Source of the DNA: Phycisphaeraceae bacterium
GTDB taxonomy: Bacteria; Planctomycetota; Phycisphaerae; Phycisphaerales; SM1A02
Length of the DNA: 64,000 nucleotides
Direction: 5' to 3'
Assembly (NCBI GenBank): GCA_019636755.1
Contig: JAHBWZ010000007.1
Coordinates: 124,001-188,000 of the forward strand
The translations under genes were made by a program, and so were the position numbers. How positions within the stretch are numbered: the first letter of the stretch is position 1; every line of letters begins with the position of its first letter. Below are positions 1 through 64,000 of the stretch, piece after piece. The notes below the pieces were generated by a model that made no database searches, was not told where the DNA came from, and worked only from the letters and a program-made list of their open reading frames with translations.

Positions 1-42
1 TGTCGCGAAGTGAAGTCCGCGCTGAAGTTCGAGCCGCCGTGA
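1..42 (+). CDS. Possible 3' end of a gene entering from the left
   Basis: Frame 1 from the window edge reads CREVKSALKFEPP and then TGA. It could be the last 13 codons of a forward gene convergent with aacS. The fragment is too short to identify, and an open frame of this length is expected by chance, so this is only a possibility. Confidence 0.18.
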   Translation, partial: CREVKSALKFEPP

Positions 43-150
43 TGGCCGTGGCGCCACGTCACGACCCGGCGCGCCGGCGCGGCCATGTGCGATCACGCCG
101 CAGCATCGACCGGGACCGCGGTGCAGGAGGCATCGCCTCCCGAAGAAACG

Positions 151-2127
151 TCATGCCTCCCGCAACTCCGGCAGATCCCGGAACAGATCGAGCGATTCCG
201 GGTTGCGCAGCGCATCGCGATTGCGGACCGGCCGACCATGAACGATGTCACGCACGGCCAGTTCGACCTTCTTCTGCGAGATCGTGTACGGGATGTCCGC
301 CACCTGGATGATCTTCGCCGGCACGTGCCGCGGCGAGCAGTGCGCGCGGATCGCGGCGCGGATCCGCTGCCGGAACTCATCGTCCAGCACGCGGCCATCG
401 GCCAGCCGGACGAAGAGGATCACGCGGACATCATCGTTCCACTGCTGTCCGATCACCAGGCTGTCCACGACGCCGTCGATCGGCTCCACCTGCCGGTAGA
501 TCTCGGCGGTTCCGATCCGGACCCCGCCCGGGTTGAGCGTGGCGTCGGAACGCCCGAAGATCCGGATGCCGCCATGTCCGTTGATCTCGATGAAGTCACC
601 GTGGCACCAGACGCCCTCGAAGCGCTCGAAGTACGCGGCGCGATAGGCGCTGCCCGTCTCATTATCTCCCCAGAAGAAGAGCGGCATCGACGGGAACGCC
701 TGCGTGCAGACCAGTTCGCCCGTCATGCCGATGACGGGGCGCCCGTCGTCATCGAATGCATGGACATCCATGCCCAGCATCCGGCACTGGATCTCGCCGC
801 GGCGCACGGGAAGGAGCGGTGACCCGCCGACGAAGCAGCCGTTGAGATCCGTACCGCCCGAGATGGAAGCGAGCTGCGCATCAGGCGTGAATGCCCTGTA
901 GATCCAGTCGAAGGACTCCTCGACCAGTGGTGAGCCGGTCGAGAGCACTGTCCGGATTCCGCTCAGCCGGCAGGACTGCGCAGGCACCACGCCTTCCCGC
1001 TCCAGCGAAGCGAAGTACCTGGCGCTGGCGCCGAATACGCTCACGCCCGACTGCTCCGCGAGTCGTGGAAGTGCCAGCGGATCGGGATGAAAGGGCAGTC
1101 CGTCGAACAGTGTGATCGATGCCCCCGCTCCGAGCGCCGCGACCTGCCAGTTCCACATCATCCATCCGCATGTCGTGAAGTAGAACAGGTTGTCAGGCGG
1201 GCCGATGTCCACATGAAGCACGTGCTCCTTCAACTGGTTGATCAGCACGCCACCCGCCGACTGGACAATGCACTTGGGCAGTCCGGTCGTCCCTGACGAG
1301 TACATGATGTAGAGCGGATGCTCGAACGGCATCGCGGTGAACCGGACATCCTGCGGCGTATACGGCGCCGTGAAGGCGTCCAGGCGAATGGCCCCGGGCA
1401 CGACACCCGCCTCCCGCGCCTGCCTGCCCAGCGACTCCAGGTACGGCACGATCACGACCGCCGGCCTGACCTCAAGTTCAGCCACGATGTCCGCAGTCTT
1501 CTCCAGCGAATCGAAGACCCTGCCGCCGTATGTGTACCCATCCGCGGCGACGAGGACCTTCGGTTGGATGCGTGCAAAGCGATCCAGCACGCCGCGAACG
1601 CCGAAGTCCGGCGAACACGATGACCAGATCGCGCCCAGGCTGGCAGCGGCCAGCATGGCGACCACCGTCTCCGGAAGGTTCGGGAGGTATCCGACGACGC
1701 GATCGCCGGGAACGACACCCGATGCCCGGAGCGCCTGCTGCATGAGCGAGACCGCGTGGTGCAGTTCACGCCAGGTCATCACCCGCAGCGTTCCTGCGCC
1801 CTCCGGGCTGAAGATGATCGCACGCCCGTCGTCGGTACGCCGCATCAGGTTCTCGGCGAAGTTGAGCGTTGCTCCATCGAACCATCTCGCCCCCGGCAGG
1901 CGTCCCGGATCATCCACGACGCACGCGGCTCGTGCATGAAAGCGGATCTCGACCCATTCCGCGACCAGCGACCAGAAGTCGGCCAGATGCTCAATCGACC
2001 AGCGATGGAGATCGTCGTAGGACGAGAGCTCCGTTCCGTGCCGGCGATTGACTTCTTCCATGAACGTGAACATGCGCGACCCGCGCACGCGTTCTTCCGA
2101 TGGCGTCCAGAGAACAGGTTCGGTCAT
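151..2127 (-). CDS. aacS: Acetoacetyl-CoA synthetase (acetoacetate-CoA ligase)
   Basis: 658 residues, the usual length of the family. It activates acetoacetate to acetoacetyl-CoA using ATP and CoA in the cytoplasm. The N-terminal part (WTPSEERVRGSRMFTFMEEVN, then a DLHRWSIEHLADFW segment) is the ACAS_N region typical of AacS and Acs. The adenylate-forming P-loop is YSSGTTGLPK near residue 272, and the C-terminal domain keeps the catalytic lysine in the TISQKKVELAV segment near residue 620. The phrase KCIVQSAGGVLINQLKEHVLHVD is AacS-like rather than acetyl-CoA synthetase-like. The ATG lies 18 bases after the bioY stop, with GGAG 9 bases upstream, so both are probably one transcript. Acetoacetate use would link ketone body or PHB-type metabolites to acetyl-CoA. 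Confidence 0.93.
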   Translation of the reverse strand: MTEPVLWTPSEERVRGSRMFTFMEEVNRRHGTELSSYDDLHRWSIEHLADFWSLVAEWVEIRFHARAACVVDDPGRLPGARWFDGATLNFAENLMRRTDDGRAIIFSPEGAGTLRVMTWRELHHAVSLMQQALRASGVVPGDRVVGYLPNLPETVVAMLAAASLGAIWSSCSPDFGVRGVLDRFARIQPKVLVAADGYTYGGRVFDSLEKTADIVAELEVRPAVVIVPYLESLGRQAREAGVVPGAIRLDAFTAPYTPQDVRFTAMPFEHPLYIMYSSGTTGLPKCIVQSAGGVLINQLKEHVLHVDIGPPDNLFYFTTCGWMMWNWQVAALGAGASITLFDGLPFHPDPLALPRLAEQSGVSVFGASARYFASLEREGVVPAQSCRLSGIRTVLSTGSPLVEESFDWIYRAFTPDAQLASISGGTDLNGCFVGGSPLLPVRRGEIQCRMLGMDVHAFDDDGRPVIGMTGELVCTQAFPSMPLFFWGDNETGSAYRAAYFERFEGVWCHGDFIEINGHGGIRIFGRSDATLNPGGVRIGTAEIYRQVEPIDGVVDSLVIGQQWNDDVRVILFVRLADGRVLDDEFRQRIRAAIRAHCSPRHVPAKIIQVADIPYTISQKKVELAVRDIVHGRPVRNRDALRNPESLDLFRDLPELREA

Positions 2128-2145
2128 GATCCGGGTCTCCGCATG

Positions 2146-2790
2146 TCACGCTGATCGCGGAGCAGGCCGGATCGTGTCGAACCCGCCCAGGGAAAGCACG
2201 CGCCACCCGACGGGAAGCAGAAGCGATGCGACGGTGACCTTCATCGCGGCGCCCGGCAGGAACGGGTAGAGCCCATGCGCGAGAACCTGGTCCGCGGAAA
2301 GGTACAGCGCCAGCCAGGGCAGGCCGCATGCGTAGATGATCAGGTTGCCGGTGACCATCGCAACGAGCGCGGTGCCGAAGCGACGGTCCCACCCGCGATC
2401 CGCCAGCCAGCCCGTCACGAACGCAGCCGGCAGAAACCCCGCCAGGTAGCCGCCGGTCGGACCGAGCAGCCACGCGACGCCTCCACCGCCGCCGGCGAAC
2501 ACCGGCGCTCCCGCGGCACCGGCCACCAGGTACGCCAGCACCGTCGCCGAAGCCTGTCGCGCCCCGAGCAGCGCGGCCAGCAGCAGAACGCCGAACGTCT
2601 GTCCGGTCACGGGGACGATGCTGAACGGAACCCGGATCTCGACGCGCGCGCACGCCGACAGCAGAAGGACACCGCAGAGAACGAGCGCCGCGCGGGAGAG
2701 CGCCGCGTGCTGCGGCGCGGAGGGCTGGAGCAGATCGGCGACGACAGCATGGCGGACCGGCGATGACGGGACTGGTCGAACGGCAGGCAT
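2146..2790 (-). CDS. bioY: BioY-family biotin transporter (ECF substrate-binding subunit)
   Basis: About 214 residues with six hydrophobic stretches. The BioY signature is clear: VPFSIVPVTGQTFGVLLLAALLG followed by the loop that leads to GPTGGYLAGF and a last helix region with PGAAMKV. BioY is the membrane S component that binds biotin, alone or with an EcfAT energising module. No EcfA or EcfT gene is seen nearby, so this is a solitary BioY. I chose the internal ATG at 2790 because the upstream extension (to 2892) is Arg/Pro-rich with no BioY similarity, and a TATCCT -10-like element lies at 2851-2846. It is followed after 18 bases by aacS. Confidence 0.88.
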   Translation of the reverse strand: MPAVRPVPSSPVRHAVVADLLQPSAPQHAALSRAALVLCGVLLLSACARVEIRVPFSIVPVTGQTFGVLLLAALLGARQASATVLAYLVAGAAGAPVFAGGGGGVAWLLGPTGGYLAGFLPAAFVTGWLADRGWDRRFGTALVAMVTGNLIIYACGLPWLALYLSADQVLAHGLYPFLPGAAMKVTVASLLLPVGWRVLSLGGFDTIRPAPRSA

Positions 2791-2845
2791 GGTCGCGGGC
2801 GGCTCCGTGATGACCGCGGCGGGAGTGGTCCGGGCGCGGTCGGAC

Positions 2846-2851
2846 AGGATA
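2846..2851 (-). promoter_or_regulatory. Candidate -10 element for bioY-aacS
   Basis: TATCCT on the reverse strand, 55 bases upstream of the chosen bioY start. It would give a leader of about 48 nt. No convincing -35 box is visible. Confidence 0.3.
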
Positions 2852-2929
2852 CCCAACGCCGCCTGATGTCTCCGGCCCGCCGCCGGCGGCAAGGATCCGG
2901 CCTGCGGCGCGACCTCGCGTGCGCCCCGG

Positions 2930-3928
2930 TCAGGTCAGGGCGCCGCCGCAGGAGGAACCGCAGCCCGCGGTGCAGCCGAAGCAGTGCTCATCCGTCACGA
3001 TGAGCCGCTCCCTGAGACGATCAGCATCGAACTCCCGGATGTGCCGGGGTGCGCGACGGTCGTTCGGCAGTCCGATCGCGTAGTTGAAGTCGCAGTCGTG
3101 CAGCGTGCCGTCCCACGAGACATGGATCTGGTGACGGCACATCAGTGCGTCGATCGTCGTCGGATTGAACGCGTCGCGGAGCAGATCGCGATATGCATCG
3201 CCCCGTCCCGAGCGATCCAGGTCATGCTGAAACCGACCGATCGGCATGTTCGTGATCGTCAGGAGACGCGTGAACCGGATGCCGAATCGTGCGGCAAGTT
3301 CACGCCGGTAATCCTCTTCCAGCGACTCCTGCGCGGGTGGAAGCGTGGGACCTCCGGGGTTGTAGACCAGGTCCAGCGGGAGGTCCGGCTCGATGCCGTA
3401 TCCCTCGCCGTTGAGCTTCTGAAGGACCTCGATGCTGTCGACGTAGACGTGCCGTCCACGCTGCCGGTCCACGTTCGATTCCAGGTAGCACGGCAGCGAT
3501 GCGATCAGGTGGACGCGCTGTTCGCTGAGGAACCGCGGGAGGTCCTGGTATCCCTCCTCCAGCATGATCGTGAGATTCGTCCGGACGAGCACGACATGTC
3601 CCTCGCGGCGCGCCACGATGACGAAGCGGCGGAACCACGGGTTCATCTCGGGAGCGCCGCCGGTGATGTCGATGATCCCGGATCCCGCCACCCGCGCCGC
3701 CGCGAGCACCAGTTCCATCGTCTCCCAGGTCATTTCCTCCCGTCGCTTCGGTCCCGACTCGACATGGCAGTGATGACACGCCAGGTTGCAGACGAGGCCG
3801 ATGTTGACCTGCATCGTCCGGATCGCTGCCGCGCGGAGCGGCCCGCCGGTCGAGCGCACGACCGCCGCGGCGAAACCGTTTCGCCGGTCACCACCCTGCC
3901 CGTCGATGCTGAGAGGGACGTTCTGCAC
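2930..3928 (-). CDS. arsS: Arsenosugar-type radical SAM/Cys-rich protein (ArsS family)
   Basis: 332 residues. The radical SAM cluster motif is the CxxxCxxC at Cys47, Cys51 and Cys54 (CNLACHHC). It is followed by the ITGGAPEMNPWFR glycine-rich motif that contacts SAM. The C-terminal half has the ArsS/DUF3641 pattern: MCRHQIHVSWDGTLHDCDFN, and the Cys-rich tail CFGCTAGCGSSCGG, which probably holds an auxiliary cluster. ArsS makes the 5'-deoxyadenosyl arsenical precursor of arsenosugars after ArsM methylates arsenite (family knowledge). ArsM is not in this window. The start is GTG; a TACACT -10-like hexamer lies 20 bases before it. Position of the start is uncertain because the first 36 residues are poorly conserved. 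Confidence 0.88.
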   Translation of the reverse strand: MQNVPLSIDGQGGDRRNGFAAAVVRSTGGPLRAAAIRTMQVNIGLVCNLACHHCHVESGPKRREEMTWETMELVLAAARVAGSGIIDITGGAPEMNPWFRRFVIVARREGHVVLVRTNLTIMLEEGYQDLPRFLSEQRVHLIASLPCYLESNVDRQRGRHVYVDSIEVLQKLNGEGYGIEPDLPLDLVYNPGGPTLPPAQESLEEDYRRELAARFGIRFTRLLTITNMPIGRFQHDLDRSGRGDAYRDLLRDAFNPTTIDALMCRHQIHVSWDGTLHDCDFNYAIGLPNDRRAPRHIREFDADRLRERLIVTDEHCFGCTAGCGSSCGGALT

Positions 3929-4136
3929 GGGGTTCTGCCGAGGGGGCCAGTGTAGCCGCGCGGCTGCCCGGGGTCATCGCGTCCATCGGGCCACCGGGCG
4001 CGCGACCCTCCCGGAGGGCGACCGGGTCCGGCGTCGAGCGGGGCGCCACCCGTCGAGCCACGCGACCCGGGTCCCATGCGGCATGCATCGCGCGCCGTGC
4101 GATGACGCACCAGCAGAACCGGCCGTCGCGACGTGC

Positions 4137-6041
4137 CTACCGGCCCGCCGGACGCCCGCCCTTGCGGGAGTCGCACGCCGCTTCCAGGATGCGCTCGCCG
4201 CCCCTCATGTGGACCGTGATGCACTGCACATGCCCGACATCATCGCGATCGTGCAGTGCGTGGCCGCGCGCAGAAAGGCCCGCGCGGACGTCGGCGTCAC
4301 TCCATCGTGCGTCGAACTCGACCTGGTCGGGCAGCCACTGGTGGTGCAGCCGCGGTGCCTCGACCGCATCGCTCGCTCCCATCCTGTCGACGAGAACGCG
4401 CAGGAGGACCTGAAGCGTCCCGGTAATGATGCGCGGCCCGCCCGAGGCGCCCACGATGGCCACCACCTCTCCATTCTTCAGGACGATCGTCGGCGACATG
4501 CTGCTGAGCGGGCGCTTGCCCGGCGCTGGTGCATTACGGTCCGACTGGATGAGACCGAATGCGTTCGGCTCGCCCGGACGCGTCGCGAAGTCATCCATCT
4601 GGTTGTTCAGCGGGAATCCGAGCGCCGGCACCGCGATGAGTGCGCCGAACGGCAGGTTGATCGTCTCCGTGCACGCGACTGCCATGCCACCGGAATCGAT
4701 GACGCAGAAGTGGCTGGTGCCATGGTCATCCAGCGGCGCCGCCCCGGGGCCGTAGGACCCGGCCGCATGCGTCGTTGCGTCCTCGATCCGCCGCGCCAGG
4801 TCATCCAGTCGCCCCGGCGCGAGCATCGACGCCACCGGCACCTCCACGAAGTCCGGATCGGCCAGGAATGTCGCCCGATCCGCGAAGGCATGTTTCAGCG
4901 CCTCGACCATCCGATGGGCGGAGAGCGTCCGGTACTCGGGTGTCCCCGTGCCCGCAGCCGGCGGACGCGACCCCCGGCCCCGCCGCTCCAGCAGGCCAAG
5001 CACTTCCAGCAGCACGATGCCGCCGCTGGACGGGGGCGGCATCGTGACGATGTCGACGTCACCGAACGTGCCGCGCAGCGGGATGCGCTCCGTCGGCGCG
5101 TACGCCGCAAGGTCGTCGCGCGTGAGCGGGCCTCCGCGGGTAGAGACATACTCGACCATCGACTCCGCGATGGCCCCGGCGTAGAACGCGTCGGCGCCGG
5201 TGTCCGCGATGTGCTCCAGGGTCCCGGCGAGTTGTGGATTGCGCAGGCGGTCGCCCGCGCGGATCGTCCCGCCCGCCAGCAGCGTCGACCGGATGAACGA
5301 GGCGCCCTCCAGCAGGCCCGGTGATGACTCGAACTGCCTCTCCAGGTCCCGCGCGGTCTGCGCATCGAACGCGTCTGCGTCCCAGCCCTCGCGCGCCAGT
5401 CGGATGGCCGGCGCCATCACGATCTCCCGCGGCAGCGAGCCCCATCGCTTCAGCGCATGCAGCAGGCCGGCGACCGTCCCCGGCACCCCGACCGCGTGGA
5501 CTCCATAGCGGCTCGCCAGCGGGTCATCGAGCCGCGCATAGTGATCGGCCCGGACGGCGCCCGGGGCGCGCTCACGGTAATCGAGTGCAATCTGCCGGGC
5601 CGGCGTACGGTCGTTCCCCGGCAGATGGATGAGCATGAATCCGCCGCCCCCGATTCCGCAGGAGGCGCTTCGGACGACGGCCAGTGCGAATGACGTTGCC
5701 ACGGCGGCGTCCACCGCGTTGCCGCCGATCGCCAGGATCTCGTGGCCCGCGGCAGAGGCCAGCGCGTGATCCGCCGCGACCGCGTGGCGGGTGAACCGCG
5801 CCGCATGTCCGGCACCGCTGTCGGCGCGCGGACCGGTCGGACCCGGACCGGCGATCGCCGTGCCATGGCGTGCGTCCGTGGCGACCGGGCTCGCGCATGC
5901 GACCGGAAGGCACATCGCGACGGCGCAGAGCAGCGCCGCAGGTCGGGTCCATCGGGGAGCACGCGGCCGAGGGGCGCGCCCCGCGTCGGTGCAGGATTCA
6001 TCGCGGCGGCACGGACCCCGCGGAGACAGTGAATCGTTCAT
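4137..6041 (-). CDS. ggt: Gamma-glutamyltransferase, probable exported or lipoprotein form
   Basis: About 634 residues from this ATG. It cleaves gamma-glutamyl bonds of glutathione and related peptides outside the cytoplasm. The proenzyme is cut before a threonine; here the site is DDHGTSHFCVID, with the nucleophile near residue 440, matching the family GT(T/S)HF motif. Other family blocks are present: GGGGFMLIH, MPPPSSGGIVLLEVL, PLNNQMDDF, GKRPLSSMSPT and GASGGPRIITGTLQVLL. A basic N-terminus leads to a hydrophobic stretch ending LPVACA, which could be a lipobox (Cys49) or a signal peptidase I site. The coding region overlaps the end of surE by 44 bases; an upstream ATG at 6074 would lengthen the overlap to 77. 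The overlap suggests translational coupling to surE. Confidence 0.92.
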   Translation of the reverse strand: MNDSLSPRGPCRRDESCTDAGRAPRPRAPRWTRPAALLCAVAMCLPVACASPVATDARHGTAIAGPGPTGPRADSGAGHAARFTRHAVAADHALASAAGHEILAIGGNAVDAAVATSFALAVVRSASCGIGGGGFMLIHLPGNDRTPARQIALDYRERAPGAVRADHYARLDDPLASRYGVHAVGVPGTVAGLLHALKRWGSLPREIVMAPAIRLAREGWDADAFDAQTARDLERQFESSPGLLEGASFIRSTLLAGGTIRAGDRLRNPQLAGTLEHIADTGADAFYAGAIAESMVEYVSTRGGPLTRDDLAAYAPTERIPLRGTFGDVDIVTMPPPSSGGIVLLEVLGLLERRGRGSRPPAAGTGTPEYRTLSAHRMVEALKHAFADRATFLADPDFVEVPVASMLAPGRLDDLARRIEDATTHAAGSYGPGAAPLDDHGTSHFCVIDSGGMAVACTETINLPFGALIAVPALGFPLNNQMDDFATRPGEPNAFGLIQSDRNAPAPGKRPLSSMSPTIVLKNGEVVAIVGASGGPRIITGTLQVLLRVLVDRMGASDAVEAPRLHHQWLPDQVEFDARWSDADVRAGLSARGHALHDRDDVGHVQCITVHMRGGERILEAACDSRKGGRPAGR

Positions 6042-6822
6042 CGATACGCTCCTGCCAGGTGCGCAGCCGGGCATGATCGGTCAGGCAGTAGGTGAGCGGC
6101 GTCACCGTGATGTACCGCTCCAGCAGCGCTTCGACATCCGACTCCGGCGCCGTGTGCGCGAACTCCATGCCGCTGCCGCTGCTCCAGTAGTAGACATGGC
6201 CGGAGGGGCTCTCCCGTCGCTCGTACCCGTCCACGCCCGGCGCCACGTTCATCTCGACGACCCGCATCGGCGGTGTCTGAGCATCCGGTGCCTCGGTGCG
6301 AGGGATGTTGACATTGATGACGGAGTGCCGGTCGATGTGATGCCGCAGGATGCGGTCGATCGCGCTCCGCGCGATCTGGGCCGCACGCTGGAAGCAGGTC
6401 CGGTTGCGATCCCCCAGGTGCAGGCTGACCGCGATCGCCGGGACCCCGAGGAACGCCGACTCGACAGCCGCCGCCACCGTGCCCGAGTAGATGACGTTGA
6501 TCCCGACATTGGCGCCGGCGTTCATGCCGCTGATGGTCAGGTTCGGCCGGGAGCCGGCGCCGAACCGCTCGCCCCAGAGCGATCGCAGGGCAAGTTTCAC
6601 GCAGTCCGCCGGCCGTCCGTCCACCGCGATCCCCTGCATCTCATCGTTCACCGCGACCTGCTGGACAAGCAGCGGCGTCGAGAAGGTCACGCCGTGCCCC
6701 GACGCGGACTGCACCGTCTTGGGCGCCACGACCAGGATCTCGCCGAGCCCCTGCAGGGCCTCGTGCAGGGCGACGATCCCCGGCGCATCGATTCCGTCAT
6801 CATTGGTCAGCAGGATGCGCAT
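5998..6822 (-). CDS. surE: 5'/3'-nucleotidase SurE
   Basis: 274 residues. SurE is a metal-dependent cytoplasmic nucleoside monophosphatase. The start MRILLTNDDGIDAPG carries the metal-binding Asp-Asp pair at positions 8-9. The block VVAPKTVQSASGHGVTF and the block NLTISGMNAGANVGINVIYSGTVAAAVESAFLGVPAIAVSL are both diagnostic. The length is slightly above the common 250 because of a longer C-terminus. The gene leads a pair with ggt, whose start lies inside the last codons of surE. Confidence 0.96.
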   Translation of the reverse strand: MRILLTNDDGIDAPGIVALHEALQGLGEILVVAPKTVQSASGHGVTFSTPLLVQQVAVNDEMQGIAVDGRPADCVKLALRSLWGERFGAGSRPNLTISGMNAGANVGINVIYSGTVAAAVESAFLGVPAIAVSLHLGDRNRTCFQRAAQIARSAIDRILRHHIDRHSVINVNIPRTEAPDAQTPPMRVVEMNVAPGVDGYERRESPSGHVYYWSSGSGMEFAHTAPESDVEALLERYITVTPLTYCLTDHARLRTWQERIDERFTVSAGSVPPR

Positions 6823-6892
6823 GCGGGACGGGCGGCTCCGGTACGGTGATTCGGGGTGCGGTCTCCGCAGCGCGACTCAGATGCGGCGGCGA

Positions 6893-7192
6893 TCATGGCG
6901 AGAGTTCCCGTCCGGACCGCGGATCGAACAGTCTCCACTGGAGGGCCTTCGCGACGCGGATGATGACGTGCCAGGCGATCTCCTCCTCGGTGATGGACAG
7001 CAGCATCTGCGTCACCGGATCGCCCGGCGGCAGTTCGATGCGCACACCGGGACCGTACAGGACATCCTCGTCCGGCCGCTCGGGCGAGATGTTGAACGGC
7101 GCGACCGCCTCCAGGAGTTCGCGCCGCGTCCCGAGCGACCCGAGCGCCCCGTCGCGTCCTGACTCCCGGGCAAGAATGACCAGTTGCTGCAT
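6893..7192 (-). CDS. Small conserved-looking hypothetical protein
   Basis: 99 residues from the ATG at 7192 (MQQLVILARESG). I do not recognise a family. The protein is mildly acidic and looks cytoplasmic, with no signal or membrane segment. The middle, ISPERPDEDVLYGPGVRIELPPGDPVTQMLLSITEEEIAW, reads as a folded alpha/beta segment. The ORF could extend upstream to 7264, but that extension is Arg-rich and unlikely to be coding. It sits between surE and a response regulator, all on the reverse strand, with gaps of 70 and 106 bases. The coding direction is supported by third-position GC. Confidence 0.6.
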   Translation of the reverse strand: MQQLVILARESGRDGALGSLGTRRELLEAVAPFNISPERPDEDVLYGPGVRIELPPGDPVTQMLLSITEEEIAWHVIIRVAKALQWRLFDPRSGRELSP

Positions 7193-7298
7193 GCGTCGTG
7201 TGCCGTGGAGGGTCCGTGGAGCGTCGGGAGATCGCGTGGAACCGGCGTGCCGGCGGGACGGCATTCGTGACGCCCCGCCGACCCGGGTCGGTCGCCGG

Positions 7299-7697
7299 TC
7301 AGTCTTCAGGGTCGCCGTCCGCCTCCAGCAGTTCGACGAGCGTGTCCACCAGCCGCTGCAGCGCCACCGGCTTCGTCAGGTAGGCGGAGACGCCCAGCGA
7401 TTCCGCGTACTCCATGTGTCGCTTCCCCTTGTTGGCCGTGACCATGACCACCGCGGGCGGATCAGGCAGTTCCATGAGCTTCTCCAGGACGAGAAACCCG
7501 GACTGCCGGGGAAGCATCATGTCCAGGATGACGGCATCCGGCTGAAACTCCGGCGCCATGTGGATCGCGGTCTGACCGTCTCCCGCTGAAGCCGTGATCG
7601 CCCCGTCTCCACGGACGGCGATCTCGAAACTCCGGAGGATGTCCGGATCGTCGTCAACGATCAGAACCCGACGGTCCTTGAGCCGCAGCGGATGCAT
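7299..7697 (-). CDS. Single-domain response regulator (CheY-like receiver)
   Basis: 132 residues, a receiver domain alone with no output domain. Acidic pocket DDD at residues 15-17, phospho-acceptor Asp59 in AVILDMMLP, the Thr of VMVTANK near 87, and Lys109 in YLTKP. It would be phosphorylated by an unknown histidine kinase and act by protein contact. The insert TANKGKRHMEYAESLGV is typical of receivers in planctomycete and proteobacterial stand-alone regulators. It has its own promoter: TAGACT ends 8 bases before the ATG, implying a leaderless mRNA. No kinase gene is next to it. Confidence 0.9.
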   Translation of the reverse strand: MHPLRLKDRRVLIVDDDPDILRSFEIAVRGDGAITASAGDGQTAIHMAPEFQPDAVILDMMLPRQSGFLVLEKLMELPDPPAVVMVTANKGKRHMEYAESLGVSAYLTKPVALQRLVDTLVELLEADGDPED

Positions 7698-7705
7698 TGG
7701 CGAGG

Positions 7706-7711
7706 AGTCTA
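7706..7711 (-). promoter_or_regulatory. -10 element of the response regulator (leaderless start)
   Basis: TAGACT on the reverse strand, separated by 8 bases from the ATG at 7697. A transcript starting 7-8 nt after the -10 would begin at or next to the start codon. Confidence 0.45.
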
Positions 7712-7749
7712 TCCGCCGCGTCAGGCTGCCGGTGTCCGCCGCGCCCCGG

Positions 7750-8799
7750 TCATGTCGGCACGGAGGCGGCTGCCTCGCCGGGCGGGTTGTTGGCGAGCGC
7801 GACGATGCGATCGAGTTCCCGGTCGGTCATCCACGGCAGGGCCGCAAGCTTGCGGACCAGCCGGGCCGGGATGGGGCGGCCCTCCCGCTCAAAGCGCGGG
7901 CGGCTCTTCCAGCGGCGGTGCACCCAGAGGTACTGCTCCGGCGACTGGCGGACCATCATCTCGATCGAGCGGGTGATTCGAGCGGTGAGATAGAAGAGCG
8001 GGTCGGCCTCGGCCTGCCACTCGTCCGGCCTGATGACATCGTTCCCCGTCACCTCGTACTGCATCCGGTGGTCGACCAGTCGCTGCGCCGTTCCGGCGAC
8101 GACCGTCGCGTTGTAGCGGATCGCGAGCATCGCCATCGACTTGTAGCAGGACGCGAGCCGGCCGAAGAACGGGACGAAGAGCCCCCCGTCGCCCGCGTTC
8201 TGATCCGCCACGAAGGCCACCTTCTCTCCGCGACGGAGCAGTCTCTGGACATACGACGTGGCGCCCCACTTCGTGATGATCCTCAGTCCGCGTGCCTCGC
8301 GGACGCCCATGAGCCAGTCGTTGGCCAGTCGATTGTCGAGCGGCCGCGCCAGGGCGTGCACGCGGAACCCGAGCGTCGAGAGAAGGAACCCGAGCAGTTC
8401 CCAGTTGCCGCAGTGACCGGAGATCAGGATCGCGGGATCGGCCCGCGACAGCGCCGCAAGCCCCTCCTCCATCTGCGCGAAGCGCACATGATGCATCCAT
8501 CGATCGGGCGTGATGATCTGCGGCATCATGATGGCATCCACCATGAAGAGCCGGAACATGTGCTCGATCGATCGTCGCGCGATCGACTCCACCTCGTCGC
8601 GCGACATCTCCGGGAAGCTCAGTTCGATGTTGCGGATCGCGCGCCGAAGCCGCTTCGGGTTCGCCCGCGCGTAGAGCTGGCCCACCACCGTCGCAGTGCG
8701 CAGATTCTCCTCGGGGCTCAGGCACTGAAGCGTCCCGACGAACGCGCGCAGCGCGGCGTACTGGGACCATTCGACGAGGCGTGAGCTGGGTCTGGCCAC
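7750..8799 (-). CDS. LpxL/HtrB-like lysophospholipid acyltransferase
   Basis: 349 residues from the GTG at 8799 (reads MARPSSRLVEWSQY). The catalytic HX4E of this family is present as HCGNWE (His129, Glu134), in the context AILISGHCGNWELLGF. Further support comes from FVADQNAGDGGLFVPFFGRLA, the usual block after the active site. Such enzymes transfer acyl chains to lipid A precursors or other lipids at the inner membrane; in Planctomycetes the acceptor is not known, so the exact substrate is open. Upstream frame to 9534 is a shadow of the next gene, which is why the GTG is preferred. Confidence 0.86.
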   Translation of the reverse strand: MARPSSRLVEWSQYAALRAFVGTLQCLSPEENLRTATVVGQLYARANPKRLRRAIRNIELSFPEMSRDEVESIARRSIEHMFRLFMVDAIMMPQIITPDRWMHHVRFAQMEEGLAALSRADPAILISGHCGNWELLGFLLSTLGFRVHALARPLDNRLANDWLMGVREARGLRIITKWGATSYVQRLLRRGEKVAFVADQNAGDGGLFVPFFGRLASCYKSMAMLAIRYNATVVAGTAQRLVDHRMQYEVTGNDVIRPDEWQAEADPLFYLTARITRSIEMMVRQSPEQYLWVHRRWKSRPRFEREGRPIPARLVRKLAALPWMTDRELDRIVALANNPPGEAAASVPT

Positions 8800-8911
8800 G
8801 GGAACCTGCGGACGGTGTCCGCGCAGAAACGCGGGCCGGTCGTGGCCGGCCCGCGGGAGATTCGATGCAGGAATGCCGGGCGTCCCGGCGCGTCGACCGC
8901 GGGCGCCGCGA

Positions 8912-10291
8912 TCAGCGATTCGCGCCCAGGCCGGTGAGGATGAAGAACCTGTTCGCGTTGAGGACCGGGATCTGCGCCTGCCGTGCCTGGCCGAAGAGTT
9001 CGTTGTACTGAAGATTCGCGAGCCGCTGGCGCGACCACTCCTCGATCTGTCCGGGCGTCGGATTGCCGGGCAGCGGCGCCGGCATCGGCGGCTCCTCGCC
9101 GAGCACCAGGAAGTCCAGGTCGCCCGGGAGTTCCTCGCCGTAGACGACCTGCCCGCCCCATCCGATGACGAGGCTGCGCAGATACTCGGCCTCGGCTTCC
9201 GTGGCGATGCCGTCGCCGTCCACGTCGAAGCGACCGTGGACCAGGAACTTGAACGTGCGATTGGGGTCGTAGACCGCGTTCGCGAGGACGTCGCCGCGAC
9301 CGATCGGACGGCCGGGGACCGCGCGAACGATCTTCGCCGTCGAACTGCGATCGCCCACCTGCACCACCTGGACGGTCGCCTTGCCGCGCGGCAGGAGCTG
9401 TGTCCGCGGATCGGGCCGGATGGCGGCGGCGTTCTCGTAGATCTCGAAACCCATGCCGAGGACGATGCGATCCTGTCGGCCGCGGTCGAGGAAGATCTGC
9501 TCGTTCGCGGGGTCCACGTCCAGCACGCGGGCATCCACGAGCAGCTCCGGACTCGACGCCCGCATCCGCGACTCGTTCATGATCCGCTCAAACTCCTCGA
9601 TCCGCGACCGGAGACGGACCAGTTCCCGGCCGCGCTCGTCGATCTCGCTCTCGAGATCCGCGATGCGCCCGTCGTACTCGGCCCGGAGGTCGTCCTTCGC
9701 GCGATTGATCGTCTCGATGCTGCGGCGCAGATCCTGCCGGTACTCCTCGTTCGCGCGCTCGAAGCGGCGCGGGCTCTCGGAGACCGCGGCCAGTGCCTGC
9801 GCGTGCTCCGCCCGCATGGCCTGCATCTCCCGCCCCTGCGCCTGCAGCGCCTCGTCGCGGTTGGCCAGCGTCTGCCGGGCCGCATCAAGCTCGCTGGTCA
9901 GGTTGCGGATCCGGCGCGTCTGGTCCTCCAGCGTGCCCCGGACGGAGCCGGTCGGGGATACCCCCAGGCCCTCCATCTCCGTCTTCAGCTCCGTCAGCGA
10001 CTTCGGGGTCGTTCCGGAGACCCAGCGGGCCAACTCGTCGTACCGGTGGGTGAGGTGCCCGGTCACCGACCGCGTTCCCGCCTCCTGGACCAGCGCCCGG
10101 ACGCGCTCATCGTTGCGCTCCTGCTCCCGGACGAACCGATCGAGATCGGCGCGGGCCGCCGCGGCCGACTCGAGAGCCTCGGTCTTGCCGACATAGAAGA
10201 TGATCGTGAAGATAAGGAGGGCGATGGTGAGGATGACAAAGATGACCAGCGATGCGACGACGCCGGTTCCTGCACCACTACGTACGGCCAT
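8912..10291 (-). CDS. Membrane-anchored coiled-coil protein with C-terminal globular domain
   Basis: 459 residues. One N-terminal transmembrane helix (about residues 10-35, GVVASLVIFVILTIALLIF) is followed by a long heptad-rich, Glu/Arg/Gln-rich region to about residue 260, which is probably a coiled coil in the periplasm. After that comes a beta-rich part (LLVDARVLDVDPANEQIFLD, VQVVQVGDRSSTAKIVRAV) and a tail containing FDVDGDGIATEAE, an EF-hand-like loop, then a segment FLVHGRFD...IGWGGQVV that faintly recalls a BRCT fold. I do not know the family. The ATG follows GGAG by 9 bases. Confidence 0.78.
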   Translation of the reverse strand: MAVRSGAGTGVVASLVIFVILTIALLIFTIIFYVGKTEALESAAAARADLDRFVREQERNDERVRALVQEAGTRSVTGHLTHRYDELARWVSGTTPKSLTELKTEMEGLGVSPTGSVRGTLEDQTRRIRNLTSELDAARQTLANRDEALQAQGREMQAMRAEHAQALAAVSESPRRFERANEEYRQDLRRSIETINRAKDDLRAEYDGRIADLESEIDERGRELVRLRSRIEEFERIMNESRMRASSPELLVDARVLDVDPANEQIFLDRGRQDRIVLGMGFEIYENAAAIRPDPRTQLLPRGKATVQVVQVGDRSSTAKIVRAVPGRPIGRGDVLANAVYDPNRTFKFLVHGRFDVDGDGIATEAEAEYLRSLVIGWGGQVVYGEELPGDLDFLVLGEEPPMPAPLPGNPTPGQIEEWSRQRLANLQYNELFGQARQAQIPVLNANRFFILTGLGANR

Positions 10292-10523
10292 GAGGCGGAT
10301 CTCCGATGGGAGGTCTGGACGCGAGGCGGAGCTCCCGACCCGAGGTCGGGACGCGGGCCGGGCCGGGGCGGCGCGCCCGCCGCTGGCCCGACCGGAATCG
10401 GCCAGTGTCCCGGCACGGGGGCGGATCGTCAAGTTGAACTCGACCGGGACCCGACCGGCTTCCGCGTGGCGCGAGCGACCGGCGTACCGCGGCGCGCGTG
10501 CCGGGTGGGCGCGACTGCCCGGC

Positions 10524-11534
10524 ATGATCATCGCCGTCCTGGCAGCCATCTGCGTCCAGGCGTGCGACAGTCCGCCGCCTCCGGCCTCGTCCGCGACCGG
10601 CGTGGCATCGCCCGACGCCGCGCCGACCGTCGCCGAGGCGCCCGCCCGCGCGTGCGGCCTGCCGGTCGGCCCGGACGCCGGCCCCGCAATGGCCGCGAGC
10701 CCGGGCATGCAGGCGCCCGACGGACCCGGTCTGCCCGCGACGGTCCTCGATCGCGTCGCGGTCGTCGGCGCGAGCGCCTCCAACGGCTACGGCGTCCGCA
10801 TGCCGTTCGAGCGCCAGGGGCGCCGGGTCTATCGGCCGCTCGATCTTGCGAGCGTGCTCTCCGCCGCCATCCCGGTCAGGACACATGTCTCGGATCACAC
10901 GAGTTCGCTCTTCTTCATGTCGCCGGTTTCGACCGGCGCCCGGCAGGTCACGCTGGCGCTGGAGCAGGAGCCGACGCTGCTTCTCGCGCTCGACTTCCTC
11001 TTCTGGTACGTCTACGGAGACATGGGACGGGACACCGGGACGCCGCGCGAAGCGGAGGCGCGGCTCCAGCGGCTGGAGCGCGGCCTGCTCGAACTCGATC
11101 GGTTCAGCGGCCCGCGCGTCGTGGGCGACCTGCCGGACATGTCGGACGCGGTCGGCCGGATGCTCAGGCCCGCGCAGATGCCGTCGGCCGAGGCGCTGCG
11201 CGCGGCCAATGCACGGGTCTCCGCATGGGCGGCGGAACGTCCAGACGTCCGCCTCTTCCCGCTGTCGACCCTCGTCGACCAGATGCGCTCCGGCGAAAGC
11301 CTGCGGATCGGCGCCTACGAGTGGGCCCCCGAGGATGCGCAGAAGACACTCCAGTGGGACCGCCTGCATCCCACCGTCTCCGGACTCATCGCGATCACGC
11401 AGCAGGTGGCCGTCTGCATCGAAGACGGATTCGGCCATGGCGTCTGCGTCCTCATCACGGCGCCGGAGGACGTGCTGAACCGCCTGCGCGAGGTGCATGA
11501 CGAGGCACCCGGTGCCGTCGATGCGGGCTCGTAG
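10524..11534 (+). CDS. SGNH-hydrolase-like lipoprotein
   Basis: 336 residues. A short hydrophobic leader MIIAVLAAICVQACDS gives a lipobox (VQAC), followed by a low-complexity Ala/Pro linker. The folded part starts VAVVGASASNGYG, which fits SGNH block I with Ser as nucleophile, and ends with WDRLHPTVSG, the DxxH of block V. In between, LLLALDFLFWYVYGD is a plausible core strand. The enzyme would be an esterase or acylhydrolase on the cell surface, substrate unknown. It is divergent from the coiled-coil gene. The positively charged n-region is weak from this ATG, so a non-ATG start further upstream cannot be ruled out. Confidence 0.72.
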   Translation: MIIAVLAAICVQACDSPPPPASSATGVASPDAAPTVAEAPARACGLPVGPDAGPAMAASPGMQAPDGPGLPATVLDRVAVVGASASNGYGVRMPFERQGRRVYRPLDLASVLSAAIPVRTHVSDHTSSLFFMSPVSTGARQVTLALEQEPTLLLALDFLFWYVYGDMGRDTGTPREAEARLQRLERGLLELDRFSGPRVVGDLPDMSDAVGRMLRPAQMPSAEALRAANARVSAWAAERPDVRLFPLSTLVDQMRSGESLRIGAYEWAPEDAQKTLQWDRLHPTVSGLIAITQQVAVCIEDGFGHGVCVLITAPEDVLNRLREVHDEAPGAVDAGS

Positions 11535-11648
11535 TGTGCCGTCGCGGTGCGGGCACCGGTTCGGGGAGGGCTCGCCCCGCTGCTCCGGGATCCCTTTGCC
11601 GCGGCGCCAGGCCCCTTGGCCGCGACGCTGTGCGCCTTCGCCGCGACG

Positions 11649-13328
11649 CTAGGCCTTGGTCACGCGGATCACTTCCGCGAAGGTCGTCCGGCCCTCGGTG
11701 ACCCGGTCGAAGCCCGCCTGCCGCAGCAGTCGCATGCCGCGCGCGACACCCGCCTGCACGATGCGCCCGGCGCTGACGCGCTGCATGACGAGTTCACGGA
11801 TCTCCTCGTCCATGGCCAGCAGTTCGTAGATCCCGACGCGCCCGCGATACCCCGTGTTGCGGCAGTCCCGGCACCCCAGGCCGACCCCGAATGACGACAC
11901 GCCGTTGAGGTGAAAGTCCGCGGGGATCTCTCCCGCGTCCGGCTGACGATCAACACGGCACGTCGGGCAGATCGTCCGTACCAGGCGCTGCGCGAGGACA
12001 CCTTCGACCGACGACGACACCAGGAATGGCTCCACGCCCATGTCGACGAGCCGGGTCATCGCCCCCGCCGCGTCATTCGTGTGCAGCGTGGAGAAGACAA
12101 GGTGACCGGTCAGGGACGCCTGGATCGCCGCCTCGGCGGTCTCCAGGTCGCGGATCTCGCCGATCATGACGACGTCCGGGTCGTGCCGGAGGATCGCGCG
12201 GAGCCCTGCCGCGAAGTCCAGGCCGACCTGGCGGTTGACCTGGATCTGGTTGACGCCCTCCACGTGGTACTCGACGGGATCCTCCACCGTGATCGCCTTG
12301 ATCTCGTCGGTCACGATCCGCGCCAGCGACGCATACAGCGTGGTCGACTTGCCGGATCCGGTGGGGCCGGTCACCAGCAGGATGCCGTGCGGGTTGCCGA
12401 TGAGGCGATCCCAGATCTTCAGGACCGACGCCGGCATGCCCAGCTGCTCCAGGGAGAACATGCCCGCGTCCTTGCTCAGCACGCGGAGCACGACGCCTTC
12501 ACCGTGCAGCATGGGAATGACGCTGACGCGGAGATCGAACTCCCGCCCCTGCGCTCGAAGCGTGATCCGGCCGTCCTGCGGGCGCCGCTTCTCGGCGATA
12601 TTCAGGTTCGCCATGATCTTCAGGCGCGAGATGATGGCGTTCCGGAACCGGTTCACCGTGGCCGGAACACCGGCGGTGCTGAGCACGCCGTCGATCCGGT
12701 AGCGGATCTGCAGGTGATCCTCGTAGGGCTCGATGTGCACGTCGGTCGCACGCTCGCGCACCGCCTCGAGCAGCAGGTCATTGACGAGCTTGATGACGCT
12801 CGCCTCCTGGGCCTGCTGCATCTCGTCGTCGACGACGGCCGTCCCGTTCGCGTCCGGTCGCGCCGCTGCCACCGTCTCGTGCCCCGAGAGTTCATCGAGG
12901 GTGTCGCTGGCGACGCCGTAGTGCGTCCGGATGAACTTGCGGATGTCCTGCTCGTCGGCAAGCACCAGTTCGATGCTCTTGCCGGTCAGAAGCCGCAGCT
13001 CATCGAACGCGGTCAGTTCATATGGATCGCACGTGGCGACGCGGAGCGTCCCGTTGGACTCCTCCAGCGGCACGCATCGCTGCTTGAAGACGAGCTTCGC
13101 CGGCAGGGCGCGCAGGACATCCGGTTTCGCCTCGATCGCCGAGAGATCGACGATCGGCATCGCGAACTGGAGGCCGATCGCCTCCAGGACCTGGCTGCTG
13201 TTCACGAAGCCGAGTCGTACCAGAATGCGGTCGAGTCGCTCTCCCGTCCGGCTCTGCTCGGCGAAGGCGTCGGCCAGTTGATCCTGGGTGACGAGGCCGC
13301 GTTCGAGAAGGATGCTCCCGATGCCCAC
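11649..13328 (-). CDS. GspE/PilB-type secretion or pilus assembly ATPase
   Basis: 559 residues from the GTG at 13328 (MGIGSILLERGLVTQDQL). The N-terminal MshEN domain (LVTQDQLADAFAEQ, then LGLQFAMPIVDL-like text) can bind cyclic di-GMP in some homologues. The ATPase part has Walker A GPTGSGKST near residue 322, the Asp box (ITVEDPVEYHVEGVNQIQVN), Walker B (DVVMIGEIRD), the His box (LVFSTLHTNDAAGA) and the zinc site CPTC...CRDC. It powers a type II secretion system or type IV pilus. No other gsp or pil gene is nearby. TACAAT ends 6 bases before the GTG. Confidence in the family is high; which machine it serves cannot be told. Confidence 0.93.
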   Translation of the reverse strand: MGIGSILLERGLVTQDQLADAFAEQSRTGERLDRILVRLGFVNSSQVLEAIGLQFAMPIVDLSAIEAKPDVLRALPAKLVFKQRCVPLEESNGTLRVATCDPYELTAFDELRLLTGKSIELVLADEQDIRKFIRTHYGVASDTLDELSGHETVAAARPDANGTAVVDDEMQQAQEASVIKLVNDLLLEAVRERATDVHIEPYEDHLQIRYRIDGVLSTAGVPATVNRFRNAIISRLKIMANLNIAEKRRPQDGRITLRAQGREFDLRVSVIPMLHGEGVVLRVLSKDAGMFSLEQLGMPASVLKIWDRLIGNPHGILLVTGPTGSGKSTTLYASLARIVTDEIKAITVEDPVEYHVEGVNQIQVNRQVGLDFAAGLRAILRHDPDVVMIGEIRDLETAEAAIQASLTGHLVFSTLHTNDAAGAMTRLVDMGVEPFLVSSSVEGVLAQRLVRTICPTCRVDRQPDAGEIPADFHLNGVSSFGVGLGCRDCRNTGYRGRVGIYELLAMDEEIRELVMQRVSAGRIVQAGVARGMRLLRQAGFDRVTEGRTTFAEVIRVTKA

Positions 13329-13647
13329 GCTGCCATTGTAAGGACGCGGTCCGCCAGGGATGCGAGGTTCCTGAACAGTCCGGCGCGCTGCCGGACGGCG
13401 CGATGCTGGAGTTCCGCGGGGAATCTGTCGAAGTGCCTTCACGTGGTTAGAATCGGCTCCGCGCCTCCCGGTGCGTTCCCGAATTCCCGGACCGCGGGCG
13501 CCCGGACTTTCCGGACCGTGCGCGGGACACGCGGCCCGGGCGTCCCGAGTCCCGGCCGACGCCGCCGCAGCGCGAACCGGTCCGCTCGACATGTTCCTCC
13601 GCGCCTTTCCCGCACGGGCCGACCGCCCGAACCGGACCCCGACTCCC
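13329..13647. other. Divergent intergenic region (gspE-like / lat)
   Basis: 319 bases between divergent starts. It holds the TACAAT element for the reverse gene and, at 13448-13453, a forward TAGAAT that could drive lat with a leader of about 190 nt. The forward frame is open from 13471, but its translation is Arg/Ala/Pro-rich with no similarity to the N-terminus of Lat, so I treat it as untranslated. Nothing else is visible. Confidence 0.4.
13335..13340 (-). promoter_or_regulatory. -10 element of the gspE/pilB-like gene
   Basis: TACAAT on the reverse strand with a 6-base gap to the GTG at 13328. It supports the GTG start and a leaderless transcript. Confidence 0.45.
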
Positions 13648-15018
13648 ATGCTCGATCCCTCGCTCGTCCACACGACGCTCTCCCGTCACCAGCTCGCCGA
13701 CGGCTTTGAAATCGTCGTCGATCTCGAACGCTCGCACGGATCGTGGCTCCGCGATGCCATCAGCGGCGATGAGTACCTCGACGCGTTCACCTGCTTCGCC
13801 TCATGGCCGCTCGGATACAACCACCCGAAACTCGGGACCGATGCCTTCCGCAGGGACATCCTGCTCGCAGGATCGAACAACCCGTCCAACAGCGACCTCT
13901 ACTCGTCGCTCATGGCGGAGTTCGTCGCGAGCTTCGCGACGCGCGTCACGCCCGAGGGATTCCCGCATCACTTCTGGGTCGCCGGCGGCGCCCTGGCGGT
14001 CGAGAACGCGATGAAGGTGGCCTTCGACTGGAAGGCGCGGAGACTGGGTCGGACCGACCTGATGGAGGACGTGAACGACCTGGTGATCCTGCACTTCCGG
14101 CAGGCGTTCCATGGTCGCAGCGGCTATACGCTCAGCGTGACCAACACGCTGCCGGACAAGGTCGGCCTGTTTCCGAAGTTTCCCTGGCCGCGCGTCCACA
14201 ATCCGTTCATCGTCTTCGACGACGAGGGCGGCATCGCGAACGACATCGAGGCCGAGGAAGCCCGTGCCCGCGAGGAGATCGAACTCGCGTTCCGGCGTCA
14301 CGGGCGCCGTATCGCGGCGATCCTCCTGGAGCCGATGCAGGGCGAAGGCGGCGACAACCACTTCCGGACGCAGTTCCTGCGCTTCCTGCGCGAGATCGCG
14401 GATCGACACGAAGCGCTGCTCATCTTCGACGAGGTCCAGACCGGCTTCTTCGGCAGTGGACGTCCCTGGCTCTGGCAGCACCATGGAGTCCGGCCGGACA
14501 TCGTGGCCTTCGGCAAGAAGACGCAGGTGTGCGGCCTCTATGCGGGTCCGCGGGTGGACGAGGTCCAGGACAACGTCTTCCGCAGGCCGAGTCGCATCAA
14601 CTCCACCTGGGGCGGCAACCTGGTCGACATGGTCCGATGCCGCCACTTCATCCAGGTGATTCACGAGGACGGACTGGCGGCCCACATCGCGGGGATCGGC
14701 CGCGAGGTCATCGACGGCCTCCGCTGCATCGCGCGAACATCCGGAGGCTTCGTCCGCAGCGTCCGCGGCCTCGGCTCACTCATCGCCTTCACGCTGCCCT
14801 CCGACCAGGCGCGGCGCGATGTCCTGCATGCCCTCGCGGCCGCCCGTGTCCTGGCGCTTCCATGCGGGTCGTCATCCGTCCGGTTCCGACTGCCGCTCAC
14901 CATGACCAGCGCCGAAGCGCAGCTCCTGGTCGACCGGACGGAGGCCGCCGTCCGGTCCGCGAAATCGGGCAGCGCGCCGCGGACCGTCGCCGTGGAGACC
15001 GCCACCGCGAGCGACTGA
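13648..15018 (+). CDS. lat: L-lysine 6-transaminase
   Basis: 456 residues, class III PLP aminotransferase. It moves the epsilon-amino group of lysine to 2-oxoglutarate, giving 2-aminoadipate semialdehyde. The beginning LERSHGSWLRDA...YLDAFTCFASWPLGYNHP is characteristic of Lat rather than ornithine or GABA enzymes, as are GGALAVENAMKVAFDWKAR and FHGRSGYTLSVTNT. The cofactor Asp is in LLIFDEVQTGF and the Schiff-base lysine in IVAFGKKTQVCG. I chose the ATG at 13648 because it lies just before the conserved start. The gene stands alone, convergent with msrBA, so its pathway (lysine catabolism, pipecolate or beta-lysine-type products) cannot be read from context. Confidence 0.9.
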   Translation: MLDPSLVHTTLSRHQLADGFEIVVDLERSHGSWLRDAISGDEYLDAFTCFASWPLGYNHPKLGTDAFRRDILLAGSNNPSNSDLYSSLMAEFVASFATRVTPEGFPHHFWVAGGALAVENAMKVAFDWKARRLGRTDLMEDVNDLVILHFRQAFHGRSGYTLSVTNTLPDKVGLFPKFPWPRVHNPFIVFDDEGGIANDIEAEEARAREEIELAFRRHGRRIAAILLEPMQGEGGDNHFRTQFLRFLREIADRHEALLIFDEVQTGFFGSGRPWLWQHHGVRPDIVAFGKKTQVCGLYAGPRVDEVQDNVFRRPSRINSTWGGNLVDMVRCRHFIQVIHEDGLAAHIAGIGREVIDGLRCIARTSGGFVRSVRGLGSLIAFTLPSDQARRDVLHALAAARVLALPCGSSSVRFRLPLTMTSAEAQLLVDRTEAAVRSAKSGSAPRTVAVETATASD

Positions 15019-15033
15019 GCCGCACCGCGACCG

Positions 15034-16161
15034 TCACTGCCACGGATCGCGCACGTGGCATGCCCGCCCTGTCTTCAGGATGTAGTCCTGGTGGTACGCC
15101 TCGGCGGCGTAGAAGGTCTTCGCCCTCTCGACGCGCGTGACGATCGGGCGCGCGTATCGGCCGGCATCCGCGAGTTCCCGCATGTACGCGCGCGCCTCGG
15201 CTTCCTGTGACTCGTCGGTGACCCAGATGCCGGAGCGGTACTGATCGCCGACATCCGGTCCCTGCCGGTCCAATTGCGTCGGATCGTGCATCACGAAGAA
15301 CGCCTCCAGGAGCCGGCGGTAGGAAATGCGCTTCGGATCGAAGGTCACCCTGACCGTCTCGGCATGGCCGGTGCCGCCGTCGCAGATCGCGCGGTAGGTC
15401 GGATCAGGCAGATGACCCTGCATATAGCCGCTCACCGCGTCGAGAACGCCCGGCCCCTTCTGGAAATAGTGCTCCACGCCCCAGAAGCAGCCGGCAGCAA
15501 AGTACGCCACCTGCGTCTCGACGGGCCGGCTCGCCGCCGGCAGCGTCTCCTCGGCGCCGAAGAACACGAGTGACTCCGAGTTCAGGCAGTGCCGGTGACC
15601 GGTGGGCGCCGGACCGTCGTCGAAGACGTGACCGAGATGGGCATCGCATCGTGCACAGGTGATCTCGGTCCGGGTCATCCCGTGGCTGTCGTCCCGCGTC
15701 GACCGGATGTGGGCGGGATCGAACGGTGAATGGAACGACGGCCATCCCGTACCCGAGTTGAACTTGGCATCGCTTCGATACAACGGAAGCCCGCAGACGA
15801 CGCAGCAGTACGTCCCGCTTCGCCGGTTGTCGAGGAGCGTGCCGCAGAACGGGCGCTCCGTGCCCGCCTTCTGCGTGATCCGGTACTGCTCCGGCGTCAG
15901 GTTCTTCGCCAGTTCCGCGACAGCCTCCCGGCCGAGCGGCGTGATGTCATATCCGGCGCGGGAGTACACCGGATGCACAGCCGAGGTCTGCGTGGTGGGC
16001 ATGGCGCGATTCTCTCCGGTCCGATCCGCACTCGTCACGGCGCCGTCCGTTCGGCCGCCGGCACCCGACATCCCCGCGGCCAGAGCCAGTGCGAGCGGCG
16101 CGGCGACGAGCGCGGCGAGGAGGAGGGCAGGTGTCAGGACGGCTCGGCTGATCGGGGACAT
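15034..16161 (-). CDS. msrBA: Exported bifunctional methionine sulfoxide reductase MsrB-MsrA
   Basis: 375 residues. A hydrophobic N-terminal segment ([20 protein letters not shown]) indicates export or anchoring. Residues about 70-210 are MsrB, with zinc pairs CVVC and CARC, the fold motif [10 protein letters not shown], and the catalytic Cys in [13 protein letters not shown]. Residues about 218-370 are MsrA, with active site [14 protein letters not shown] and [38 protein letters not shown]-type text. Together they repair both R- and S-methionine sulfoxide in envelope proteins. The MsrB-first order is the less common one. It ends 16 bases from the lat stop on the other strand. A TACGCT element lies about 61 bases upstream. 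Confidence 0.94.
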
Positions 16162-16391
16162 CGGCTGGACTCCGTGGCGGCGCCTGGCCGGACGCGGAGA
16201 CCCGCGCCTGCCGCCGCCCGCAAGCGTAGCCGCGGGCCGCGGCGACGGTCCGGCGGCGGTCGGCAGGACCGGTGGCCGCGCGGTGAGGCGCGCCTTCGGA
16301 TGACGTATCCTCTCCTCGACGGGAACGCGACAGATCCGGCCGGACGCGCCGCCCGGGAGTCACGCGTGCCGCCCATCCCGGCAGGAACACC

Positions 16392-17792
16392 ATGCCGCAC
16401 CGCCTCCGCACCCTGATCACCTGCACGTTCTGCGTGTCCGCGGCGCTCGGCGCCTGCGCGACGGCGACAGGCGCCCCGCCGCCGCCGGTACCGTCCGCGG
16501 CGCTCCCGGCGATGGCGGACTTCCGCGACATCGTGCAGCGGGCCACCGGCGCCGTCTTCCCGGCGGTCGTGTACATCCGCGTCAATGCCGAATCGTTCGC
16601 GCGCGGTGCCCGGACGATGGTCGAGAGTTCAGGCAGCGGCGTGATCCTCTCCACCGATGGCGAGATCGTCACCAACTGGCACGTCATCGACAAGGCGGTC
16701 ACCGTCCGGTGCCTGCTCTCGGACGGACGCGCCTATGAAGCAGACATCGTCGGCGCCGACCAGTCGACCGATCTCGCGCTGCTGCGGCTGCGGCTTCCTG
16801 CGGAAGCACCCCCGGTACCGACCGCGGCCTTCGGCGACTCCTCCCGCCTGGCGGAGGGCGACTTCGTCATGGCCATGGGCGCCCCGTGGGGCCTCAACCG
16901 GTCGGTGTCGATCGGCATCGTCTCATGCACCAGGCGCTTCCTGCCGGCGGCGAGCGAGTACTCGCTCTGGCTCCAGACCGATGCCGCGATCAATCCCGGC
17001 AACTCGGGTGGCCCGCTCGTCGACACCGATGGCCGCATCATCGGGGTGAACGCTCGGGGAATGACCGCCGGGGACGGCGTGGGATTCGCCATTCCCGCGA
17101 CCACTGTCCAGGAACTGCTTCCACTGCTGCGGGAGCACGGCCGTGTGCCCTGGTCGTGGACCGGTCTGCGCCTGCAGCCGCTGCGCGACTTCGACCGCGG
17201 CGTGGAGTTCCCCGGGACCCACGGCGTCATCGTCACCGAGACGGAGCCGATGAGCCCGGCCCGCGCCGCCGGCTTCGAGGCGCGCGACCGGATCGTCCGC
17301 GTCAACGGTGAACCGGTCAGCGCCCTGACCGCAGAGGACCTGCCCGATCTTCACCGTGCGCTCGCCCTGATCCCGCACGGGCACATGGTCACGCTGGCGG
17401 TCGAGCGGGGCCACAGCGTCATCGAGATCGACCTCGCGCCCGTGGAAAAGGGGCGCGTGCAGGGCGAGGAACTGGACCTCGCCCGGTTCGACCTGTCGGT
17501 CAAGGCGATCAACCGCTTCGAGAACGAGGAACTCTTCTTCCACCGGCCCGTCGGGGTCTTCGTCTTCGGCCTCCGGTCGCCCGGCAACGCGGCCAGCGCC
17601 GGCCTGCGCCGCAACGACATCCTCCTCCGCATCGGCGATACGGAGATCGAAACGCTGGACGACGTCCGCGCCGCCCATGCGGCGGCCATGGAGCACGGCG
17701 GACGACGATCGCGCGTCGTCGTCGTCGTTCTGCGCGGCGGACTCGAACGACAGTTCGTGCTCGACTACGCGCGAGACTGGACCCGGCAGTGA
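16392..17792 (+). CDS. HtrA/DegP-type serine protease lipoprotein with two PDZ domains
   Basis: 466 residues. The leader ends in lipobox LGAC (Cys22). The trypsin-like domain has a complete triad: His97 in TNWHVID, Asp127 in STDLALL, Ser205 in NPGNSGGPL. Two PDZ domains follow: one around residues 250-340 (GVIVTETEPMSPARAAGFEARDRIVRVNG) and one near 390-465 (VFGLRSPGNAASAGLRRNDILLRIGD). It would degrade or monitor misfolded envelope proteins. Its stop overlaps the GTG of the next gene (GTGA), so the two are translationally coupled; the partner looks like a catalytically dead relative. Confidence 0.92.
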   Translation: MPHRLRTLITCTFCVSAALGACATATGAPPPPVPSAALPAMADFRDIVQRATGAVFPAVVYIRVNAESFARGARTMVESSGSGVILSTDGEIVTNWHVIDKAVTVRCLLSDGRAYEADIVGADQSTDLALLRLRLPAEAPPVPTAAFGDSSRLAEGDFVMAMGAPWGLNRSVSIGIVSCTRRFLPAASEYSLWLQTDAAINPGNSGGPLVDTDGRIIGVNARGMTAGDGVGFAIPATTVQELLPLLREHGRVPWSWTGLRLQPLRDFDRGVEFPGTHGVIVTETEPMSPARAAGFEARDRIVRVNGEPVSALTAEDLPDLHRALALIPHGHMVTLAVERGHSVIEIDLAPVEKGRVQGEELDLARFDLSVKAINRFENEELFFHRPVGVFVFGLRSPGNAASAGLRRNDILLRIGDTEIETLDDVRAAHAAAMEHGGRRSRVVVVVLRGGLERQFVLDYARDWTRQ

Positions 17793-20182
17793 ACATGACC
17801 CCGGATACGCACGCCATGCATCAGCGCCGCACCCCGCGATCCGCCGCCGCATCGATGGACCGACCTGACATCCCCACCGGCGCCGACCCCGGCGCACGGC
17901 GCGGGCGCCCGTGGAGGGCGCGCGGCCGCGTCCGGCTCGGCGCGCTGGCGCCGTGGGCCGCGATCGCCGCGGCCGCCCTCGCGCCGGGCGCGGCGCTCGC
18001 AGGCATGGCTGCGGAGCAGGCCCCGCAGACGCCGGAGCGTTCCCTCGAGGCGATCGCCCGGATGCATGCGGACCGCTTCGTGCGCGTCGAGTATCACCTG
18101 CGGACCGACCGCGGCGAAGACCCGATGTACGGGCTCTGGTCGCACTGGTGTCCCGGATGCGCCGCCGTACACGCCGTCAACCCGGCGGAACTCCTCGAAG
18201 ACGAACGTCCGGCGGTCCGCGCCGGCGTGCTGCTGGACGGGCGCCGGGTCATCCTGACCGACCCGGTCATCGAGCCGCGATTCGTCGCGCGGCTGGACGT
18301 CGTGCGCGGCGAGGTCCGGCGCAGCGCGCGCCCGGTCGCCCTCGGCCGCGATGCGACGTTCGCCATCCTGGAACTGGACGAGCCTGTCCCCGGCGTTCCG
18401 CCGATCTCCTTCACCGACGCGCCGATCGATGCGGGCCTGGTCGCCGTCACCGCCTCGGAGGAAGGGGCCGCGTGGCTTGTCGCCGCCGCGCCGCTCTCCG
18501 GGGCCGCCATGCTGCGCGACGGACGACCGGTGCGCGCGGTGCCGGCCGGCGCGCTCCTCGTCACGGCCGAAGGCGCGCCCGTGGCCTACTGCCCGGAGTC
18601 GGAACTCGCGCTGGACCGGCGATGGGCAGGCCAGGCGGCGCTCGACCGCGTGTTCGACCTGCCGTCGTTCGACGCGCTCCGCGCGCTCGTGGACCGGCAG
18701 GTCGACGCGACGATCCACCGCGTCCTCCTGCTCTTCCGGAGCCCGCGCAGCGAGGATGCCTTCGACTGGCGGAGCGGCCCCGAGGAGGCAGCCACGGAAC
18801 AGTCCGTTCCCGGCATCCTCATCAGCCCGACACGGATCGTGGTCCTCGCGCTCCTGACGCCGGAACAGACGGCGCGACTCGAACACATCGTGCTCGAAAC
18901 CGGGGACGCCGGAGACGGCATCGACGCAGCCTTCGTCGGGACGCTGCGGGACGTCGGCGCGTTCGTCGCCGAACTCGAATCGCCGCTGCCGCCGCCGGCG
19001 CCGCTCGCCACCGCGGAGGACCTTCCCGCTCGATTCGCCCTCCTCGGCGCGGCGATCGTCCGGATCTTCGGTGAGCAGCGGACCGTCGATCTCTCTCATG
19101 ACCGCGTCCAGAGCGAGGTGATCGGCCCGCGCGGTCGTGCCTTCCCGCTGATCGTCGGCCCGGATGACGCCTCCTTCCTGTTCGACGAGTCCGGCCGGCT
19201 CACGGTCATCCCGCTCACGACGCGACCGCGCGTGGCCGCCCAGCCGGCGTACGCGCCCGAACGGGCGCATCCCCACTATGCCCACGATCTGCGCGCGATG
19301 CTCGACGCCGGGGAACAGGCGTTCGACCCCGCGAACCGGCCGCTCAGCGAGGAAGAGGAATCCCGACTCGCGTGGCTGGGCGTCGAGATGCAGGCGCTGG
19401 GCCGCGAACTGGCGCGGGCCAGGGGCGTCTCCCGCTTCACGCGCGACGGCGAGATCGGCGGACTGGTCAGCCACATCTATCCGGACTCCCCCGCGGCGCT
19501 CGCCGGCCTGCGACTGGGCGACATCCTGCTGGAGATCCACGCGTCATCCCAGCCGCGCCCGATCGAAGTCGCCGTCGACTCCGATCATCCCTTCGCGGAC
19601 GGTTTCCCCTGGGAGTTCCTGGATCAGCTGCCGGAGCACCTCTTCGACAAGATTCCCACGCCCTGGGCGCCGGCCGACGACGGACTCACCCGCCGACTGA
19701 CGCAGCTCGGCTTCGGGTCGCCGATCGAGATCGACGTGTATCGCGACGGCAGCCGGCAGCGGATCGCGATGCACGTCGAGCAGGGGCCGCTGACCTGGGT
19801 GTCGACGCCGCGCGCGCTCTCGACCGAACTCGGCCTGACCATCCGCGACTTCACCTACGAGACGCGCCGGTACTTCAGGCGCGACGCCGACGACCCCGGT
19901 GTCATCATCTCGATGATCGAGACGGGCAGTCGCGCCGCCACCACCGGGCTCAAGCCGTTCGAGATCATCACGCACGTGAACGACCAGCCCGTGACCGACG
20001 TCCGGCGCTTCATGGAACTGGTGAGCGGCGAACGGGATCTCCGCCTGACCGTGCGCCGCATGACGCGGTCCCGCATCGTGCGGATCGAACTCGATGCACC
20101 GGTTCCGTCACCGGCGGACAGCGACGGCGACATGGACGATGACCGGGACTCGGAGATCGGCGCCGAGGATCCGGGCCGGTGA
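17789..20182 (+). CDS. Degenerate HtrA-like pseudoprotease with C-terminal PDZ domains
   Basis: 797 residues. After a signal segment (APWAAIAAAALAPGAALAG) comes a region shaped like a trypsin domain, but each catalytic position is altered: VILTDPVIEP where HtrA has TNWHV, and LLVTAEGAPVAYCPE where NSGGPL is expected. A WCPGC pair near residue 120 is unexplained. A second similar beta-rich block spans about residues 240-400. Two PDZ-like domains close the protein (GLVSHIYPDSPAALAGLRLGDILLEIH near 560, and DPGVIISMIETGSRAATTGLKPFEIITHVND near 710). The GTG start overlaps the stop of the active protease. It may be a regulatory or substrate-delivery partner of that protease (inference). Confidence 0.82.
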   Translation: MNMTPDTHAMHQRRTPRSAAASMDRPDIPTGADPGARRGRPWRARGRVRLGALAPWAAIAAAALAPGAALAGMAAEQAPQTPERSLEAIARMHADRFVRVEYHLRTDRGEDPMYGLWSHWCPGCAAVHAVNPAELLEDERPAVRAGVLLDGRRVILTDPVIEPRFVARLDVVRGEVRRSARPVALGRDATFAILELDEPVPGVPPISFTDAPIDAGLVAVTASEEGAAWLVAAAPLSGAAMLRDGRPVRAVPAGALLVTAEGAPVAYCPESELALDRRWAGQAALDRVFDLPSFDALRALVDRQVDATIHRVLLLFRSPRSEDAFDWRSGPEEAATEQSVPGILISPTRIVVLALLTPEQTARLEHIVLETGDAGDGIDAAFVGTLRDVGAFVAELESPLPPPAPLATAEDLPARFALLGAAIVRIFGEQRTVDLSHDRVQSEVIGPRGRAFPLIVGPDDASFLFDESGRLTVIPLTTRPRVAAQPAYAPERAHPHYAHDLRAMLDAGEQAFDPANRPLSEEEESRLAWLGVEMQALGRELARARGVSRFTRDGEIGGLVSHIYPDSPAALAGLRLGDILLEIHASSQPRPIEVAVDSDHPFADGFPWEFLDQLPEHLFDKIPTPWAPADDGLTRRLTQLGFGSPIEIDVYRDGSRQRIAMHVEQGPLTWVSTPRALSTELGLTIRDFTYETRRYFRRDADDPGVIISMIETGSRAATTGLKPFEIITHVNDQPVTDVRRFMELVSGERDLRLTVRRMTRSRIVRIELDAPVPSPADSDGDMDDDRDSEIGAEDPGR

Positions 20183-20186
20183 CCGC

Positions 20187-20828
20187 GTGACTGCGCCGGC
20201 CGATGCGCCGATCCCGGTTCTCCACGTCGACGCGCAGATCCTCGCGGTCGACAAGCCGACCGGACTGCTCTCGGTACCGGGCATCGGCCCGGAGAAGGCC
20301 GATTGCCTGGTCGCACGCCTCCAGTCGGCGTATCCCGGCTGCCGGATCGTGCACCGGCTTGATCGCGACACGTCCGGCGTGATCGTGCTGGCGCGCGATG
20401 CGGCCTCGCACCGGGATCTCAGCGTCCAGTTCCAGGATCGTCGCGTCGGGAAGCACTACCTCGCCTGGGTCGCGGACGTGCCCGCATTCGATGAGATCAT
20501 CGTGGACCAGCCGCTTCGCAAGGATCTCGACCGCCCGCCGCGGCAGATGATCGATCCCCGGCACGGCCGGCCCTCGCGGACGGCGATCACGGTCCTCCGC
20601 CGGGAGCCGGATCGCGCCCTCCTGGAACTGCGCCCGGAGACCGGGCGATCCCACCAGCTCCGGGTGCACTGCGCGTTTCTCGGGCACCCGATCCTCGGGG
20701 ATGATCTCTACGCACCGCCGGACATCATCGCCGCGGCGCCGCGCCTCATGCTCCACGCGTGGCGACTGCGCATCCATCATCCGGTCGACCGCCGGCCACG
20801 CGTCCTGGAGGCGCCATCGCCGTTCTGA
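20187..20828 (+). CDS. RluA-family pseudouridine synthase
   Basis: 213 residues from the GTG at 20187, 4 bases after the upstream stop. It isomerises uridine to pseudouridine in rRNA or tRNA. The catalytic Asp59 lies in the RluA signature IVHRLDRDTSGVIVLAR. VVDKPTGLLSVPG-like text near residue 20 and the ETGRSHQLRVHCAFLGHPILGDDLY block are diagnostic. There is no S4 domain, so it resembles RluA/TruC-sized enzymes. The target site cannot be assigned. It is within a forward run of coupled genes but has no obvious functional link to them. Confidence 0.9.
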   Translation: MTAPADAPIPVLHVDAQILAVDKPTGLLSVPGIGPEKADCLVARLQSAYPGCRIVHRLDRDTSGVIVLARDAASHRDLSVQFQDRRVGKHYLAWVADVPAFDEIIVDQPLRKDLDRPPRQMIDPRHGRPSRTAITVLRREPDRALLELRPETGRSHQLRVHCAFLGHPILGDDLYAPPDIIAAAPRLMLHAWRLRIHHPVDRRPRVLEAPSPF

Positions 20829-20867
20829 CCCGCGGGCGGACCGTCGGTGCCCCGGCGTTCGCCTGCG

Positions 20868-20873
20868 TACCAT
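20868..20873 (+). promoter_or_regulatory. -10 element of the TonB-like gene (leaderless start)
   Basis: TACCAT, 8 bases before the ATG at 20882, within GTACCATCC. The same word occurs with the same 8-base gap before the GTG at 32137. Confidence 0.45.
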
Positions 20874-20881
20874 CCACGCGC

Positions 20882-22069
20882 ATGGGCGCCCCGCGGAAGC
20901 AACTCGGCCTGGTGGTTGGGGCGTGCCTGTCCGTCGTGCTGCATGCCACCGTGATCCTGCCGGTCATCGTGCGCCTCCTGAGCACGCCGGGATCGGCCGC
21001 CATGCTGCCCGATGGCACCGCGCTGGAACTCAACGCGGTGCCACCGCAGCAGGAGGACCGGTCCCACGCGGTCGAGCCCGGCATCGATCGGAGCCGCGCG
21101 GTCACGCTGACGTGGGTGGGGTTCGAGGACTACCGCGAGCACATCGCGATGCAGAGCACGGTCGAGCAGGCGGCGGCCGCGGTCGTGCCGGGGCGCGCGA
21201 CGGCCGCCTCGCTCGGTGCGCAGCAGGACGACGCGCCGCCGCCGCCCGGCAGCACCGCGCCGTCGCCGCCGGCGCCACCGGAGCCCGCCGCCGTTGTCGC
21301 GCAGGCGGACGCGTCTCGCGAGGCGCCGGTCGAGGCGCGCGACGAACCGACCACCGAAGCCCCGGCGGCCGCAGCGCCCGGTCGATCCGAGCCCGCCGGG
21401 ACCGAGTCGCCTCATCCGGCCGGGATCCCCGAACCGGAGCCGCGTCCGGTCCCGACGATCGCCGATCTCCTGAGGGAAGCGCTCGACGCCCTGGTGCAGA
21501 GCGCGCCGGCACCCCTGGCCAACGAGTCCGACCCGCCCGGCGCGCCGGAGCCGCCGCGCACAGAGTCGCCTCGAGCGGAGTCGGCGCCGGCCGCTGGTGC
21601 GCCGCCACGCGAGACCCGGGAGGCGCCGCGCACGCCCGCGGCGCCGTCCCCGCCGGTCGGCGCGCCGGCCAGGCCGGACCGCGGCGGGTCGGGTGACGGT
21701 CAGCCGGGTGACCCGATGGACCGCGAGGCGACACCGACCAGTCTGCAGGTCGACTACCGCGCGCTCGTGCAGGGACGGCCGCTGGCGCGCGAGGGGCTGG
21801 AACTGCTGCCCCGCGCGCCGACGTTCACCACGCTGACCCGGCTGACCGCGGTTCCCGCGAACCCGATCGTGGAACTCTCGTTCGACCGCCGCGGCGTCCC
21901 CGAGGTCTGCCGGATCGTGCGCTCGTCCGGCTACACCGACGTGGACACCTCGGTACGGACCAGCCTCTACCGATGGCGTGCCCGCGGCGAGGCGCTGCGC
22001 GATCTCGAAGACGGCAGGACCATCGACATCCGAATCCGGATCATCCTCAACCCGGGAGCGCCCGGGTGA
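20882..22069 (+). CDS. TonB-like energy-transducing protein
   Basis: 395 residues. One N-terminal membrane helix (about residues 8-30, LGLVVGACLSVVLHATVILPVIV), a long Pro/Ala/Glu-rich periplasmic linker (about 115-285), and a C-terminal domain (about 290-395) that reads like TonB_C: VELSFDRRGVPEVCRIVRSSGYTDVDTSVRTSLYRWRARGEAL. TonB couples the proton-motive force to outer membrane receptors. No ExbB, ExbD or receptor is adjacent. The ATG is chosen because TACCAT lies 8 bases upstream; the frame is open further upstream, antisense-like and overlapping the pseudouridine synthase gene. The stop overlaps the next start (GTGA). Confidence 0.78.
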   Translation: MGAPRKQLGLVVGACLSVVLHATVILPVIVRLLSTPGSAAMLPDGTALELNAVPPQQEDRSHAVEPGIDRSRAVTLTWVGFEDYREHIAMQSTVEQAAAAVVPGRATAASLGAQQDDAPPPPGSTAPSPPAPPEPAAVVAQADASREAPVEARDEPTTEAPAAAAPGRSEPAGTESPHPAGIPEPEPRPVPTIADLLREALDALVQSAPAPLANESDPPGAPEPPRTESPRAESAPAAGAPPRETREAPRTPAAPSPPVGAPARPDRGGSGDGQPGDPMDREATPTSLQVDYRALVQGRPLAREGLELLPRAPTFTTLTRLTAVPANPIVELSFDRRGVPEVCRIVRSSGYTDVDTSVRTSLYRWRARGEALRDLEDGRTIDIRIRIILNPGAPG

Positions 22070-22941
22070 GCGCGCCGCGGACGGCGGACGACCGGCTCGC
22101 GTCCTCGCTCATCCGCCATGCGCGCCGGCTCTCGCGCGCCGTCGGGGCGATGGCGTTCTCCCCGCCGGTCGCCTTCGTCCTCAATCCACTCGACTACGCG
22201 CGGCACCCGCACGAGCAGTACCTGCGGACCTTCGGGCGTGCCGGCATCGAGGCCCTCTTCCTCGGCATGAATCCCGGTCCCTTCGGCATGGCGCAGACCG
22301 GCGTGCCGTTCGGCGATGTGGCGATGGTCCGCGGCTTCCTGGGCATCGACGCGCCGGTCGCGACCGCCGTGACATCACATCCCAGGCGTCCGATCCTGGG
22401 CTTCGACTGCCCGCGCCGCGAGGTCTCCGGCACGCGCTTCTGGTCATGGGCACGGGACCGCTTCGGGACCGCCGATGCCTTCTTCGACCGCTGCTTCGTC
22501 TGGAATCACTGCCCGCTGGCGTTCATGGAGGAGAGCGGACGCAATCTGACGCCGGACCGGCTTCCCGCCGCGTCGCGTGATGCGCTGGACGCGGCATGCG
22601 ACGAGGCGCTGCGCTCGATCATCCGGACGCTCGCGCCGTCACGCATCATCGGTGTGGGTGATCACGCCGCGAAGGCCGCAGAGCGCGCCTGTGCGTCGAT
22701 GCCGGTGCGCGTGGACCGGATCCTGCACCCCAGTCCCGCCAGTCCCGCCGCGAACCGCGGATGGGCGGAGGCCGCTGAGGCGCAGCTCCGGGCCGCGGGA
22801 TTCCGGATCCCGGCGGTAATCAGGGCCACGCCGCGCGCGGGCGCCCGGGCATCGGCACCGGCGGAACCGGCAGCGGTCGGTCCGGATCCAGGACGGTCGG
22901 CGCGAGTTCGAGGTCGCTCGCGAGCATCTCGTCCCACGTGA
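22066..22941 (+). CDS. SMUG-type uracil-DNA glycosylase
   Basis: 291 residues from a GTG that overlaps the TonB-like stop. Family 3 (SMUG) signatures are present: LFLGMNPGPFGMAQTGVPFGD (Gly67-Met68-Asn69) and the leucine-loop motif HPSPASPAAN at about His221, plus FVWNHCPLAFM. The enzyme would excise uracil and some oxidised pyrimidines from DNA. The last 40 or so residues are Arg/Ala-rich and lie antisense to the end of the neighbouring Gfo/Idh/MocA gene, a 122-base tail-to-tail overlap. SMUG homologues in bacteria are patchy but known in Planctomycetes. Confidence 0.85.
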   Translation: MSAPRTADDRLASSLIRHARRLSRAVGAMAFSPPVAFVLNPLDYARHPHEQYLRTFGRAGIEALFLGMNPGPFGMAQTGVPFGDVAMVRGFLGIDAPVATAVTSHPRRPILGFDCPRREVSGTRFWSWARDRFGTADAFFDRCFVWNHCPLAFMEESGRNLTPDRLPAASRDALDAACDEALRSIIRTLAPSRIIGVGDHAAKAAERACASMPVRVDRILHPSPASPAANRGWAEAAEAQLRAAGFRIPAVIRATPRAGARASAPAEPAAVGPDPGRSARVRGRSRASRPT

Positions 22942-24127
22942 TCGTCTTCCCCGTGTAGGCCGCTTCCCGCCCCATGATCGCGGTCAGCGTCGACTCCGCG
23001 ACCGCGCGGGTCTCGTTGCGGTACGCATCGCTGCCCGCGCCTCCGGCATGGCCGGCCAGGATCGATGCCTGCAGGGCGCGATGCTCTTCCACGTAGGGAT
23101 TCCCGCCGGGGCCGCCGTACCGCCAGCCGCCGTCGCCGGACACGAACGCCGCGCCCGGCCTGAGCACCATCGTGCCGCGCGTGCCGTGGATCACCTCCTC
23201 GACGCGCCCGCCCGTCCCGTCCTGCTGCCGGCACATGCTGAAGGCAACACGATTCCCCGGATACTCGAACTCGACGGCGAAGTGGTCATAGATGTGGCCG
23301 TACTTCGGATCGGTCCGGACCTGTCGACCGCCGGTGCCCGCGGCGCGGACCGGCGGCCCGCCGAACGCCCAGTTGACGACGTCGAGGTTGTGGACGTGCT
23401 GCTCCACGATGTGGTCACCGGAGAGCCAAGCGAAGTACAGCCAGTTGCGGACCTGCCATTCCAGATCCCCCATCGACGCCTGGCGCTCGACGACCCACAG
23501 TCCGCCCTGGTTCCAGAAGCAGCGCGCCGCCACCGGTTCACCGATCCCGCCGTCGCGCAGGTGTTCCATCGCCGCCACGTACGACCGCTCGTGCCGGCGC
23601 TGCGTCCCGGCGACTACGCAGAGGCCGCGCGCCGCCGCCTCTTCGCCGGCGCGCAGCACGCGCCGGATCCCCGGCGCGTCGACCGCCACCGGCTTCTCGA
23701 TGAATACATGCTTCCCGGCCCGGATCGCCGCCTCGAACTGCGCGGGCCGGAATCCCGGCGGCGTGCACAGCAGCACACAGTCCACGTCGGCCTCGTCCAG
23801 GAGGGCGCGATACGCGTCCGGGCCGGTAAAGCAGTGCCGATCGGCGATCACGGCGCGATCGCCCAGCGTGCGCAGGTGGCCGCGCGAGGATGCCAGTCGA
23901 TCCGGGAACATATCCGCCATCGCGGCGAGACGCACATTGCCGCCGGCGTTCATCGCATCCGCGACGGCGCCCGTCCCGCGCCCGCCGCAGCCGACGACCC
24001 CGATCCGGATCGTGTCGAGCCGGCGCACCGCGAGTGCGCCGGGCGCAAGCACGGCGGCGGCGGCGAGGGTGCCGGACGCCGTGCGCAGAAAGTCGCGGCG
24101 GGTGAGATCGCTGGTGTGCGTGTTCAT
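22820..24127 (-). CDS. Tat-exported Gfo/Idh/MocA oxidoreductase
   Basis: 435 residues. The Tat motif is TRRDFLRTAS (Arg10-Arg11) with an Ala-rich h-region. The Rossmann fold follows at IRIGVVGCGGRGTG (about residues 41-54), and HVFIEKPVAVDA carries the family EKP. The C-terminal portion DHIVEQHVHNLDVVNWAFG is the planctomycete subgroup pattern with the conserved His-rich metal- or substrate-binding segment. Such enzymes oxidise sugars or inositols with a tightly bound nicotinamide cofactor after folding in the cytoplasm. The start overlaps the stop of the upstream gene (ATGA), making it the last gene of a coupled operon. Confidence 0.92.
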   Translation of the reverse strand: MNTHTSDLTRRDFLRTASGTLAAAAVLAPGALAVRRLDTIRIGVVGCGGRGTGAVADAMNAGGNVRLAAMADMFPDRLASSRGHLRTLGDRAVIADRHCFTGPDAYRALLDEADVDCVLLCTPPGFRPAQFEAAIRAGKHVFIEKPVAVDAPGIRRVLRAGEEAAARGLCVVAGTQRRHERSYVAAMEHLRDGGIGEPVAARCFWNQGGLWVVERQASMGDLEWQVRNWLYFAWLSGDHIVEQHVHNLDVVNWAFGGPPVRAAGTGGRQVRTDPKYGHIYDHFAVEFEYPGNRVAFSMCRQQDGTGGRVEEVIHGTRGTMVLRPGAAFVSGDGGWRYGGPGGNPYVEEHRALQASILAGHAGGAGSDAYRNETRAVAESTLTAIMGREAAYTGKTITWDEMLASDLELAPTVLDPDRPLPVPPVPMPGRPRAAWP

Positions 24128-25185
24128 CTCGGCGGTCCTGTCATCCCGTTCCCCTGATCCGCGACCGGAAGCGACCGGATGCGGTCCATGCGCGCGGCGA
24201 TGTCGGCCAGCCGGTCGCGGCCGCCGCCGGCGATCTCCGCCGTCATCCAGCCCGCGAAGCCGATCGCGCGCAGCGCCGTCATCACCGCCGGCCAGTCGCT
24301 GTCGCCTTCCAGCAGTTCGACATCGAACCCCTTCCAGAGCCCCTCGCGGTCCCGCTTCTCCCGGCTGAACTCCTTGACGTCGATCTTGGCGATGCGGTGC
24401 CCGAGAATCCGGATCCACTGCGCCGGCCACCCGTAGGTGACCACGTTGCCGACGTCGAAGTACCAGCCGACGGCGTCGCTCTCGAACTGATCGACGTAGC
24501 GCGCCGCTTCAAGCGGGCTCAGCAGGAAGCTGTTCCACACGTTCTCGAAGAGGAGCCTGACGCCCGCGCGCTCCGCCCGGGCCGCCAGCGGGCGGAGCAT
24601 GGCGGTCGACCGCGTCCAGGCATCGTCGTACGCGATCTGTGCATTGACGACCGCAGGTACGACCAGGACGGAGTCCGCGCCGACGCGCTGCGCGTCCTCG
24701 ATCGCCCTGAGAATCGCCTGGGCGCAGCGCTCCCGGACCGCCGCATCCGCATGGGAAAGCGGGCTGCGCCAGTGCTCCGAGCAGACGACGCCGTGGACGC
24801 GCACCCCGGTGTCCTGCGACGCGGCGCGCAGCGCATCGAAGTCCAGACCGGAGGGGCTGTCCGGCTCCACGCCCTCGAATCCCAGATCGGCGAGCAGCGC
24901 CAGTTTCTCGTGCGGCGTACTCCCTTCGCCGATCATGCCGTACTTGACTGCTCGCCGGAGGCGCGGGACCGGCCAGTCGGGCACGGGATCGGTCCGGCGC
25001 GCGCCGACGGGCGGAAGGTCCTCGTCCGGGTGTGCGGCGGACGACGGCGCCGCGCCTGCCGCAAGCGGCAGCGCCGACGCCGTGAGTGCGGCCTTCAGCA
25101 TCGCGCGGCGCGTGAGGGAGACGGTCGCGCCATCGACCGGTCGCCCGCGTCCCCCGTCCGGGTCTTTCGGGGCATCGGTGCTCAC
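24124..25185 (-). CDS. Exported sugar phosphate isomerase/epimerase-like TIM-barrel protein
   Basis: 353 residues from the GTG at 25185, which overlaps the upstream stop (GTGA). The N-terminus has a Tat-like pair (LTRRAMLKAALTASALPLAAG). The AP_endonuc_2/xylose isomerase-like barrel is shown by LALLADLGFEGVEPDSPSG, GVRLLFENVWNSFLLSPLEAARYVDQ, VGWYFDVGNVVTYGWPAQWI and KIDVKEFSREKRD; the Glu, Asp, His and Glu side chains would bind a metal. It probably rearranges a sugar or ketose processed by the two flanking oxidoreductases. Substrate is not predictable from sequence alone. Confidence 0.9.
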   Translation of the reverse strand: MSTDAPKDPDGGRGRPVDGATVSLTRRAMLKAALTASALPLAAGAAPSSAAHPDEDLPPVGARRTDPVPDWPVPRLRRAVKYGMIGEGSTPHEKLALLADLGFEGVEPDSPSGLDFDALRAASQDTGVRVHGVVCSEHWRSPLSHADAAVRERCAQAILRAIEDAQRVGADSVLVVPAVVNAQIAYDDAWTRSTAMLRPLAARAERAGVRLLFENVWNSFLLSPLEAARYVDQFESDAVGWYFDVGNVVTYGWPAQWIRILGHRIAKIDVKEFSREKRDREGLWKGFDVELLEGDSDWPAVMTALRAIGFAGWMTAEIAGGGRDRLADIAARMDRIRSLPVADQGNGMTGPPR

Positions 25186-26555
25186 AGGAACCTCGTGACT
25201 CCCGGCTTCGCGACGATCGGCGGCGGCGCCTGCCCCGGCGCCAGTCCTGTCGGCCGCAGGTCTTCCTGCGAGTCGATCGCCTGCGCCCAGGTGATCGTCT
25301 GTCCGGTGTACGCCGCCATCCGCCCCATGATGGACAGCATCGTGCTCTGCATCATCCATGGTCCGTCGTTGATGGGACGCCCGGATCGGATGGACGCGAA
25401 CAGCTCGTCGTGTTCCACCTGGTACATGTTCGGCCTCGGTGCATCGGCGGGGCGCGTCCACGCGTTCTCGCCGGTGATCACGTGCGTCGGTCCCCAGCCG
25501 TTCACGAAGCAGGTTCCACGTTCGCCCATGATGAAATCCGTGTTGTCATTCGAGCAGCCAGCCTGCTGGCGGCATGTCAGGAAGCACCGGACGCCGTCGG
25601 GGTACTCGTAGATGACCGCGAAGTGGTCATAGACGTTGCCGCGCTCCTCTCCCTCGCGGAGGCCACGACCGCCCAGCGCCGTGCACCGCAGCGGCGGAAC
25701 ATTGCGCATCGCCCAGTTGATCTTGTCCACGCTGTGGCAGGCCTGCTCAACGATGTGGTCGCCCGAGAGCCAGGTGAAGTGGTGCCAGTTGCGGAGCTGG
25801 AACTCCCAGTCGCTCCACTCCGGGCGCCGGCGCTGCACGCCGAGCAGGCCCGTGTGATAGGTCGCATGCATCGATCGGATGGCACCGATGGCCCCGTCGT
25901 GGACGCGCGCGTACGTCTCTCGCTCCGGCAGCGAGTAGCGCCAGCAGAAGCCGGAGACGACCGCCAGTCCACGTTTCTCCGCCTCCTCGCAGGCGCGCCG
26001 GCAGCGTCGGACCGCCGGCGCGTCGACCCCCATCGGCTTCTCGCAGAAGACATGCTTGCCGGCGGCAATCGACGCCTCCAGGTGCTCCGGACGGAATGCC
26101 GACGGCGATGTGAGCAGCACGACGTCCACGCCGCTGTCGATCACCTCGCGATAGCTCTCGAGGCCGACGAACCGGCGGTTCGCGGCCACCTGGATCCGAT
26201 CGCGATCGGGAAACGTCGACAGGTGATCGTGCGCGGTGACGAGCCTGTCCTCGAATGCATCGGCCATCGCCCACAGCACCGTGTTCGAATCGGCGGTGAG
26301 CGCCTGCGCCGCCGCACCGGTGCCGCGGCCGCCGCACCCGATCAGCCCGATCCGGAGCGGATCTCCGGGCGGGCGACGGGCGACGGCCGGGAATCCGATC
26401 GCCCCGGCGGCGGTGATCGCCGCGGCGCGGGTGACGAACTCACGGCGCGTCAGGCCCGACCGGCCGCCGGTCGGCGTCCGGGGCGATCGGTGATGCCCCC
26501 CGCCATCCGCATCCGACCGGGCTCCACCTGCGACGCCTGCATCCATGTCGTTCAT
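25182..26555 (-). CDS. Tat-exported Gfo/Idh/MocA oxidoreductase (second copy)
   Basis: 457 residues. The Tat motif LTRREFVTRAA lies after a long polar N-terminus, so a later start is possible. The Rossmann motif is IGLIGCGGRGTG and the catalytic region HVFCEKPMGVDAP. DHIVEQACHSVDKINWAM and YDHFAVIYEYPDGVRCFLTCRQQ mark the same subgroup as the downstream copy, and the two probably arose by duplication, though they now differ widely. GGAAGAG precedes the ATG by 5 bases. It follows the SUMF1 lipoprotein gene after 33 bases and begins the run of 4-base overlaps. Confidence 0.92.
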   Translation of the reverse strand: MNDMDAGVAGGARSDADGGGHHRSPRTPTGGRSGLTRREFVTRAAAITAAGAIGFPAVARRPPGDPLRIGLIGCGGRGTGAAAQALTADSNTVLWAMADAFEDRLVTAHDHLSTFPDRDRIQVAANRRFVGLESYREVIDSGVDVVLLTSPSAFRPEHLEASIAAGKHVFCEKPMGVDAPAVRRCRRACEEAEKRGLAVVSGFCWRYSLPERETYARVHDGAIGAIRSMHATYHTGLLGVQRRRPEWSDWEFQLRNWHHFTWLSGDHIVEQACHSVDKINWAMRNVPPLRCTALGGRGLREGEERGNVYDHFAVIYEYPDGVRCFLTCRQQAGCSNDNTDFIMGERGTCFVNGWGPTHVITGENAWTRPADAPRPNMYQVEHDELFASIRSGRPINDGPWMMQSTMLSIMGRMAAYTGQTITWAQAIDSQEDLRPTGLAPGQAPPPIVAKPGVTRFL

Positions 26556-26588
26556 GTGTCTCTTCCGCGCGCTGCGGGCGCGCCCGCT

Positions 26589-27452
26589 TCAGGGGTCCAG
26601 CACGAGTCGCACGCCGATGAAGCCGCCGTCGGCCAGCCACCAGACGCTCTTCGGGAACTGCGGGTCACTCGCGTTCCACGCCGGCGAGTCCGGCATGCGG
26701 GCACCCACCAGGAGTTCATGACGGCTGCAGCGATAGGAGCCGCCGCGCACGACACCGGTCCCGTCCGCGCCGACCGTCCACTCCGCCACGTTGCCGCAGA
26801 GGTCGGAAAGCCCCAGGAGGTCCGCCGCCCTCGCGCCGATCGGATGGGTCGTGTGCCCGGCGTTCTCCACGAACCATGCGTGATCCTTGAGGTTCTCCGC
26901 TGTGATTCCGGCGTGCGCGAACGCGTGTTCCCACTCCGCCTCGGTCGGGAGCCGGATCGCTTCGCCGGTCTTGGCGCTGAGCCACTCGCACAGCGCCTGC
27001 GCACCCTTGAAGGACATCGAGATCGCCGGGTAGCCGGTGCGACCGAAGCCTCGATCCATCGAGATGTAGGGCTTGCTGGGGCGGCTGACGGCATCCGCGT
27101 CCGGGTTCGAGTACTCGGGCTGATCGAGTCCGTACACGAAGGTGTCGTACAGCTCCCACGGCACTTCGGTCGCGCCGTAGAGGAAGGCGCCCTGCGCCGC
27201 AGTGACAGGGACGAATCGGAGCACGATCGCGGTCCCAGGGACGGCGATCTCCCGCGAAGCCGGCCGCGCGGGCGCTGCGACGACCGGGGTCGACGCGGAC
27301 GCCCGTGATGCCGGACTGCCGAGCTGCCCGCGGGCCGGTCCGCCTGACTGCGCACAGCCCACGAGGTACGCGAGAAGCCCGGGAATCAACCACAGCCCCG
27401 GGACAGCCCGCGTGCGCGGAATGCCGGGGTGAGAAAGGCGGGCGCGGTGCAC
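26589..27452 (-). CDS. SUMF1/formylglycine-generating-enzyme-fold lipoprotein
   Basis: 287 residues. The leader ends in lipobox YLVGC. The FGE-sulfatase domain is seen in EVPWELYDTFVYG, YPAISMSFKGAQALCEWLSAKTGEAIRLPTEAEWEHAF, LSDLCGNVAEWTVGADGTGVVRGGSY and GFIGVRLV. True formylglycine-generating enzymes use a Cys pair near the C-terminus; the expected pattern is not evident, so it is more likely a fold relative with a binding or other oxidative role. It heads the four-gene operon; TACCTT lies 7 bases before the GTG, pointing to a leaderless message. Confidence 0.86.
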   Translation of the reverse strand: MHRARLSHPGIPRTRAVPGLWLIPGLLAYLVGCAQSGGPARGQLGSPASRASASTPVVAAPARPASREIAVPGTAIVLRFVPVTAAQGAFLYGATEVPWELYDTFVYGLDQPEYSNPDADAVSRPSKPYISMDRGFGRTGYPAISMSFKGAQALCEWLSAKTGEAIRLPTEAEWEHAFAHAGITAENLKDHAWFVENAGHTTHPIGARAADLLGLSDLCGNVAEWTVGADGTGVVRGGSYRCSRHELLVGARMPDSPAWNASDPQFPKSVWWLADGGFIGVRLVLDP

Positions 27453-27459
27453 GGGTCAG

Positions 27460-27465
27460 AAGGTA
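27460..27465 (-). promoter_or_regulatory. -10 element of the SUMF1/Gfo operon (leaderless start)
   Basis: TACCTT on the reverse strand, 7 bases before the GTG at 27452. It lies back to back with the forward TAGCAT element at 27525. Confidence 0.4.
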
Positions 27466-27524
27466 CCGGTCGGATGGCCCCGCCCGCAAGCCTTCCCGAT
27501 GATCCGCATCGGAAGAATCCGCGA

Positions 27525-27530
27525 TAGCAT
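27525..27530 (+). promoter_or_regulatory. -10 element of the type III PKS operon (leaderless start)
   Basis: TAGCAT, 8 bases before the GTG at 27539. Confidence 0.45.
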
Positions 27531-27538
27531 CGCCCCCC

Positions 27539-28261
27539 GTGATCCCGCCGCCGCCATCACTGACCCGGCGTCACTTCGATCCGGAGTGGATGGACGAACC
27601 AGGCCTGGATCCCGTCCTGCTGGAGAGCGCGTACCGCGATCTCTCCCGCTTCGCGCTGTTCAGCCGGACCGTCATCCAGGTCGCCCGTCCGGTATTCCGC
27701 TTCGCGCGATCGACGCCGCGTCACGGCGCGCTGCGCCTGCTGGACCTCGGCACCGGGGGCGGTGACCTTGCCATCGGCCTTGCCCGGCGTCTGCGCGCTG
27801 GCGGGATCCAGGCCGAGATTCACGCCGCCGATCGCAATCCTCGCTCGCTCGCCCGCGCCACCGCGCGCGCCATGGAGGCAGACGTCCGCCTCCAGGTCCA
27901 CGCATATGACGCCGAACGCGACAGTCTGCCCGCGCGTCCGGATGTCGTCGTTTCCAGTCTCTTCCTTCACCACCTGACGGATGACGGTCTGGAGGCGCTC
28001 TTCCGCGCCATCCACGACTCCTCCGCGCAGCTGGCGGTGATGAATGATCTGCGTCGATCGCGGACCGGCCTGATCGTCGCATCATGCGTCGTCCGATTGA
28101 CCACACGGAATCCGGTCGTCCGCGCCGACGCACCGCAATCGGTCCGGGCCGCGCTCCGGCCCGCCGAGTTGCGCGACCTGGCGGCGCGGACCGGGCTCGG
28201 ACCGGTCACCGTGGGCCGCTGCTTCCCGTGGCGACAGCAGCTGCACTGGGTGCGACAATGA
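27539..28261 (+). CDS. Class I SAM-dependent methyltransferase of the PKS operon
   Basis: 240 residues. SAM-binding motif I is LRLLDLGTGGGDLAIGLA (about residues 64-81), followed by the acidic loop AADRNPRSL and VVVSSLFLHHLTDDG. The fold resembles UbiE/Coq5-type and small polyketide methyltransferases. Its stop overlaps the ATG of the FAD reductase (ATGA), which in turn overlaps the polyketide synthase. In the same gene order in other bacteria the methyltransferase is thought to methylate a polyketide product such as an alkylresorcinol or alkylpyrone; the acceptor here is inferred only. GTG start supported by the TAGCAT element. Confidence 0.86.
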   Translation: MIPPPPSLTRRHFDPEWMDEPGLDPVLLESAYRDLSRFALFSRTVIQVARPVFRFARSTPRHGALRLLDLGTGGGDLAIGLARRLRAGGIQAEIHAADRNPRSLARATARAMEADVRLQVHAYDAERDSLPARPDVVVSSLFLHHLTDDGLEALFRAIHDSSAQLAVMNDLRRSRTGLIVASCVVRLTTRNPVVRADAPQSVRAALRPAELRDLAARTGLGPVTVGRCFPWRQQLHWVRQ

Positions 28262-29511
28262 ACGACGACCTGCCAGGGAGTCACGGCACGGACGCGCCTC
28301 GCGGCGCCGGTCATGACGCATGGCCCGTGGTCATCATCGGCGCCGGACCGGCTGGTGCGACCGCCGCGCTGCTGCTTGCGCGCGCCGGCATCCCGGTGCT
28401 CCTCCTCGAACGTGCCCGACTGCCGCGCGGGAAGGTCTGTGGCGGCTGCCTGAACGGACGGGCGCTGGCGATGCTTGCGTCGCTCGGGATCGACGACTTC
28501 CCCCATGCGCCGCTGCACCGCCTGGACCTGCGCTGCGACGGCGCGTCGGCCGGGATGCCGCTGGCGCGATCGCTCGCGGTCGACCGCGCGGTGTTCGATG
28601 CCGTGCTCGTCCGACACGGCCGCGCCGCCGGCGTGGTCGTGCGGGATGGATGTTCCGCGACGGTGATCCGCCGGTCCCGCCCCGGGGCGGTGGTGCGATG
28701 TGTCTCCGACGAGGGGACGGCGTCACTCGTTCATGCCGGATGCGTGATCATCGCGACCGGACTGCCGCGCGGCGGCGCGCCTGGCACCTCCGGCACCTCC
28801 GGATCCGAGGCACGCGCGCGCCCGCGCGACCAGCCCGGACCACGCTCGATCCGCCGCGGCCTGTTCGGCGCAGGCACACGCCTGCCACCCGGGTCGATCG
28901 AGTTGCCGCCGGGTGTGCTGCGCCTCGTGTTCGATCGCCGCGGCTACGTCGGCTTCGCCGGGCTTGCGGACGGGGAGATCGATGTCGGTGCCGCACTCGA
29001 GCCCGCCGCCGCTCGCGCCGCCGGCGGCCCGGGACCGCTCGCCGCGGCCATCGTGCAGGCGGCACGGCGTTCCGGCGACGCACGAGCGGATGACATGCTG
29101 ACGGACGCGCGCTGGTCCGGCACACCGCGCCTTGCCCACCGCAATCCCGCACCTGCAGCGCCGTCCTGCTTCGTGATCGGCGATGCCGCGTGCTACTCGC
29201 AGCCGATCACGGGTGAGGGCATCGGCTGGGCGATGGCATCGGCCCACAGCGTCGCGGCCATCGCCGCCGACGCGGCCAGGTACGGTTGGACCCCGGCGCA
29301 CGGACGGCGGTGGACGGGCATGCAGCGACGGGCCGCACGTTCCATGTGGACCGCGTCGCTCCTTGGGACGCTCTTCCGGTCGCCGTGCGCCGGCCGGGCG
29401 CTCCTCGCCGTCACCGCGGCGGTTCCCGGCGTCGCCCGCGCCGTCCTCGATCACGTCGGTCGCGGCCCGCGCGATGCGCCCGGCGCGCCATGCCCGGTGC
29501 GGAGTGCATGA
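28258..29511 (+). CDS. FAD-dependent oxidoreductase (geranylgeranyl reductase-like)
   Basis: 417 residues. The dinucleotide-binding motif VVIIGAGPAGATAALLLARAG is at residues 24-44, then the family-specific RGKVCGGCLNGRAL. The late FAD motif CFVIGDAACYSQPITGEGIGWAM is typical of the geranylgeranyl reductase/tryptophan halogenase-like superfamily. In this operon it probably hydroxylates, reduces or oxidises a polyketide ring (inference). It is coupled at both ends by ATGA overlaps. The TSGTSGSEARARPRD stretch is a low-complexity insertion. Confidence 0.86.
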   Translation: MNDDLPGSHGTDAPRGAGHDAWPVVIIGAGPAGATAALLLARAGIPVLLLERARLPRGKVCGGCLNGRALAMLASLGIDDFPHAPLHRLDLRCDGASAGMPLARSLAVDRAVFDAVLVRHGRAAGVVVRDGCSATVIRRSRPGAVVRCVSDEGTASLVHAGCVIIATGLPRGGAPGTSGTSGSEARARPRDQPGPRSIRRGLFGAGTRLPPGSIELPPGVLRLVFDRRGYVGFAGLADGEIDVGAALEPAAARAAGGPGPLAAAIVQAARRSGDARADDMLTDARWSGTPRLAHRNPAPAAPSCFVIGDAACYSQPITGEGIGWAMASAHSVAAIAADAARYGWTPAHGRRWTGMQRRAARSMWTASLLGTLFRSPCAGRALLAVTAAVPGVARAVLDHVGRGPRDAPGAPCPVRSA

Positions 29512-30713
29512 GTCCCGCCGCCGGTCCCATCATCCTGCCGATCGCCACCAGCGTTCCGGCCCGGCGTGTCACCCAGGCGGAGGCCCTTGATCACGCGCTG
29601 CGTGTCCTGCCCGGCTCGAGCGCCAGGAGGCTCCGCGCGCTCTACCGGCGAAGCGGTGTCCTCCATCGCGCCATCGCCATTCCCGACGCAGACAGCGAGT
29701 ATCCGGGCGGCGTCCTCGCGCCACCCGGGCTCGCACCTTCGACGGGCGCGCGGATGGCGCTCTATGAGCGGTACATCGTTCCGCTCGGGTGCGATGCGGC
29801 GCGCGGTGCGTTGAAGGCCTCCGGGTTCGCGGCGCACGCTGTCACGCATGTCATCGTCGTCTCGTGCACCGGGTTCATGGCGCCCGGACTCGATGCGGCA
29901 CTCATCCGGGACCTGGGACTTCCCGCGTCGGTCCGCAGGCTGTCGATCGGGTTCATGGGGTGCCACGGCGCACTCAACGGCCTGCGCGCGGCGCATGACA
30001 GCGCGATCGCGGAGCCACGCGCGGTGGTTCTCGTGGTCTGCGCGGAACTCTGCTCCCTGCACTTCGCCGCAGAGCCGTCGGACGGCGGGCTCGTCGCCAA
30101 TGCACTCTTCGCGGACGGCGCCGCCGCAACGATCGTGTGCGGTGCCGACGCACGGGGCGGTGATGATCCGGGCCGCGAACGGCTCCCGAGGACGCATGGT
30201 CCGGCCAGGAACCCGCCCGGATGGAGACTCGTCGATACGCTCTCGCTGCTTCTTCCCGGGACCGGGTCGCTCATGGGATGGCGCATCGGCGACCTCGGCT
30301 TCGTCATGGAACTCTCTCGCGAGGTCCCCGATCACTTCGCGAGCATCCTGCACGCCGCGCTCAGGCCCTGGCTGGCCCGCCATGGTGTCACGGATGCGGC
30401 TCAGCTCGACTGGGCGGTCCACCCCGGCGGACCGCGAGTTCTCGAGGAGGTGGAGTCGGCCATGGCGCTGCCCGCGGCGCGCCTTGCGCCGTCGCGCCAC
30501 GTCCTGGCGGAGTGCGGCAACATGTCGTCACCGACCGTGCTGTTCATACTTCGCGCACTGACGGAGGGCGCCGCGCCACACCCGGACCATCCTGGCAGAC
30601 GGGTCCCGTCGCCGCGCGCCGTTCTCCTGGCGTTCGGTCCGGGCCTTGCGCTGGAGGCAATGCTGCTGGAGCGCGTGCACGACGGGAGCATCGAGCCGGA
30701 TGCCTCGCGATGA
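29508..30713 (+). CDS. Type III polyketide synthase (chalcone/stilbene synthase family)
   Basis: 401 residues. The catalytic triad is complete: Cys152 in IGFMGCHGALNGLR, His305 in DWAVHPGGPR and Asn338 in AECGNMSSPTVLF. The HVIVVSCTGFMAPGLDAALIRDLG block is the family signature. A starter acyl-CoA is extended with malonyl-CoA and cyclised to a resorcinol, pyrone or phloroglucinol. The neighbouring methyltransferase and FAD enzyme match the alkylresorcinol/alkylpyrone-type gene trio found in several bacterial phyla. The product is not determinable. After its stop begins a 1.4 kb non-coding repeat island. Confidence 0.93.
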   Translation: MSPAAGPIILPIATSVPARRVTQAEALDHALRVLPGSSARRLRALYRRSGVLHRAIAIPDADSEYPGGVLAPPGLAPSTGARMALYERYIVPLGCDAARGALKASGFAAHAVTHVIVVSCTGFMAPGLDAALIRDLGLPASVRRLSIGFMGCHGALNGLRAAHDSAIAEPRAVVLVVCAELCSLHFAAEPSDGGLVANALFADGAAATIVCGADARGGDDPGRERLPRTHGPARNPPGWRLVDTLSLLLPGTGSLMGWRIGDLGFVMELSREVPDHFASILHAALRPWLARHGVTDAAQLDWAVHPGGPRVLEEVESAMALPAARLAPSRHVLAECGNMSSPTVLFILRALTEGAAPHPDHPGRRVPSPRAVLLAFGPGLALEAMLLERVHDGSIEPDASR

Positions 30714-31299
30714 CCGACCTCGATGCAACGCGAGCGAGTCCGGACGAGGGCGGATCAAGGCGCATCCACCGCGGCGGAGCCAGCGCCGCCCGCGCGCCGT
30801 CGCGGGCGCCAGGCGCCATGGCCACTGCCACGGGATCCACGGCGGGCAGTCGGGCCGAGCCCGCCGCTGCGGCTGTCGTGTGCCCGGAGATCGGCGGCGG
30901 GACTGGGGTCGCCGGGTCCGCGCGCGGGGGCGCCGCCTGCGGACCCTGCCGGCGGCTGCCGCCGTCGTGGAGCGCCTGAGCCGCGCTTCATCGTCGGACC
31001 GCGGGACCGGGAGAACGATGGGCCGACTGCTCGATGCAGGCCCGGCCCCCCGACGCTCCGGATCCGCGCCGGATCGATCGCTGGATGCGCCGGAGCAATC
31101 GACCCCTGGTCCTGTTCCGGCCACCCGCGCCGGGCATGGACGAGTCGCCCCGCCGGGCGCCGGTGGAGGGCGACCCGGCTGGCGTGCCACCATCTCCGCC
31201 AACGCCGCCCGGTTCTGCACCGGGCGCGCAACGACGGATGCCGGCGATCCAGACGACGGCGCGGCGAGACAGCGCCGCGTAGGTCCGGGTGCCCGCGCA

Positions 31300-31500
31300 T
31301 GACAGGCACGCCGCCACGCTCGACCCCGGGGTGACAGGCACGCCGACCTCCGAGCCCGGGGTGCATGGCACGCCGCCACGCTCGACCCCGGGGTGACAGG
31401 CACGCCGACCTCCGAGCCCGGGGTGCATGGCACGCCGCCAGGCGCAGCCCGGGGTGACAGGCACGCCGACCTCCGGGCCCGGGTGCCTGGCACGCCGCCA
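31300..31500. repeat. Tandem GTGNNNGGCACGCC repeats (about 30-base period)
   Basis: Seven copies of a TGNNNGGCACGCC word. Clear copies start at 31331, 31361, 31393, 31423, 31454 and 31483, spaced 29-32 bases, with a partial one near 31300. Two alternating versions (GTGACAGGCACG and GTGCATGGCACG) make a composite unit of about 62 bases; the last copy is GTGCCTGGCACG. Each core GTGNNNGGCAC is a short imperfect palindrome. The intervening bases alternate between a CGACCTCCGAGCCCGG type and a CGCCACGCTCGACCCCGG type. Confidence 0.85.
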
Positions 31501-31520
31501 CGCGCCCCCGCGGCGGGCCG

Positions 31521-31624
31521 CCGCGGCTCAGCCCCAGGCTGGCGGGCACGATCGCGATATACGACCACGAGTCCACGTCCACGACCAGACCGCGGCTCAG
31601 CCCCAGGCTGGCGGGCACGATCGC
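31521..31624. repeat. 35-base direct repeat, two identical copies
   Basis: Copies at 31521-31555 and 31590-31624 are identical (CCGCGGCTCAGCCCCAGGCT...). They are 34 bases apart. The ends include GGGCACG, related to the GGCACG of the preceding array. Confidence 0.85.
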
Positions 31625-31706
31625 CTCGGGGGTGGGCAGGGCCCGCAGACCCACCCCCACTGAGGTCGGTCGCAGGCGCACGGCCCCATCGCGCGTGCCC
31701 GGTCCT

Positions 31707-31755
31707 GACACGCCACCCGCCTCGCCGGCACCGACACGCCACCCGCCTCGCCGGC
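31707..31755. repeat. 23-base direct repeat, two copies, 26-base period
   Basis: GACACGCCACCCGCCTCGCC... at 31707-31729 and 31733-31755 are identical over 23 bases, separated by ACC. They follow the other two repeat sets within 100 bases. Confidence 0.8.
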
Positions 31756-32122
31756 GCGGGGGCGCATCCAGCCTTCGTTCGCCGATCCCCTCGCCTGGCC
31801 TCCTGCCCTCGCGCGCACCCACCCCCGGCGTCGTCGCGCGGCCCGCGTGGACCGATCGCCACCAACGCGGCGCGGCGCCGACGTCGCGCCGACGACGGCT
31901 GGCGGCTGTCGAGCAACTCTGCGGGGCTCCGCGCGGCACGGGTCTGCGGAGACTCGCGCGCCGGATCTCGACATGCCTCCGCGCAGATGCCTGCGAATCT
32001 GCTTCGTGTCGTGCCAGGGTCGAAGGCATCAGCGCGTCGTTCGCCGTCGATGCCCCGACTCGGTCCGGCCCCGATCGACGGCCGCCTCGGCACCGTCGCG
32101 GATCGCGCCCGCAGGCGTCCGG

Positions 32123-32128
32123 TACCAT
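32123..32128 (+). promoter_or_regulatory. -10 element of the glycan-locus forward operon (leaderless start)
   Basis: TACCAT inside GGTACCATCC, 8 bases before the GTG at 32137. The same 10-base word is found upstream of the second DegT gene at 58280-58289. Confidence 0.5.
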
Positions 32129-32136
32129 CCGTCGGC

Positions 32137-33507
32137 GTGAGTCACACCGCGCCTGCATCGGCCTCGGGCCCCGGACATTCCGGCGGATCGACGCACCCCA
32201 TCGGTTCGGCGCCAACCTCACCAGGATCCGCATCAGGATCCGCGGCGGACGTGCCGCCACGCGTGATCCCGTTCGGCCGTCCGATGTTCGGCGACGCGGA
32301 ACGGCAGGCCGTACTCGACGTGCTGGCCGGCCCGACCCTCACCCACGGCCCGCGCGTCCGCGCATTCGAAGCGCGGTTCGCTGAGATCACCGGCGCGCCG
32401 CATGCCATCGCCGTCGGGTCGTGTACCGCGGGAATGGAACTCGTCTGGCGCTCGATCGGGCTCGGACCGGGCGACGAGGTGATTGTCTCCGCGCAGACCC
32501 ACGTCGCCACCGCGCACGCCGTCATCATGACGGGCGCCACGCCCGTCTTCGCCGACAGCGAACCGGTCACCGGCAACGTCGATCCCACGCTGCTGGAGTC
32601 GCTGGTCACGCCGCGGACGCGCGCGATCGCCGTCGTGCACTATCTCGGCCTGCCTGCGGACCTGGACGCCATCCGCAGCGTGGCCGGCCGGAACGGGCTC
32701 TTCCTCCTGGAGGACTGTGCGCTCTCGCTGGGCGGACGATATCGCGATGCGCATACGGGGCTCATCGGCGATGCCGGCTGCTTCTCGTTCTACCCCGTCA
32801 AGCACATCACCACCGGTGAGGGCGGGATGGTGATCACGCGCCACGCCGACCTCGCGCGCCGCATCGAGTCCATGCGGGCCTTCGGACTCGATCGAAGCGA
32901 TCCCGCCGCGCGCCGGCATCCGGGTGCCTACGACGTCGTCGGGCCGGGCGCGAACCACCGCATGGGAGAACTGGCGGGCGCTCTGGGACTCTGCCAGCTC
33001 GATCGGCTCGCGGACTTCCTGGCGCGCCGCAGTGCGAATGACGCGGTGCTCGTCGGTCGACTGCGACGGATCGCCGGGGAGACCGGCGCTCTCCGGGTAC
33101 TCGGGGACGGCAGCGACTCGGCAGGCTCCCACCCGCGGCACACCGACACAGTCGATGCGCCCGGTCGCGTGAACCGCGCGGCGCCGCCGGCGGAAGCCGA
33201 TCCCCGCCGACCGGCGCGCATCTGCCGATCGATCGTCCTCTCGGATCGACTGGTCCCGCAGCGCGATTCGATCATCATGGCACTGTCGGATGCCGGAATC
33301 GGCACCAGCGTGTATTACCCGCGACCGGTTCCCTGCTTCACCTGGTATCGACGGACGTTCGGCGATGGCCCCGCGGCACGCGTGCCCGTGGCGGCGGCGA
33401 TCAGCCGGGGAAGCATCGCCCTGCCGATCGGTCCGCACCTTGATTCCACGGACATGACCGCAATTGCCGATGCTCTTGGTTCCATCCTGTGCGGAACGAG
33501 GGCATGA
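32137..33507 (+). CDS. DegT/DnrJ/EryC1/StrS aminotransferase (sugar aminotransferase)
   Basis: 456 residues. It transfers an amino group from glutamate to a nucleotide-linked keto-sugar. The PLP lysine is Lys222 in CFSFYPVKHITTGEGGMV. Typical blocks are VIPFGRPMFGDAERQAVLDVL, HAIAVGSCTAGMELVW, AQTHVATAHAVIMTGATPVFAD and the C-terminal TSVYYPRPVPCF. The start is the GTG placed 8 bases after TACCAT; the first about 38 residues are Ala/Ser/Pro-rich, so the GTG at 32251 is an alternative. It is coupled by ATGA to an NAD-dependent epimerase and then a GNAT. Confidence 0.92.
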   Translation: MSHTAPASASGPGHSGGSTHPIGSAPTSPGSASGSAADVPPRVIPFGRPMFGDAERQAVLDVLAGPTLTHGPRVRAFEARFAEITGAPHAIAVGSCTAGMELVWRSIGLGPGDEVIVSAQTHVATAHAVIMTGATPVFADSEPVTGNVDPTLLESLVTPRTRAIAVVHYLGLPADLDAIRSVAGRNGLFLLEDCALSLGGRYRDAHTGLIGDAGCFSFYPVKHITTGEGGMVITRHADLARRIESMRAFGLDRSDPAARRHPGAYDVVGPGANHRMGELAGALGLCQLDRLADFLARRSANDAVLVGRLRRIAGETGALRVLGDGSDSAGSHPRHTDTVDAPGRVNRAAPPAEADPRRPARICRSIVLSDRLVPQRDSIIMALSDAGIGTSVYYPRPVPCFTWYRRTFGDGPAARVPVAAAISRGSIALPIGPHLDSTDMTAIADALGSILCGTRA

Positions 33508-34592
33508 CAGGCACATCTGCGGGAATCCCGACAGGTCGGCGGATCGCGCTCATCGGCGGGGCCGGATTCATCGGCCACCATCTCGCCCTTGCCCTGGCGC
33601 GCCGGGGTGACCGGGTCGCCATCGTCGATGGACTGGAGGTCAACAACCTGCTCGCCTTCGCCGCCACGCGCGACGCGCAGACGGCGAGCCGTCACGGTCC
33701 CGTCGCGATGATCCTGGAGCGGCTGGACTGCCTCGAGGCCGCGGGTGTACCGATCCACCTCCAGGATGCGCGGGATCTTCGGGGACTGGTCGCGACGCTG
33801 GCCGAGCTGGCTCCGCAGACCGTGGTGCACCTTGCCGGGATGTCGCATGCGGTCCGGGCCAACCGGGAGCCGCAGGCCGCCTTCGACCACACCCTGCTGA
33901 CGCTCCAGAACACGCTGCTGGCGCGGCCGGAAACCGTCGAGCACGTGATCTTCCTCTCCAGCAGCATGGTCTACGGAGATTTTCTCAACGGCACGGTGGC
34001 CGAGGACGATCCCCCCCACCCGATCGGCATCTACGGTGCGCTCAAGCTCGCGGGCGAGCACCTGCTTCGCGCCCACGGACAGGTGACCGGGCTGCCCTGG
34101 ACGATCGTCCGACCCTCGGCCCTGTACGGACCGCGCTGCGTCAGCCGTCGCGTGACACAGGTCTTCACGGAGCATGCCATCGACGGCCAGCCGCTCACCT
34201 GTGACGGCGACGGCAGCGACCGCCTGGACTTCACCTGTATCGACGATCTCATCGACGGCCTGCTCCGCGTCATCGACACCCCGGCGTCACATGGAGAGAC
34301 GTTCAACCTGACCTGCGGCGAGGGCCGGAGCGTCGGCGAACTCATCGGGATCCTGCGCGAGCGCTTCCCGGGACTCGCCGTGACGTACCGCGACCGCGAC
34401 CGGCTCATGCCGCATCGCGGCACGCTCTCCATCGAGCGCGCCCGGCGCGTGCTGGGCTACGCGCCGATGTGGCCGCTGGAGCGCGGCATTCCCTCGCTCA
34501 TCGACTGGTACCTGGCGCGGCGCGCCACCGACGATCCCGTCGGGCAGATCGGACGCGGTGCGGCCCATCCCGCCGTCGTGCGGCGCGCATGA
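33504..34592 (+). CDS. NAD-dependent epimerase/dehydratase (extended SDR)
   Basis: 362 residues. Nucleotide-binding motif IALIGGAGFIGHHLALALAR near residues 12-31. Catalytic YxxxK is Tyr177/Lys181 in IYGALKLAGE, with the Ser in IFLSSSMVYGD. The C-terminus has RVTQVFTEHAIDGQPLTCDGDG and the family's IDDLIDGLLRV. It would epimerise or dehydrate a nucleotide sugar for the aminotransferase step. Its start overlaps the upstream stop and its stop overlaps the GNAT start (ATGA both), so the three make one unit. Confidence 0.92.
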   Translation: MTGTSAGIPTGRRIALIGGAGFIGHHLALALARRGDRVAIVDGLEVNNLLAFAATRDAQTASRHGPVAMILERLDCLEAAGVPIHLQDARDLRGLVATLAELAPQTVVHLAGMSHAVRANREPQAAFDHTLLTLQNTLLARPETVEHVIFLSSSMVYGDFLNGTVAEDDPPHPIGIYGALKLAGEHLLRAHGQVTGLPWTIVRPSALYGPRCVSRRVTQVFTEHAIDGQPLTCDGDGSDRLDFTCIDDLIDGLLRVIDTPASHGETFNLTCGEGRSVGELIGILRERFPGLAVTYRDRDRLMPHRGTLSIERARRVLGYAPMWPLERGIPSLIDWYLARRATDDPVGQIGRGAAHPAVVRRA

Positions 34593-35386
34593 CGACGACC
34601 GACCCGACGCCTTCCCGACCGGTCCACGTGGATGCAGCGCCCGACGGACCCGGGAACCCGGACGTCCCGAGGCTGCGCCCGGATGCGTGGCTGACCGCCA
34701 CCCTCGGCATCCCGTGCCTGGTGGCCGAGGTGCACACCCGCGCGGCCGCCCGGATGCTTGCCGCCGTACTGCCGCTGCCCGGACCGCGGAGCTTTCTCAC
34801 GATCCAGGCGCCCGCGTGCACGCCGCAGGACCTGGCGCCCCTGCTGGCGAAGGGGGCGTTCATCGCCGATACGCGCGTCACGCTTTCCGGATCGATCACC
34901 CAGGGGCGCGCCCGGAGCGGACGCGATCCTCGGACTGCGGACGTCCGGCTGCGCGAGGCATGCGACCGCGATCGCACGGCCGTGTGCGACCTGGCCGCCG
35001 GCGTGTTCACCTGCTCCCGGTTCCACCGCGATCCGCGGCTGGGTCCCGAGGCAGGCGCACGGATCAAGCGTGCCTGGACGGACGCGTGGTTCACCGGCCA
35101 CCGGGGGGATGCGATGATCGTCGCGGAGGATGCGCACGGTCCCGCCGGCTTTCTGCTCGCCCTGCGCCTGGACGGCACGCTGGTCGTGGATCTCATCGCC
35201 GTCGCGCCGCATCGTCGCGGCTGCGGCATCGCCGGCGACATGACGCGTGCCGCTTCGGAGCATCTTCGCTGTCGCGCCGTCCGGCTCGGCACGCAGGCGG
35301 TCAACACCGCATCCATCCGCGCCGGCGAGTCGATGGGGCTGCACGTGGAGCGCACCATGCCCATCCTGCATGTGCATGGCACCTGA
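34589..35386 (+). CDS. GNAT-family acetyltransferase (sugar N-acetyltransferase-like)
   Basis: 265 residues. An N-terminal half with little similarity is followed by a GNAT domain: VRLREACDRDRTAVCDLA near residue 117 and the acetyl-CoA loop DLIAVAPHRRGCGIAGDMTRAA near 205-226, then AVRLGTQAVNTASIRAGESMGLHVER. The arrangement recalls TDP-fucosamine acetyltransferase WecD (inference). It probably acetylates the amino-sugar made by the aminotransferase two genes upstream. Start overlaps the epimerase stop (ATGA). Confidence 0.85.
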   Translation: MTTTDPTPSRPVHVDAAPDGPGNPDVPRLRPDAWLTATLGIPCLVAEVHTRAAARMLAAVLPLPGPRSFLTIQAPACTPQDLAPLLAKGAFIADTRVTLSGSITQGRARSGRDPRTADVRLREACDRDRTAVCDLAAGVFTCSRFHRDPRLGPEAGARIKRAWTDAWFTGHRGDAMIVAEDAHGPAGFLLALRLDGTLVVDLIAVAPHRRGCGIAGDMTRAASEHLRCRAVRLGTQAVNTASIRAGESMGLHVERTMPILHVHGT

Positions 35387-35437
35387 CCGTGGACGCGGTC
35401 CCGCCAGGTCGCGCCACGTCCACTCACACCCGCCGAT

Positions 35438-36436
35438 TCAGGTCGTGCGCGGACGCACACTGGTCCGCGGCCGCCTCAGGATGATCGCGGCACCACCGAT
35501 CACGCCGGCCGCGAGCGCCGCCAGCGACGCCGTCGTCCACGCGGGCACGGCAAGGACCGGGGGCGAGTCGACATGGAACACCGCGTGGGGTCGCATGATC
35601 ATCGTTCCGATCACGGGGCCGGGGTCACCGAAGAACGACGGCGACCCATGCCCGGTCAGGCCGTTCGGGAAGAGCGCGTTGGTCAGCCACATCGGCACGG
35701 ATTCAAAGAGGATGGCGCCGGTCACGGTGTTCCAGTGCCCGATGGGTACGGCGCCCGGCGCGAGCTGCACGAGACTCGGCCCGGTTGGCTGCGACATGAA
35801 TGTCACGCTCGCCGCGGTCAGCGAGAGCGAGACGAGTTCCACCTCGACGGCATGGTCAGGGCCACCGATGGCGTGCAGCACGATCGTTCCCACGAAGTGC
35901 GACGGTCCATCCAGGACCGTGGAATCCGCCAGGGACCCGTCCGGCTCGACCGCGGCCAGGTCGAAGATCTCCAGCACGTCGCCCGGCGTCCACTGCAGGG
36001 CGAACGACGCGGTGGCGCCGACCTGCAGCGGCGCGGGTGGAACCACCCGCCACCGGCCGTTGGACCCACACGCCTTGCTCCCGGTGACTGCCGCCGGAAG
36101 ACAGTAGCAGTCGGCCCAGATGCCACCCACGACGTTCCGGCAGACGCAGCCCGAGGATCCGCAGGCGGCACCGGGGCTGTTGCAGGCGTGGAGGATCATG
36201 GTGTGGATGGTCTCGCTGCAGACCCCGCGACACGGATCCATCCCGTCCGCCCGCCCGTCGGACGCCAGTCCGACAGGGACGGCGATCACCGATACCGCCA
36301 GCGTCCGGCCGATGATCGACCGGGCCTGGACACCGCGGTCCGGCCGTGCACGGCCCGCGGCCGGACGACCCGGGGGATGGTGTCGGACGAGGCGCGACGC
36401 GGTCGACCCGGGGCATACTCCGTACGGCTGCGGCAT
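35438..36436 (-). CDS. Secreted Cys-rich protein with C-terminal sorting-like tail
   Basis: 332 residues. The signal peptide is probably RTLAVSVIAVPVGLASDGRADG; a Cys-rich stretch follows (DPCRGVCSETIHTMILHACNSPGAACGSSGCVCRNVVGGIWADCYC). The C-terminus VPAWTTASLAALAAGVIGGAAIILRRPR has a short VPxW motif, a membrane helix and an Arg cluster, similar to IPTL-CTERM tails that are processed at the envelope. No known function. The ATG is preceded by GGAGGT at 4 bases. It is inserted between two forward units of the glycan locus and may be a glycosylated substrate (speculative). Confidence 0.7.
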   Translation of the reverse strand: MPQPYGVCPGSTASRLVRHHPPGRPAAGRARPDRGVQARSIIGRTLAVSVIAVPVGLASDGRADGMDPCRGVCSETIHTMILHACNSPGAACGSSGCVCRNVVGGIWADCYCLPAAVTGSKACGSNGRWRVVPPAPLQVGATASFALQWTPGDVLEIFDLAAVEPDGSLADSTVLDGPSHFVGTIVLHAIGGPDHAVEVELVSLSLTAASVTFMSQPTGPSLVQLAPGAVPIGHWNTVTGAILFESVPMWLTNALFPNGLTGHGSPSFFGDPGPVIGTMIMRPHAVFHVDSPPVLAVPAWTTASLAALAAGVIGGAAIILRRPRTSVRPRTT

Positions 36437-36636
36437 GAGGACCTCCGCTCCCCGGCGTGGCCAGTGGCGCTCACGGGCGGCCCGCACGATGCGGTCCGCC
36501 GGCGCGGCCCATCTGCTCCGGCGTCCGAAGATGGACCGGCGCACGCGCCGATTCCGCCGATCGATCTCCGTCCGGGCGAGAACGGCGCCGATGCGGCACC
36601 TGGTGCCGGAGCGCCACCCGCGGGAGCCTCCTCCGC

Positions 36637-36642
36637 CATAAT
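36637..36642 (+). promoter_or_regulatory. Candidate -10 element of the asnB operon
   Basis: CATAAT in CCATAATCC, 11 bases before the ATG at 36654. The same 9-base word occurs on the reverse strand before the 47967 start. Confidence 0.4.
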
Positions 36643-36653
36643 CCGCGCGGACC

Positions 36654-38531
36654 ATGTGCGGCATCGCAGGCACCATCGGCCCGTCCCTGCCTCCGTCGGA
36701 GGCGCGGGACGCCGCCCTCGCGCTGCTGCACCACCGCGGTCCCGACGCGCGCGGGTCGATCGAGGTACGCCTGCATGCCGGGCGATCGGCGTGGCTGGGA
36801 TCCACGCGCCTCTCGATCATCGATCCGGACCCCAGGTCCGGCCAGCCGTTCGCCGTGGACCCGGACCATGTGCTGGTCTTCAACGGCGAGCTGTACAACC
36901 ACCGCGAGATTGCCGGCCTGCTCGCGGGCGGTCGCGCCGCGCTGCGCACATCAGGCGATACGGAGGTCATGGGCCGGCTGCTCGCGGAGCGCGGTCTGGA
37001 CGGCCTGCGCGACGCGGAAGGCATGTGGGCACTCGCGCTGCTGGACCGGCGCGACGGCTCGCTCCTGCTCGTGCGCGATCGCTTCGGCGAGAAGCCGCTG
37101 TACCTTGTCCGTGACGGAGCGTGCGTCCACTTCGCCTCGGAGATCAAGGCGCTCGCCGCGCTCCGTGGCCGTCGCTTCCGGGTGGACGCGGACCGGGTCC
37201 GGCGGTTCCTGGTGCACGGATACCGGGGCGTGCATCTCGATCCCGGGTCGCCGTCCTTCTTCATGGATGTCGAGGCGGTCCCGCCCGGCGGCGCCGTGCG
37301 CATCGATCCCGGGGGCCGGGTGACGGCCCTGCCGTGGTGGTCCGCGGCGGACGCCGCGGGGCGCGCCGGTACGGACGATGGCGGCGTGTCCCGGCGGGAC
37401 GCCCGCGACCGCGCGGAGATCGTGGCGGAGGTGCAGGCGGCGCTCGTCCACGCCGTCCGGCTTCGTCTTCGCGCCGATGCACCGGTCGCCTGCCTGCTCA
37501 GCGGCGGCGTCGACTCGAATGCGATCGCGGGCATCGCGCGGCGCGCGCTGGGTCGCGACCTGCCGACGTACACGTTCTCGGTGGACGATCCGCGCTACGA
37601 CGAGACACCGCTTGCCACCGCCGCCGCGCAGGCGCTCGGCCTTCCGAACCGGCGCGTGGGCTTCCGTCCCGGCAATTTCCTGCCGCGGCTCCGCGCCCTG
37701 GTCCACGAACACGACGCGCCGGTCCTGACGCTGGCGAGCGTCTGCCATCGCCTGCTGCTGGATGCGATCGCCGAGGATGGCGTCCGCGTCGTCCTGAGCG
37801 GCATCGGCGGCGATGAACTCTTCACCGGATACTTCGAACACCACAACGGGTATCTCGCCGCCATCCGCGACCGGCCTGATCAGTACGAGGCCGCCGCCGA
37901 AGCGTGGCGCCGCCACGTCCGGCCGATCACCCGCAATCCACTTCTGGCCGACCCGGACCTCTTCGTCCGCAACCCGGTCGAGCGTGCCCACCTGCACCTG
38001 GGCGCCGACGAATTCGCCGCCATGGTGCCCGGGGTCGATCCAGCACCATGGCGCGATCGTTCCTACCACGCGGTCCCGCTGCGCAACCGCATGCTCAACG
38101 ACCTGCTGCACGAGGTCGTTCCCACGATCCTGCACGAGGAGGATCTCAACGCCATGCATGTCTCGGTAGAGAACCGCGCGCCGCTGCTGGATCGCCGGCT
38201 GTTCGAGGTCGCCGCGGGGATCCCGACCGTGGAACTGGTCCGAGACAGTTTCACCAAGTCCGTCATGCGCGACGCGCTCCGCGGCCTGGTGGATGACGCG
38301 GTCCTGGACAGCCGACGGAAGGTCGGCTTCAACGCCCCGTTCCGCGCCCTGATCGACCCCGCGGATCCGGCCACGCGGGCCGAACTGCTGGCCGACGGGC
38401 CGATCTTCGAACTCGTCGACCGGCAGCGCATCACGCGCCTCCTCGACGATCCCGCGCCACCCAACAGCCGGAGCAAGTTCCTCTTCTCGTTCGCGAGCTG
38501 CCGCCTCTTCATGGATACCTTTGCGGCATGA
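36654..38531 (+). CDS. asnB: Asparagine synthase (glutamine-hydrolysing)
   Basis: 625 residues. Class II glutaminase with the N-terminal nucleophile Cys2 (MCGIAG), the LHHRGPDA and FNGELYNH motifs, and the synthetase PP-loop LLSGGVDSNA near residue 284. Within the family this type often lies in surface-polysaccharide loci and may amidate a sugar carboxylate rather than aspartate. Here it is coupled (ATGA) to a WbpG-like amidotransferase and the acyl-ligase fusion, which supports the glycan role. ENRAPLLDRRLFEVAAGIP is the usual C-terminal block. Whether it makes asparagine or an amide-bearing sugar cannot be told. Confidence 0.93.
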   Translation: MCGIAGTIGPSLPPSEARDAALALLHHRGPDARGSIEVRLHAGRSAWLGSTRLSIIDPDPRSGQPFAVDPDHVLVFNGELYNHREIAGLLAGGRAALRTSGDTEVMGRLLAERGLDGLRDAEGMWALALLDRRDGSLLLVRDRFGEKPLYLVRDGACVHFASEIKALAALRGRRFRVDADRVRRFLVHGYRGVHLDPGSPSFFMDVEAVPPGGAVRIDPGGRVTALPWWSAADAAGRAGTDDGGVSRRDARDRAEIVAEVQAALVHAVRLRLRADAPVACLLSGGVDSNAIAGIARRALGRDLPTYTFSVDDPRYDETPLATAAAQALGLPNRRVGFRPGNFLPRLRALVHEHDAPVLTLASVCHRLLLDAIAEDGVRVVLSGIGGDELFTGYFEHHNGYLAAIRDRPDQYEAAAEAWRRHVRPITRNPLLADPDLFVRNPVERAHLHLGADEFAAMVPGVDPAPWRDRSYHAVPLRNRMLNDLLHEVVPTILHEEDLNAMHVSVENRAPLLDRRLFEVAAGIPTVELVRDSFTKSVMRDALRGLVDDAVLDSRRKVGFNAPFRALIDPADPATRAELLADGPIFELVDRQRITRLLDDPAPPNSRSKFLFSFASCRLFMDTFAA

Positions 38532-39739
38532 TCACCTGCCCGCGATGCGTGCTGCCGGACACCCGGCCCGGCCTGGGCCTCCGGCCGGACGGGACCTGCG
38601 ACTGCGGGACGCCGGAGGCGAAGGGCGCGATCGACTGGACGGCGCGGGCCGCCGACCTGGAGACGCTGCTGGCCGAGGCGCGCTCGCACGCCGCGGCGCG
38701 CGGGGCGATGTACGACTGCGTCATTCCCGTCAGCGGCGGCAAGGACAGCCACTGGCAGGTGATCACCATGCTCGAGCGCGGCCTCCGACCGCTCTGCGTG
38801 ACATGGCGCACGCCGGGCCGGACGGCGATCGGCCGGAAGAACCTGGAGAACCTGGTCAGCCTGGGCGTCGATCACTGGGACATCACGATGCATCCGCGCG
38901 TCGAGCGACGGTTCATGTACCAGGCGTTCTCGCAGGTGGGATCCCCGGCCGTGCCGATGCACATGGCGATCTTCGCGGTCCCGCTCCGCACGGCTCTCCT
39001 GCTGCGCATTCCGCTGGTCGTCTGGGGCGAGAACAGCGCGCTGGAATACGGCGGACCTGCCGCCGATCGCATCGGCACGGACCTGGACGAAGCGTGGCTT
39101 GCCCGCTACGGCTGCACGTTCGGCACGAGCGCCCGCGACTGGGTGGGCGACGCCCTGACGGCCCGGGAACTCGGCCCGTGGCAGTGGCCCGGCGACGCGG
39201 ACCTGCGCGCCGCCGGCGTGCGGTCGATCTTCCTGGGTGCGTTTCTCCCGTGGGATCCTGACGAGGTCCACCGCGTCGCGGCGGCGCATGGGTTCCAGGC
39301 GCGAGCCCGGGGCCCCCGCACCGGCGCGTGGAACTTCGCGGACATCGACGACGACTTCGTGTCCATCCACCACTGGATGAAGTGGTACAAGTTCGGCTTC
39401 ACGCGCCTCTTCGACAATCTCTCCGTCGACATCCGCGCCGGCCGGATCACGCGGGAGGAAGCGATGGCCGTCATCCGCGCCCGCGGCGATGAGCGTCCCG
39501 ATGCCGACATCGACCTCCTCTGCGGATACCTGGGCATCACGCGCCGGCACTTCTTCGACATCGCCGAGCGCTTCCGCAACCCCGCGGTCTGGACCGAGCG
39601 CAACGGCGTGTGGACGATCCCCGGGTTCCCGATCCCGGACTTCGACTGGGCACGGTTCGGCGGACCGGCGCCCGGGCGCGCATCCGGTGCATCGCCCGCC
39701 GGTGCCGCCACCACCTCCGGCGGAGGCATCGCGCCATGA
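38528..39739 (+). CDS. WbpG/PseA-like N-acetylsugar amidotransferase
   Basis: 403 residues. The start MITCPRCVLPDTRPG has the family's Cys pair (CPRC) and a second pair CDCG. The PP-loop ATPase motif is VSGGKDSHWQ near residue 70. Diagnostic downstream blocks are HMAIFAVPLRTALLLRIPLVVWGENSALEYGG and DFVSIHHWMKWYKFGFTRLFDNLS. Known members (WbpG, PseA, LegA) make acetamidino sugars with ammonia from HisH/HisF-type partners. No HisH or HisF is present; asnB is adjacent instead. ATGA overlap at both ends. Confidence 0.9.
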   Translation: MITCPRCVLPDTRPGLGLRPDGTCDCGTPEAKGAIDWTARAADLETLLAEARSHAAARGAMYDCVIPVSGGKDSHWQVITMLERGLRPLCVTWRTPGRTAIGRKNLENLVSLGVDHWDITMHPRVERRFMYQAFSQVGSPAVPMHMAIFAVPLRTALLLRIPLVVWGENSALEYGGPAADRIGTDLDEAWLARYGCTFGTSARDWVGDALTARELGPWQWPGDADLRAAGVRSIFLGAFLPWDPDEVHRVAAAHGFQARARGPRTGAWNFADIDDDFVSIHHWMKWYKFGFTRLFDNLSVDIRAGRITREEAMAVIRARGDERPDADIDLLCGYLGITRRHFFDIAERFRNPAVWTERNGVWTIPGFPIPDFDWARFGGPAPGRASGASPAGAATTSGGGIAP

Positions 39740-42600
39740 CCACGACGCGCCCCGGAGTGCCGCGCGGTCCGCGGCGCCGCGCGGCGCGCGTGAACGCACC
39801 GGCATCCGGCGCGAGCGCCCGCACCGATGGCTGCGTGCACCGGCGACTGGAACAGCTCGCGCGCGGCGAGGGACCGGACGTGCTGCTCCGATTCGTCGAT
39901 GCGGACGACACCCTCCGTGCCGCCGGCCCGCGCGATGTCGCGTGGCGCGCCATCGCGGTCGCCGGACACCTGCAGGCGACGGTCCCGCCGGCCGACGGCG
40001 GGCACCCGCGCCCGCCGCGTCCCCGGGTGGCGTGCGTCCTGCCCGCCGACGACACGCCCGTCTACGTGTTCCTCGGCGCGATGGCCGCCGGGTGTGTCCC
40101 GAGCCTCTGGGCACCGCCGTCGCCTCGGATGCGCCGTGACGACATGGACGTGCAGTTCGATGCACTGCTGCGCGCCGCGCGACCGGATGCGATCGTGACG
40201 ACCGCCGCGCTGCGCGAGGTGCTCCCGGGCGCACGCGACGCGCCCGACCGCACGCGGCTCGTCGTGCTGCCCGAGGAGGTCCTCCGAGGATCCGCGCCGT
40301 CCGACCAGGACGTTCCCGCGCAGCTGGCGCAGGTCCGCGACCGGGCCTGCGCGCCCGCACCGGTCCCGACCGACGCGCCGCTCTTCGTGCAGTACTCGTC
40401 CGGAACGACCGGGATCCGCAAGGGGGTCGCGATCAGCGACGCCATGCTGGCGCGACAGGTGGAGGCGTATGGAGGCGCCGTCGCGATGGGGTGCGATGAC
40501 CGCGTGCTCTCGTGGCTGCCGCTCTACCACGACATGGGGCTCGTCGCCTGCTTCCTCGCGCCCCTGCTGCGCGGCGCGTCGATCGTCCTGCAGAGTCCGT
40601 TCGACTGGATCACGCGTCCCGCCTCCTGGATCGACCTGGCCGCGCGTCACCGCGCCACGCTCTCGTGGCTTCCGAACTTCGCCTTCGACGTGATCGCCCG
40701 GAGCGCCGCGTCGTGGACGCCGGATCCGGCGCTCGGGCGCCCCGCCGAGGAGGCACTCGCGACGCTGCGCGGCATCGTGAGCTGTGCCGAGCCGATTCAC
40801 GCGGCGTCGTGGGATCGCTTCCGCGCCGCGCTCGCCCCGATGGGACTGCGCGAGGACGCCCTGGCGACGTCCTACGCGCTGGCGGAGCATGTCTTCGCCG
40901 CGACCAGCGGCGGGTTCGGAGAGCCGCCGCGGCGTGACTGCGTGGACGCCGACCGGCTGGCGCGCGACGGACTCGCCATTCCCGTCGAACGCGATGACCC
41001 GCGCGCACGGACGTGCATCGCGTCCGGCCGCGCGCTTCCCGGCGTCCGCGTGCGCATCCGCACCGCCTCGGGCGACCCCTGTGCCGAACGCGCCGTGGGC
41101 GAAATCGAACTGGACGGTCCCTGCCTCTTCCACGGCTACGACGGCAGTCCGGCGCTGACGCAGCGCGTGCTTCGCGACGGGGCGTTCCGGACCGGCGACC
41201 GCGGCTACCTCGCCGACGGGCACCTCTTCGTCCTCGGGCGCCTGGACGACGGCCTGCTGATCCGGGGACGCACGCTCGATCCGGAGGGCATCGAGTCCTG
41301 CCTCAACGACCTGCCCGGCCTCGTGGCCGGCCGGGTCGCGGTCGTCGCCGAGCCGGATCCGGGACTGGGCACCGATCGGCTGCTCGTGGTGGCGGAGGTC
41401 AGTGACGCGCTGGCATGCCCGCGGCCGGGCGATCCCTCCGGGCCGGCGACCACGCCGGAGCGCGCGACCTCGAGCGCCGACCGACGATCCCTGGTCGAGT
41501 CCGTCATCGATCGCGTCCGCTCGTGCGCCGAGGGGTGCGTGCCGCGCGTGGTCCTGGTCCCGCGCGGCACGCTCTCCAAGTCATCCTCCGGGAAACTGTC
41601 GCGCTCGCGCATCCGCGCGGAGTTTGCACAGGACGCCGCCGAGAGCGCGTCGCCCGGGATGATCGGGGGTGTGCCCGCCATCCGGAGCGCCGGGGTGCCC
41701 GCATCCGGACCGGGGGTCGCCGCGGAGGTCCACCGGATCTTCCGCGAACGCGCCGCCGCGTCGTCGGACTCGCTCGGCCGGCTCGCGCTGCTCCTGGACC
41801 TGGAGCGGACCTTCCGCGTCACGATCACACCGCAGGTCCTCGGCCGCGTGCGCCTGGCGCGGGGCGATGATCCGCTGCGCACCGCCGACGGCGCCGCGGC
41901 CCTGATGCATGCAGCGCTGTGCGGCGCATCGCCGGCGCGCGGCGGCCATGCCCCCGGGGCGACGGTGCGGCTCACCCCGGGGCGCTGCGGGCGCCCGGGC
42001 GGCGCGCCCTTCGACGATGCGCGCTCCCGACGGTGGACGAGGCGGCTCCGGAAGCTCGGCGTGCGCGTCGGCCGCGGACTTCGTGTGCGCGGACCGCTCC
42101 TGCTGCGCCTCGAGAGCGATCCTGCCCGGATCGAGATCGGCGATGACGTCACGCTGATGCCGTGGGTGGATCTCAAGATCCGCGAACAGGGGCGCATCGT
42201 GCTGCACGACGGCGCGGTCCTGGACACGATCGTGCGACTTGTCGCGGCCCGCGACGGCAGCATCATCGTGGGCGAGCGCGCCCAGCTCGGGATGGGCACG
42301 ATCGTCAACGCGGGTGAGCGCGTGGCGTTCGGCACCGGCGCCGTCACGGCGGGCCATTGCACCATCCTGGCGTCCGAACATCGATGGTCGGGCCCGGGGC
42401 CGATCCTGGAACAGGGCTATGACCATGCGCCGGTCGAGATCGGCGATGGCGCCTGGATCGCGGCCGGTGCCACCGTCATGCCGGGCTCACGGGTCGGCGA
42501 CGGCGCGGTCATCGGTGCCGGCGCGGTCGTCCGCGGCACGATCCCCGCATGCTCGCTCGCGGCCGGCAACCCCGCGCGGGTGATCGGCTTCCGCGGATAG
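39736..42600 (+). CDS. Acyl-AMP ligase / acyl carrier / hexapeptide acyltransferase fusion
   Basis: 954 residues in three parts. Residues about 30-625 form a fatty-acyl-AMP-ligase-type adenylating enzyme: YSSGTTGIRKG (from Tyr220), SWLPLYHDMGLV, GEIELDGPCLFHGY and SKSSSGKLSRSRIR with the catalytic Lys. Residues about 650-730 look like a carrier domain, with the phosphopantetheine serine in SSDSLGRLALLLDLERTF (Ser679). Residues about 785-954 are a left-handed beta-helix acyltransferase with hexapeptide repeats (IEIGDDVTLMPWVDLKI, GAWIAAGATVMPGSRVGDGAVIGAGAVVRG, SLAAGNPARVIGF). An acid could be activated, loaded in cis and passed to a sugar. The last 114 bases run antisense to the next gene. 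Confidence 0.87.
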   Translation: MTTTRPGVPRGPRRRAARVNAPASGASARTDGCVHRRLEQLARGEGPDVLLRFVDADDTLRAAGPRDVAWRAIAVAGHLQATVPPADGGHPRPPRPRVACVLPADDTPVYVFLGAMAAGCVPSLWAPPSPRMRRDDMDVQFDALLRAARPDAIVTTAALREVLPGARDAPDRTRLVVLPEEVLRGSAPSDQDVPAQLAQVRDRACAPAPVPTDAPLFVQYSSGTTGIRKGVAISDAMLARQVEAYGGAVAMGCDDRVLSWLPLYHDMGLVACFLAPLLRGASIVLQSPFDWITRPASWIDLAARHRATLSWLPNFAFDVIARSAASWTPDPALGRPAEEALATLRGIVSCAEPIHAASWDRFRAALAPMGLREDALATSYALAEHVFAATSGGFGEPPRRDCVDADRLARDGLAIPVERDDPRARTCIASGRALPGVRVRIRTASGDPCAERAVGEIELDGPCLFHGYDGSPALTQRVLRDGAFRTGDRGYLADGHLFVLGRLDDGLLIRGRTLDPEGIESCLNDLPGLVAGRVAVVAEPDPGLGTDRLLVVAEVSDALACPRPGDPSGPATTPERATSSADRRSLVESVIDRVRSCAEGCVPRVVLVPRGTLSKSSSGKLSRSRIRAEFAQDAAESASPGMIGGVPAIRSAGVPASGPGVAAEVHRIFRERAAASSDSLGRLALLLDLERTFRVTITPQVLGRVRLARGDDPLRTADGAAALMHAALCGASPARGGHAPGATVRLTPGRCGRPGGAPFDDARSRRWTRRLRKLGVRVGRGLRVRGPLLLRLESDPARIEIGDDVTLMPWVDLKIREQGRIVLHDGAVLDTIVRLVAARDGSIIVGERAQLGMGTIVNAGERVAFGTGAVTAGHCTILASEHRWSGPGPILEQGYDHAPVEIGDGAWIAAGATVMPGSRVGDGAVIGAGAVVRGTIPACSLAAGNPARVIGFRG

Positions 42601-43710
42601 GGGAGGTTCAGGCAGCAGGATGTCGAACCCGGTCACGAACCGCAGGGCGTCCTCGGCGCCGGCCCGCGTCCAGCGGAACCGGCGCTCGTCGACCACCGCG
42701 GCGAGGTCGCGCTCCGCCGCCTGCACGGGCTCCGGCGCCGGCGCCGGGCGCCCGGCGTGAGCCACGTGAAGAAGACCGAAGCTCAACTCGGTGTCGTACC
42801 GGCCGTCCACGGTGACGTGGATGCCCCGCGCATCGACCGCCAGTCCGCGACACCAGTTGCGCTCGCGCTCGCCGAGACGGATCACCTCCGTCGGCAGCGC
42901 GCTGCGGAAGCGACGCCGATCGTGCCGCGGCGCCGGAGCCGCGATGAGGATCTTGCCGTCGATGCTCGTGAAGTGGAATCGATCCTCGAACACGTCGCCG
43001 TCGTGCAGGCACGCGGGCGTCCTGAGGGCGATGGCGTGCAGCCTGGCGCGCCGCGCTCCGGGTCGGATCTCGATCAGTGCGCTGAGGTTGCGGCTGAGCA
43101 GGAAGACCGACTCGCCATGCAGGTGCACCGCGTTGAAATGAAAGTGCCCGGTCGGACCGGCCCACGGCTTGCTGACGAAGCGGAAGTCGACGTCGTCCGG
43201 CACGCTGCGCGCCGAGCGGTCCAGTCGCAGCGACCGGGTGACGACGTACCGGTCCAGGACGCGGCCATCCGGGTCCATCTCGACGACGAGGTCAAGGAAC
43301 GGCATCGCACCGATGATCCGGTCCGGCGACGCGGCGATCCGGTGCAGATAGCACGTGAAGCGGTTGCTGAGGAAGCGCCGCGGCGTCGCATCGCGCGCAT
43401 CGAGTTCCCAGATTCCGTTCCAGCACGCCGCGAGTATGACCCCCGGGCGCCGCGCGAGCCCGGTGAGTCCGAAGCGCGGGGCGGATTCGAACGGGTCGGT
43501 CGAACGCGGCACCTCGCCGCTGAGCGGAACGCGCGCGAAGTCCGCCGGGGCAACCGGAAACGGGAGCGCCCGCACCGCGTCACGCGCCCCGTCACCGACG
43601 ATCCAGAGCGCCGGACGCACGATGTCCGGCGGAACCGGCGCGTCGGGCCGGTAGCCGTGCACGAACGAGACCAGTCGCGCCGTGCGCAGGTCCGGTCCGG
43701 TGTCAGGCAT
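42487..43710 (-). CDS. Beta-propeller-like protein of the glycan locus
   Basis: 407 residues, no signal peptide or membrane helix visible. Repeating beta units with a conserved pattern are seen: GLTGLARRPGVILAACWNGIWELDARD, HRIAASPDRIIGAMPFLDLVVEMDPDGRVLDRYVV, HFNAVHLHGESVFLLSRNLSALIEIRPG. This resembles DUF4915-like or NHL-type propellers. WNGIWELD and HLHGESVFLLSRN recur as a blade motif. Its function in glycan assembly is unknown; it may be a lyase-like or sensing propeller. Start overlaps the upstream stop by 8 bases. The last 38 codons are antisense to the fusion gene, and the true end may be shorter in function than in sequence. Confidence 0.68.
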   Translation of the reverse strand: MPDTGPDLRTARLVSFVHGYRPDAPVPPDIVRPALWIVGDGARDAVRALPFPVAPADFARVPLSGEVPRSTDPFESAPRFGLTGLARRPGVILAACWNGIWELDARDATPRRFLSNRFTCYLHRIAASPDRIIGAMPFLDLVVEMDPDGRVLDRYVVTRSLRLDRSARSVPDDVDFRFVSKPWAGPTGHFHFNAVHLHGESVFLLSRNLSALIEIRPGARRARLHAIALRTPACLHDGDVFEDRFHFTSIDGKILIAAPAPRHDRRRFRSALPTEVIRLGERERNWCRGLAVDARGIHVTVDGRYDTELSFGLLHVAHAGRPAPAPEPVQAAERDLAAVVDERRFRWTRAGAEDALRFVTGFDILLPEPPLSAEADHPRGVAGRERACGDRAADDRAGTDDRAVADP

Positions 43711-45748
43711 GGGTGGCGCGCCTCCCGGCGGCGGTTGCCTTCGGTCGGGGCGCGGTGACGGGCGGGCACTCCGATCCGCGGTCGCGGCCGGCCGCGCGAT
43801 CCACCCGGGCAAGCCGCGCCAGGAGCCGCGCGACGCGCTCATCCGGGACGTCCCGCGACCCGCCCGCGGCACCGGGCGGCGCGGGCGATCCGGTCACCGG
43901 CACGAAGTGACCGCGCAGCGCCGCGCGCGTCCGGGCCACGCCGTCCGCGCGCGCCGCATCGTCCCGCAGCCAGGCGCCGAGCACCGCCAGGGCGCGCTCG
44001 ACCGAGTCGGCCGCCGGCCAGCGCGAGAGCCCCGTTGCGCGGGCGTCGAACCAGGGCATCGCCGCCGTGAGCAGCAGGACAGGCGCGCCGGCCGCCGCCG
44101 CTTCCAGCAGCGCGGAGGACGGCGCGAGGGCAAGCACCGCATCCGCCGCCGCCGCCCACGCGGCGAGCGCGTGCGGCGCGCCGCCCGGTTCCCTCCCGCT
44201 CGGCGCGGGGGCGGCGCCGCCGGTCAGCACGAGGCGTGATCGCAGGCCCCGCGCCTCCATCGCACCGACGATGCCGGCATGCCCGCTGCGCCGGGGATGG
44301 CCGCGCACGACGATGTGCTGCGGCGGATCCTCGACGAGCAGGCGCGCGAGCGCGTCGTCGCGTCGTCGCAGCGCCGACCACTCTGCCCGGGGAATCCCGG
44401 TGGGGTCCGACGCGGCGAGGACGAGCAGCACACGATCGGTGTCGCCGGCACCGATCTCGGCGCGGATGAACGCCCGCGCCGCGCGAAGCGCGCGGGCGTC
44501 CGGCGAACCGTCGAGCGTCGGATCGCCGGACGTGACCACCACAGCGCCCGCCGCGCCCGTCGCGCTCGCGCCGTGCCGCAGCCGTCGCGCCTGGGCGGGT
44601 CCGACGGCGCCGATCACGTGAGCGCGCGTCCATGCCTGCGGGAGCCCGATCCCGGCACACAGCGCGGCGTGCGGAAGACAGGCGGTCGGGATCCCGGCGG
44701 CGGCGGCGACATCAAGCGCCGGGACCGGGAAGAACCCGATCGCGCGCCGCGGCGCCGCGGCGGCCAGCAGCCGCTGCCAGCCGCGCACCTGCCTGCGGAC
44801 ACGTTCGAGGTAGGGACCGACGATGAAGTCGAGATGCGTGGCCAGTGCGACGCCCAGGTCCGGCCCGCCGGCGCCGCGCGATGCCGATGTGAGCGCACCG
44901 GCGAGCGCCTGCCGGAGCAGCACCGACTGCCTCGGATCGACGTCGCACGACCCCGGATCGTCCGCACCGCACCGCGCGAACAGCGCTCCCTGCGCGATGA
45001 GTCGATCGTGGCGCTGCCGGGCCGCGTCCCGCTCGGCCTCGATCGCTGCCGTGTACACCAGCAGCGCCGGCCGGCGGGTGGCCGCCTCCACCGCGTGCGC
45101 CCACGCGGCGGCGCGGAGGAGATCCGGGCCGTTGGCGAGCACCAGCGTCCACGCCTCTCCGCCGAAAACGGCGCGAAGTCCTGCCTGCGCACCGTCGGAG
45201 ACCGGCGTCATGCCGGCACCGACCGCCGCCTGGGCGGCGCGATCCCTGAACCCGACACGCGGGACGGCATCGAATGGAGTGCCGCGCGCCCGGCACGCCT
45301 CCCGCATGATCGCGCCCAGCAGCGGCAGCGCCGGAGGCTCGCCCGGCTGGTCCAGTCCATGTCCGTCAAGGTCCACGACGGCGCGCACGGACGCGGGTGC
45401 CAGGCGCTCCAGGCAGATCGCCGAGGCCACGGTCTGCCACGCGAGACGCGACAGCGCCGCCACGTGGCGCCACATCGCGACCGACAGCAGATCGAGTCCG
45501 CCTTCCGTGACCTCGCCGGCACTCGTCCACGCCCGGATGAGTACCTCCCGCAGCGCGCTCACGCGCGATCGCGCCCGCGTCGGAACGATGGCCGGCAGCG
45601 TGATGCACGGGACCGACTGCGCGGCGGCGTCGAACGCGGACGCGCTCGCTGCGACCAGGAGCGCGTCCGCCGGCGGCGGCCCGAGCCGGATCGGATCATC
45701 CGGGCCCCCGAGCAGCACGACGTGCCGTCCGCGCAGACCGCCGGTCAT
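43703..45748 (-). CDS. Putative glycosyltransferase-like protein, glycan locus
   Basis: 681 residues. The start ATG overlaps the upstream stop (ATGA). No membrane helices. The C-terminal third resembles GT-B-type enzymes or capsule polysaccharide biosynthesis proteins: GIPTACLPHAALCAGIGLPQAW, ARRLRHGASATGAAGAVVVTSGDPTLDG, RVLLVLAASDPTGIPRAEW and LAPSSALLEAAAAGAPVLLLTAAMPWFD, a nucleotide-sugar-binding style. The N-terminal half is unlike known families. Ala content is very high. It probably adds or processes a sugar, together with the CgeB-like enzyme upstream. Confidence is in it being a real gene, less in the activity. Confidence 0.7.
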   Translation of the reverse strand: MTGGLRGRHVVLLGGPDDPIRLGPPPADALLVAASASAFDAAAQSVPCITLPAIVPTRARSRVSALREVLIRAWTSAGEVTEGGLDLLSVAMWRHVAALSRLAWQTVASAICLERLAPASVRAVVDLDGHGLDQPGEPPALPLLGAIMREACRARGTPFDAVPRVGFRDRAAQAAVGAGMTPVSDGAQAGLRAVFGGEAWTLVLANGPDLLRAAAWAHAVEAATRRPALLVYTAAIEAERDAARQRHDRLIAQGALFARCGADDPGSCDVDPRQSVLLRQALAGALTSASRGAGGPDLGVALATHLDFIVGPYLERVRRQVRGWQRLLAAAAPRRAIGFFPVPALDVAAAAGIPTACLPHAALCAGIGLPQAWTRAHVIGAVGPAQARRLRHGASATGAAGAVVVTSGDPTLDGSPDARALRAARAFIRAEIGAGDTDRVLLVLAASDPTGIPRAEWSALRRRDDALARLLVEDPPQHIVVRGHPRRSGHAGIVGAMEARGLRSRLVLTGGAAPAPSGREPGGAPHALAAWAAAADAVLALAPSSALLEAAAAGAPVLLLTAAMPWFDARATGLSRWPAADSVERALAVLGAWLRDDAARADGVARTRAALRGHFVPVTGSPAPPGAAGGSRDVPDERVARLLARLARVDRAAGRDRGSECPPVTAPRPKATAAGRRATHA

Positions 45749-47967
45749 GTCGAGCGATCCGTCAGACCGCGCCGGACGAAGTCCAGGATCCCGGGAAGCC
45801 GCGCGTCGTACCCGGCAAGGCTCCGGATGCGCTGTGCCCAGGCGCGTCGCCGCGCGTCCGCCGATGTGCGATCCGCCAGCAGGCGCTCGGCGCACGCGCG
45901 GAACGCGGCCTCGGAGTCGAACGCGTGCGATGCAAGCCCGGCGAATCCGTGTCGTCCGGCGCCGAACGGCGCGGCGGAGCCGTCGCCGTAGTCGCGCGTG
46001 AAGGCGTCGACGCCGCCCGGACCGAAGTCGACCGGTGTCGCGCGGACGATGGGAATCGCCCCGGAGAGAATCGACTCGAACGACCGCTGATGCATGAAGC
46101 CGGTCGGGATGGTCTGCAGCGCGAGCGTCGCGGCGCGGTAGACGCGCCGGAGCGGCTCGCCATGTTCCACCGGCCCGGCGGCCAGCCCCGCGAGGTCCGG
46201 CACGCGCTCCCACCCGCGGCCGTACACGCTCATCCGTCGGCCGGTGTCCCGCGCCCACGACGCCGCCCATCGCAGCGACTGCAGGCGGAAGCGCAGATCG
46301 AAGAGCCGGTGCACGAAGGAACCACCGAGGCGCTCGGCGCCATCGTGGGCAAGCGTCGCGCCCGTTTCCTCGGCGGCGGCCTCGACGAGGACCGCCGCGC
46401 CCGCCGGTCCGAGGTGCCGGCCCTGCCCGATCACGCGGTCCACCGCCGCGGCCATGGCATCGAGCAGCCGGGCCGCCGGCGCCGACTGGCCCTGGCGGTG
46501 GCTGCGGATGAACTCTTCCGGCGTCTCGTGGAGGTGCCCGACGTAGACGAGGTCCACCGGCGGCCGGTCCTGCGCGCTCCCGGCGGGAAGCGGTGCGTCG
46601 TGGAATCGACGCGCGGACACCGGATACCACCCGAGTCCGAGGACGCGGTCCTCCGGATAGCCGAACTCCTCCACCAGGCGCCGGCTGAAGAAGCCGACCA
46701 CGAAGTCGCGCTGCGCAATCGACGTCCCGGAGGCGACGCTCAGGATCTCCTCCACGGGATCCTGCACCCATGTCAGGACGGGCACCTCGCCGAACAGATC
46801 GGCGTGCTCGCGCCGGAGATGGTTGATCATGACGATGAGCGCCGGATCCTCGTCGGCCACCAGTCGCGCGATGGCGTGCGCCGTGTGCGGCTCGATCGCG
46901 GAGCGCTCCTCGCACAGGATGAACCGGTAGCCCATCGCCTCCAGCGCATCGCCGATATCGCGCATCGAGTGCCGCACCATCGTGGTGAACCGGGAGACGA
47001 AGCCGACGACCGTCGCGCCAGGCGCCAGCCGGGCCGCGCGCTCGGCGTCGGTTCTCGCCGCGTCGCGCCGGGCGATCGTCTCCCGCGCACGCGCGCGCAT
47101 CGCCTCCCGTGCGCGGCGGAGCATGGCGGCCGTCTCATCCATCGCGGCCCGCAACGGCGCATCCTTGTGGATCTCGACGACCGCCGAGTGGGGCGGCAGA
47201 CCCTCCCGTCGCTCCAGGAGATCCCGATACCGCGCCGCACCATCCCGGCCGGGACACAGCAGCACACGCTCCGAAGCGAGGAGTTCGGAGCGGCCCGGCG
47301 TCGCAAGCCACGCCGCCACGCGGTCCTCATCCGGATCGGCCACGTAGATCGGCGGCACGATGCCGGTCCCCGGCGCCGGCCCCGGTGTCGACGCAGGCGC
47401 GGACATCGTCGCGGCCATCACGGCCTCGATGAGGGGCTCCGCCGTCACACCGATCAGCAGCACGGCGTGACCGCGGAGCGGCGCGAACTGCCGCGGGAGA
47501 TCCGGATCGACGACCGGCCGCCGGATGCCCAGCGGCCATGTCCGCAGCCCGCCCGACGGCACGATCGACACGTGCCAGAAGCCGCTCCGGCAGCGGGCCG
47601 CGCGGAGGCTCGGGGCGCGGGCGCGCAGCCGATCCGCCGCACCGGCGGCGCCGAGCAGTTCAAGGCGCCGTGCGGCGCGCTCCAGCCGTTCCATGACCTC
47701 CGACGCCGGCGCCTCGGACGCGGGAATGCCCTCCAGATGCTGCGCGAGCGTGTCCAGTTCGCGGCGATCGCTCGCCGTCGTCGCCATCGCCTCCAGGATC
47801 TCGCGCGCCGGCTCGACGAGCCCCAGCACTGCCAGGGCCGCGACCGCGGAAGGACCGGCGCTGCGATCGCCCGCTGCGAAGCGGCGCCATCCGTTCTCCG
47901 CGCGGAGCCAGGGATCGTCGCCGGCGACGCCCGATCGGGCCGCATGATGTCCCGTTGCGCCGGTCAT
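45745..47967 (-). CDS. CgeB-like glycosyltransferase (Glyco_trans_1_2 type)
   Basis: 740 residues from the ATG at 47967, which follows CATAAT by 8 bases (the GTG 3 bases earlier is less likely). The C-terminal part shows the spore-protein CgeB/Glyco_trans_1_2 pattern: FSRRLVEEFGYPEDRVLGLGWYPVS, VDLVYVGHLHETPEEFI, RMSVYGRGWERVPDLAG, EPLRRVYRAATLALQTIPTGFMHQRSFESILSGAIPIVRA. The N-terminal third is probably an all-helical domain. The middle has a long coiled stretch, residues 270-330. It leads a three-gene reverse operon and probably glycosylates a surface protein or glycan (inference). Confidence 0.82.
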   Translation of the reverse strand: MTGATGHHAARSGVAGDDPWLRAENGWRRFAAGDRSAGPSAVAALAVLGLVEPAREILEAMATTASDRRELDTLAQHLEGIPASEAPASEVMERLERAARRLELLGAAGAADRLRARAPSLRAARCRSGFWHVSIVPSGGLRTWPLGIRRPVVDPDLPRQFAPLRGHAVLLIGVTAEPLIEAVMAATMSAPASTPGPAPGTGIVPPIYVADPDEDRVAAWLATPGRSELLASERVLLCPGRDGAARYRDLLERREGLPPHSAVVEIHKDAPLRAAMDETAAMLRRAREAMRARARETIARRDAARTDAERAARLAPGATVVGFVSRFTTMVRHSMRDIGDALEAMGYRFILCEERSAIEPHTAHAIARLVADEDPALIVMINHLRREHADLFGEVPVLTWVQDPVEEILSVASGTSIAQRDFVVGFFSRRLVEEFGYPEDRVLGLGWYPVSARRFHDAPLPAGSAQDRPPVDLVYVGHLHETPEEFIRSHRQGQSAPAARLLDAMAAAVDRVIGQGRHLGPAGAAVLVEAAAEETGATLAHDGAERLGGSFVHRLFDLRFRLQSLRWAASWARDTGRRMSVYGRGWERVPDLAGLAAGPVEHGEPLRRVYRAATLALQTIPTGFMHQRSFESILSGAIPIVRATPVDFGPGGVDAFTRDYGDGSAAPFGAGRHGFAGLASHAFDSEAAFRACAERLLADRTSADARRRAWAQRIRSLAGYDARLPGILDFVRRGLTDRST

Positions 47968-47975
47968 CACGCGGG

Positions 47976-47981
47976 ATTATG
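47976..47981 (-). promoter_or_regulatory. -10 element of the reverse glycan operon
   Basis: CATAAT on the reverse strand, 8 bases before the ATG at 47967. GTGACT at 48005-48000 is 18 bases upstream and may act as a -35; it lies in the loop of the preceding terminator. Confidence 0.5.
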
Positions 47982-47985
47982 GACG

Positions 47986-48014
47986 AAAAACGGACCGTCA
48001 GTCACGACGGTCCG
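47986..48014 (-). terminator. Rho-independent terminator after the PEP-CTERM-like gene
   Basis: Reverse-strand hairpin: stem CGGACCGTC/GACGGTCCG (48014-48006 with 47999-47991), 6-base loop, then TTTTT (47990-47986). It lies 71 bases downstream of the reverse gene ending at 48085. Confidence 0.85.
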
Positions 48015-48084
48015 GGGTGGGGGAGTCTGGTCCTCCCCAGCAGAGAGAGAGCAACGGGCCGGCGACCATGCGCCGATGAAACAG

Positions 48085-49047
48085 TCAGGATGATCCGGCG
48101 CTGCCGCGACGACGGCGCGCCCGACCGGTGATTCCAGCCAGGGCAAGCAGCGCCATCGCGCCGGGGCTCGGCACCATGTAGCCCCATGCAAGCCCGAAGT
48201 AACTGCCGCTACCGAGGAGGAGCGAGTCCGTCAGGCCGCCATCCTCGGAGAGCACGTGGAGACGGCCGGAGAGGTGATCGATCGCGTAGAGCGAACTCCC
48301 GATGAACTCGATGTCGTTGATGGCGCCGATCGGGGCGGATCGGTCCAGCGACGCCATGAAGCCGATCGCCTGCGGATCGTTTCCGATCGAGAAGAAGTCG
48401 ACTCGGTCGACGGGCGCCATGATGGTGTCCACGCCGACGAGCGCGCCGGTTGCCGGGTTCCATCCCAGCCCGTCCAGGTCGATCAGTGGATTGAGCGGCG
48501 AGAGATCGGCGACCGAGGTGACGAGACCGTCCGTCCCGAGGGTGCCGAGCGCGTTTGAGAACGCGGTGTTCGCGCCGCTGGAGAACCCGATCCGCAGCGC
48601 GTTCCCGTCGCTCGTGAGCCCTTCCGCGACGGTCACCGGACTGCCGTTCCACGCGACATGCACCGACGAGATGACCGCGCCGGAGCCTGGATTGAGTTCC
48701 AGCAGGCGGGCGGGACCCGTGACGTCGCGCAGAAGGGCGTACAGCCGCCCGTTGTGCCACGCGAGGTCCGCGTCGTGCACGGCGGTCCCGAGGGACCCGA
48801 CCACCGAGATCGCGCCGGTCCCCGGATCGATCGTCACGAGGTCGCCGGTCGTGCGATCGACCGAGAAGAGTCGCCAGCCTCCCGAGGGCGTGTCGCTGCC
48901 GGGACCACCGCCGCCCGGCCCGCCGGAACCATCGGGATCCGACTGGATGCCGGCATGCACAGCGGTGATCGAACAGAGTACGGCGGCGGCGATCGCGCCG
49001 GCGGGGCGGCGCGCGACCGCCCTGCGATCCGAACAGACACGGACCAT
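48085..49047 (-). CDS. Secreted protein with PEP-CTERM-like sorting tail
   Basis: 320 residues from the ATG at 49047, chosen because AGGAGAG lies 6-12 bases upstream and a signal peptide follows (RPAGAIAAAVLCSITAVHAG). The mature part is rich in short strands typical of a propeller: DLVTIDPGTGAISVVGSLGTAVHDADLAWHNGRLYALL, LDGLGWNPATGALVGVDT. The C-terminus VPSPGAMALLALAGITGRARRRR has the VPxPxA motif, a hydrophobic helix and an Arg cluster, which matches PEP-CTERM-like tails recognised by an exosortase. A terminator follows the gene. Confidence 0.82.
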   Translation of the reverse strand: MVRVCSDRRAVARRPAGAIAAAVLCSITAVHAGIQSDPDGSGGPGGGGPGSDTPSGGWRLFSVDRTTGDLVTIDPGTGAISVVGSLGTAVHDADLAWHNGRLYALLRDVTGPARLLELNPGSGAVISSVHVAWNGSPVTVAEGLTSDGNALRIGFSSGANTAFSNALGTLGTDGLVTSVADLSPLNPLIDLDGLGWNPATGALVGVDTIMAPVDRVDFFSIGNDPQAIGFMASLDRSAPIGAINDIEFIGSSLYAIDHLSGRLHVLSEDGGLTDSLLLGSGSYFGLAWGYMVPSPGAMALLALAGITGRARRRRGSAGSS

Positions 49048-49283
49048 CGGGGTCTCTCCTCTCCGGTTGTCGATGACGACGAGCCGCAGGTGTCGGCCCG
49101 ACCGGCGCATCGCCGATCACGCGGAACACGTGCGATCACCAGGAGTGTGCCGCGGCTGCGGCGCGCGTCAACCGGACCGGGCGACTTCGCCGGTTCATTC
49201 CGGGCAGGATGGTCCGCGAGCGCAGGAAGGTCCGGGATTCGCGCGGTTCCACGCCGCACCGCGACGGATGGCGTCGATACCGC

Positions 49284-50810
49284 TCAGGTCCGAAGACGCG
49301 CGATGAAGCGGTCCCGCAGGTCCGTCGCATCCGCTCGACCGCCGCTCTCCTTCATCGCCGCGCCGACGAGCCGACCGATCGCCGCGTCCTTTCCGGACGC
49401 GAAGTCCTGCGCCGCCTGCGGCTGCGCCGCGATCGCCGCCTCCACCCATGCCTCCACGGCACCCTCGTCGCGCACCTGCAGCAGGCCCGCCCGGCCGGCA
49501 ACCGACTCGGCCGGCTCGTCCGTCCCGCACAGCAGTCCGAAGAGTTCGTCCGCCGCGGAGGATCCGATCCGATCCGCGTCGCGCAGGAGCACGATGTCGG
49601 CGAGCTGCCCCTCGGAGATACCCAGGGACTCCACGCCGATCCCGCGCTCGTTGGCGCGTTTCGCGCCGGCGTTGAGAATGAGCTTGGAGAGTGCCCGGGC
49701 CGCGGCGCCCTCGTTGATCGCGCGATTCGACCGTTCCACGAGCGCGTCGACGGCACGCTCGAAGAACCCGCAGAGCGCCTGCTCGTCCGTCAGGGCAAGG
49801 GCATCCTTGCGCGGCAGGCCCCAGTCATGCTCGTAGCGATGCGCTCTGGCCAGTGGCAGTTCCGGGATCCGCACGCGGATCCGGTCCAGCCAGTCGGCAT
49901 CCACCTCCACCGGCACCAGGTCGGGATCCGGGAAGTAGCGGTAGTCGTGCGCATCCTCCTTCTCCCGCTGCAGAACGGTGATCCCGCGCACGTCGTCCCA
50001 TCCGCGCGTGGACTTCATGCCCGGCCCCATCACCATGCCGTCCTTCCGCCACGCATCGACCTGCCGCTGTCGCTCGTGGTCGATGGCACCGCGCACGGCA
50101 CGGAAGGAATTCAGGTTCTTGACCTCGACCACGGGCGTGGCGTACCGGTGCCCGTCCCCGGTCTCGATGATCACGTTGACGTTGGGCTCGAATCGCATGT
50201 GCCCGCGCTGCATGATGCCCTCGGTGACGCCGAGGGCGCGGCAGATCTTCCGCAGTTCCCGGGCGAACGTCACCACGTCCTCGGCGTCGTCGAAGTCGGG
50301 CTGGGTGACGATCTCCAGCAGCGGGACGCCCGCGCGGTTGAGATCGACGAGCGAACCATCGAAACGCCCGCCGCCCGGCAGTTCGTGCCCCAGCTTCCCT
50401 GTGTCCTCCTCCAGGTGGGCGCGGATGATCCCGATGTCCTTCGGTCCGGCGACGCCGGGAATGCGGAGCGAACCGTCGTAGCAGAGCGGTTCGTCGTACT
50501 GGCTGATCTGGTACCCCTTGGGCAGGTCGGGGTAGTAGTAGTTCTTCCGGTCCCACTTGCTTCTCGGGGCGATCGTGCACCCGAGCGCCAGGCCGACCAT
50601 GATCGACAGTTCGACCGCCTCCCGGTTCATGACCGGAAGCGCCCCGGGCAGTGCGGCGACGACCGGGTCGATGGCGCTGTTCGGGGGCAGGTCGTAGAAA
50701 TCCGGGTGGGCGACGTTCGGCACGCGGGTCCACATCTTGGTCCGCGTGGCGAGTTCGACATGGATCTCCAGTCCGACCTTGAGCGTGGTCGAGGCGATGG
50801 CGGCACCCAT
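49284..50810 (-). CDS. gatB: Aspartyl/glutamyl-tRNA(Asn/Gln) amidotransferase subunit B
   Basis: 508 residues, normal length. With GatC and GatA it converts Glu-tRNA(Gln) or Asp-tRNA(Asn) to the correctly charged form. Diagnostic blocks are KVGLEIHVELATRTKMW, NYYYPDLPKGYQISQYDEPLC, GVPLLEIVTQPDF and RFEPNVNVII, with the YqeY-like tail. I chose the ATG at 50810 because TATCAT ends 7 bases before it and the protein then begins nine residues before the conserved core; an upstream ATG at 50819 is possible. GatA and GatC are not in the window, so gatB is separate from them here. Confidence 0.96.
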   Translation of the reverse strand: MGAAIASTTLKVGLEIHVELATRTKMWTRVPNVAHPDFYDLPPNSAIDPVVAALPGALPVMNREAVELSIMVGLALGCTIAPRSKWDRKNYYYPDLPKGYQISQYDEPLCYDGSLRIPGVAGPKDIGIIRAHLEEDTGKLGHELPGGGRFDGSLVDLNRAGVPLLEIVTQPDFDDAEDVVTFARELRKICRALGVTEGIMQRGHMRFEPNVNVIIETGDGHRYATPVVEVKNLNSFRAVRGAIDHERQRQVDAWRKDGMVMGPGMKSTRGWDDVRGITVLQREKEDAHDYRYFPDPDLVPVEVDADWLDRIRVRIPELPLARAHRYEHDWGLPRKDALALTDEQALCGFFERAVDALVERSNRAINEGAAARALSKLILNAGAKRANERGIGVESLGISEGQLADIVLLRDADRIGSSAADELFGLLCGTDEPAESVAGRAGLLQVRDEGAVEAWVEAAIAAQPQAAQDFASGKDAAIGRLVGAAMKESGGRADATDLRDRFIARLRT

Positions 50811-50817
50811 GAGGGGC

Positions 50818-50823
50818 ATGATA
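50818..50823 (-). promoter_or_regulatory. -10 element of gatB (leaderless start)
   Basis: TATCAT on the reverse strand, 7 bases before the ATG at 50810. It overlaps the alternative ATG, which would then be untranscribed. Confidence 0.5.
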
Positions 50824-51010
50824 CGGTCGCATGGCGGCAGGTCCGGGAACCCGAGGGGCCCGGTAGAGCCGCAGTGCACCTCGGCCCCCGCCGCCATGGA
50901 AGAGATCAGGCCGGGACCCGGCGGTGTGAACGGCCCCGTCCCGATCGCAACAACCGCGTGCGTCTCTCGTTGGGCGGCGTCATGCTCCGATGAGAGGACG
51001 CGAAGGGACC

Positions 51011-52330
51011 ATGCACATGCGCACGATGACACCAGGGCCGGACCCGGTCCACCGTCTCCGGAGAACCCTGGCGCTTGCCCTGATCACCGCGGTCGCCGCC
51101 ACGCTGACCGGGTGTCCGTCGGGCGATTCGGGGTCGCCCGGCCCGTCACCCGCCGCGTCGGCGTCCGCCCCTCGACCCGCGGCGGCCCCGGTCACGGACG
51201 CGGTCCGGGATGCGTCGTCGGCAGGCGCGCCAGGCGGACCGGCGCCGGCCGGGACCGGGGATGCGACCGCAGCGCCGTCCGGCGCGACGGGCCAGGCAGC
51301 GTCCGCCGCACCGGCGGCGGACCGGACCGGACCGGCGCGACTGCGGCTGGAGAAACTCTCGCACCACTTCGGGTCGATGCGCGAGGATGAGAAGCGCTCC
51401 ACCGTCATCCGTTTCTGGAACGATGGCGGCGCGCCGCTCATCATCGAGGACATCAAGACCACCTGCGGCTGTACGGTCCCGTCGCTTGCGAAGCGGCGGT
51501 TCGAGTCCGGCGAGATGGGCGAACTGGGCATCACGTTCGACCCGTCGGGCCCGGGCCGGGACCAGAAGAAGTTCGTCACGATCATCTCGAACGACGGCGG
51601 CGAAGTCGCGTCCCTGACGCAGTTCGCGGTCATCGCCGACGTCGAAGCGTTCGCGATGGTCGAGCCGCGCATTCTCCAGCTCGACGACATGCGCATGGGC
51701 GAGCGACTCACGCGCCACCTGGACATCGGCTATGCCAACGCCTCGTTCAGGATCATCTCCGCCACCGCGTCGAATCCCTACGTCGCGCTCGCCGTGCTGC
51801 CCGACCGGCTCCCGGCGGACCAGGTGATCGAGCGCGTCGAGGCGGAGCACGGCGCCACGATCCGCGTCGACATCAGCGAAGAAGCGCCCTGGGGCGCGTT
51901 CTTCTCCTGGATCGAGATCAAGGTGGCGGGGCAGGTGGAGCCCGGCCGGCCCACCCAGGAGCACGTGCTGCGGCTCCGCATCCAGGGCCAGGTCTACGGC
52001 CTGCTGATCGCCGAGCCCGACACCTTCCGCTTCGGCGTCGAACGCAACACGCCGTTCACCCGTGAGGTCGTGCTGCGACATCGTGATGGCACGCCGTTCC
52101 AGATCGTCGAGACGGAGGTCTCGCTGCCGGGCATGGATGGATCGTCCGTCGAGGTCCGGCCGACCGGGCCGGGCCGGTACACGCTGGTCCTCAGTTCACC
52201 CGGTGGGGCGGCCGAGCGCAACTACCGCGGCATGGTCACGCTGATCACGGACCTGCCGGGGAGCGAACGCTCGGTCAGCCTGAGCGTGATCGGCGTCGTG
52301 CGGCCGACCCCGGTGGGGATCGGGAAGTAG
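51011..52330 (+). CDS. DUF1573-containing lipoprotein
   Basis: 439 residues from the ATG at 51011 (MHMRTMTPGP). The leader ends in lipobox TLTGC (Cys35), followed by a Pro/Ala/Ser linker. The DUF1573 domain is seen at LRLEKLSHHFGSMREDEKRSTVIRFWNDGGAPLIIEDIKTTCGCTVP, with the conserved CGC. Further beta-sandwich repeats occupy the remainder, such as FGVERNTPFTREVVLRHRDG. Many planctomycete proteins of this type bind to the cell surface; function is unknown. A start at 50990 is also possible, but CATGCT at 50981-50986 would place the transcript start inside it. A terminator follows at 52548. Confidence 0.85.
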   Translation: MHMRTMTPGPDPVHRLRRTLALALITAVAATLTGCPSGDSGSPGPSPAASASAPRPAAAPVTDAVRDASSAGAPGGPAPAGTGDATAAPSGATGQAASAAPAADRTGPARLRLEKLSHHFGSMREDEKRSTVIRFWNDGGAPLIIEDIKTTCGCTVPSLAKRRFESGEMGELGITFDPSGPGRDQKKFVTIISNDGGEVASLTQFAVIADVEAFAMVEPRILQLDDMRMGERLTRHLDIGYANASFRIISATASNPYVALAVLPDRLPADQVIERVEAEHGATIRVDISEEAPWGAFFSWIEIKVAGQVEPGRPTQEHVLRLRIQGQVYGLLIAEPDTFRFGVERNTPFTREVVLRHRDGTPFQIVETEVSLPGMDGSSVEVRPTGPGRYTLVLSSPGGAAERNYRGMVTLITDLPGSERSVSLSVIGVVRPTPVGIGK

Positions 52331-52439
52331 CCCGCTGGTGCCATGCTGCGCTGCGCCCCGGGGCGGCCGGGTCCGCCGCCCGGCGTCACCGCCGCCCCTG
52401 GCGATCAGCCTTGGAACCGCCTGCCCCCTTCGATGCGTA

Positions 52440-52547
52440 TGAATAGATGACTCCCCTTCCCTGCCGCTCACCGCGGCACCTCACCTGCGGGTCCGGGAAA
52501 CCGGGCACGGCAGGAATGACCTGCGGTCAGCGAACCTCCCCCTCCGT
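52440..52547 (+). ncRNA. Candidate structured RNA before the terminator
   Basis: Between the DUF1573 gene and the terminator lies an A/T-rich patch (TATGAATAGATGA near 52438) then strong secondary structure: a CCGG-GAAA-CCGG hairpin inside a CCTGC/GCAGG outer stem (about 52491-52514). With the terminator this would form an RNA of about 140 nt. It could equally be the 3' UTR of the upstream gene. No known RNA family is recognised. Confidence 0.25.
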
Positions 52548-52584
52548 CCGCCGACGCCGCTCACGCGGCGTTGGCGGTTTTTTT
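52548..52584 (+). terminator. Rho-independent terminator
   Basis: Hairpin CCGCCGACGCCGC / GCGGCGTTGGCGG (52548-52560 and 52565-52577), 4-base loop TCAC, then TTTTTTT to 52584. Forward orientation; it ends transcription from the DUF1573 gene or a small RNA. Confidence 0.9.
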
Positions 52585-52619
52585 GTGGCGGATGCTGCCG
52601 CGCCGCGCGGGCCCGGCCC

Positions 52620-52910
52620 TCAGATGCCGGCGCCGGATTTCGGCCGCTTCGGGGCCGACAGCAGTGCCACCGCCCGGTCGGGGTCGATCGTGCCTTCGGC
52701 GACGTAGGCCGCGATCTCCCGGCGCGATCGCTCCCGCTCGCGGGCGATGAGCCACTCCTTGATGCATCCGATCAGGATGGCGGGGACCGCGATGACCGCG
52801 GCCAGGACGAACATCACCGTCGGGAAACTCACGAGTTCCCGCATCACCGCGTCGAAGGTCGTGGACCCGCCGGCCCCGACCTGCGCGAGCATTCCCGTAA
52901 GGCCGACCAT
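52620..52910 (-). CDS. Small membrane protein
   Basis: 96 residues from the ATG at 52910, preceded by GGGAG. One transmembrane helix, about residues 30-52 (FPTVMFVLAAVIAVPAILIG), then a basic and acidic cytoplasmic tail with REREI...YVAEGTIDPDRAVALL, resembling a short SHOCT-like or DUF1707-like tail. It may be a phage-shock or envelope stress accessory; I do not know. The frame is open further upstream, to 52967, but without a likely start. The stop lies 36 bases after the terminator on the other strand. Confidence 0.7.
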   Translation of the reverse strand: MVGLTGMLAQVGAGGSTTFDAVMRELVSFPTVMFVLAAVIAVPAILIGCIKEWLIARERERSRREIAAYVAEGTIDPDRAVALLSAPKRPKSGAGI

Positions 52911-53150
52911 TTCGCTGCTCCCTGAATGGCAATCCCCGATGTCAGGCGACCCGCGGCCGCCGGACATCCGGACGTGCCGCGCGCTCCATGTGACCAGATC
53001 CCGACACCGGATTCCTCGCCCGGAACCACCGCGCCCAAGCGGGTCACAGGCCGTGTGATTGGCCGCTCGCGGGCCGCGATTTCGGGGGACCGGGGGACCT
53101 GCCGGTCACCGCGGACGCCGGGGCACGACGGCACCCGGACCGGCAGCGCA

Positions 53151-53225
53151 AGGCCGAGGTGGGATTCGAACCCACGAAATAACGGATTTGCAATCCGTCC
53201 CCTTAGACCACTTGGGTACTCGGCC
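53151..53225 (-). tRNA. tRNA-Cys (GCA)
   Basis: 75 nt on the reverse strand. Acceptor stem GGCCGAG/CTCGGCC, discriminator U, T-arm GGTTCGAATCC, anticodon stem ACGGA/TCCGT around loop TTGCAAA with anticodon GCA. CCA is not encoded. Confidence 0.96.
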
Positions 53226-53291
53226 GGGGAGAACGACCAGAATACTCCCCGCCATCGGTCCCGGCAATCGCGTCGCAGTCCGGCGGTCATG

Positions 53292-54446
53292 TCACCGCGG
53301 GCCGTCGGTGCGCGGCGCCTGCGAAGCCCGCACGGATGGTGCCGTGGGCGCGGTGGTGCGCGTCGGGGCCGGCGCGTCAGGCGAGTCCGCACTCGCTCGC
53401 ACCACAGCCGATTCGGCCGCGTCCGCAACGGCGCCCTCGGGTGCCGGCGGGCGCAGCGGCGGCGGCGGCAGCGGCCGCAGCACAATGCGCCGGAGATCCA
53501 CCGCCAGCGGCGGGCGACCCAGCATGAAGCCGTCCGCCGAGCGACCGCCGCCGCGATCGATGCGGACCTCCACCGGCTGGCGCGTGTCCGGGTCATAGAC
53601 CGGCTCTACGGTGACCTGGTCATCGCCGATCGCGTACGCGAAGTAGCGCCCTGCCCGGATGCCGCGATGCGCCCCGCCCACCACCTCGACGCGGCGCGTT
53701 CCGGTCCATCCCGTCAGTCGGAGCACGTCGCCGGCGGCGCCCGCAGTGGTCTCCAGGATCCGGGCGCAGCGATCGATCGTCGAGCGACTCGCCCGGCCCA
53801 GCGGCGTGCTCCAGAAGAGGTACGACTTCGGATCGATGCCCTTGTACAGCTCGGCGGGCGGCACGCGCGTGGCGTCCGCGTAGCCGACCACGTGATCGGT
53901 CGCGACCACTTCGCCCGACGTCATGCGCACGACATCCATCTGGATGGCGACGATGGCCTCCCGGCGCGATCCGAACAGGCGACGCCGACGCAGGTCGTCC
54001 GGAAGATCGGTCGAGTGCACGAAGTCCGTGACGCGACCCACGACCACGTAGTCGACCTCCGGCCGCGCGGCCCGGAGCCGCTCCAGTTCGGTGCGACGCC
54101 GACCCGGCGCGAGGGCGAGGGCGGCCTCGACGCTCCGGCCGAACGCGGCATCGATTCTCGCGTCGTACGCGCCGTCGACCAGGATCGTCCGTGCGAAGTT
54201 CTCGCTCAGCGAGAGGCCCACGGAGCGCCAGGGCACCGACGTCACCGTCGGATCCGCGAAGGCGCCGACGACCACCACGGTCGGCCCCAGCGGCGCCACC
54301 GGCCGCGGACCGGCGCGATCGACGATGGGGGGGGCGTCGTGCCCTCGGTATCCCAGGACCGTCGAACCGCCCGATCGACACCCCACCGCCGCGCAGGCGA
54401 GCGCGACGAGCGCCGCCGCGGAGAGTCTCTCGGGACCGATCGCCAT
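53292..54446 (-). CDS. Lipoprotein with CsgG-like and C-terminal binding domain
   Basis: 384 residues from the ATG at 54446 (MAIGPERLSAAALVALACAAVGC, lipobox AVGC). Residues about 60-190 have a CsgG/YcfL-like pattern: VVVVGAFADPTVTSVPWRSVGLSLSENFARTILVDGAYDARIDAAFG, then ARPEVDYVVVGRVTDF. The end of the domain (LTGWTGTRRVEVVGGAHRGIRAGRYFAYAIGDDQV) recalls FlgT-type C-terminal domains. The long Pro-rich tail is low complexity. It may belong to an outer-membrane assembly or secretion apparatus. A start at 54569 would overlap the divergent gene, so the later start is preferred. Confidence 0.75.
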   Translation of the reverse strand: MAIGPERLSAAALVALACAAVGCRSGGSTVLGYRGHDAPPIVDRAGPRPVAPLGPTVVVVGAFADPTVTSVPWRSVGLSLSENFARTILVDGAYDARIDAAFGRSVEAALALAPGRRRTELERLRAARPEVDYVVVGRVTDFVHSTDLPDDLRRRRLFGSRREAIVAIQMDVVRMTSGEVVATDHVVGYADATRVPPAELYKGIDPKSYLFWSTPLGRASRSTIDRCARILETTAGAAGDVLRLTGWTGTRRVEVVGGAHRGIRAGRYFAYAIGDDQVTVEPVYDPDTRQPVEVRIDRGGGRSADGFMLGRPPLAVDLRRIVLRPLPPPPLRPPAPEGAVADAAESAVVRASADSPDAPAPTRTTAPTAPSVRASQAPRTDGPR

Positions 54447-54562
54447 GCCTCTGCGGATCGGTCCGCCGAGGGAGATTCCTTGAGCGGAGCGACCCGAGGT
54501 CCCTCTCGACGTCTGCGGCGTTTGACCTTTCCGGCGGATCCGGTCGATGATGACGTCGCCCC

Positions 54563-55516
54563 ATGACACGCTCCCGGCGACGAACGACGATCCCGCTTCT
54601 GCCCGTGCTCCTGATCTCGATGAGCCTGCCGGCGGGCGCGCAGGCGCGCCAGGCGCCGGCGCCGGCGCCGCGCCCGGGTGTCCCCGCGGCCGCCGCGGTG
54701 CCGTCCTATCTCCTCCGGGAGGGAACCGTTCTCCAGCGCGTGTCCGGAATCGTCGCCTTCGACGGCGACGCAGGCGGCATCACCGTGGCCATCGAGGATG
54801 ACCGCGCCGGGCTGGCCGGGTACATGCTCGTCCTTCTGCCCGGCCTTGCGCTGACGGAGATCGTCGAGGCACTGCACCAGTCGCGCGACGGGCGGGAGCG
54901 CTTCGAGATTTCCGGCCGCGTCCTCGTGCATCGGGAACGGAACTACCTGCTGCTCACCCAGCCCGCGGTTCTCCTGGACGGTCCCTCCCCGGCAGCGGAT
55001 ACCGACACCGGACGCGCGCACGGGACCGCACCCGCCGATGCCCGCGACGCGCCGGCGAACGCCCGCGCGACCGGATCATCGGCGTCGGAGGCAGACGATT
55101 CGACCGCCGCGATCGTGCGCGAACTCCGTCGCGCCGTCGGACAGGTCCCGCGGCGCAGCAGCGCCGCGTCGGTCGATGACGGTGCCCTGGCGGAGCCGGT
55201 GCCGGAGGGGACGCGGCTCGTTCTCCGGCGCGGACGCGTCCGGCGTGACCAGGGCGGCGCGATGACCTTCGTATTCGACGCCGATGCGACCGGGAGGAGC
55301 GATCCACCGGTCACTCTGCTGCCGTGTCTCATGCTGGAGCGGCTGGAGGCGCTGACCGCCGATCGAAGCGACGGCCGCGCCATCCTGATCAGTGGCGCGA
55401 TCTACGCCTTCGGCGGCCGCTCATTCCTGCTGCCGACGATGTACCGGGTTCCCGACGAGCAGACGCCGCTGGCGCCGCGCGGTCCGGCGGAGTCGCCGCT
55501 GCCGGGCCGGCGATGA
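54563..55516 (+). CDS. Exported hypothetical protein preceding cstA
   Basis: 317 residues. Signal peptide MTRSRRRTTIPLLPVLLISMSLPAGAQA. Two copies of a beta-rich unit can be seen: VSGIVAFDGDAGGITVAIEDDRAG...LVLLPGLALTEIVEAL...FEISGRVLVHRERNYLLL (about 55-135) and RRGRVRRDQGGAMTFVFDADATG...VTLLPCLMLERLEAL...ILISGAIYAFGGRSFLL (about 225-300), separated by an Ala/Asp-rich linker. No family recognised. The stop overlaps the cstA start (ATGA), so it is co-translated with the transporter. Confidence 0.75.
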   Translation: MTRSRRRTTIPLLPVLLISMSLPAGAQARQAPAPAPRPGVPAAAAVPSYLLREGTVLQRVSGIVAFDGDAGGITVAIEDDRAGLAGYMLVLLPGLALTEIVEALHQSRDGRERFEISGRVLVHRERNYLLLTQPAVLLDGPSPAADTDTGRAHGTAPADARDAPANARATGSSASEADDSTAAIVRELRRAVGQVPRRSSAASVDDGALAEPVPEGTRLVLRRGRVRRDQGGAMTFVFDADATGRSDPPVTLLPCLMLERLEALTADRSDGRAILISGAIYAFGGRSFLLPTMYRVPDEQTPLAPRGPAESPLPGRR

Positions 55517-57282
55517 ACATCCTGCTGGTGGTCGCCGCCGGAGCCGTGCTCCTCGCGCTCGCGGGAGGGTTCTACGCGCGATGGATCGGCCGGCTCTTCG
55601 AGATCGACGATCGAAACCGGACACCGTCGGTCACGCGGGAGGACGGCCGTGACTTCGTGCCGACGCGCAGCGACGTCGTCTTCGCACATCATTTCGCGTC
55701 CATCGCCGGCGCCGGCCCGATCGTCGGCCCGATCATTGCGCTCGCGTTCGGGTGGGGCTGGGCGTGGCTGTGGATCGTGCTCGGTGCGATCTTCTACGGC
55801 GCCGTGCACGACATGAGCACGATGTGCGTCGCGCTGCGCGAGCGCGGCTGCACGATCGCCGAGGTGGCACGGCGCACGCTGGGCCGACCCGGGTTCCTGC
55901 TCTTCATCGCCTTTCTCCTGCTGGTCATCTCGGTCGTCAACGCCGTCTTCCTCCGGCTCTCCGCCGACGCGCTCAGCAGCATGTACCCGCTGGCGGCACT
56001 CGGGCTCCCGGAGGACCAGACGCTCCTGCGCGTCCATGAACACGACGGCGTCCGATCCGGCCGGATCGGCGGCATCGCGACCACGTCCGTGATCATCATG
56101 ACGCTCGCGGCCCCCGTGCTGGGGCTGCTGGTCCGACGCCGCGCCCTCCGCGGGGTGCAGCCGTTCATCACCGCCGCCGCGGTCGCGGTCGCCGGTGTGC
56201 TCCTGGGCTTCTCATTCCCGGTGAGCCTGGGCGCCGCGACCTGGATGACCGTGCTGGCAGGCTACGTCTTTGTCGCGTGCTGGATCCCGGTCTGGATGGT
56301 GATTCAGCCGCGCGACTACATGAACGTGCAGCTGCTGTACGGAGGTCTGCTGCTGCTGCTGTGTTCGACGGTCGTCGGCGGGCTCAGCGGCGCGATGATG
56401 CAGCTCCCGGTGTCATCCGTGGCGACCGGGTCGGCGCGCCTCGGCCCCGTCTGGCCGATCATGTTCATCACGATCGCGTGCGGCGCCATCAGCGGCTTCC
56501 ATGCGCTGGTCGCGACGGGAACGACGATCCGGCAGATCCCGCGCGAGAGCGACTGCCGGCGCATCGGCTACAACGCGATGCTGCTGGAGAGCCTCCTCGC
56601 GCTGCTCGTGGTCGCGACGATCGCCGGCACGATGACGCCGGAGATCTACCGTCTGAACGTGACCTCCGCCGGAGGGCCGATCCAGACCTTCGCCGTGGCG
56701 TGCGGCAGCGCCTTCGCGCGGCTCGGCATCCCGATGGCCGTCGGCTGCGTGCTCGGCATTCTCATCGTCGAAGGCTTCCTGATCACGACGCTCGACACGT
56801 CGGTGCGCCTGGCACGGTACCTCTTCGAGGAACTCTGGCGCGAACTGGGCGGCGCCGGCACGCCGCCGGTGATGCGGTCGACCGGGTTCAACACGGCCTG
56901 CGCGGTCGGACTCATGATGCTCTTCGCGCTGTCTCAGGATGCCGCGGGCGCGCTCTGGCCGTACTTCGGCGCCGGGAACCAGCTGATCGGCGCCATGGCG
57001 CTGACCACGGTGACCGTCTGGCTTCTCCGCCGCGGCCGGCGCGTTGCGTTCGCCGCGGTCCCCGCGGCCTTCATGGTGCTGACCGCCATCGCGGCGCTGG
57101 CGTGGCTCGTGCAGCGGGAGGCGGGACGGGAGACCAATCCGCTCCGCGCCGTGGTCGTCGGCGGCGGCGTCCTCCTGCTCTCGCTGGCCGCCGGGTTCGT
57201 GATCACCGCGGTGATCCGGATCCGGCAGGTGCTCCGTCAGTCGACGCAGGCGGCCGCGCTCCCGGGCCGTGACGGTGAATGA
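55513..57282 (+). CDS. cstA: CstA-family peptide or pyruvate transporter
   Basis: 589 residues, shorter than the roughly 700 of E. coli CstA but within the range of the family. About 16 hydrophobic segments. The CstA signature is near the N-terminus: FVPTRSDVVFAHHFASIAGAGPIVGPIIALAFGW, then HDMSTMCVALRERG. A later block is GIPMAVGCVLGILIVEGFLITTLDTSVRLARYLFEE, and WPYFGAGNQLIGAMALTTVTVWL. It imports peptides or pyruvate during carbon limitation. It shares its last 80 bases with an antisense DUF2752 gene. Confidence 0.94.
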   Translation: MNILLVVAAGAVLLALAGGFYARWIGRLFEIDDRNRTPSVTREDGRDFVPTRSDVVFAHHFASIAGAGPIVGPIIALAFGWGWAWLWIVLGAIFYGAVHDMSTMCVALRERGCTIAEVARRTLGRPGFLLFIAFLLLVISVVNAVFLRLSADALSSMYPLAALGLPEDQTLLRVHEHDGVRSGRIGGIATTSVIIMTLAAPVLGLLVRRRALRGVQPFITAAAVAVAGVLLGFSFPVSLGAATWMTVLAGYVFVACWIPVWMVIQPRDYMNVQLLYGGLLLLLCSTVVGGLSGAMMQLPVSSVATGSARLGPVWPIMFITIACGAISGFHALVATGTTIRQIPRESDCRRIGYNAMLLESLLALLVVATIAGTMTPEIYRLNVTSAGGPIQTFAVACGSAFARLGIPMAVGCVLGILIVEGFLITTLDTSVRLARYLFEELWRELGGAGTPPVMRSTGFNTACAVGLMMLFALSQDAAGALWPYFGAGNQLIGAMALTTVTVWLLRRGRRVAFAAVPAAFMVLTAIAALAWLVQREAGRETNPLRAVVVGGGVLLLSLAAGFVITAVIRIRQVLRQSTQAAALPGRDGE

Positions 57283-57688
57283 CCCACGCCCAGTTGAGCA
57301 GGAAGAGCGCCACGACCACAAGCCAGAGAATCCGACGGGCGCGCCGGCCCCCGGGCCAGTCGGGCTCGACACCGGCGATCATCCGGACGGCAAGCCACAG
57401 GGCCATGAGCGCCCCGCCTGCGACCGCCAGTGGATTGCTGGCGACGGCGGCCGCCGGATCGCCGTCGAGCAGCGCGCCGAGCGCGCGAGTCGCCCCGCAG
57501 GTTCCGCACGGGTACCCGGTGATGGTCTGGAAACGGCAGGCGAGTGGATCCGGCGACGCCATGGGATCACCGAAGGCGCGCACCACAACCACGGCGCCCC
57601 AGAGGCTGAGGATCAGGATGGCCCAGGGCGGGAGCGGGATCGTCCGTGGAACTCGTCGAAGCAGCGCCCGGACCCGATCAGGGACCAC
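57203..57688 (-). CDS. DUF2752 membrane protein
   Basis: 161 residues. The DUF2752 motif CRFQTITGYPCGTCGATRALGALLDGD sits between hydrophobic helices: about residues 20-37 (WAILILSLWGAVVVVRAF), 83-105 and 118-135. GTG start overlaps the preceding DUF4190-like stop by 11 bases. The C-terminal portion lies antisense to the end of cstA. Function unknown. Confidence 0.8.
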   Translation of the reverse strand: MVPDRVRALLRRVPRTIPLPPWAILILSLWGAVVVVRAFGDPMASPDPLACRFQTITGYPCGTCGATRALGALLDGDPAAAVASNPLAVAGGALMALWLAVRMIAGVEPDWPGGRRARRILWLVVVALFLLNWAWVIHRHGPGARPPASTDGAPAGSGSPR

Positions 57689-57992
57689 CCGCGCCGGACG
57701 CGGCGAGGCCGACCCCGAGAACGATCACGAAGAGCACCCAGAGGAGGCCCAGGCAACCCAGCACGACGCTGATGATGCCGCAGACTTTTCCCGCTTTGGT
57801 CATGCCCTCGCCCGCAGGATCCATCTGCCCGGCGGCCATCTGCCGAAGGTCGGCGTTCGCCATGACCCAGGCCACGATTCCGCAGATCACACAGAGCACG
57901 ATCCCGAGGATCCCGAGCACGAGAATGAGGACGCCGCGATGTGGCTGCATCGCGCCACCATGAGCGACCTGCGTGGGCGGTAGGGTGGACAT
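57678..57992 (-). CDS. DUF4190-like small membrane protein
   Basis: 104 residues from the ATG at 57992 (GGAG 9 bases upstream). Two hydrophobic segments: ILVLGILGIVLCVICGIVAWVMA and GIISVVLGCLGLLWVLFVIVLGVGL, with the connecting loop containing DLRQMAAGQMDPAGEGMTKAGKVCG. This is the DUF4190 pattern of two helices around an NxxDLxxMxxGxMDxxGxxxTxxG loop. Its role is unknown. It is coupled to the DUF2752 gene downstream. Confidence 0.82.
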   Translation of the reverse strand: MSTLPPTQVAHGGAMQPHRGVLILVLGILGIVLCVICGIVAWVMANADLRQMAAGQMDPAGEGMTKAGKVCGIISVVLGCLGLLWVLFVIVLGVGLAASGAGGP

Positions 57993-57998
57993 CGACAC

Positions 57999-58305
57999 TC
58001 GCTCCGTCTGCCGGACCAGAAGAACATCCGTGGATCGGAACGCACTCCTGAGCCGGCGCCGCAGAGAACGCGTTCAACCGCCCGCTCCGGGCGTCCGGCG
58101 GGGGCGTGCGGTGTATACCCGAACACCCGGCCGTTCGCCACCGCAGGCCGCCGGACCGGTCGAATCGCGGACACATCACCGCATGCCGCATCATCCGGTC
58201 CGCGGGCTCCGGCTCGCGCCCCGAAGGGCCGGTGTGCGGTCCCCGCGCCGCGCACCGGTTCATTTCGACTGGAGACGCTGGTACCATCCGGCCCAGGGTT
58301 CCCGC
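57999..58305. other. Divergent intergenic region
   Basis: 307 bases between the DUF4190-like gene and the second DegT gene. It holds the TACCAT promoter at 58282-58287; open frames in it are shadows. Nothing else visible. Confidence 0.4.
58282..58287 (+). promoter_or_regulatory. Candidate -10 element of the second DegT operon
   Basis: TACCAT in GGTACCATCC, 18 bases before the ATG at 58306, giving a leader of about 10 nt. The 10-base word matches 32121-32130 exactly. Confidence 0.45.
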
Positions 58306-59598
58306 ATGCCAGACGCCACCACCATCGGCAGTCGCCCCACGGCCGACATTCCCGCGCTCGCCCGGGACGGGGGTCCTCGCGCGGTCACACTGCCGCAGGA
58401 CGAGGCCACGCGATGGCCGATCATCACGGCGGACGATGAGGCCGCGGTCCTCTCGGTGCTGCGCAGCGGCGCGATCTCAATGCACCCGGTGGTCCAGGAA
58501 CTGGAGGAGGCATGGCGCCAGCGCCTCGGCGTGGCCCATGCCATCGCGCATAACAACGGGACCGGGGCGATCCACGCCGCCCTCCATGCATTCGAACTCG
58601 GGACCGCAGACGAGGTCATCGTGCCCTCCGCGACGTGGTGGGCGAGCGTGATGCCGGTGCTTCATCACGGTGCCATCCCCGTCTTCGCGGAGACGGAGTT
58701 CGCGCAGGGCGGGCTGGACCCGGAAGACGTGGCCCGGAAGATCACCCCCAGGACGCGCGCGATCGTGGTGGTTCACCTGTTCGGCATGCCATCCAGGATG
58801 GACGAACTGATGGACCTGGCGCGCCGCCACGGCCTGCGGGTCCTGGAGGACGCCTCGCACGCCCACGGCGCGACCTGCCGGGGCCGACCGGTCGGCACCA
58901 TCGGGGATGCCGCGGTCTTCTCCATGCAGGCCAACAAGCTTGTTCCCTCCGCGGAGGGCGGCATCCTCGTCACGAACGACGACGGTATCGCCGAGCGGGT
59001 GATCCGCTACGGCCACTACGAGCGTCTCCTGCCGATGAAGCAGTTGCCGCAGCGGCGCTTCGCCGCGACCGGGTTCGGCCACAAGTTCCGGATGTCACCG
59101 CTGAGCGCCGCCGTGGCGCTCTCCCAGTTCCGAAGGCTGGACGAGCACAATGCGATCCGCAACCGCAACTGTCGCCTGCTCTCCCGGCACCTTGCCCCGC
59201 TCGGCATCGATCCGATGCTCGCCCCGGAGGGCATCGAACGGGTCTACTTCGAGTTCCTTGTGCGAAACGATGAACGCGTGACGCGGATCCCGACGCAGGT
59301 CCTTGCGGAAGTGCTCCAGGCCGAGGGCGCGCAGGTGGGCGCTCCTCGCTATCCGCTCCTGCATCAGCAGCCGGTGTTCACCGAAGGGACGTGGGCGGAG
59401 ATCGCGCGGGTGCGAAATGCCGGCATCCCGCTTCCCACGTATGCGAAGGACGCGCTGCCCCGCACGGCTGCCGGCAACGCGCAACTGCTCAAGCTCCCCG
59501 TCTTCACCACCGATGCCGGTCCGATCATCGAGCAGTATGCCGCCGCGTTCCGGAAGGTCTTCGCCCACGCCGAGCGACTCCACGCCGCGCATGCCTGA
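58306..59598 (+). CDS. DegT/DnrJ/EryC1/StrS aminotransferase (second)
   Basis: 430 residues. The PLP lysine is Lys211 in VFSMQANKLVPSAEGGIL; the family blocks VAHAIAHNNGTGAIHAAL, EVIVPSATWWASVMPVLHHGAIPVFAE and RVLEDASHAHGATCRGRPVG are complete. It resembles PLP-dependent sugar aminotransferases and 3-amino-5-hydroxybenzoate synthase-like enzymes. It is divergent from the small membrane genes and is followed by a PlsC-like acyltransferase overlapping its last bases. The product sugar or cyclitol is unknown. The similar promoter word suggests co-regulation with the glycan-locus aminotransferase (inference). Confidence 0.9.
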   Translation: MPDATTIGSRPTADIPALARDGGPRAVTLPQDEATRWPIITADDEAAVLSVLRSGAISMHPVVQELEEAWRQRLGVAHAIAHNNGTGAIHAALHAFELGTADEVIVPSATWWASVMPVLHHGAIPVFAETEFAQGGLDPEDVARKITPRTRAIVVVHLFGMPSRMDELMDLARRHGLRVLEDASHAHGATCRGRPVGTIGDAAVFSMQANKLVPSAEGGILVTNDDGIAERVIRYGHYERLLPMKQLPQRRFAATGFGHKFRMSPLSAAVALSQFRRLDEHNAIRNRNCRLLSRHLAPLGIDPMLAPEGIERVYFEFLVRNDERVTRIPTQVLAEVLQAEGAQVGAPRYPLLHQQPVFTEGTWAEIARVRNAGIPLPTYAKDALPRTAAGNAQLLKLPVFTTDAGPIIEQYAAAFRKVFAHAERLHAAHA

Positions 59599-60526
59599 AC
59601 GGAACGCCATGAAGCAGGACGAGGAACCGCCCGGAACGACGTGCCGCGGAGACGGCGGACACGGCGCGGTCGTTCCGTCCCCGGGCCGGGCGCCGCGCGT
59701 GGCGGAACGCGTCCTCGCACCGGGCGCCGATGAGATCGAGTCCCGCTTCCGCAGCCGACGCGTCCGCATCGTCCGCCCGCTCGTCCTCGCGGCGACCGGC
59801 GTCCTGCGACTCGTCCGCGGGTACGACTGGTCCCCCCTGGGCCTCGAGCATCTGACGGAGGTCGACGGCCCGGTCCTCCTGGCATCGAACCACGCCAGCC
59901 ACGCTGACACCGCCGCGATCCTGGGCGTCCTGCCGCCGCATCTGCGGGAGCGGACCTGTGTCGCCGCGGCGCTGGATGTCTTCGGACCGGTCAACGGCGC
60001 CCGCTGCTTCAGTCGGGCTGCCCTGCGCCGCGAGGCCGTGCAGCTCTTCGTCGCCGCCGCCTACCGCGCCTTCGGATTCGATCGTCACGGCCCGCCGCTT
60101 CGCTCGCTCCGCACGGCGAGCCAGCTGGTCCAGCGCGGCTGGAGCCTGCTCCTCTATCCGGAGGGAACGCGTTCCCGCAACGGCGAGGTCGGACAGTTCA
60201 AACCCGGCGTGGCCGTGCTGGCCCGACTGACCGGCGCCGCGGTGATCCCGATCTTCGTCAACGGCGGCCGCGACATCCTGCCGCCCGGATCGCGCCTCCC
60301 GCGCCGCGCACACGCGGTCGTGGTGTTCGGCCATCCCATGCGGATCCACGAGGGCGAATCGGCCGAGGCATTCACGCATCGCGTGCGCGACCAGGTCCGG
60401 CGACTCGAGCGCACCGCGCGGGCCGGACGGCGCGTGATCGACCGGCGCCCTCCCCGCCGGACGCGCGTCGCCGCCATGCTCCGCCGCGCCGTCCCCGCCC
60501 TCCTGCACAGTCAGCGCGGGGAGTGA
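59591..60526 (+). CDS. PlsC-like 1-acylglycerol-3-phosphate acyltransferase-type protein
   Basis: 311 residues from the ATG that overlaps the aminotransferase stop by 8 bases; an in-frame ATG at 59609 with GGAA upstream is an alternative. The acyltransferase HX4D motif is NHASHADTAAI and the second block is LLLYPEGTRSRNGEVGQFKPGVAVLA, then AAVIPIFVNGG. It would acylate a lysophospholipid or other lipid acceptor at the membrane. The Arg-rich C-terminus may contact the membrane. It precedes the CNNM-type transporter genes by 16 bases. Confidence 0.87.
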   Translation: MPERNAMKQDEEPPGTTCRGDGGHGAVVPSPGRAPRVAERVLAPGADEIESRFRSRRVRIVRPLVLAATGVLRLVRGYDWSPLGLEHLTEVDGPVLLASNHASHADTAAILGVLPPHLRERTCVAAALDVFGPVNGARCFSRAALRREAVQLFVAAAYRAFGFDRHGPPLRSLRTASQLVQRGWSLLLYPEGTRSRNGEVGQFKPGVAVLARLTGAAVIPIFVNGGRDILPPGSRLPRRAHAVVVFGHPMRIHEGESAEAFTHRVRDQVRRLERTARAGRRVIDRRPPRRTRVAAMLRRAVPALLHSQRGE

Positions 60527-60542
60527 ACGGGGCCGCCGCGCT

Positions 60543-61901
60543 GTGACTGCTTCCACCTCGCCGACGCCGACCGACCCGGCCGGGTTCCTCGGATGGGAAG
60601 GAACGGATCTCGTTCTGCTCCTGCTGCTCCCGCTGGCGGTCGCGGTCAGCGGCACGATCTCGGCGTCGGAGACCGTGCTCTTCGGCCTCTCCGATGCGCA
60701 GCGACTCTCCATCCGGGCACGGCAGTCGCTCGGGGCCCGGGCCGTCGATGCGCTCCTTGCCCACCCGGCCTCGCTCCTCATCTCGATTCTTCTCGCGAAC
60801 ACGACGGTCAACGTCCTGTACTTCGTGCTCTCGTCCGTGCTGCTGATCCATTCCACGGCCCAGGCGTGGGTCCGCGGCTCGATCGCCGTCGGGTTCCTGG
60901 TCCTGATCGTGCTCGGCGGGGAGATCGGTCCCAAGATCCTCGGCGATGTCCTGCGCGAACGGCTCGCGGTGATCCTGGCGCCGCCGATCCTGGCATGGCA
61001 TCGCGCCATCACGCCCGCCCGCGAGGTCATCCATGCGTGGATCATCCAGCCGCTCGCCCGGCTGATCATGCCCGTCTCGCCGTCCGGGACCACCGCCGGC
61101 CGGGACCTTCACTCGCTCGTGGAACTGACGGAGAAGGAAGGGCTCCTCGACGAGGCGGAACGGGCGCTGCTGCTCGAACTCATGGCGCTGCGGCAGCGCC
61201 GCGTCCGGGAGGTCATGACGCCGCGCGTCGACATGCCGGCGATTCCGCTGACCGCGTCGCGGCGCGACATCCGCCATGCGGTCGAGCGGCATCACAGCGC
61301 GCTGCTTCCCGTCTTCGACGGCAACGTGGATCACATCGTCGGCATCGTGAACGCGAAGCGACTCCTGCTTGCCCGTGCGCCCATCCCGCTGACCGACCCG
61401 CGGGTGATGACTCGGGCGGTGTTCGTGCCGGAGGTTGCCACGCTGGAGCAGCTGCTGGAGTTCTTCCGCCTGAAGAGCACGCGCGCCGCCGTCGTCGTGG
61501 ACGAGTACGGCGGAACGGCGGGCATCGTGCACGTCGAGGACATCGTCAAGGACGTCATCGGGTCACCGCGCGGGAGCACGGACGATCCGATCGAGGGCCC
61601 TCAGCTCGTCTCGCTCGGGGTCTATCGCGTCCCCGGCGACTTCGCGGTCCACGACTTCATGGCGCTCTTCTCACTCGATCCGATCGCCGGTGCCACCGCG
61701 GCCACCGTGTCCGGACTCATCGTCGACCGGCTGGGACGGGCACCCAGGGCAGGTGACCGCATCACGGTCCATGGACTGCTGCTCGAGGTCGAGCGCGTCG
61801 GGCGCAATCGCGTGCAGACGGCCCTGGTCAGGCAGGTGACGGGGCCTGCGACCGGAAACGACCGCGCCGGGGAGTCCGGCACGGGAGGTCCGGTCCCGTG
61901 A
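60543..61901 (+). CDS. CNNM/CorC-type membrane protein with CBS pair
   Basis: 452 residues from a GTG. N-terminal DUF21 domain (about residues 20-180) with LPLAVAVSGTISASETVLFGLSDAQRLSIRAR and four hydrophobic helices; two CBS motifs follow: VREVMTPRVDMPAIPLTA and VFVPEVATLEQLLEFFRLKSTRAAVVVDEYGGTAGIVHVEDIVKDVIG. The C-terminal CorC_HlyC domain includes VPGDFAVHDFMALF and RAPRAGDRITVHGLLLEVERVGRNRV. Such proteins influence magnesium or divalent-cation export. The stop overlaps the GTG of the next family member. Confidence 0.9.
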   Translation: MTASTSPTPTDPAGFLGWEGTDLVLLLLLPLAVAVSGTISASETVLFGLSDAQRLSIRARQSLGARAVDALLAHPASLLISILLANTTVNVLYFVLSSVLLIHSTAQAWVRGSIAVGFLVLIVLGGEIGPKILGDVLRERLAVILAPPILAWHRAITPAREVIHAWIIQPLARLIMPVSPSGTTAGRDLHSLVELTEKEGLLDEAERALLLELMALRQRRVREVMTPRVDMPAIPLTASRRDIRHAVERHHSALLPVFDGNVDHIVGIVNAKRLLLARAPIPLTDPRVMTRAVFVPEVATLEQLLEFFRLKSTRAAVVVDEYGGTAGIVHVEDIVKDVIGSPRGSTDDPIEGPQLVSLGVYRVPGDFAVHDFMALFSLDPIAGATAATVSGLIVDRLGRAPRAGDRITVHGLLLEVERVGRNRVQTALVRQVTGPATGNDRAGESGTGGPVP

Positions 61902-62884
61902 TCTCCGTCGAACTGCTGGTCCTTGTCTCGCTGGGAGCCGCAGGCTTCGCGTTCAGTGCGCTCTACTCCGGCCTCGAGATGGGGACCTACGCCGGCAGCC
62001 CGCTGCAGTTGCGCCTGCGCGCCGCCCACGGCGACCACCGTGCGCTGCGGCTGCAGGCCGAACTCTCGAACTCGAGCCGCCTGCTTGCAGTGCTCCTGCT
62101 CGCAAACAATGCCGCGAATTACCTCGGCAGTTTCGCGCTCGCGGAGATCCTGACGCTGGGCGGCCTCGGGACGTGGCAGCTCATCGGCGTCCAGATGCTG
62201 CTGTTCACCCCGCTCCTCTTCATCTTCGCGGAAACGCTGCCGAAGGAACTCTTCCGCCGCCACGCCGACGTCTGGACGCCGCGCCTCAGCCGTGTCCTCT
62301 CGATCAGCCGGATCATCCTGACGGTCACGCTCCTCCTGCCGCTTGTCCGGCTCTTCACCCTGGTCCTGGAGCGTCTCACGCGGCTTGAAGAGGATGAAGG
62401 TCTCCATCCGCGCCGCCACCTGAGTGAACTCATCCGCGAGGGCGTCGGCTCGGGCTACCTGAGCGAAGTGCAGACGACGCTCGCCGATCGCGCGCTCATG
62501 CTGCGGGACCGGACCGTGGCGGAGGTCATGACGCCCTGGCGATTCGTCACCTCGATCGGCGCCGAGACCGATGCCGCTGCGCGGATCCAGCTCCTCCGCG
62601 CACGGCGCTTCTCCCGGCTTCCGGTCGTGGACGGCACCGGGAAGGTCGTCGGCGTACTTCACTGGCTCGACGCGCTCCTGCAGCCGGACGCGCCGACGCA
62701 CCGGCTCGCCGCGCCGGTTCCCACCGTGCCCGCCGACCGGACGGTGCTGGATGCGATCTCGCGGATCCGCGCGACCGGGCAGACGATCGCCATCGTCCGG
62801 GCGACCGCGGACGGGCCTCCCCTGGGAATCGTCACGCTCAAGGCGCTGGTCGAACAGTTGACCGGCGAACTTCGCGCGTGGTGA
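61898..62884 (+). CDS. Second CNNM-type membrane protein with CBS pair
   Basis: 328 residues, starting at a GTG that overlaps the upstream stop (GTGA). DUF21 helices occupy about residues 1-140 (GAAGFAFSALYSGLEMGTYAGS, LLANNAANYLGSFALAEIL, LPKELFRRHADVWTPRLSR); the CBS pair includes VAEVMTPWRFVTSIGAE and FSRLPVVDGTGKVVGVLHWLDALL. It lacks the C-terminal CorC domain and is shorter than its partner. The two may form a heteromeric transporter (inference). A strong bidirectional hairpin follows. Confidence 0.87.
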   Translation: MISVELLVLVSLGAAGFAFSALYSGLEMGTYAGSPLQLRLRAAHGDHRALRLQAELSNSSRLLAVLLLANNAANYLGSFALAEILTLGGLGTWQLIGVQMLLFTPLLFIFAETLPKELFRRHADVWTPRLSRVLSISRIILTVTLLLPLVRLFTLVLERLTRLEEDEGLHPRRHLSELIREGVGSGYLSEVQTTLADRALMLRDRTVAEVMTPWRFVTSIGAETDAAARIQLLRARRFSRLPVVDGTGKVVGVLHWLDALLQPDAPTHRLAAPVPTVPADRTVLDAISRIRATGQTIAIVRATADGPPLGIVTLKALVEQLTGELRAW

Positions 62885-62939
62885 CCCGTCCCCGGGGCGC
62901 GACGCGGGGCACGCTCGGTCGATGCCTCCTGCCCCCGAT

Positions 62940-62975
62940 GACACCGAAGCCCGCGCTCCGGCGGGCTTCGGTGTC
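62940..62975. terminator. Bidirectional terminator hairpin
   Basis: Perfect 15-bp stem: GACACCGAAGCCCGC at 62940-62954 pairs with 62961-62975, 6-base loop. It lies between convergent genes (stops at 62884 and 63026). There is no long U-run, so termination may need a factor. Confidence 0.8.
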
Positions 62976-63025
62976 TCAGCACAGTCTTCGGGTGTGCGGC
63001 GCTCAGCCGCGCTGACGATCCCCGT

Positions 63026-64000
63026 TCACTCGCACGGTCCCCAGGCCGCCAGGAGCTGAAGCAGATCGTTGAAGTCGACGGTGCCGCTGGCGTCGATGTC
63101 CTCCGGACAGTCACCGCCGCAGGGCCCCCACGCGGCCAGCAGCGCCAGCACGTCGGCGAAGTCCACCGTGCCGCTGCCGTCGATGTCGGCAGGACACGGA
63201 TCCTTCTTGGGCTCCTCGCACTCGTCCGGAATGCCGTTGCCGTTGATGTCCTGGCTCGTGCCGTTGCCGATGTCGGTGGCGTCGGCCACGCCGTTCTCAT
63301 TGCAGTCCGGCGCAAGCGTGATCGTCAGCGTGTAGGGCCCGCCCCAGCCGGTCATCTTGCGGTACTCGATCAGGTACGTCCCGGGCAGCACCGCGACCGT
63401 CGCCGTCTGGACCGCGATGTTCGCCAGGCTTCCCCCGATCGCCGAGCCATCGGTCCGGCGAAGCCAGAGCTGCGTCGACATGTCCGAGAGGCTCTTCGCG
63501 GCGCTCACCGTCATGATCGAGGATTCCGGCACCTCGACGGAGAACCAGTCGAAGAAGTCGACGAGGTGCAGTCCGTGCACGCCGGGCACGATCGCGGCCG
63601 CGTCACCGAGGGTGTCGTTCTGCTCGTACTCGTCGTCGGGAACGATCTCGTTCAGGATCGTCGAGATGGACGGGTACGTCACATTGAGCCGGCCGTAGAC
63701 ATTGTTGTGATTCGACTGGTTGCATCCGCCGTCATTGCCGCAGATGCCGAAGAGCTGGCCGATGACCTGCCAGTTGGCGTTGAACAGCGGAGACCCGCTC
63801 GACCCGCCCTCGGTCACGCCCTGCGTCCACTTGAGATACCAGTACCGGACCGTCGGAAGTCCGCCGCAGATCGGGTTCTGCGTCGTGAGATTGCCGAAAC
63901 TGATGCGCTTCCAGGAACCCCCGGGGTGGTGGATGCCCGTGACCGCGGCGCCCGAGCCCGGATTGAGAATCGACCATCCGGCGAATCCCTGGCCGTCGGC
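63026..64000 (-). CDS. Secreted serine protease with C-terminal dockerin-like repeats (partial)
   Basis: The reading frame continues off the right edge, so the N-terminus (signal peptide and probably His and Asp of the triad) is missing; 324 codons are visible. The visible part has HHPGGSWKRISFG, then the nucleophile region TEGGSSGSPLFNANW as in lysyl-endopeptidase-like trypsin relatives, and a Cys pair GICGNDGGC. A beta-rich domain follows (DEYEQNDTLGDAA...HLVDFFDWFSVEVPES), the pre-peptidase C-terminal type. The tail has two copies of a type I dockerin-like repeat, each with D-DGSGTVDF or DASGTVDF and LLAAWGPC. The repeats are common in Phycisphaerae and may mediate calcium binding or surface attachment. 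Confidence 0.86.
   Translation of the reverse strand, partial: ADGQGFAGWSILNPGSGAAVTGIHHPGGSWKRISFGNLTTQNPICGGLPTVRYWYLKWTQGVTEGGSSGSPLFNANWQVIGQLFGICGNDGGCNQSNHNNVYGRLNVTYPSISTILNEIVPDDEYEQNDTLGDAAAIVPGVHGLHLVDFFDWFSVEVPESSIMTVSAAKSLSDMSTQLWLRRTDGSAIGGSLANIAVQTATVAVLPGTYLIEYRKMTGWGGPYTLTITLAPDCNENGVADATDIGNGTSQDINGNGIPDECEEPKKDPCPADIDGSGTVDFADVLALLAAWGPCGGDCPEDIDASGTVDFNDLLQLLAAWGPCE

Follow-up and report, generated by a model that had tools for sequence, protein, structure and literature searches.

Vibrio cholerae O1 builds its O antigen from the sugar perosamine, which is not a nonulosonic acid. In its tetronate pathway, the ligase RfbL, encoded in the O-antigen cluster, activates a free hydroxy acid that is then putatively passed to CoA or to the carrier RfbK (PMC12208996); these activities reside on separate genes, as opposed to the single chain described below. 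Fatty acyl-AMP ligases (FAALs), enzymes described in the context of lipids, polyketides and lipopeptides, load holo-ACP and reject CoA; their hallmarks are a specific insertion and an alternative pocket for 4'-PPant, lined by proline, from which CoA is rejected (PMC8460268). In the didomain proteins HapA, NocH and AmbG, one polypeptide likewise holds a FAAL and then that FAAL's own carrier, and it feeds polyketide or peptide assembly; the main text of the review on these proteins does not contain the words 'sugar' or 'hexapeptide' (PMC11837247). For the nonulosonic acid (NulO) pathways of Tannerella forsythia (Pse5Am7Gra, PMC6120980) and Bacillus subtilis (sps, Leg, PMC7439481), an AsnB-type gene was proposed to provide the acetamidino group, and the available sections of both papers make no mention of a ligase-carrier-transferase fusion. 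Genes that attach non-acetyl N-acyl groups to nonulosonic acids can be unknown, as for the N-glyceroyl group of T. forsythia, whose candidate gene is called still elusive by the authors (PMC6120980).

The window analyzed here, a stretch of 64,000 nucleotides from a Phycisphaeraceae bacterium, encodes a FAAL-carrier-left-handed beta-helix (LbH) fusion of 954 residues (39736..42600; all features given here are on the + strand), which differs from HapA, NocH and AmbG in the LbH sugar-type acyltransferase added as third domain. The fusion ORF has the same architecture as a protein from a Minwuia MAG (L045:9809-12424). We tentatively propose, with a probability of about 0.48, that the fusion turns a free acid into an activated acyl group, takes it up on the carrier within the same chain and uses it to acylate a nonulosonic acid or the amino-sugar precursor of one. 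In this scheme, a free carboxylic acid would be adenylated by the FAAL domain, the acyl group would move to a phosphopantetheine arm on Ser679 of the reduced carrier in the same protein, and from there the C-terminal LbH domain would transfer it to the sugar, at either an amino or a hydroxyl group. The AsnB and WbuX amidotransferases encoded upstream would turn the N-acyl group into an amidine. Carrier loading, the acid used, the sugar position and a nonulosonic acid as the acceptor are elements that we infer.

The ligase domain (residues 96-636, 40021..41643), delimited by profile and PDB matches, is of the FAAL type. A preliminary description of this DNA had placed an adenylating domain with SSGTTG from residue 221 here, and the ATP-binding motif is found in the sequence at residues 221-226 (40396..40413), within a match to AMP-binding PF00501 at residues 96-468 (E 1.8e-40, Pfam search of the whole protein). 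FAALs account for 15 of the 18 PDB sequences most similar to the ligase domain (5d6n counted with 5d6j) and also head the VIA-align fold list, with 7r7f_A (Z 43.7) tied with 3kxw, and with 3lnv; a canonical CoA ligase was rejected as these rank below FAALs in both lists. NCBIfam FAAL models match below their curated cut-offs, e.g., PRK09192 with 250.8 vs 600 bits. That the ligase is of this carrier-loading type strengthens the idea of a tethered intermediate. The adenylation residues are kept, i.e., S221, S222, G223, T225, G226 and K229 of the P-loop as well as E384, D488, R502 and K620, the last of which (SSGK, 41593..41595; conserved in the FAAL alignment) we take to be the A10 lysine. The domain keeps 60 of 67 conserved FAAL columns and departs at seven, including N513T and Y515D, compared with 0-8 departures (median 1) among 35 stand-alone FAALs. 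Judged by its branch in the FAAL tree (1.79 vs 0.63 for Minwuia), the window FAAL has diverged fast. In this tree, where the forks are weak and the branch is long, the window FAAL does not pair with the Minwuia FAAL, so that joint descent of the whole fusion does not follow from it.

The preliminary description had also named a carrier-like segment with DSL at Ser679. D678-S679-L680 is present, yet Pfam PP-binding (PF00550) gave no match at E <= 1 to either the whole protein or the isolated segment, so that a carrier match of residues 650-730 fails with Pfam and stands by way of the homologue, the structure model and weak profile scores. AlphaFold2 predicts helices at residues 659-672, 679-693, 699-709 and 717-728 (block pLDDT 69-90 over 661-730), i.e., a four-helix bundle in which the serine of the DS motif opens helix II. 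On these grounds, and because the segment's profile scores exceed those of shuffles, we delimit a reduced, ACP-like carrier at residues 659-728 (41710..41919). A profile of 26 other carriers scored 4.9 bits on the isolated segment, compared with 1.8 bits for the best of 1,000 shuffles, and hhalign gave 20.4 vs 16.8 for the best of 200 shuffles; with the whole protein as target the same profile reached 0.8 bits only, below three of 1,000 shuffles. The alignment column of Ser679 (41770..41772), the putative phosphopantetheine site and first residue of predicted helix II, is serine within a DS motif in 26/26 other carriers, 23 of which were chosen by similarity to the Minwuia carrier, which bears out the expected conservation of this residue in homologues. 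The serine and helix-II core are identical between the window and Minwuia at nine of 20 positions. Loop I, from helix I to the serine, is 14 residues shorter than in the Minwuia protein in the multiple alignment, while the pairwise alignment puts the gaps elsewhere.

The main rival explanation, raised by the fast divergence of the window FAAL and the shortened carrier, is that in this organism the module for activation is in decay or out of use and that the LbH domain alone is at work, acetylating sugars from acetyl-CoA in the usual way, as free-standing LbH proteins of family relatives would. In line with it are the missing Pfam match of the carrier, the shortened loop I and a weak tandem duplication of 23 bp where the FAAL meets the carrier (41671..41715, residues about 646-660, score 58; overlapping row 41674-41723), as well as the long branch of the FAAL (1.79) next to an LbH branch that is not long (0.53 vs 0.59 for Minwuia). 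Also in its favor, three loci with an LbH gene in the corresponding operon (L035, L036, L189) have no FAAL or ACP match within the stretches taken. However, the reading frame is intact and third-position GC uniform, every listed catalytic residue of the FAAL is kept, D678-S679 and the helix-II core are retained, and AlphaFold2 still gives four helices. We consider such decay rather unlikely. Less probable still, indeed the least probable of the alternatives, is an active FAAL that works without the carrier in its own chain, with either a separate ACP acting in trans or an LbH domain that uses acyl-AMP without a thioester. The reduced state of the window carrier and the free ACP gene found <=1.5 kb from related FAALs in 22/79 loci fit this view, but no other ORF of at least 60 amino acids in the window or in L045 matches the L045 carrier at E 1e-4, and we know of no LbH acyltransferase that uses acyl-AMP.

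The C-terminal LbH acyltransferase domain (residues 763-954, 42022..42597) was expected from about residue 785 and is confirmed by Hexapep PF00132 at residues 900-934 (E 3.9e-11, 42.6 bits vs a gathering cut-off of 27), with homology to the Minwuia LbH domain beginning slightly earlier, at residue 767-770 or so. The two domains are 57% identical (109/192) across phyla. Hexapeptide repeats and an aligned catalytic-type histidine are common to the window domain and LacA/Mat/WbbJ/WcaF-type LbH acetyltransferases: His882 (ASEH, 42379..42381) aligns with the histidine of 3ftt, a galactoside/maltose acetyltransferase-type structure, lies in the same motif in Minwuia, and presumably occupies the position of the catalytic histidine of LacA/Mat-type enzymes. 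The window domain scores below the curated cut-offs of these families (WbbJ 56.8 of 243 bits; PRK10502, the WcaF family, 57.8 of 192) and differs from them in being fused to a FAAL and a carrier. Pls/PosA nonribosomal peptide synthetases also combine an adenylation-carrier part with subsequent hexapeptide-like repeats. They have an amino-acid adenylation domain in place of the FAAL, and the assignment (TIGR02353) was ruled out with 28.8 bits, over a 48-residue hexapeptide stretch only, vs a cut-off of 423.1.

Of the three domains first proposed for this polypeptide, the ligase and the LbH domain thus stand within a single ORF and the carrier stands in part. GC at third codon positions is high (0.84-0.94) in every 50-codon block to residue 950, carrier stretch included, which argues for one coding frame throughout. 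A frameshift hiding a carrier was considered and dropped, as no carrier-like peptide was seen by eye in the other two frames of 41590-41950. An assembly error or chimeric ORF, a concern of the preliminary description, is ruled out by the uniform third-position GC and by the Minwuia MAG (L045), a member of a second phylum, which encodes the same three domains in the same order in one protein, after the same AsnB-WbuX pair. In that copy, the carrier is recognized by PF00550 (22.4 bits vs a cut-off of 20.8).

The start codon of the fusion overlaps the stop codon of WbuX (ATGA; stop 39737-39739), and the asparagine synthase and WbpG-like genes reported beside it are corroborated by matches above cut-off, namely an AsnB-type glutamine-dependent amidotransferase (36654..38531; TIGR01536 306.2 bits, cut-off 267.1; PF00733, PF13537) and a WbuX/WbpG-type N-acetyl sugar amidotransferase that overlaps both AsnB and the fusion (38528..39739; TIGR03573 276.5 bits, cut-off 203.2). 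Profile matches and operon homology further identify a DegT aminotransferase (32209..33507, the homologous part of ORF 31393-33507), an NAD-dependent epimerase/dehydratase (33489..34592) and a GNAT acyltransferase (34469..35386) that is WecD-like but below cut-off. These three genes do lie upstream as described, but not in a strict operon with AsnB-WbuX-fusion, as GNAT and AsnB are 1,267 bases apart (35387-36653) with an opposite-strand ORF in between. No further operon genes were found in the 16 kb before and 14 kb after the window.

The Minwuia genes are ordered NeuA-Gfo-DegT-epimerase-GNAT-NeuB and then AsnB-WbuX-fusion, with the fusion ending the operon, which looks from its gene content like a nonulosonic-acid-type (sialic-acid-like) pathway. 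Its NeuB exceeds the cut-off of PF03102 (212 bits) and is below that of TIGR03569 (276.5 of 399.65), and its NeuA-like protein is below curated NCBIfam cut-offs. A NeuB-type synthase is encoded together with a cytidylyltransferase, an aminotransferase, a dehydratase/epimerase and an acetyltransferase in L045, L036 and L184, and L035 has the same set except NeuA within the stretch taken; another locus of this type (G014) is cut inside WbuX. The operon contains a free-standing LbH gene in three of four same-family loci. This comparison upholds the suggested sugar-modification context and points, for the surface sugar, to a probable nonulosonic-acid-type pathway.

Homologues of every gene of the Minwuia operon are present in the window genome, spread over three contigs (C18, C15, C6). 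The NeuB on C15 has a long branch (1.58) and groups with the NeuBs of such operons (forks 87/90 and 85/94, neither starred), and NeuA and Gfo form a pair on C6. That NeuB, NeuA and Gfo lie on other contigs and not beside the fusion, that the GNAT resembles WecD, and that some loci have WbuX homologues without AsnB or the full operon could mean that another surface sugar, e.g., a 4-amino-4,6-dideoxyhexose, is acylated and that AsnB-WbuX-fusion is a portable cassette. We regard this as improbable, as in Minwuia the fusion is the last gene of a NulO-type operon, the LbH gene lies inside that operon in three family relatives, and the DegT, epimerase, GNAT, AsnB and WbuX genes of the window each match genes of this operon type.

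With a second copy in a distant bacterium, next to genes for sialic-acid-like sugars, the fusion design looks real and rare. The contig scan of relatives covered the best 80 of 584. No further match across both FAAL and LbH was found in 100 other relatives (up to eight candidates scored per genome), nor in 391 other genomes of the phylum and 396 of the class, two overlapping sets with two candidates scored per genome, so that copies can be missed. None of 551 plasmid records with hits had a match covering 80% of the fusion query. A closely related FAAL in G811 is cut by the contig end; the LbH search in that genome, a weak test, was empty. Among the literature matches listed, consisting of titles and abstract beginnings with subscription journals mostly outside the scope, a FAAL-carrier-LbH fusion was not found.

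Two other genomes encode FAAL-ACP-SGNH fusions, L154 (G103) and L068 (a betaproteobacterium MAG), whose FAALs fall in the same tree group as those studied here (94/90, not starred) and likewise have a fused carrier; their C-terminal domain is SGNH/GDSL-like, not LbH. The L154 carrier scores 17.0 bits with PF00550, below the 20.8 cut-off, and the L068 ORF is cut at a contig end. Nonulosonic acids bear varied N-acyl groups. It is conceivable, if on balance doubtful, that all these proteins belong to an undescribed class of single-chain FAAL-ACP-acyltransferases for sugars, in which FAAL-ACP is plugged into LbH or SGNH and non-acetyl free acids are moved without CoA to nonulosonic acids, supplying the missing N-acyl step (e.g., glyceroyl, hydroxybutanoyl). 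FAALs would then have a place in sugar modification too. Because a single protein combines activation, tether and transfer, such an acylation step could be tested with one purified enzyme, for which the Minwuia copy is the better choice because its carrier is recognized by Pfam. The window genome itself encodes one protein of the ACPS (phosphopantetheinyl transferase) family, on contig C16.

The window ORF at 39736-42600 (+) encodes a 954-residue fusion protein in which an N-terminal fatty acyl-AMP ligase (FAAL) precedes a putative acyl carrier (ACP) segment and a C-terminal left-handed beta-helix (LbH) acyltransferase; a single chain would activate an acid, tether it and transfer it. FAAL-ACP didomains are already known, as are LbH sugar acyltransferases and relays of a ligase and a carrier encoded by separate genes. 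Because these parts are known separately and their fusion in a nonulosonic acid (NulO) setting was not found, either among the matches listed in a search of titles and abstract openings or in excerpts of the FAAL review PMC11837247, the new element is the combination. According to excerpts of PMC12208996, the 2,4-dihydroxybutanoate of the V. cholerae O-antigen depends on RfbL, a separate ligase, and RfbK is a possible carrier; whereas those two are separate genes, activation, tether and transfer are proposed to reside in one chain in the window. For the Tannerella forsythia glycan cluster, excerpts of PMC6120980 propose that pseudaminic acid receives its acetamidino group through an AsnB (amidotransferase) gene, and call the gene for its N-glyceroyl group elusive.

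The N-terminal part is FAAL-like by sequence and by fold. The Pfam AMP-binding match spans residues 96-468, and the top NCBIfam matches are FAAL or long-chain ligase models, every one under its curated cut-off. FAALs account for 15 of the 18 best PDB sequence matches (3pbk, E 1.5e-45; 5d6n counted with 5d6j, identities from entry titles). They also rank first in a fold search with VIA-align (7r7f_A, Z 43.7, 547 residues, rmsd 2.6, tied with 3kxw, 3lnv and 7r7e), with a keto-acid-selecting NRPS domain at rank 6 (Z 41.6). The adenylation residues are retained (P-loop S221-K229, E384, D488, R502, K615, K620). At the 67 columns conserved across 35 stand-alone FAALs, the window FAAL deviates at 7, the stand-alone enzymes at 0-8 (median 1). 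FAALs pass acyl-AMP to holo-ACP and reject CoA, as stated in excerpts of PMC8460268. The window genome has one ACPS-family gene, on contig C16.

The carrier segment is the weak point of the three-domain reading. Pfam PP-binding was not matched in the window fusion, and NCBIfam carrier models were absent among the matches listed for its carrier-LbH part (25 of 36 rows). The homologue in a Minwuia MAG, a distant bacterium, has a carrier matched by Pfam (22.4 bits vs cut-off 20.8) and by NCBIfam models under cut-off. AlphaFold2 models the window segment as four helices (659-672, 679-693, 699-709 and 717-728), the second of which opens with Ser679, the putative phosphopantetheine site. A profile built from 26 further carriers (24 with DSF, one DSL, one DSM) gave 4.9 bits for the isolated segment and 0.8 for the whole protein, compared with 1.8 for the best of 1,000 shuffles. 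With hhalign the segment scored 20.4 vs 16.8 for the best of 200 shuffles, the match being limited to D678-P699; among ten 105-residue slices along the fusion, only 596-700, which contains the same core, equalled it (20.5). Identity to the Minwuia carrier is 9/20 in the core (678-697) and 16/60 over the segment (656-730). In the multiple alignment loop I is 14 residues shorter than in Minwuia, with the gaps placed elsewhere by pairwise alignment. A weak 23-bp duplication lies immediately upstream of the carrier (41671-41715). GC3 is 0.84-0.94 in each 50-codon block up to residue 950, with neither a frameshift nor non-coding sequence apparent in the carrier part. From sequence and predicted structure, we read the segment as a putative reduced carrier with its serine retained.

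The LbH domain, with a Hexapep match at residues 900-934, has maltose/galactoside-type O-acetyltransferases as its nearest solved relatives, and His882 aligns to a His in 3ftt. It is identical to the Minwuia LbH at 109 of 192 positions (57%), and the two are sisters (fork support 98/97) in a tree of 13 LbH rows. The window FAAL, on a long branch (1.79), is not sister to the Minwuia FAAL. That FAAL and carrier have drifted and the LbH has not favours an alternative in which the window copy is losing its activation module and the LbH acts like the free-standing enzyme of relatives; we consider this the main alternative, though unlikely.

The fusion, for which activation, tethering and transfer are the reading preferred here, has a full-length homologue in the Minwuia MAG. 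Scanning 84,980 species genomes gave 584 relatives, and of the 80 listed this one alone is full-length. This 871-aa protein (L045:9809-12424, on a 429,681-bp contig) covers query residues 97-954, with 39% identity in the best segment, and is likewise preceded by AsnB and then WbuX, an N-acetyl sugar amidotransferase. Three overlapping sets of other genomes (100, 391 and 396), in which few candidates per genome were scored, yielded no match covering both FAAL and LbH. A related design, FAAL-ACP-SGNH, occurs in L154 of genome G103 (9264-12296, 1010 aa, C-terminally SGNH/GDSL-like) and in L068 of a betaproteobacterium MAG (9830-12448, an 872-aa ORF ending at the contig edge). These two loci from distant genomes may represent another FAAL fusion directed at sugars or glycans; their FAALs share a group (94/90, not starred) with those of the window, Minwuia and locus L210. 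Related FAALs have a free ACP gene within 1.5 kb in 22 of 79 loci; together with the sibling fusions, this indicates that FAAL-ACP pairing is common and that what is unusual is the added transfer domain. Two Magnetococcales FAAL proteins (L074:9545-12052 and L100:9668-12115) carry a long C-terminal extension with a weak carrier match and DS motif near the end (E 0.0036 and 0.11, respectively), preceded by a part that is SGNH-like by eye.

In the window DegT, epimerase and GNAT come first, then a gap holding an ORF on the opposite strand, and after it AsnB, WbuX and the fusion. Inspection of the codons shows that the fusion ATG shares bases with the WbuX stop codon (ATGA), as the start of WbuX does with the AsnB stop codon; because of these overlaps, translational coupling of all three genes is probable. 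The Minwuia order is NeuA-like, Gfo/Idh, DegT, epimerase, GNAT, NeuB, AsnB, WbuX and fusion, its NeuB matching PF03102 (212 bits) but scoring under the NeuB and PseI equivalog cut-offs and its NeuA-like protein falling under every cut-off among the matches listed. Within the window's family, NeuB-AsnB-WbuX occurs, complete or partial, at four loci. A free-standing 201-aa LbH sits between AsnB and WbuX in L035, L189 (both of one genus) and L036, and is absent there from L190, whose contig stops within WbuX. Locus L184 of G103, from the window's phylum, has the operon without LbH and a polysaccharide-deacetylase-like gene ahead of AsnB. The window genome carries an operon-type NeuB on contig C15 (forks 87/90 and 85/94, long branch) and a NeuA-Gfo pair on C6. 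The history of the operon genes is mixed, given this distribution and because the window WbuX clusters with L045, L184 and L190 (100/99), separately from those loci in its family that have a free LbH, and the other six operon rows of the AsnB tree exclude the window (99/96).

Where operon relatives have NeuB, the window has an ORF at 35438-36259 (-), part of 35438-37573, without a Pfam match and with a membrane/sorting-like tail by eye. Small proteins of similar appearance lie directly 3' of WbuX at L035:8682-9086 (134 aa, without a Pfam match), L036:11034-11462 (142 aa) and L184:12111-12458 (115 aa). On contig C17 of the window genome, a 616-aa ORF (L193:8251-10101) joins an N-terminal half that is cytidylyltransferase-like by eye to a C-terminal NeuB half, a putative second nonulosonic-acid-type synthase. 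Downstream of the fusion are two large overlapping ORFs, 43703-46915 (-), without a Pfam match, and 45745-47970 (-), with a glycosyltransferase match under the Pfam cut-off. A tandem repeat at 31300-31503 (62-bp unit, 3.2 copies; also 30 bp, 6.6 copies) lies some 0.7 kb upstream of the stretch of the DegT gene that shows homology. Consecutive genes at 27539-30713 for a methyltransferase, an FAD-dependent oxidoreductase and a type III polyketide synthase (DpgA-like, under cut-off) resemble a small type III PKS cluster.
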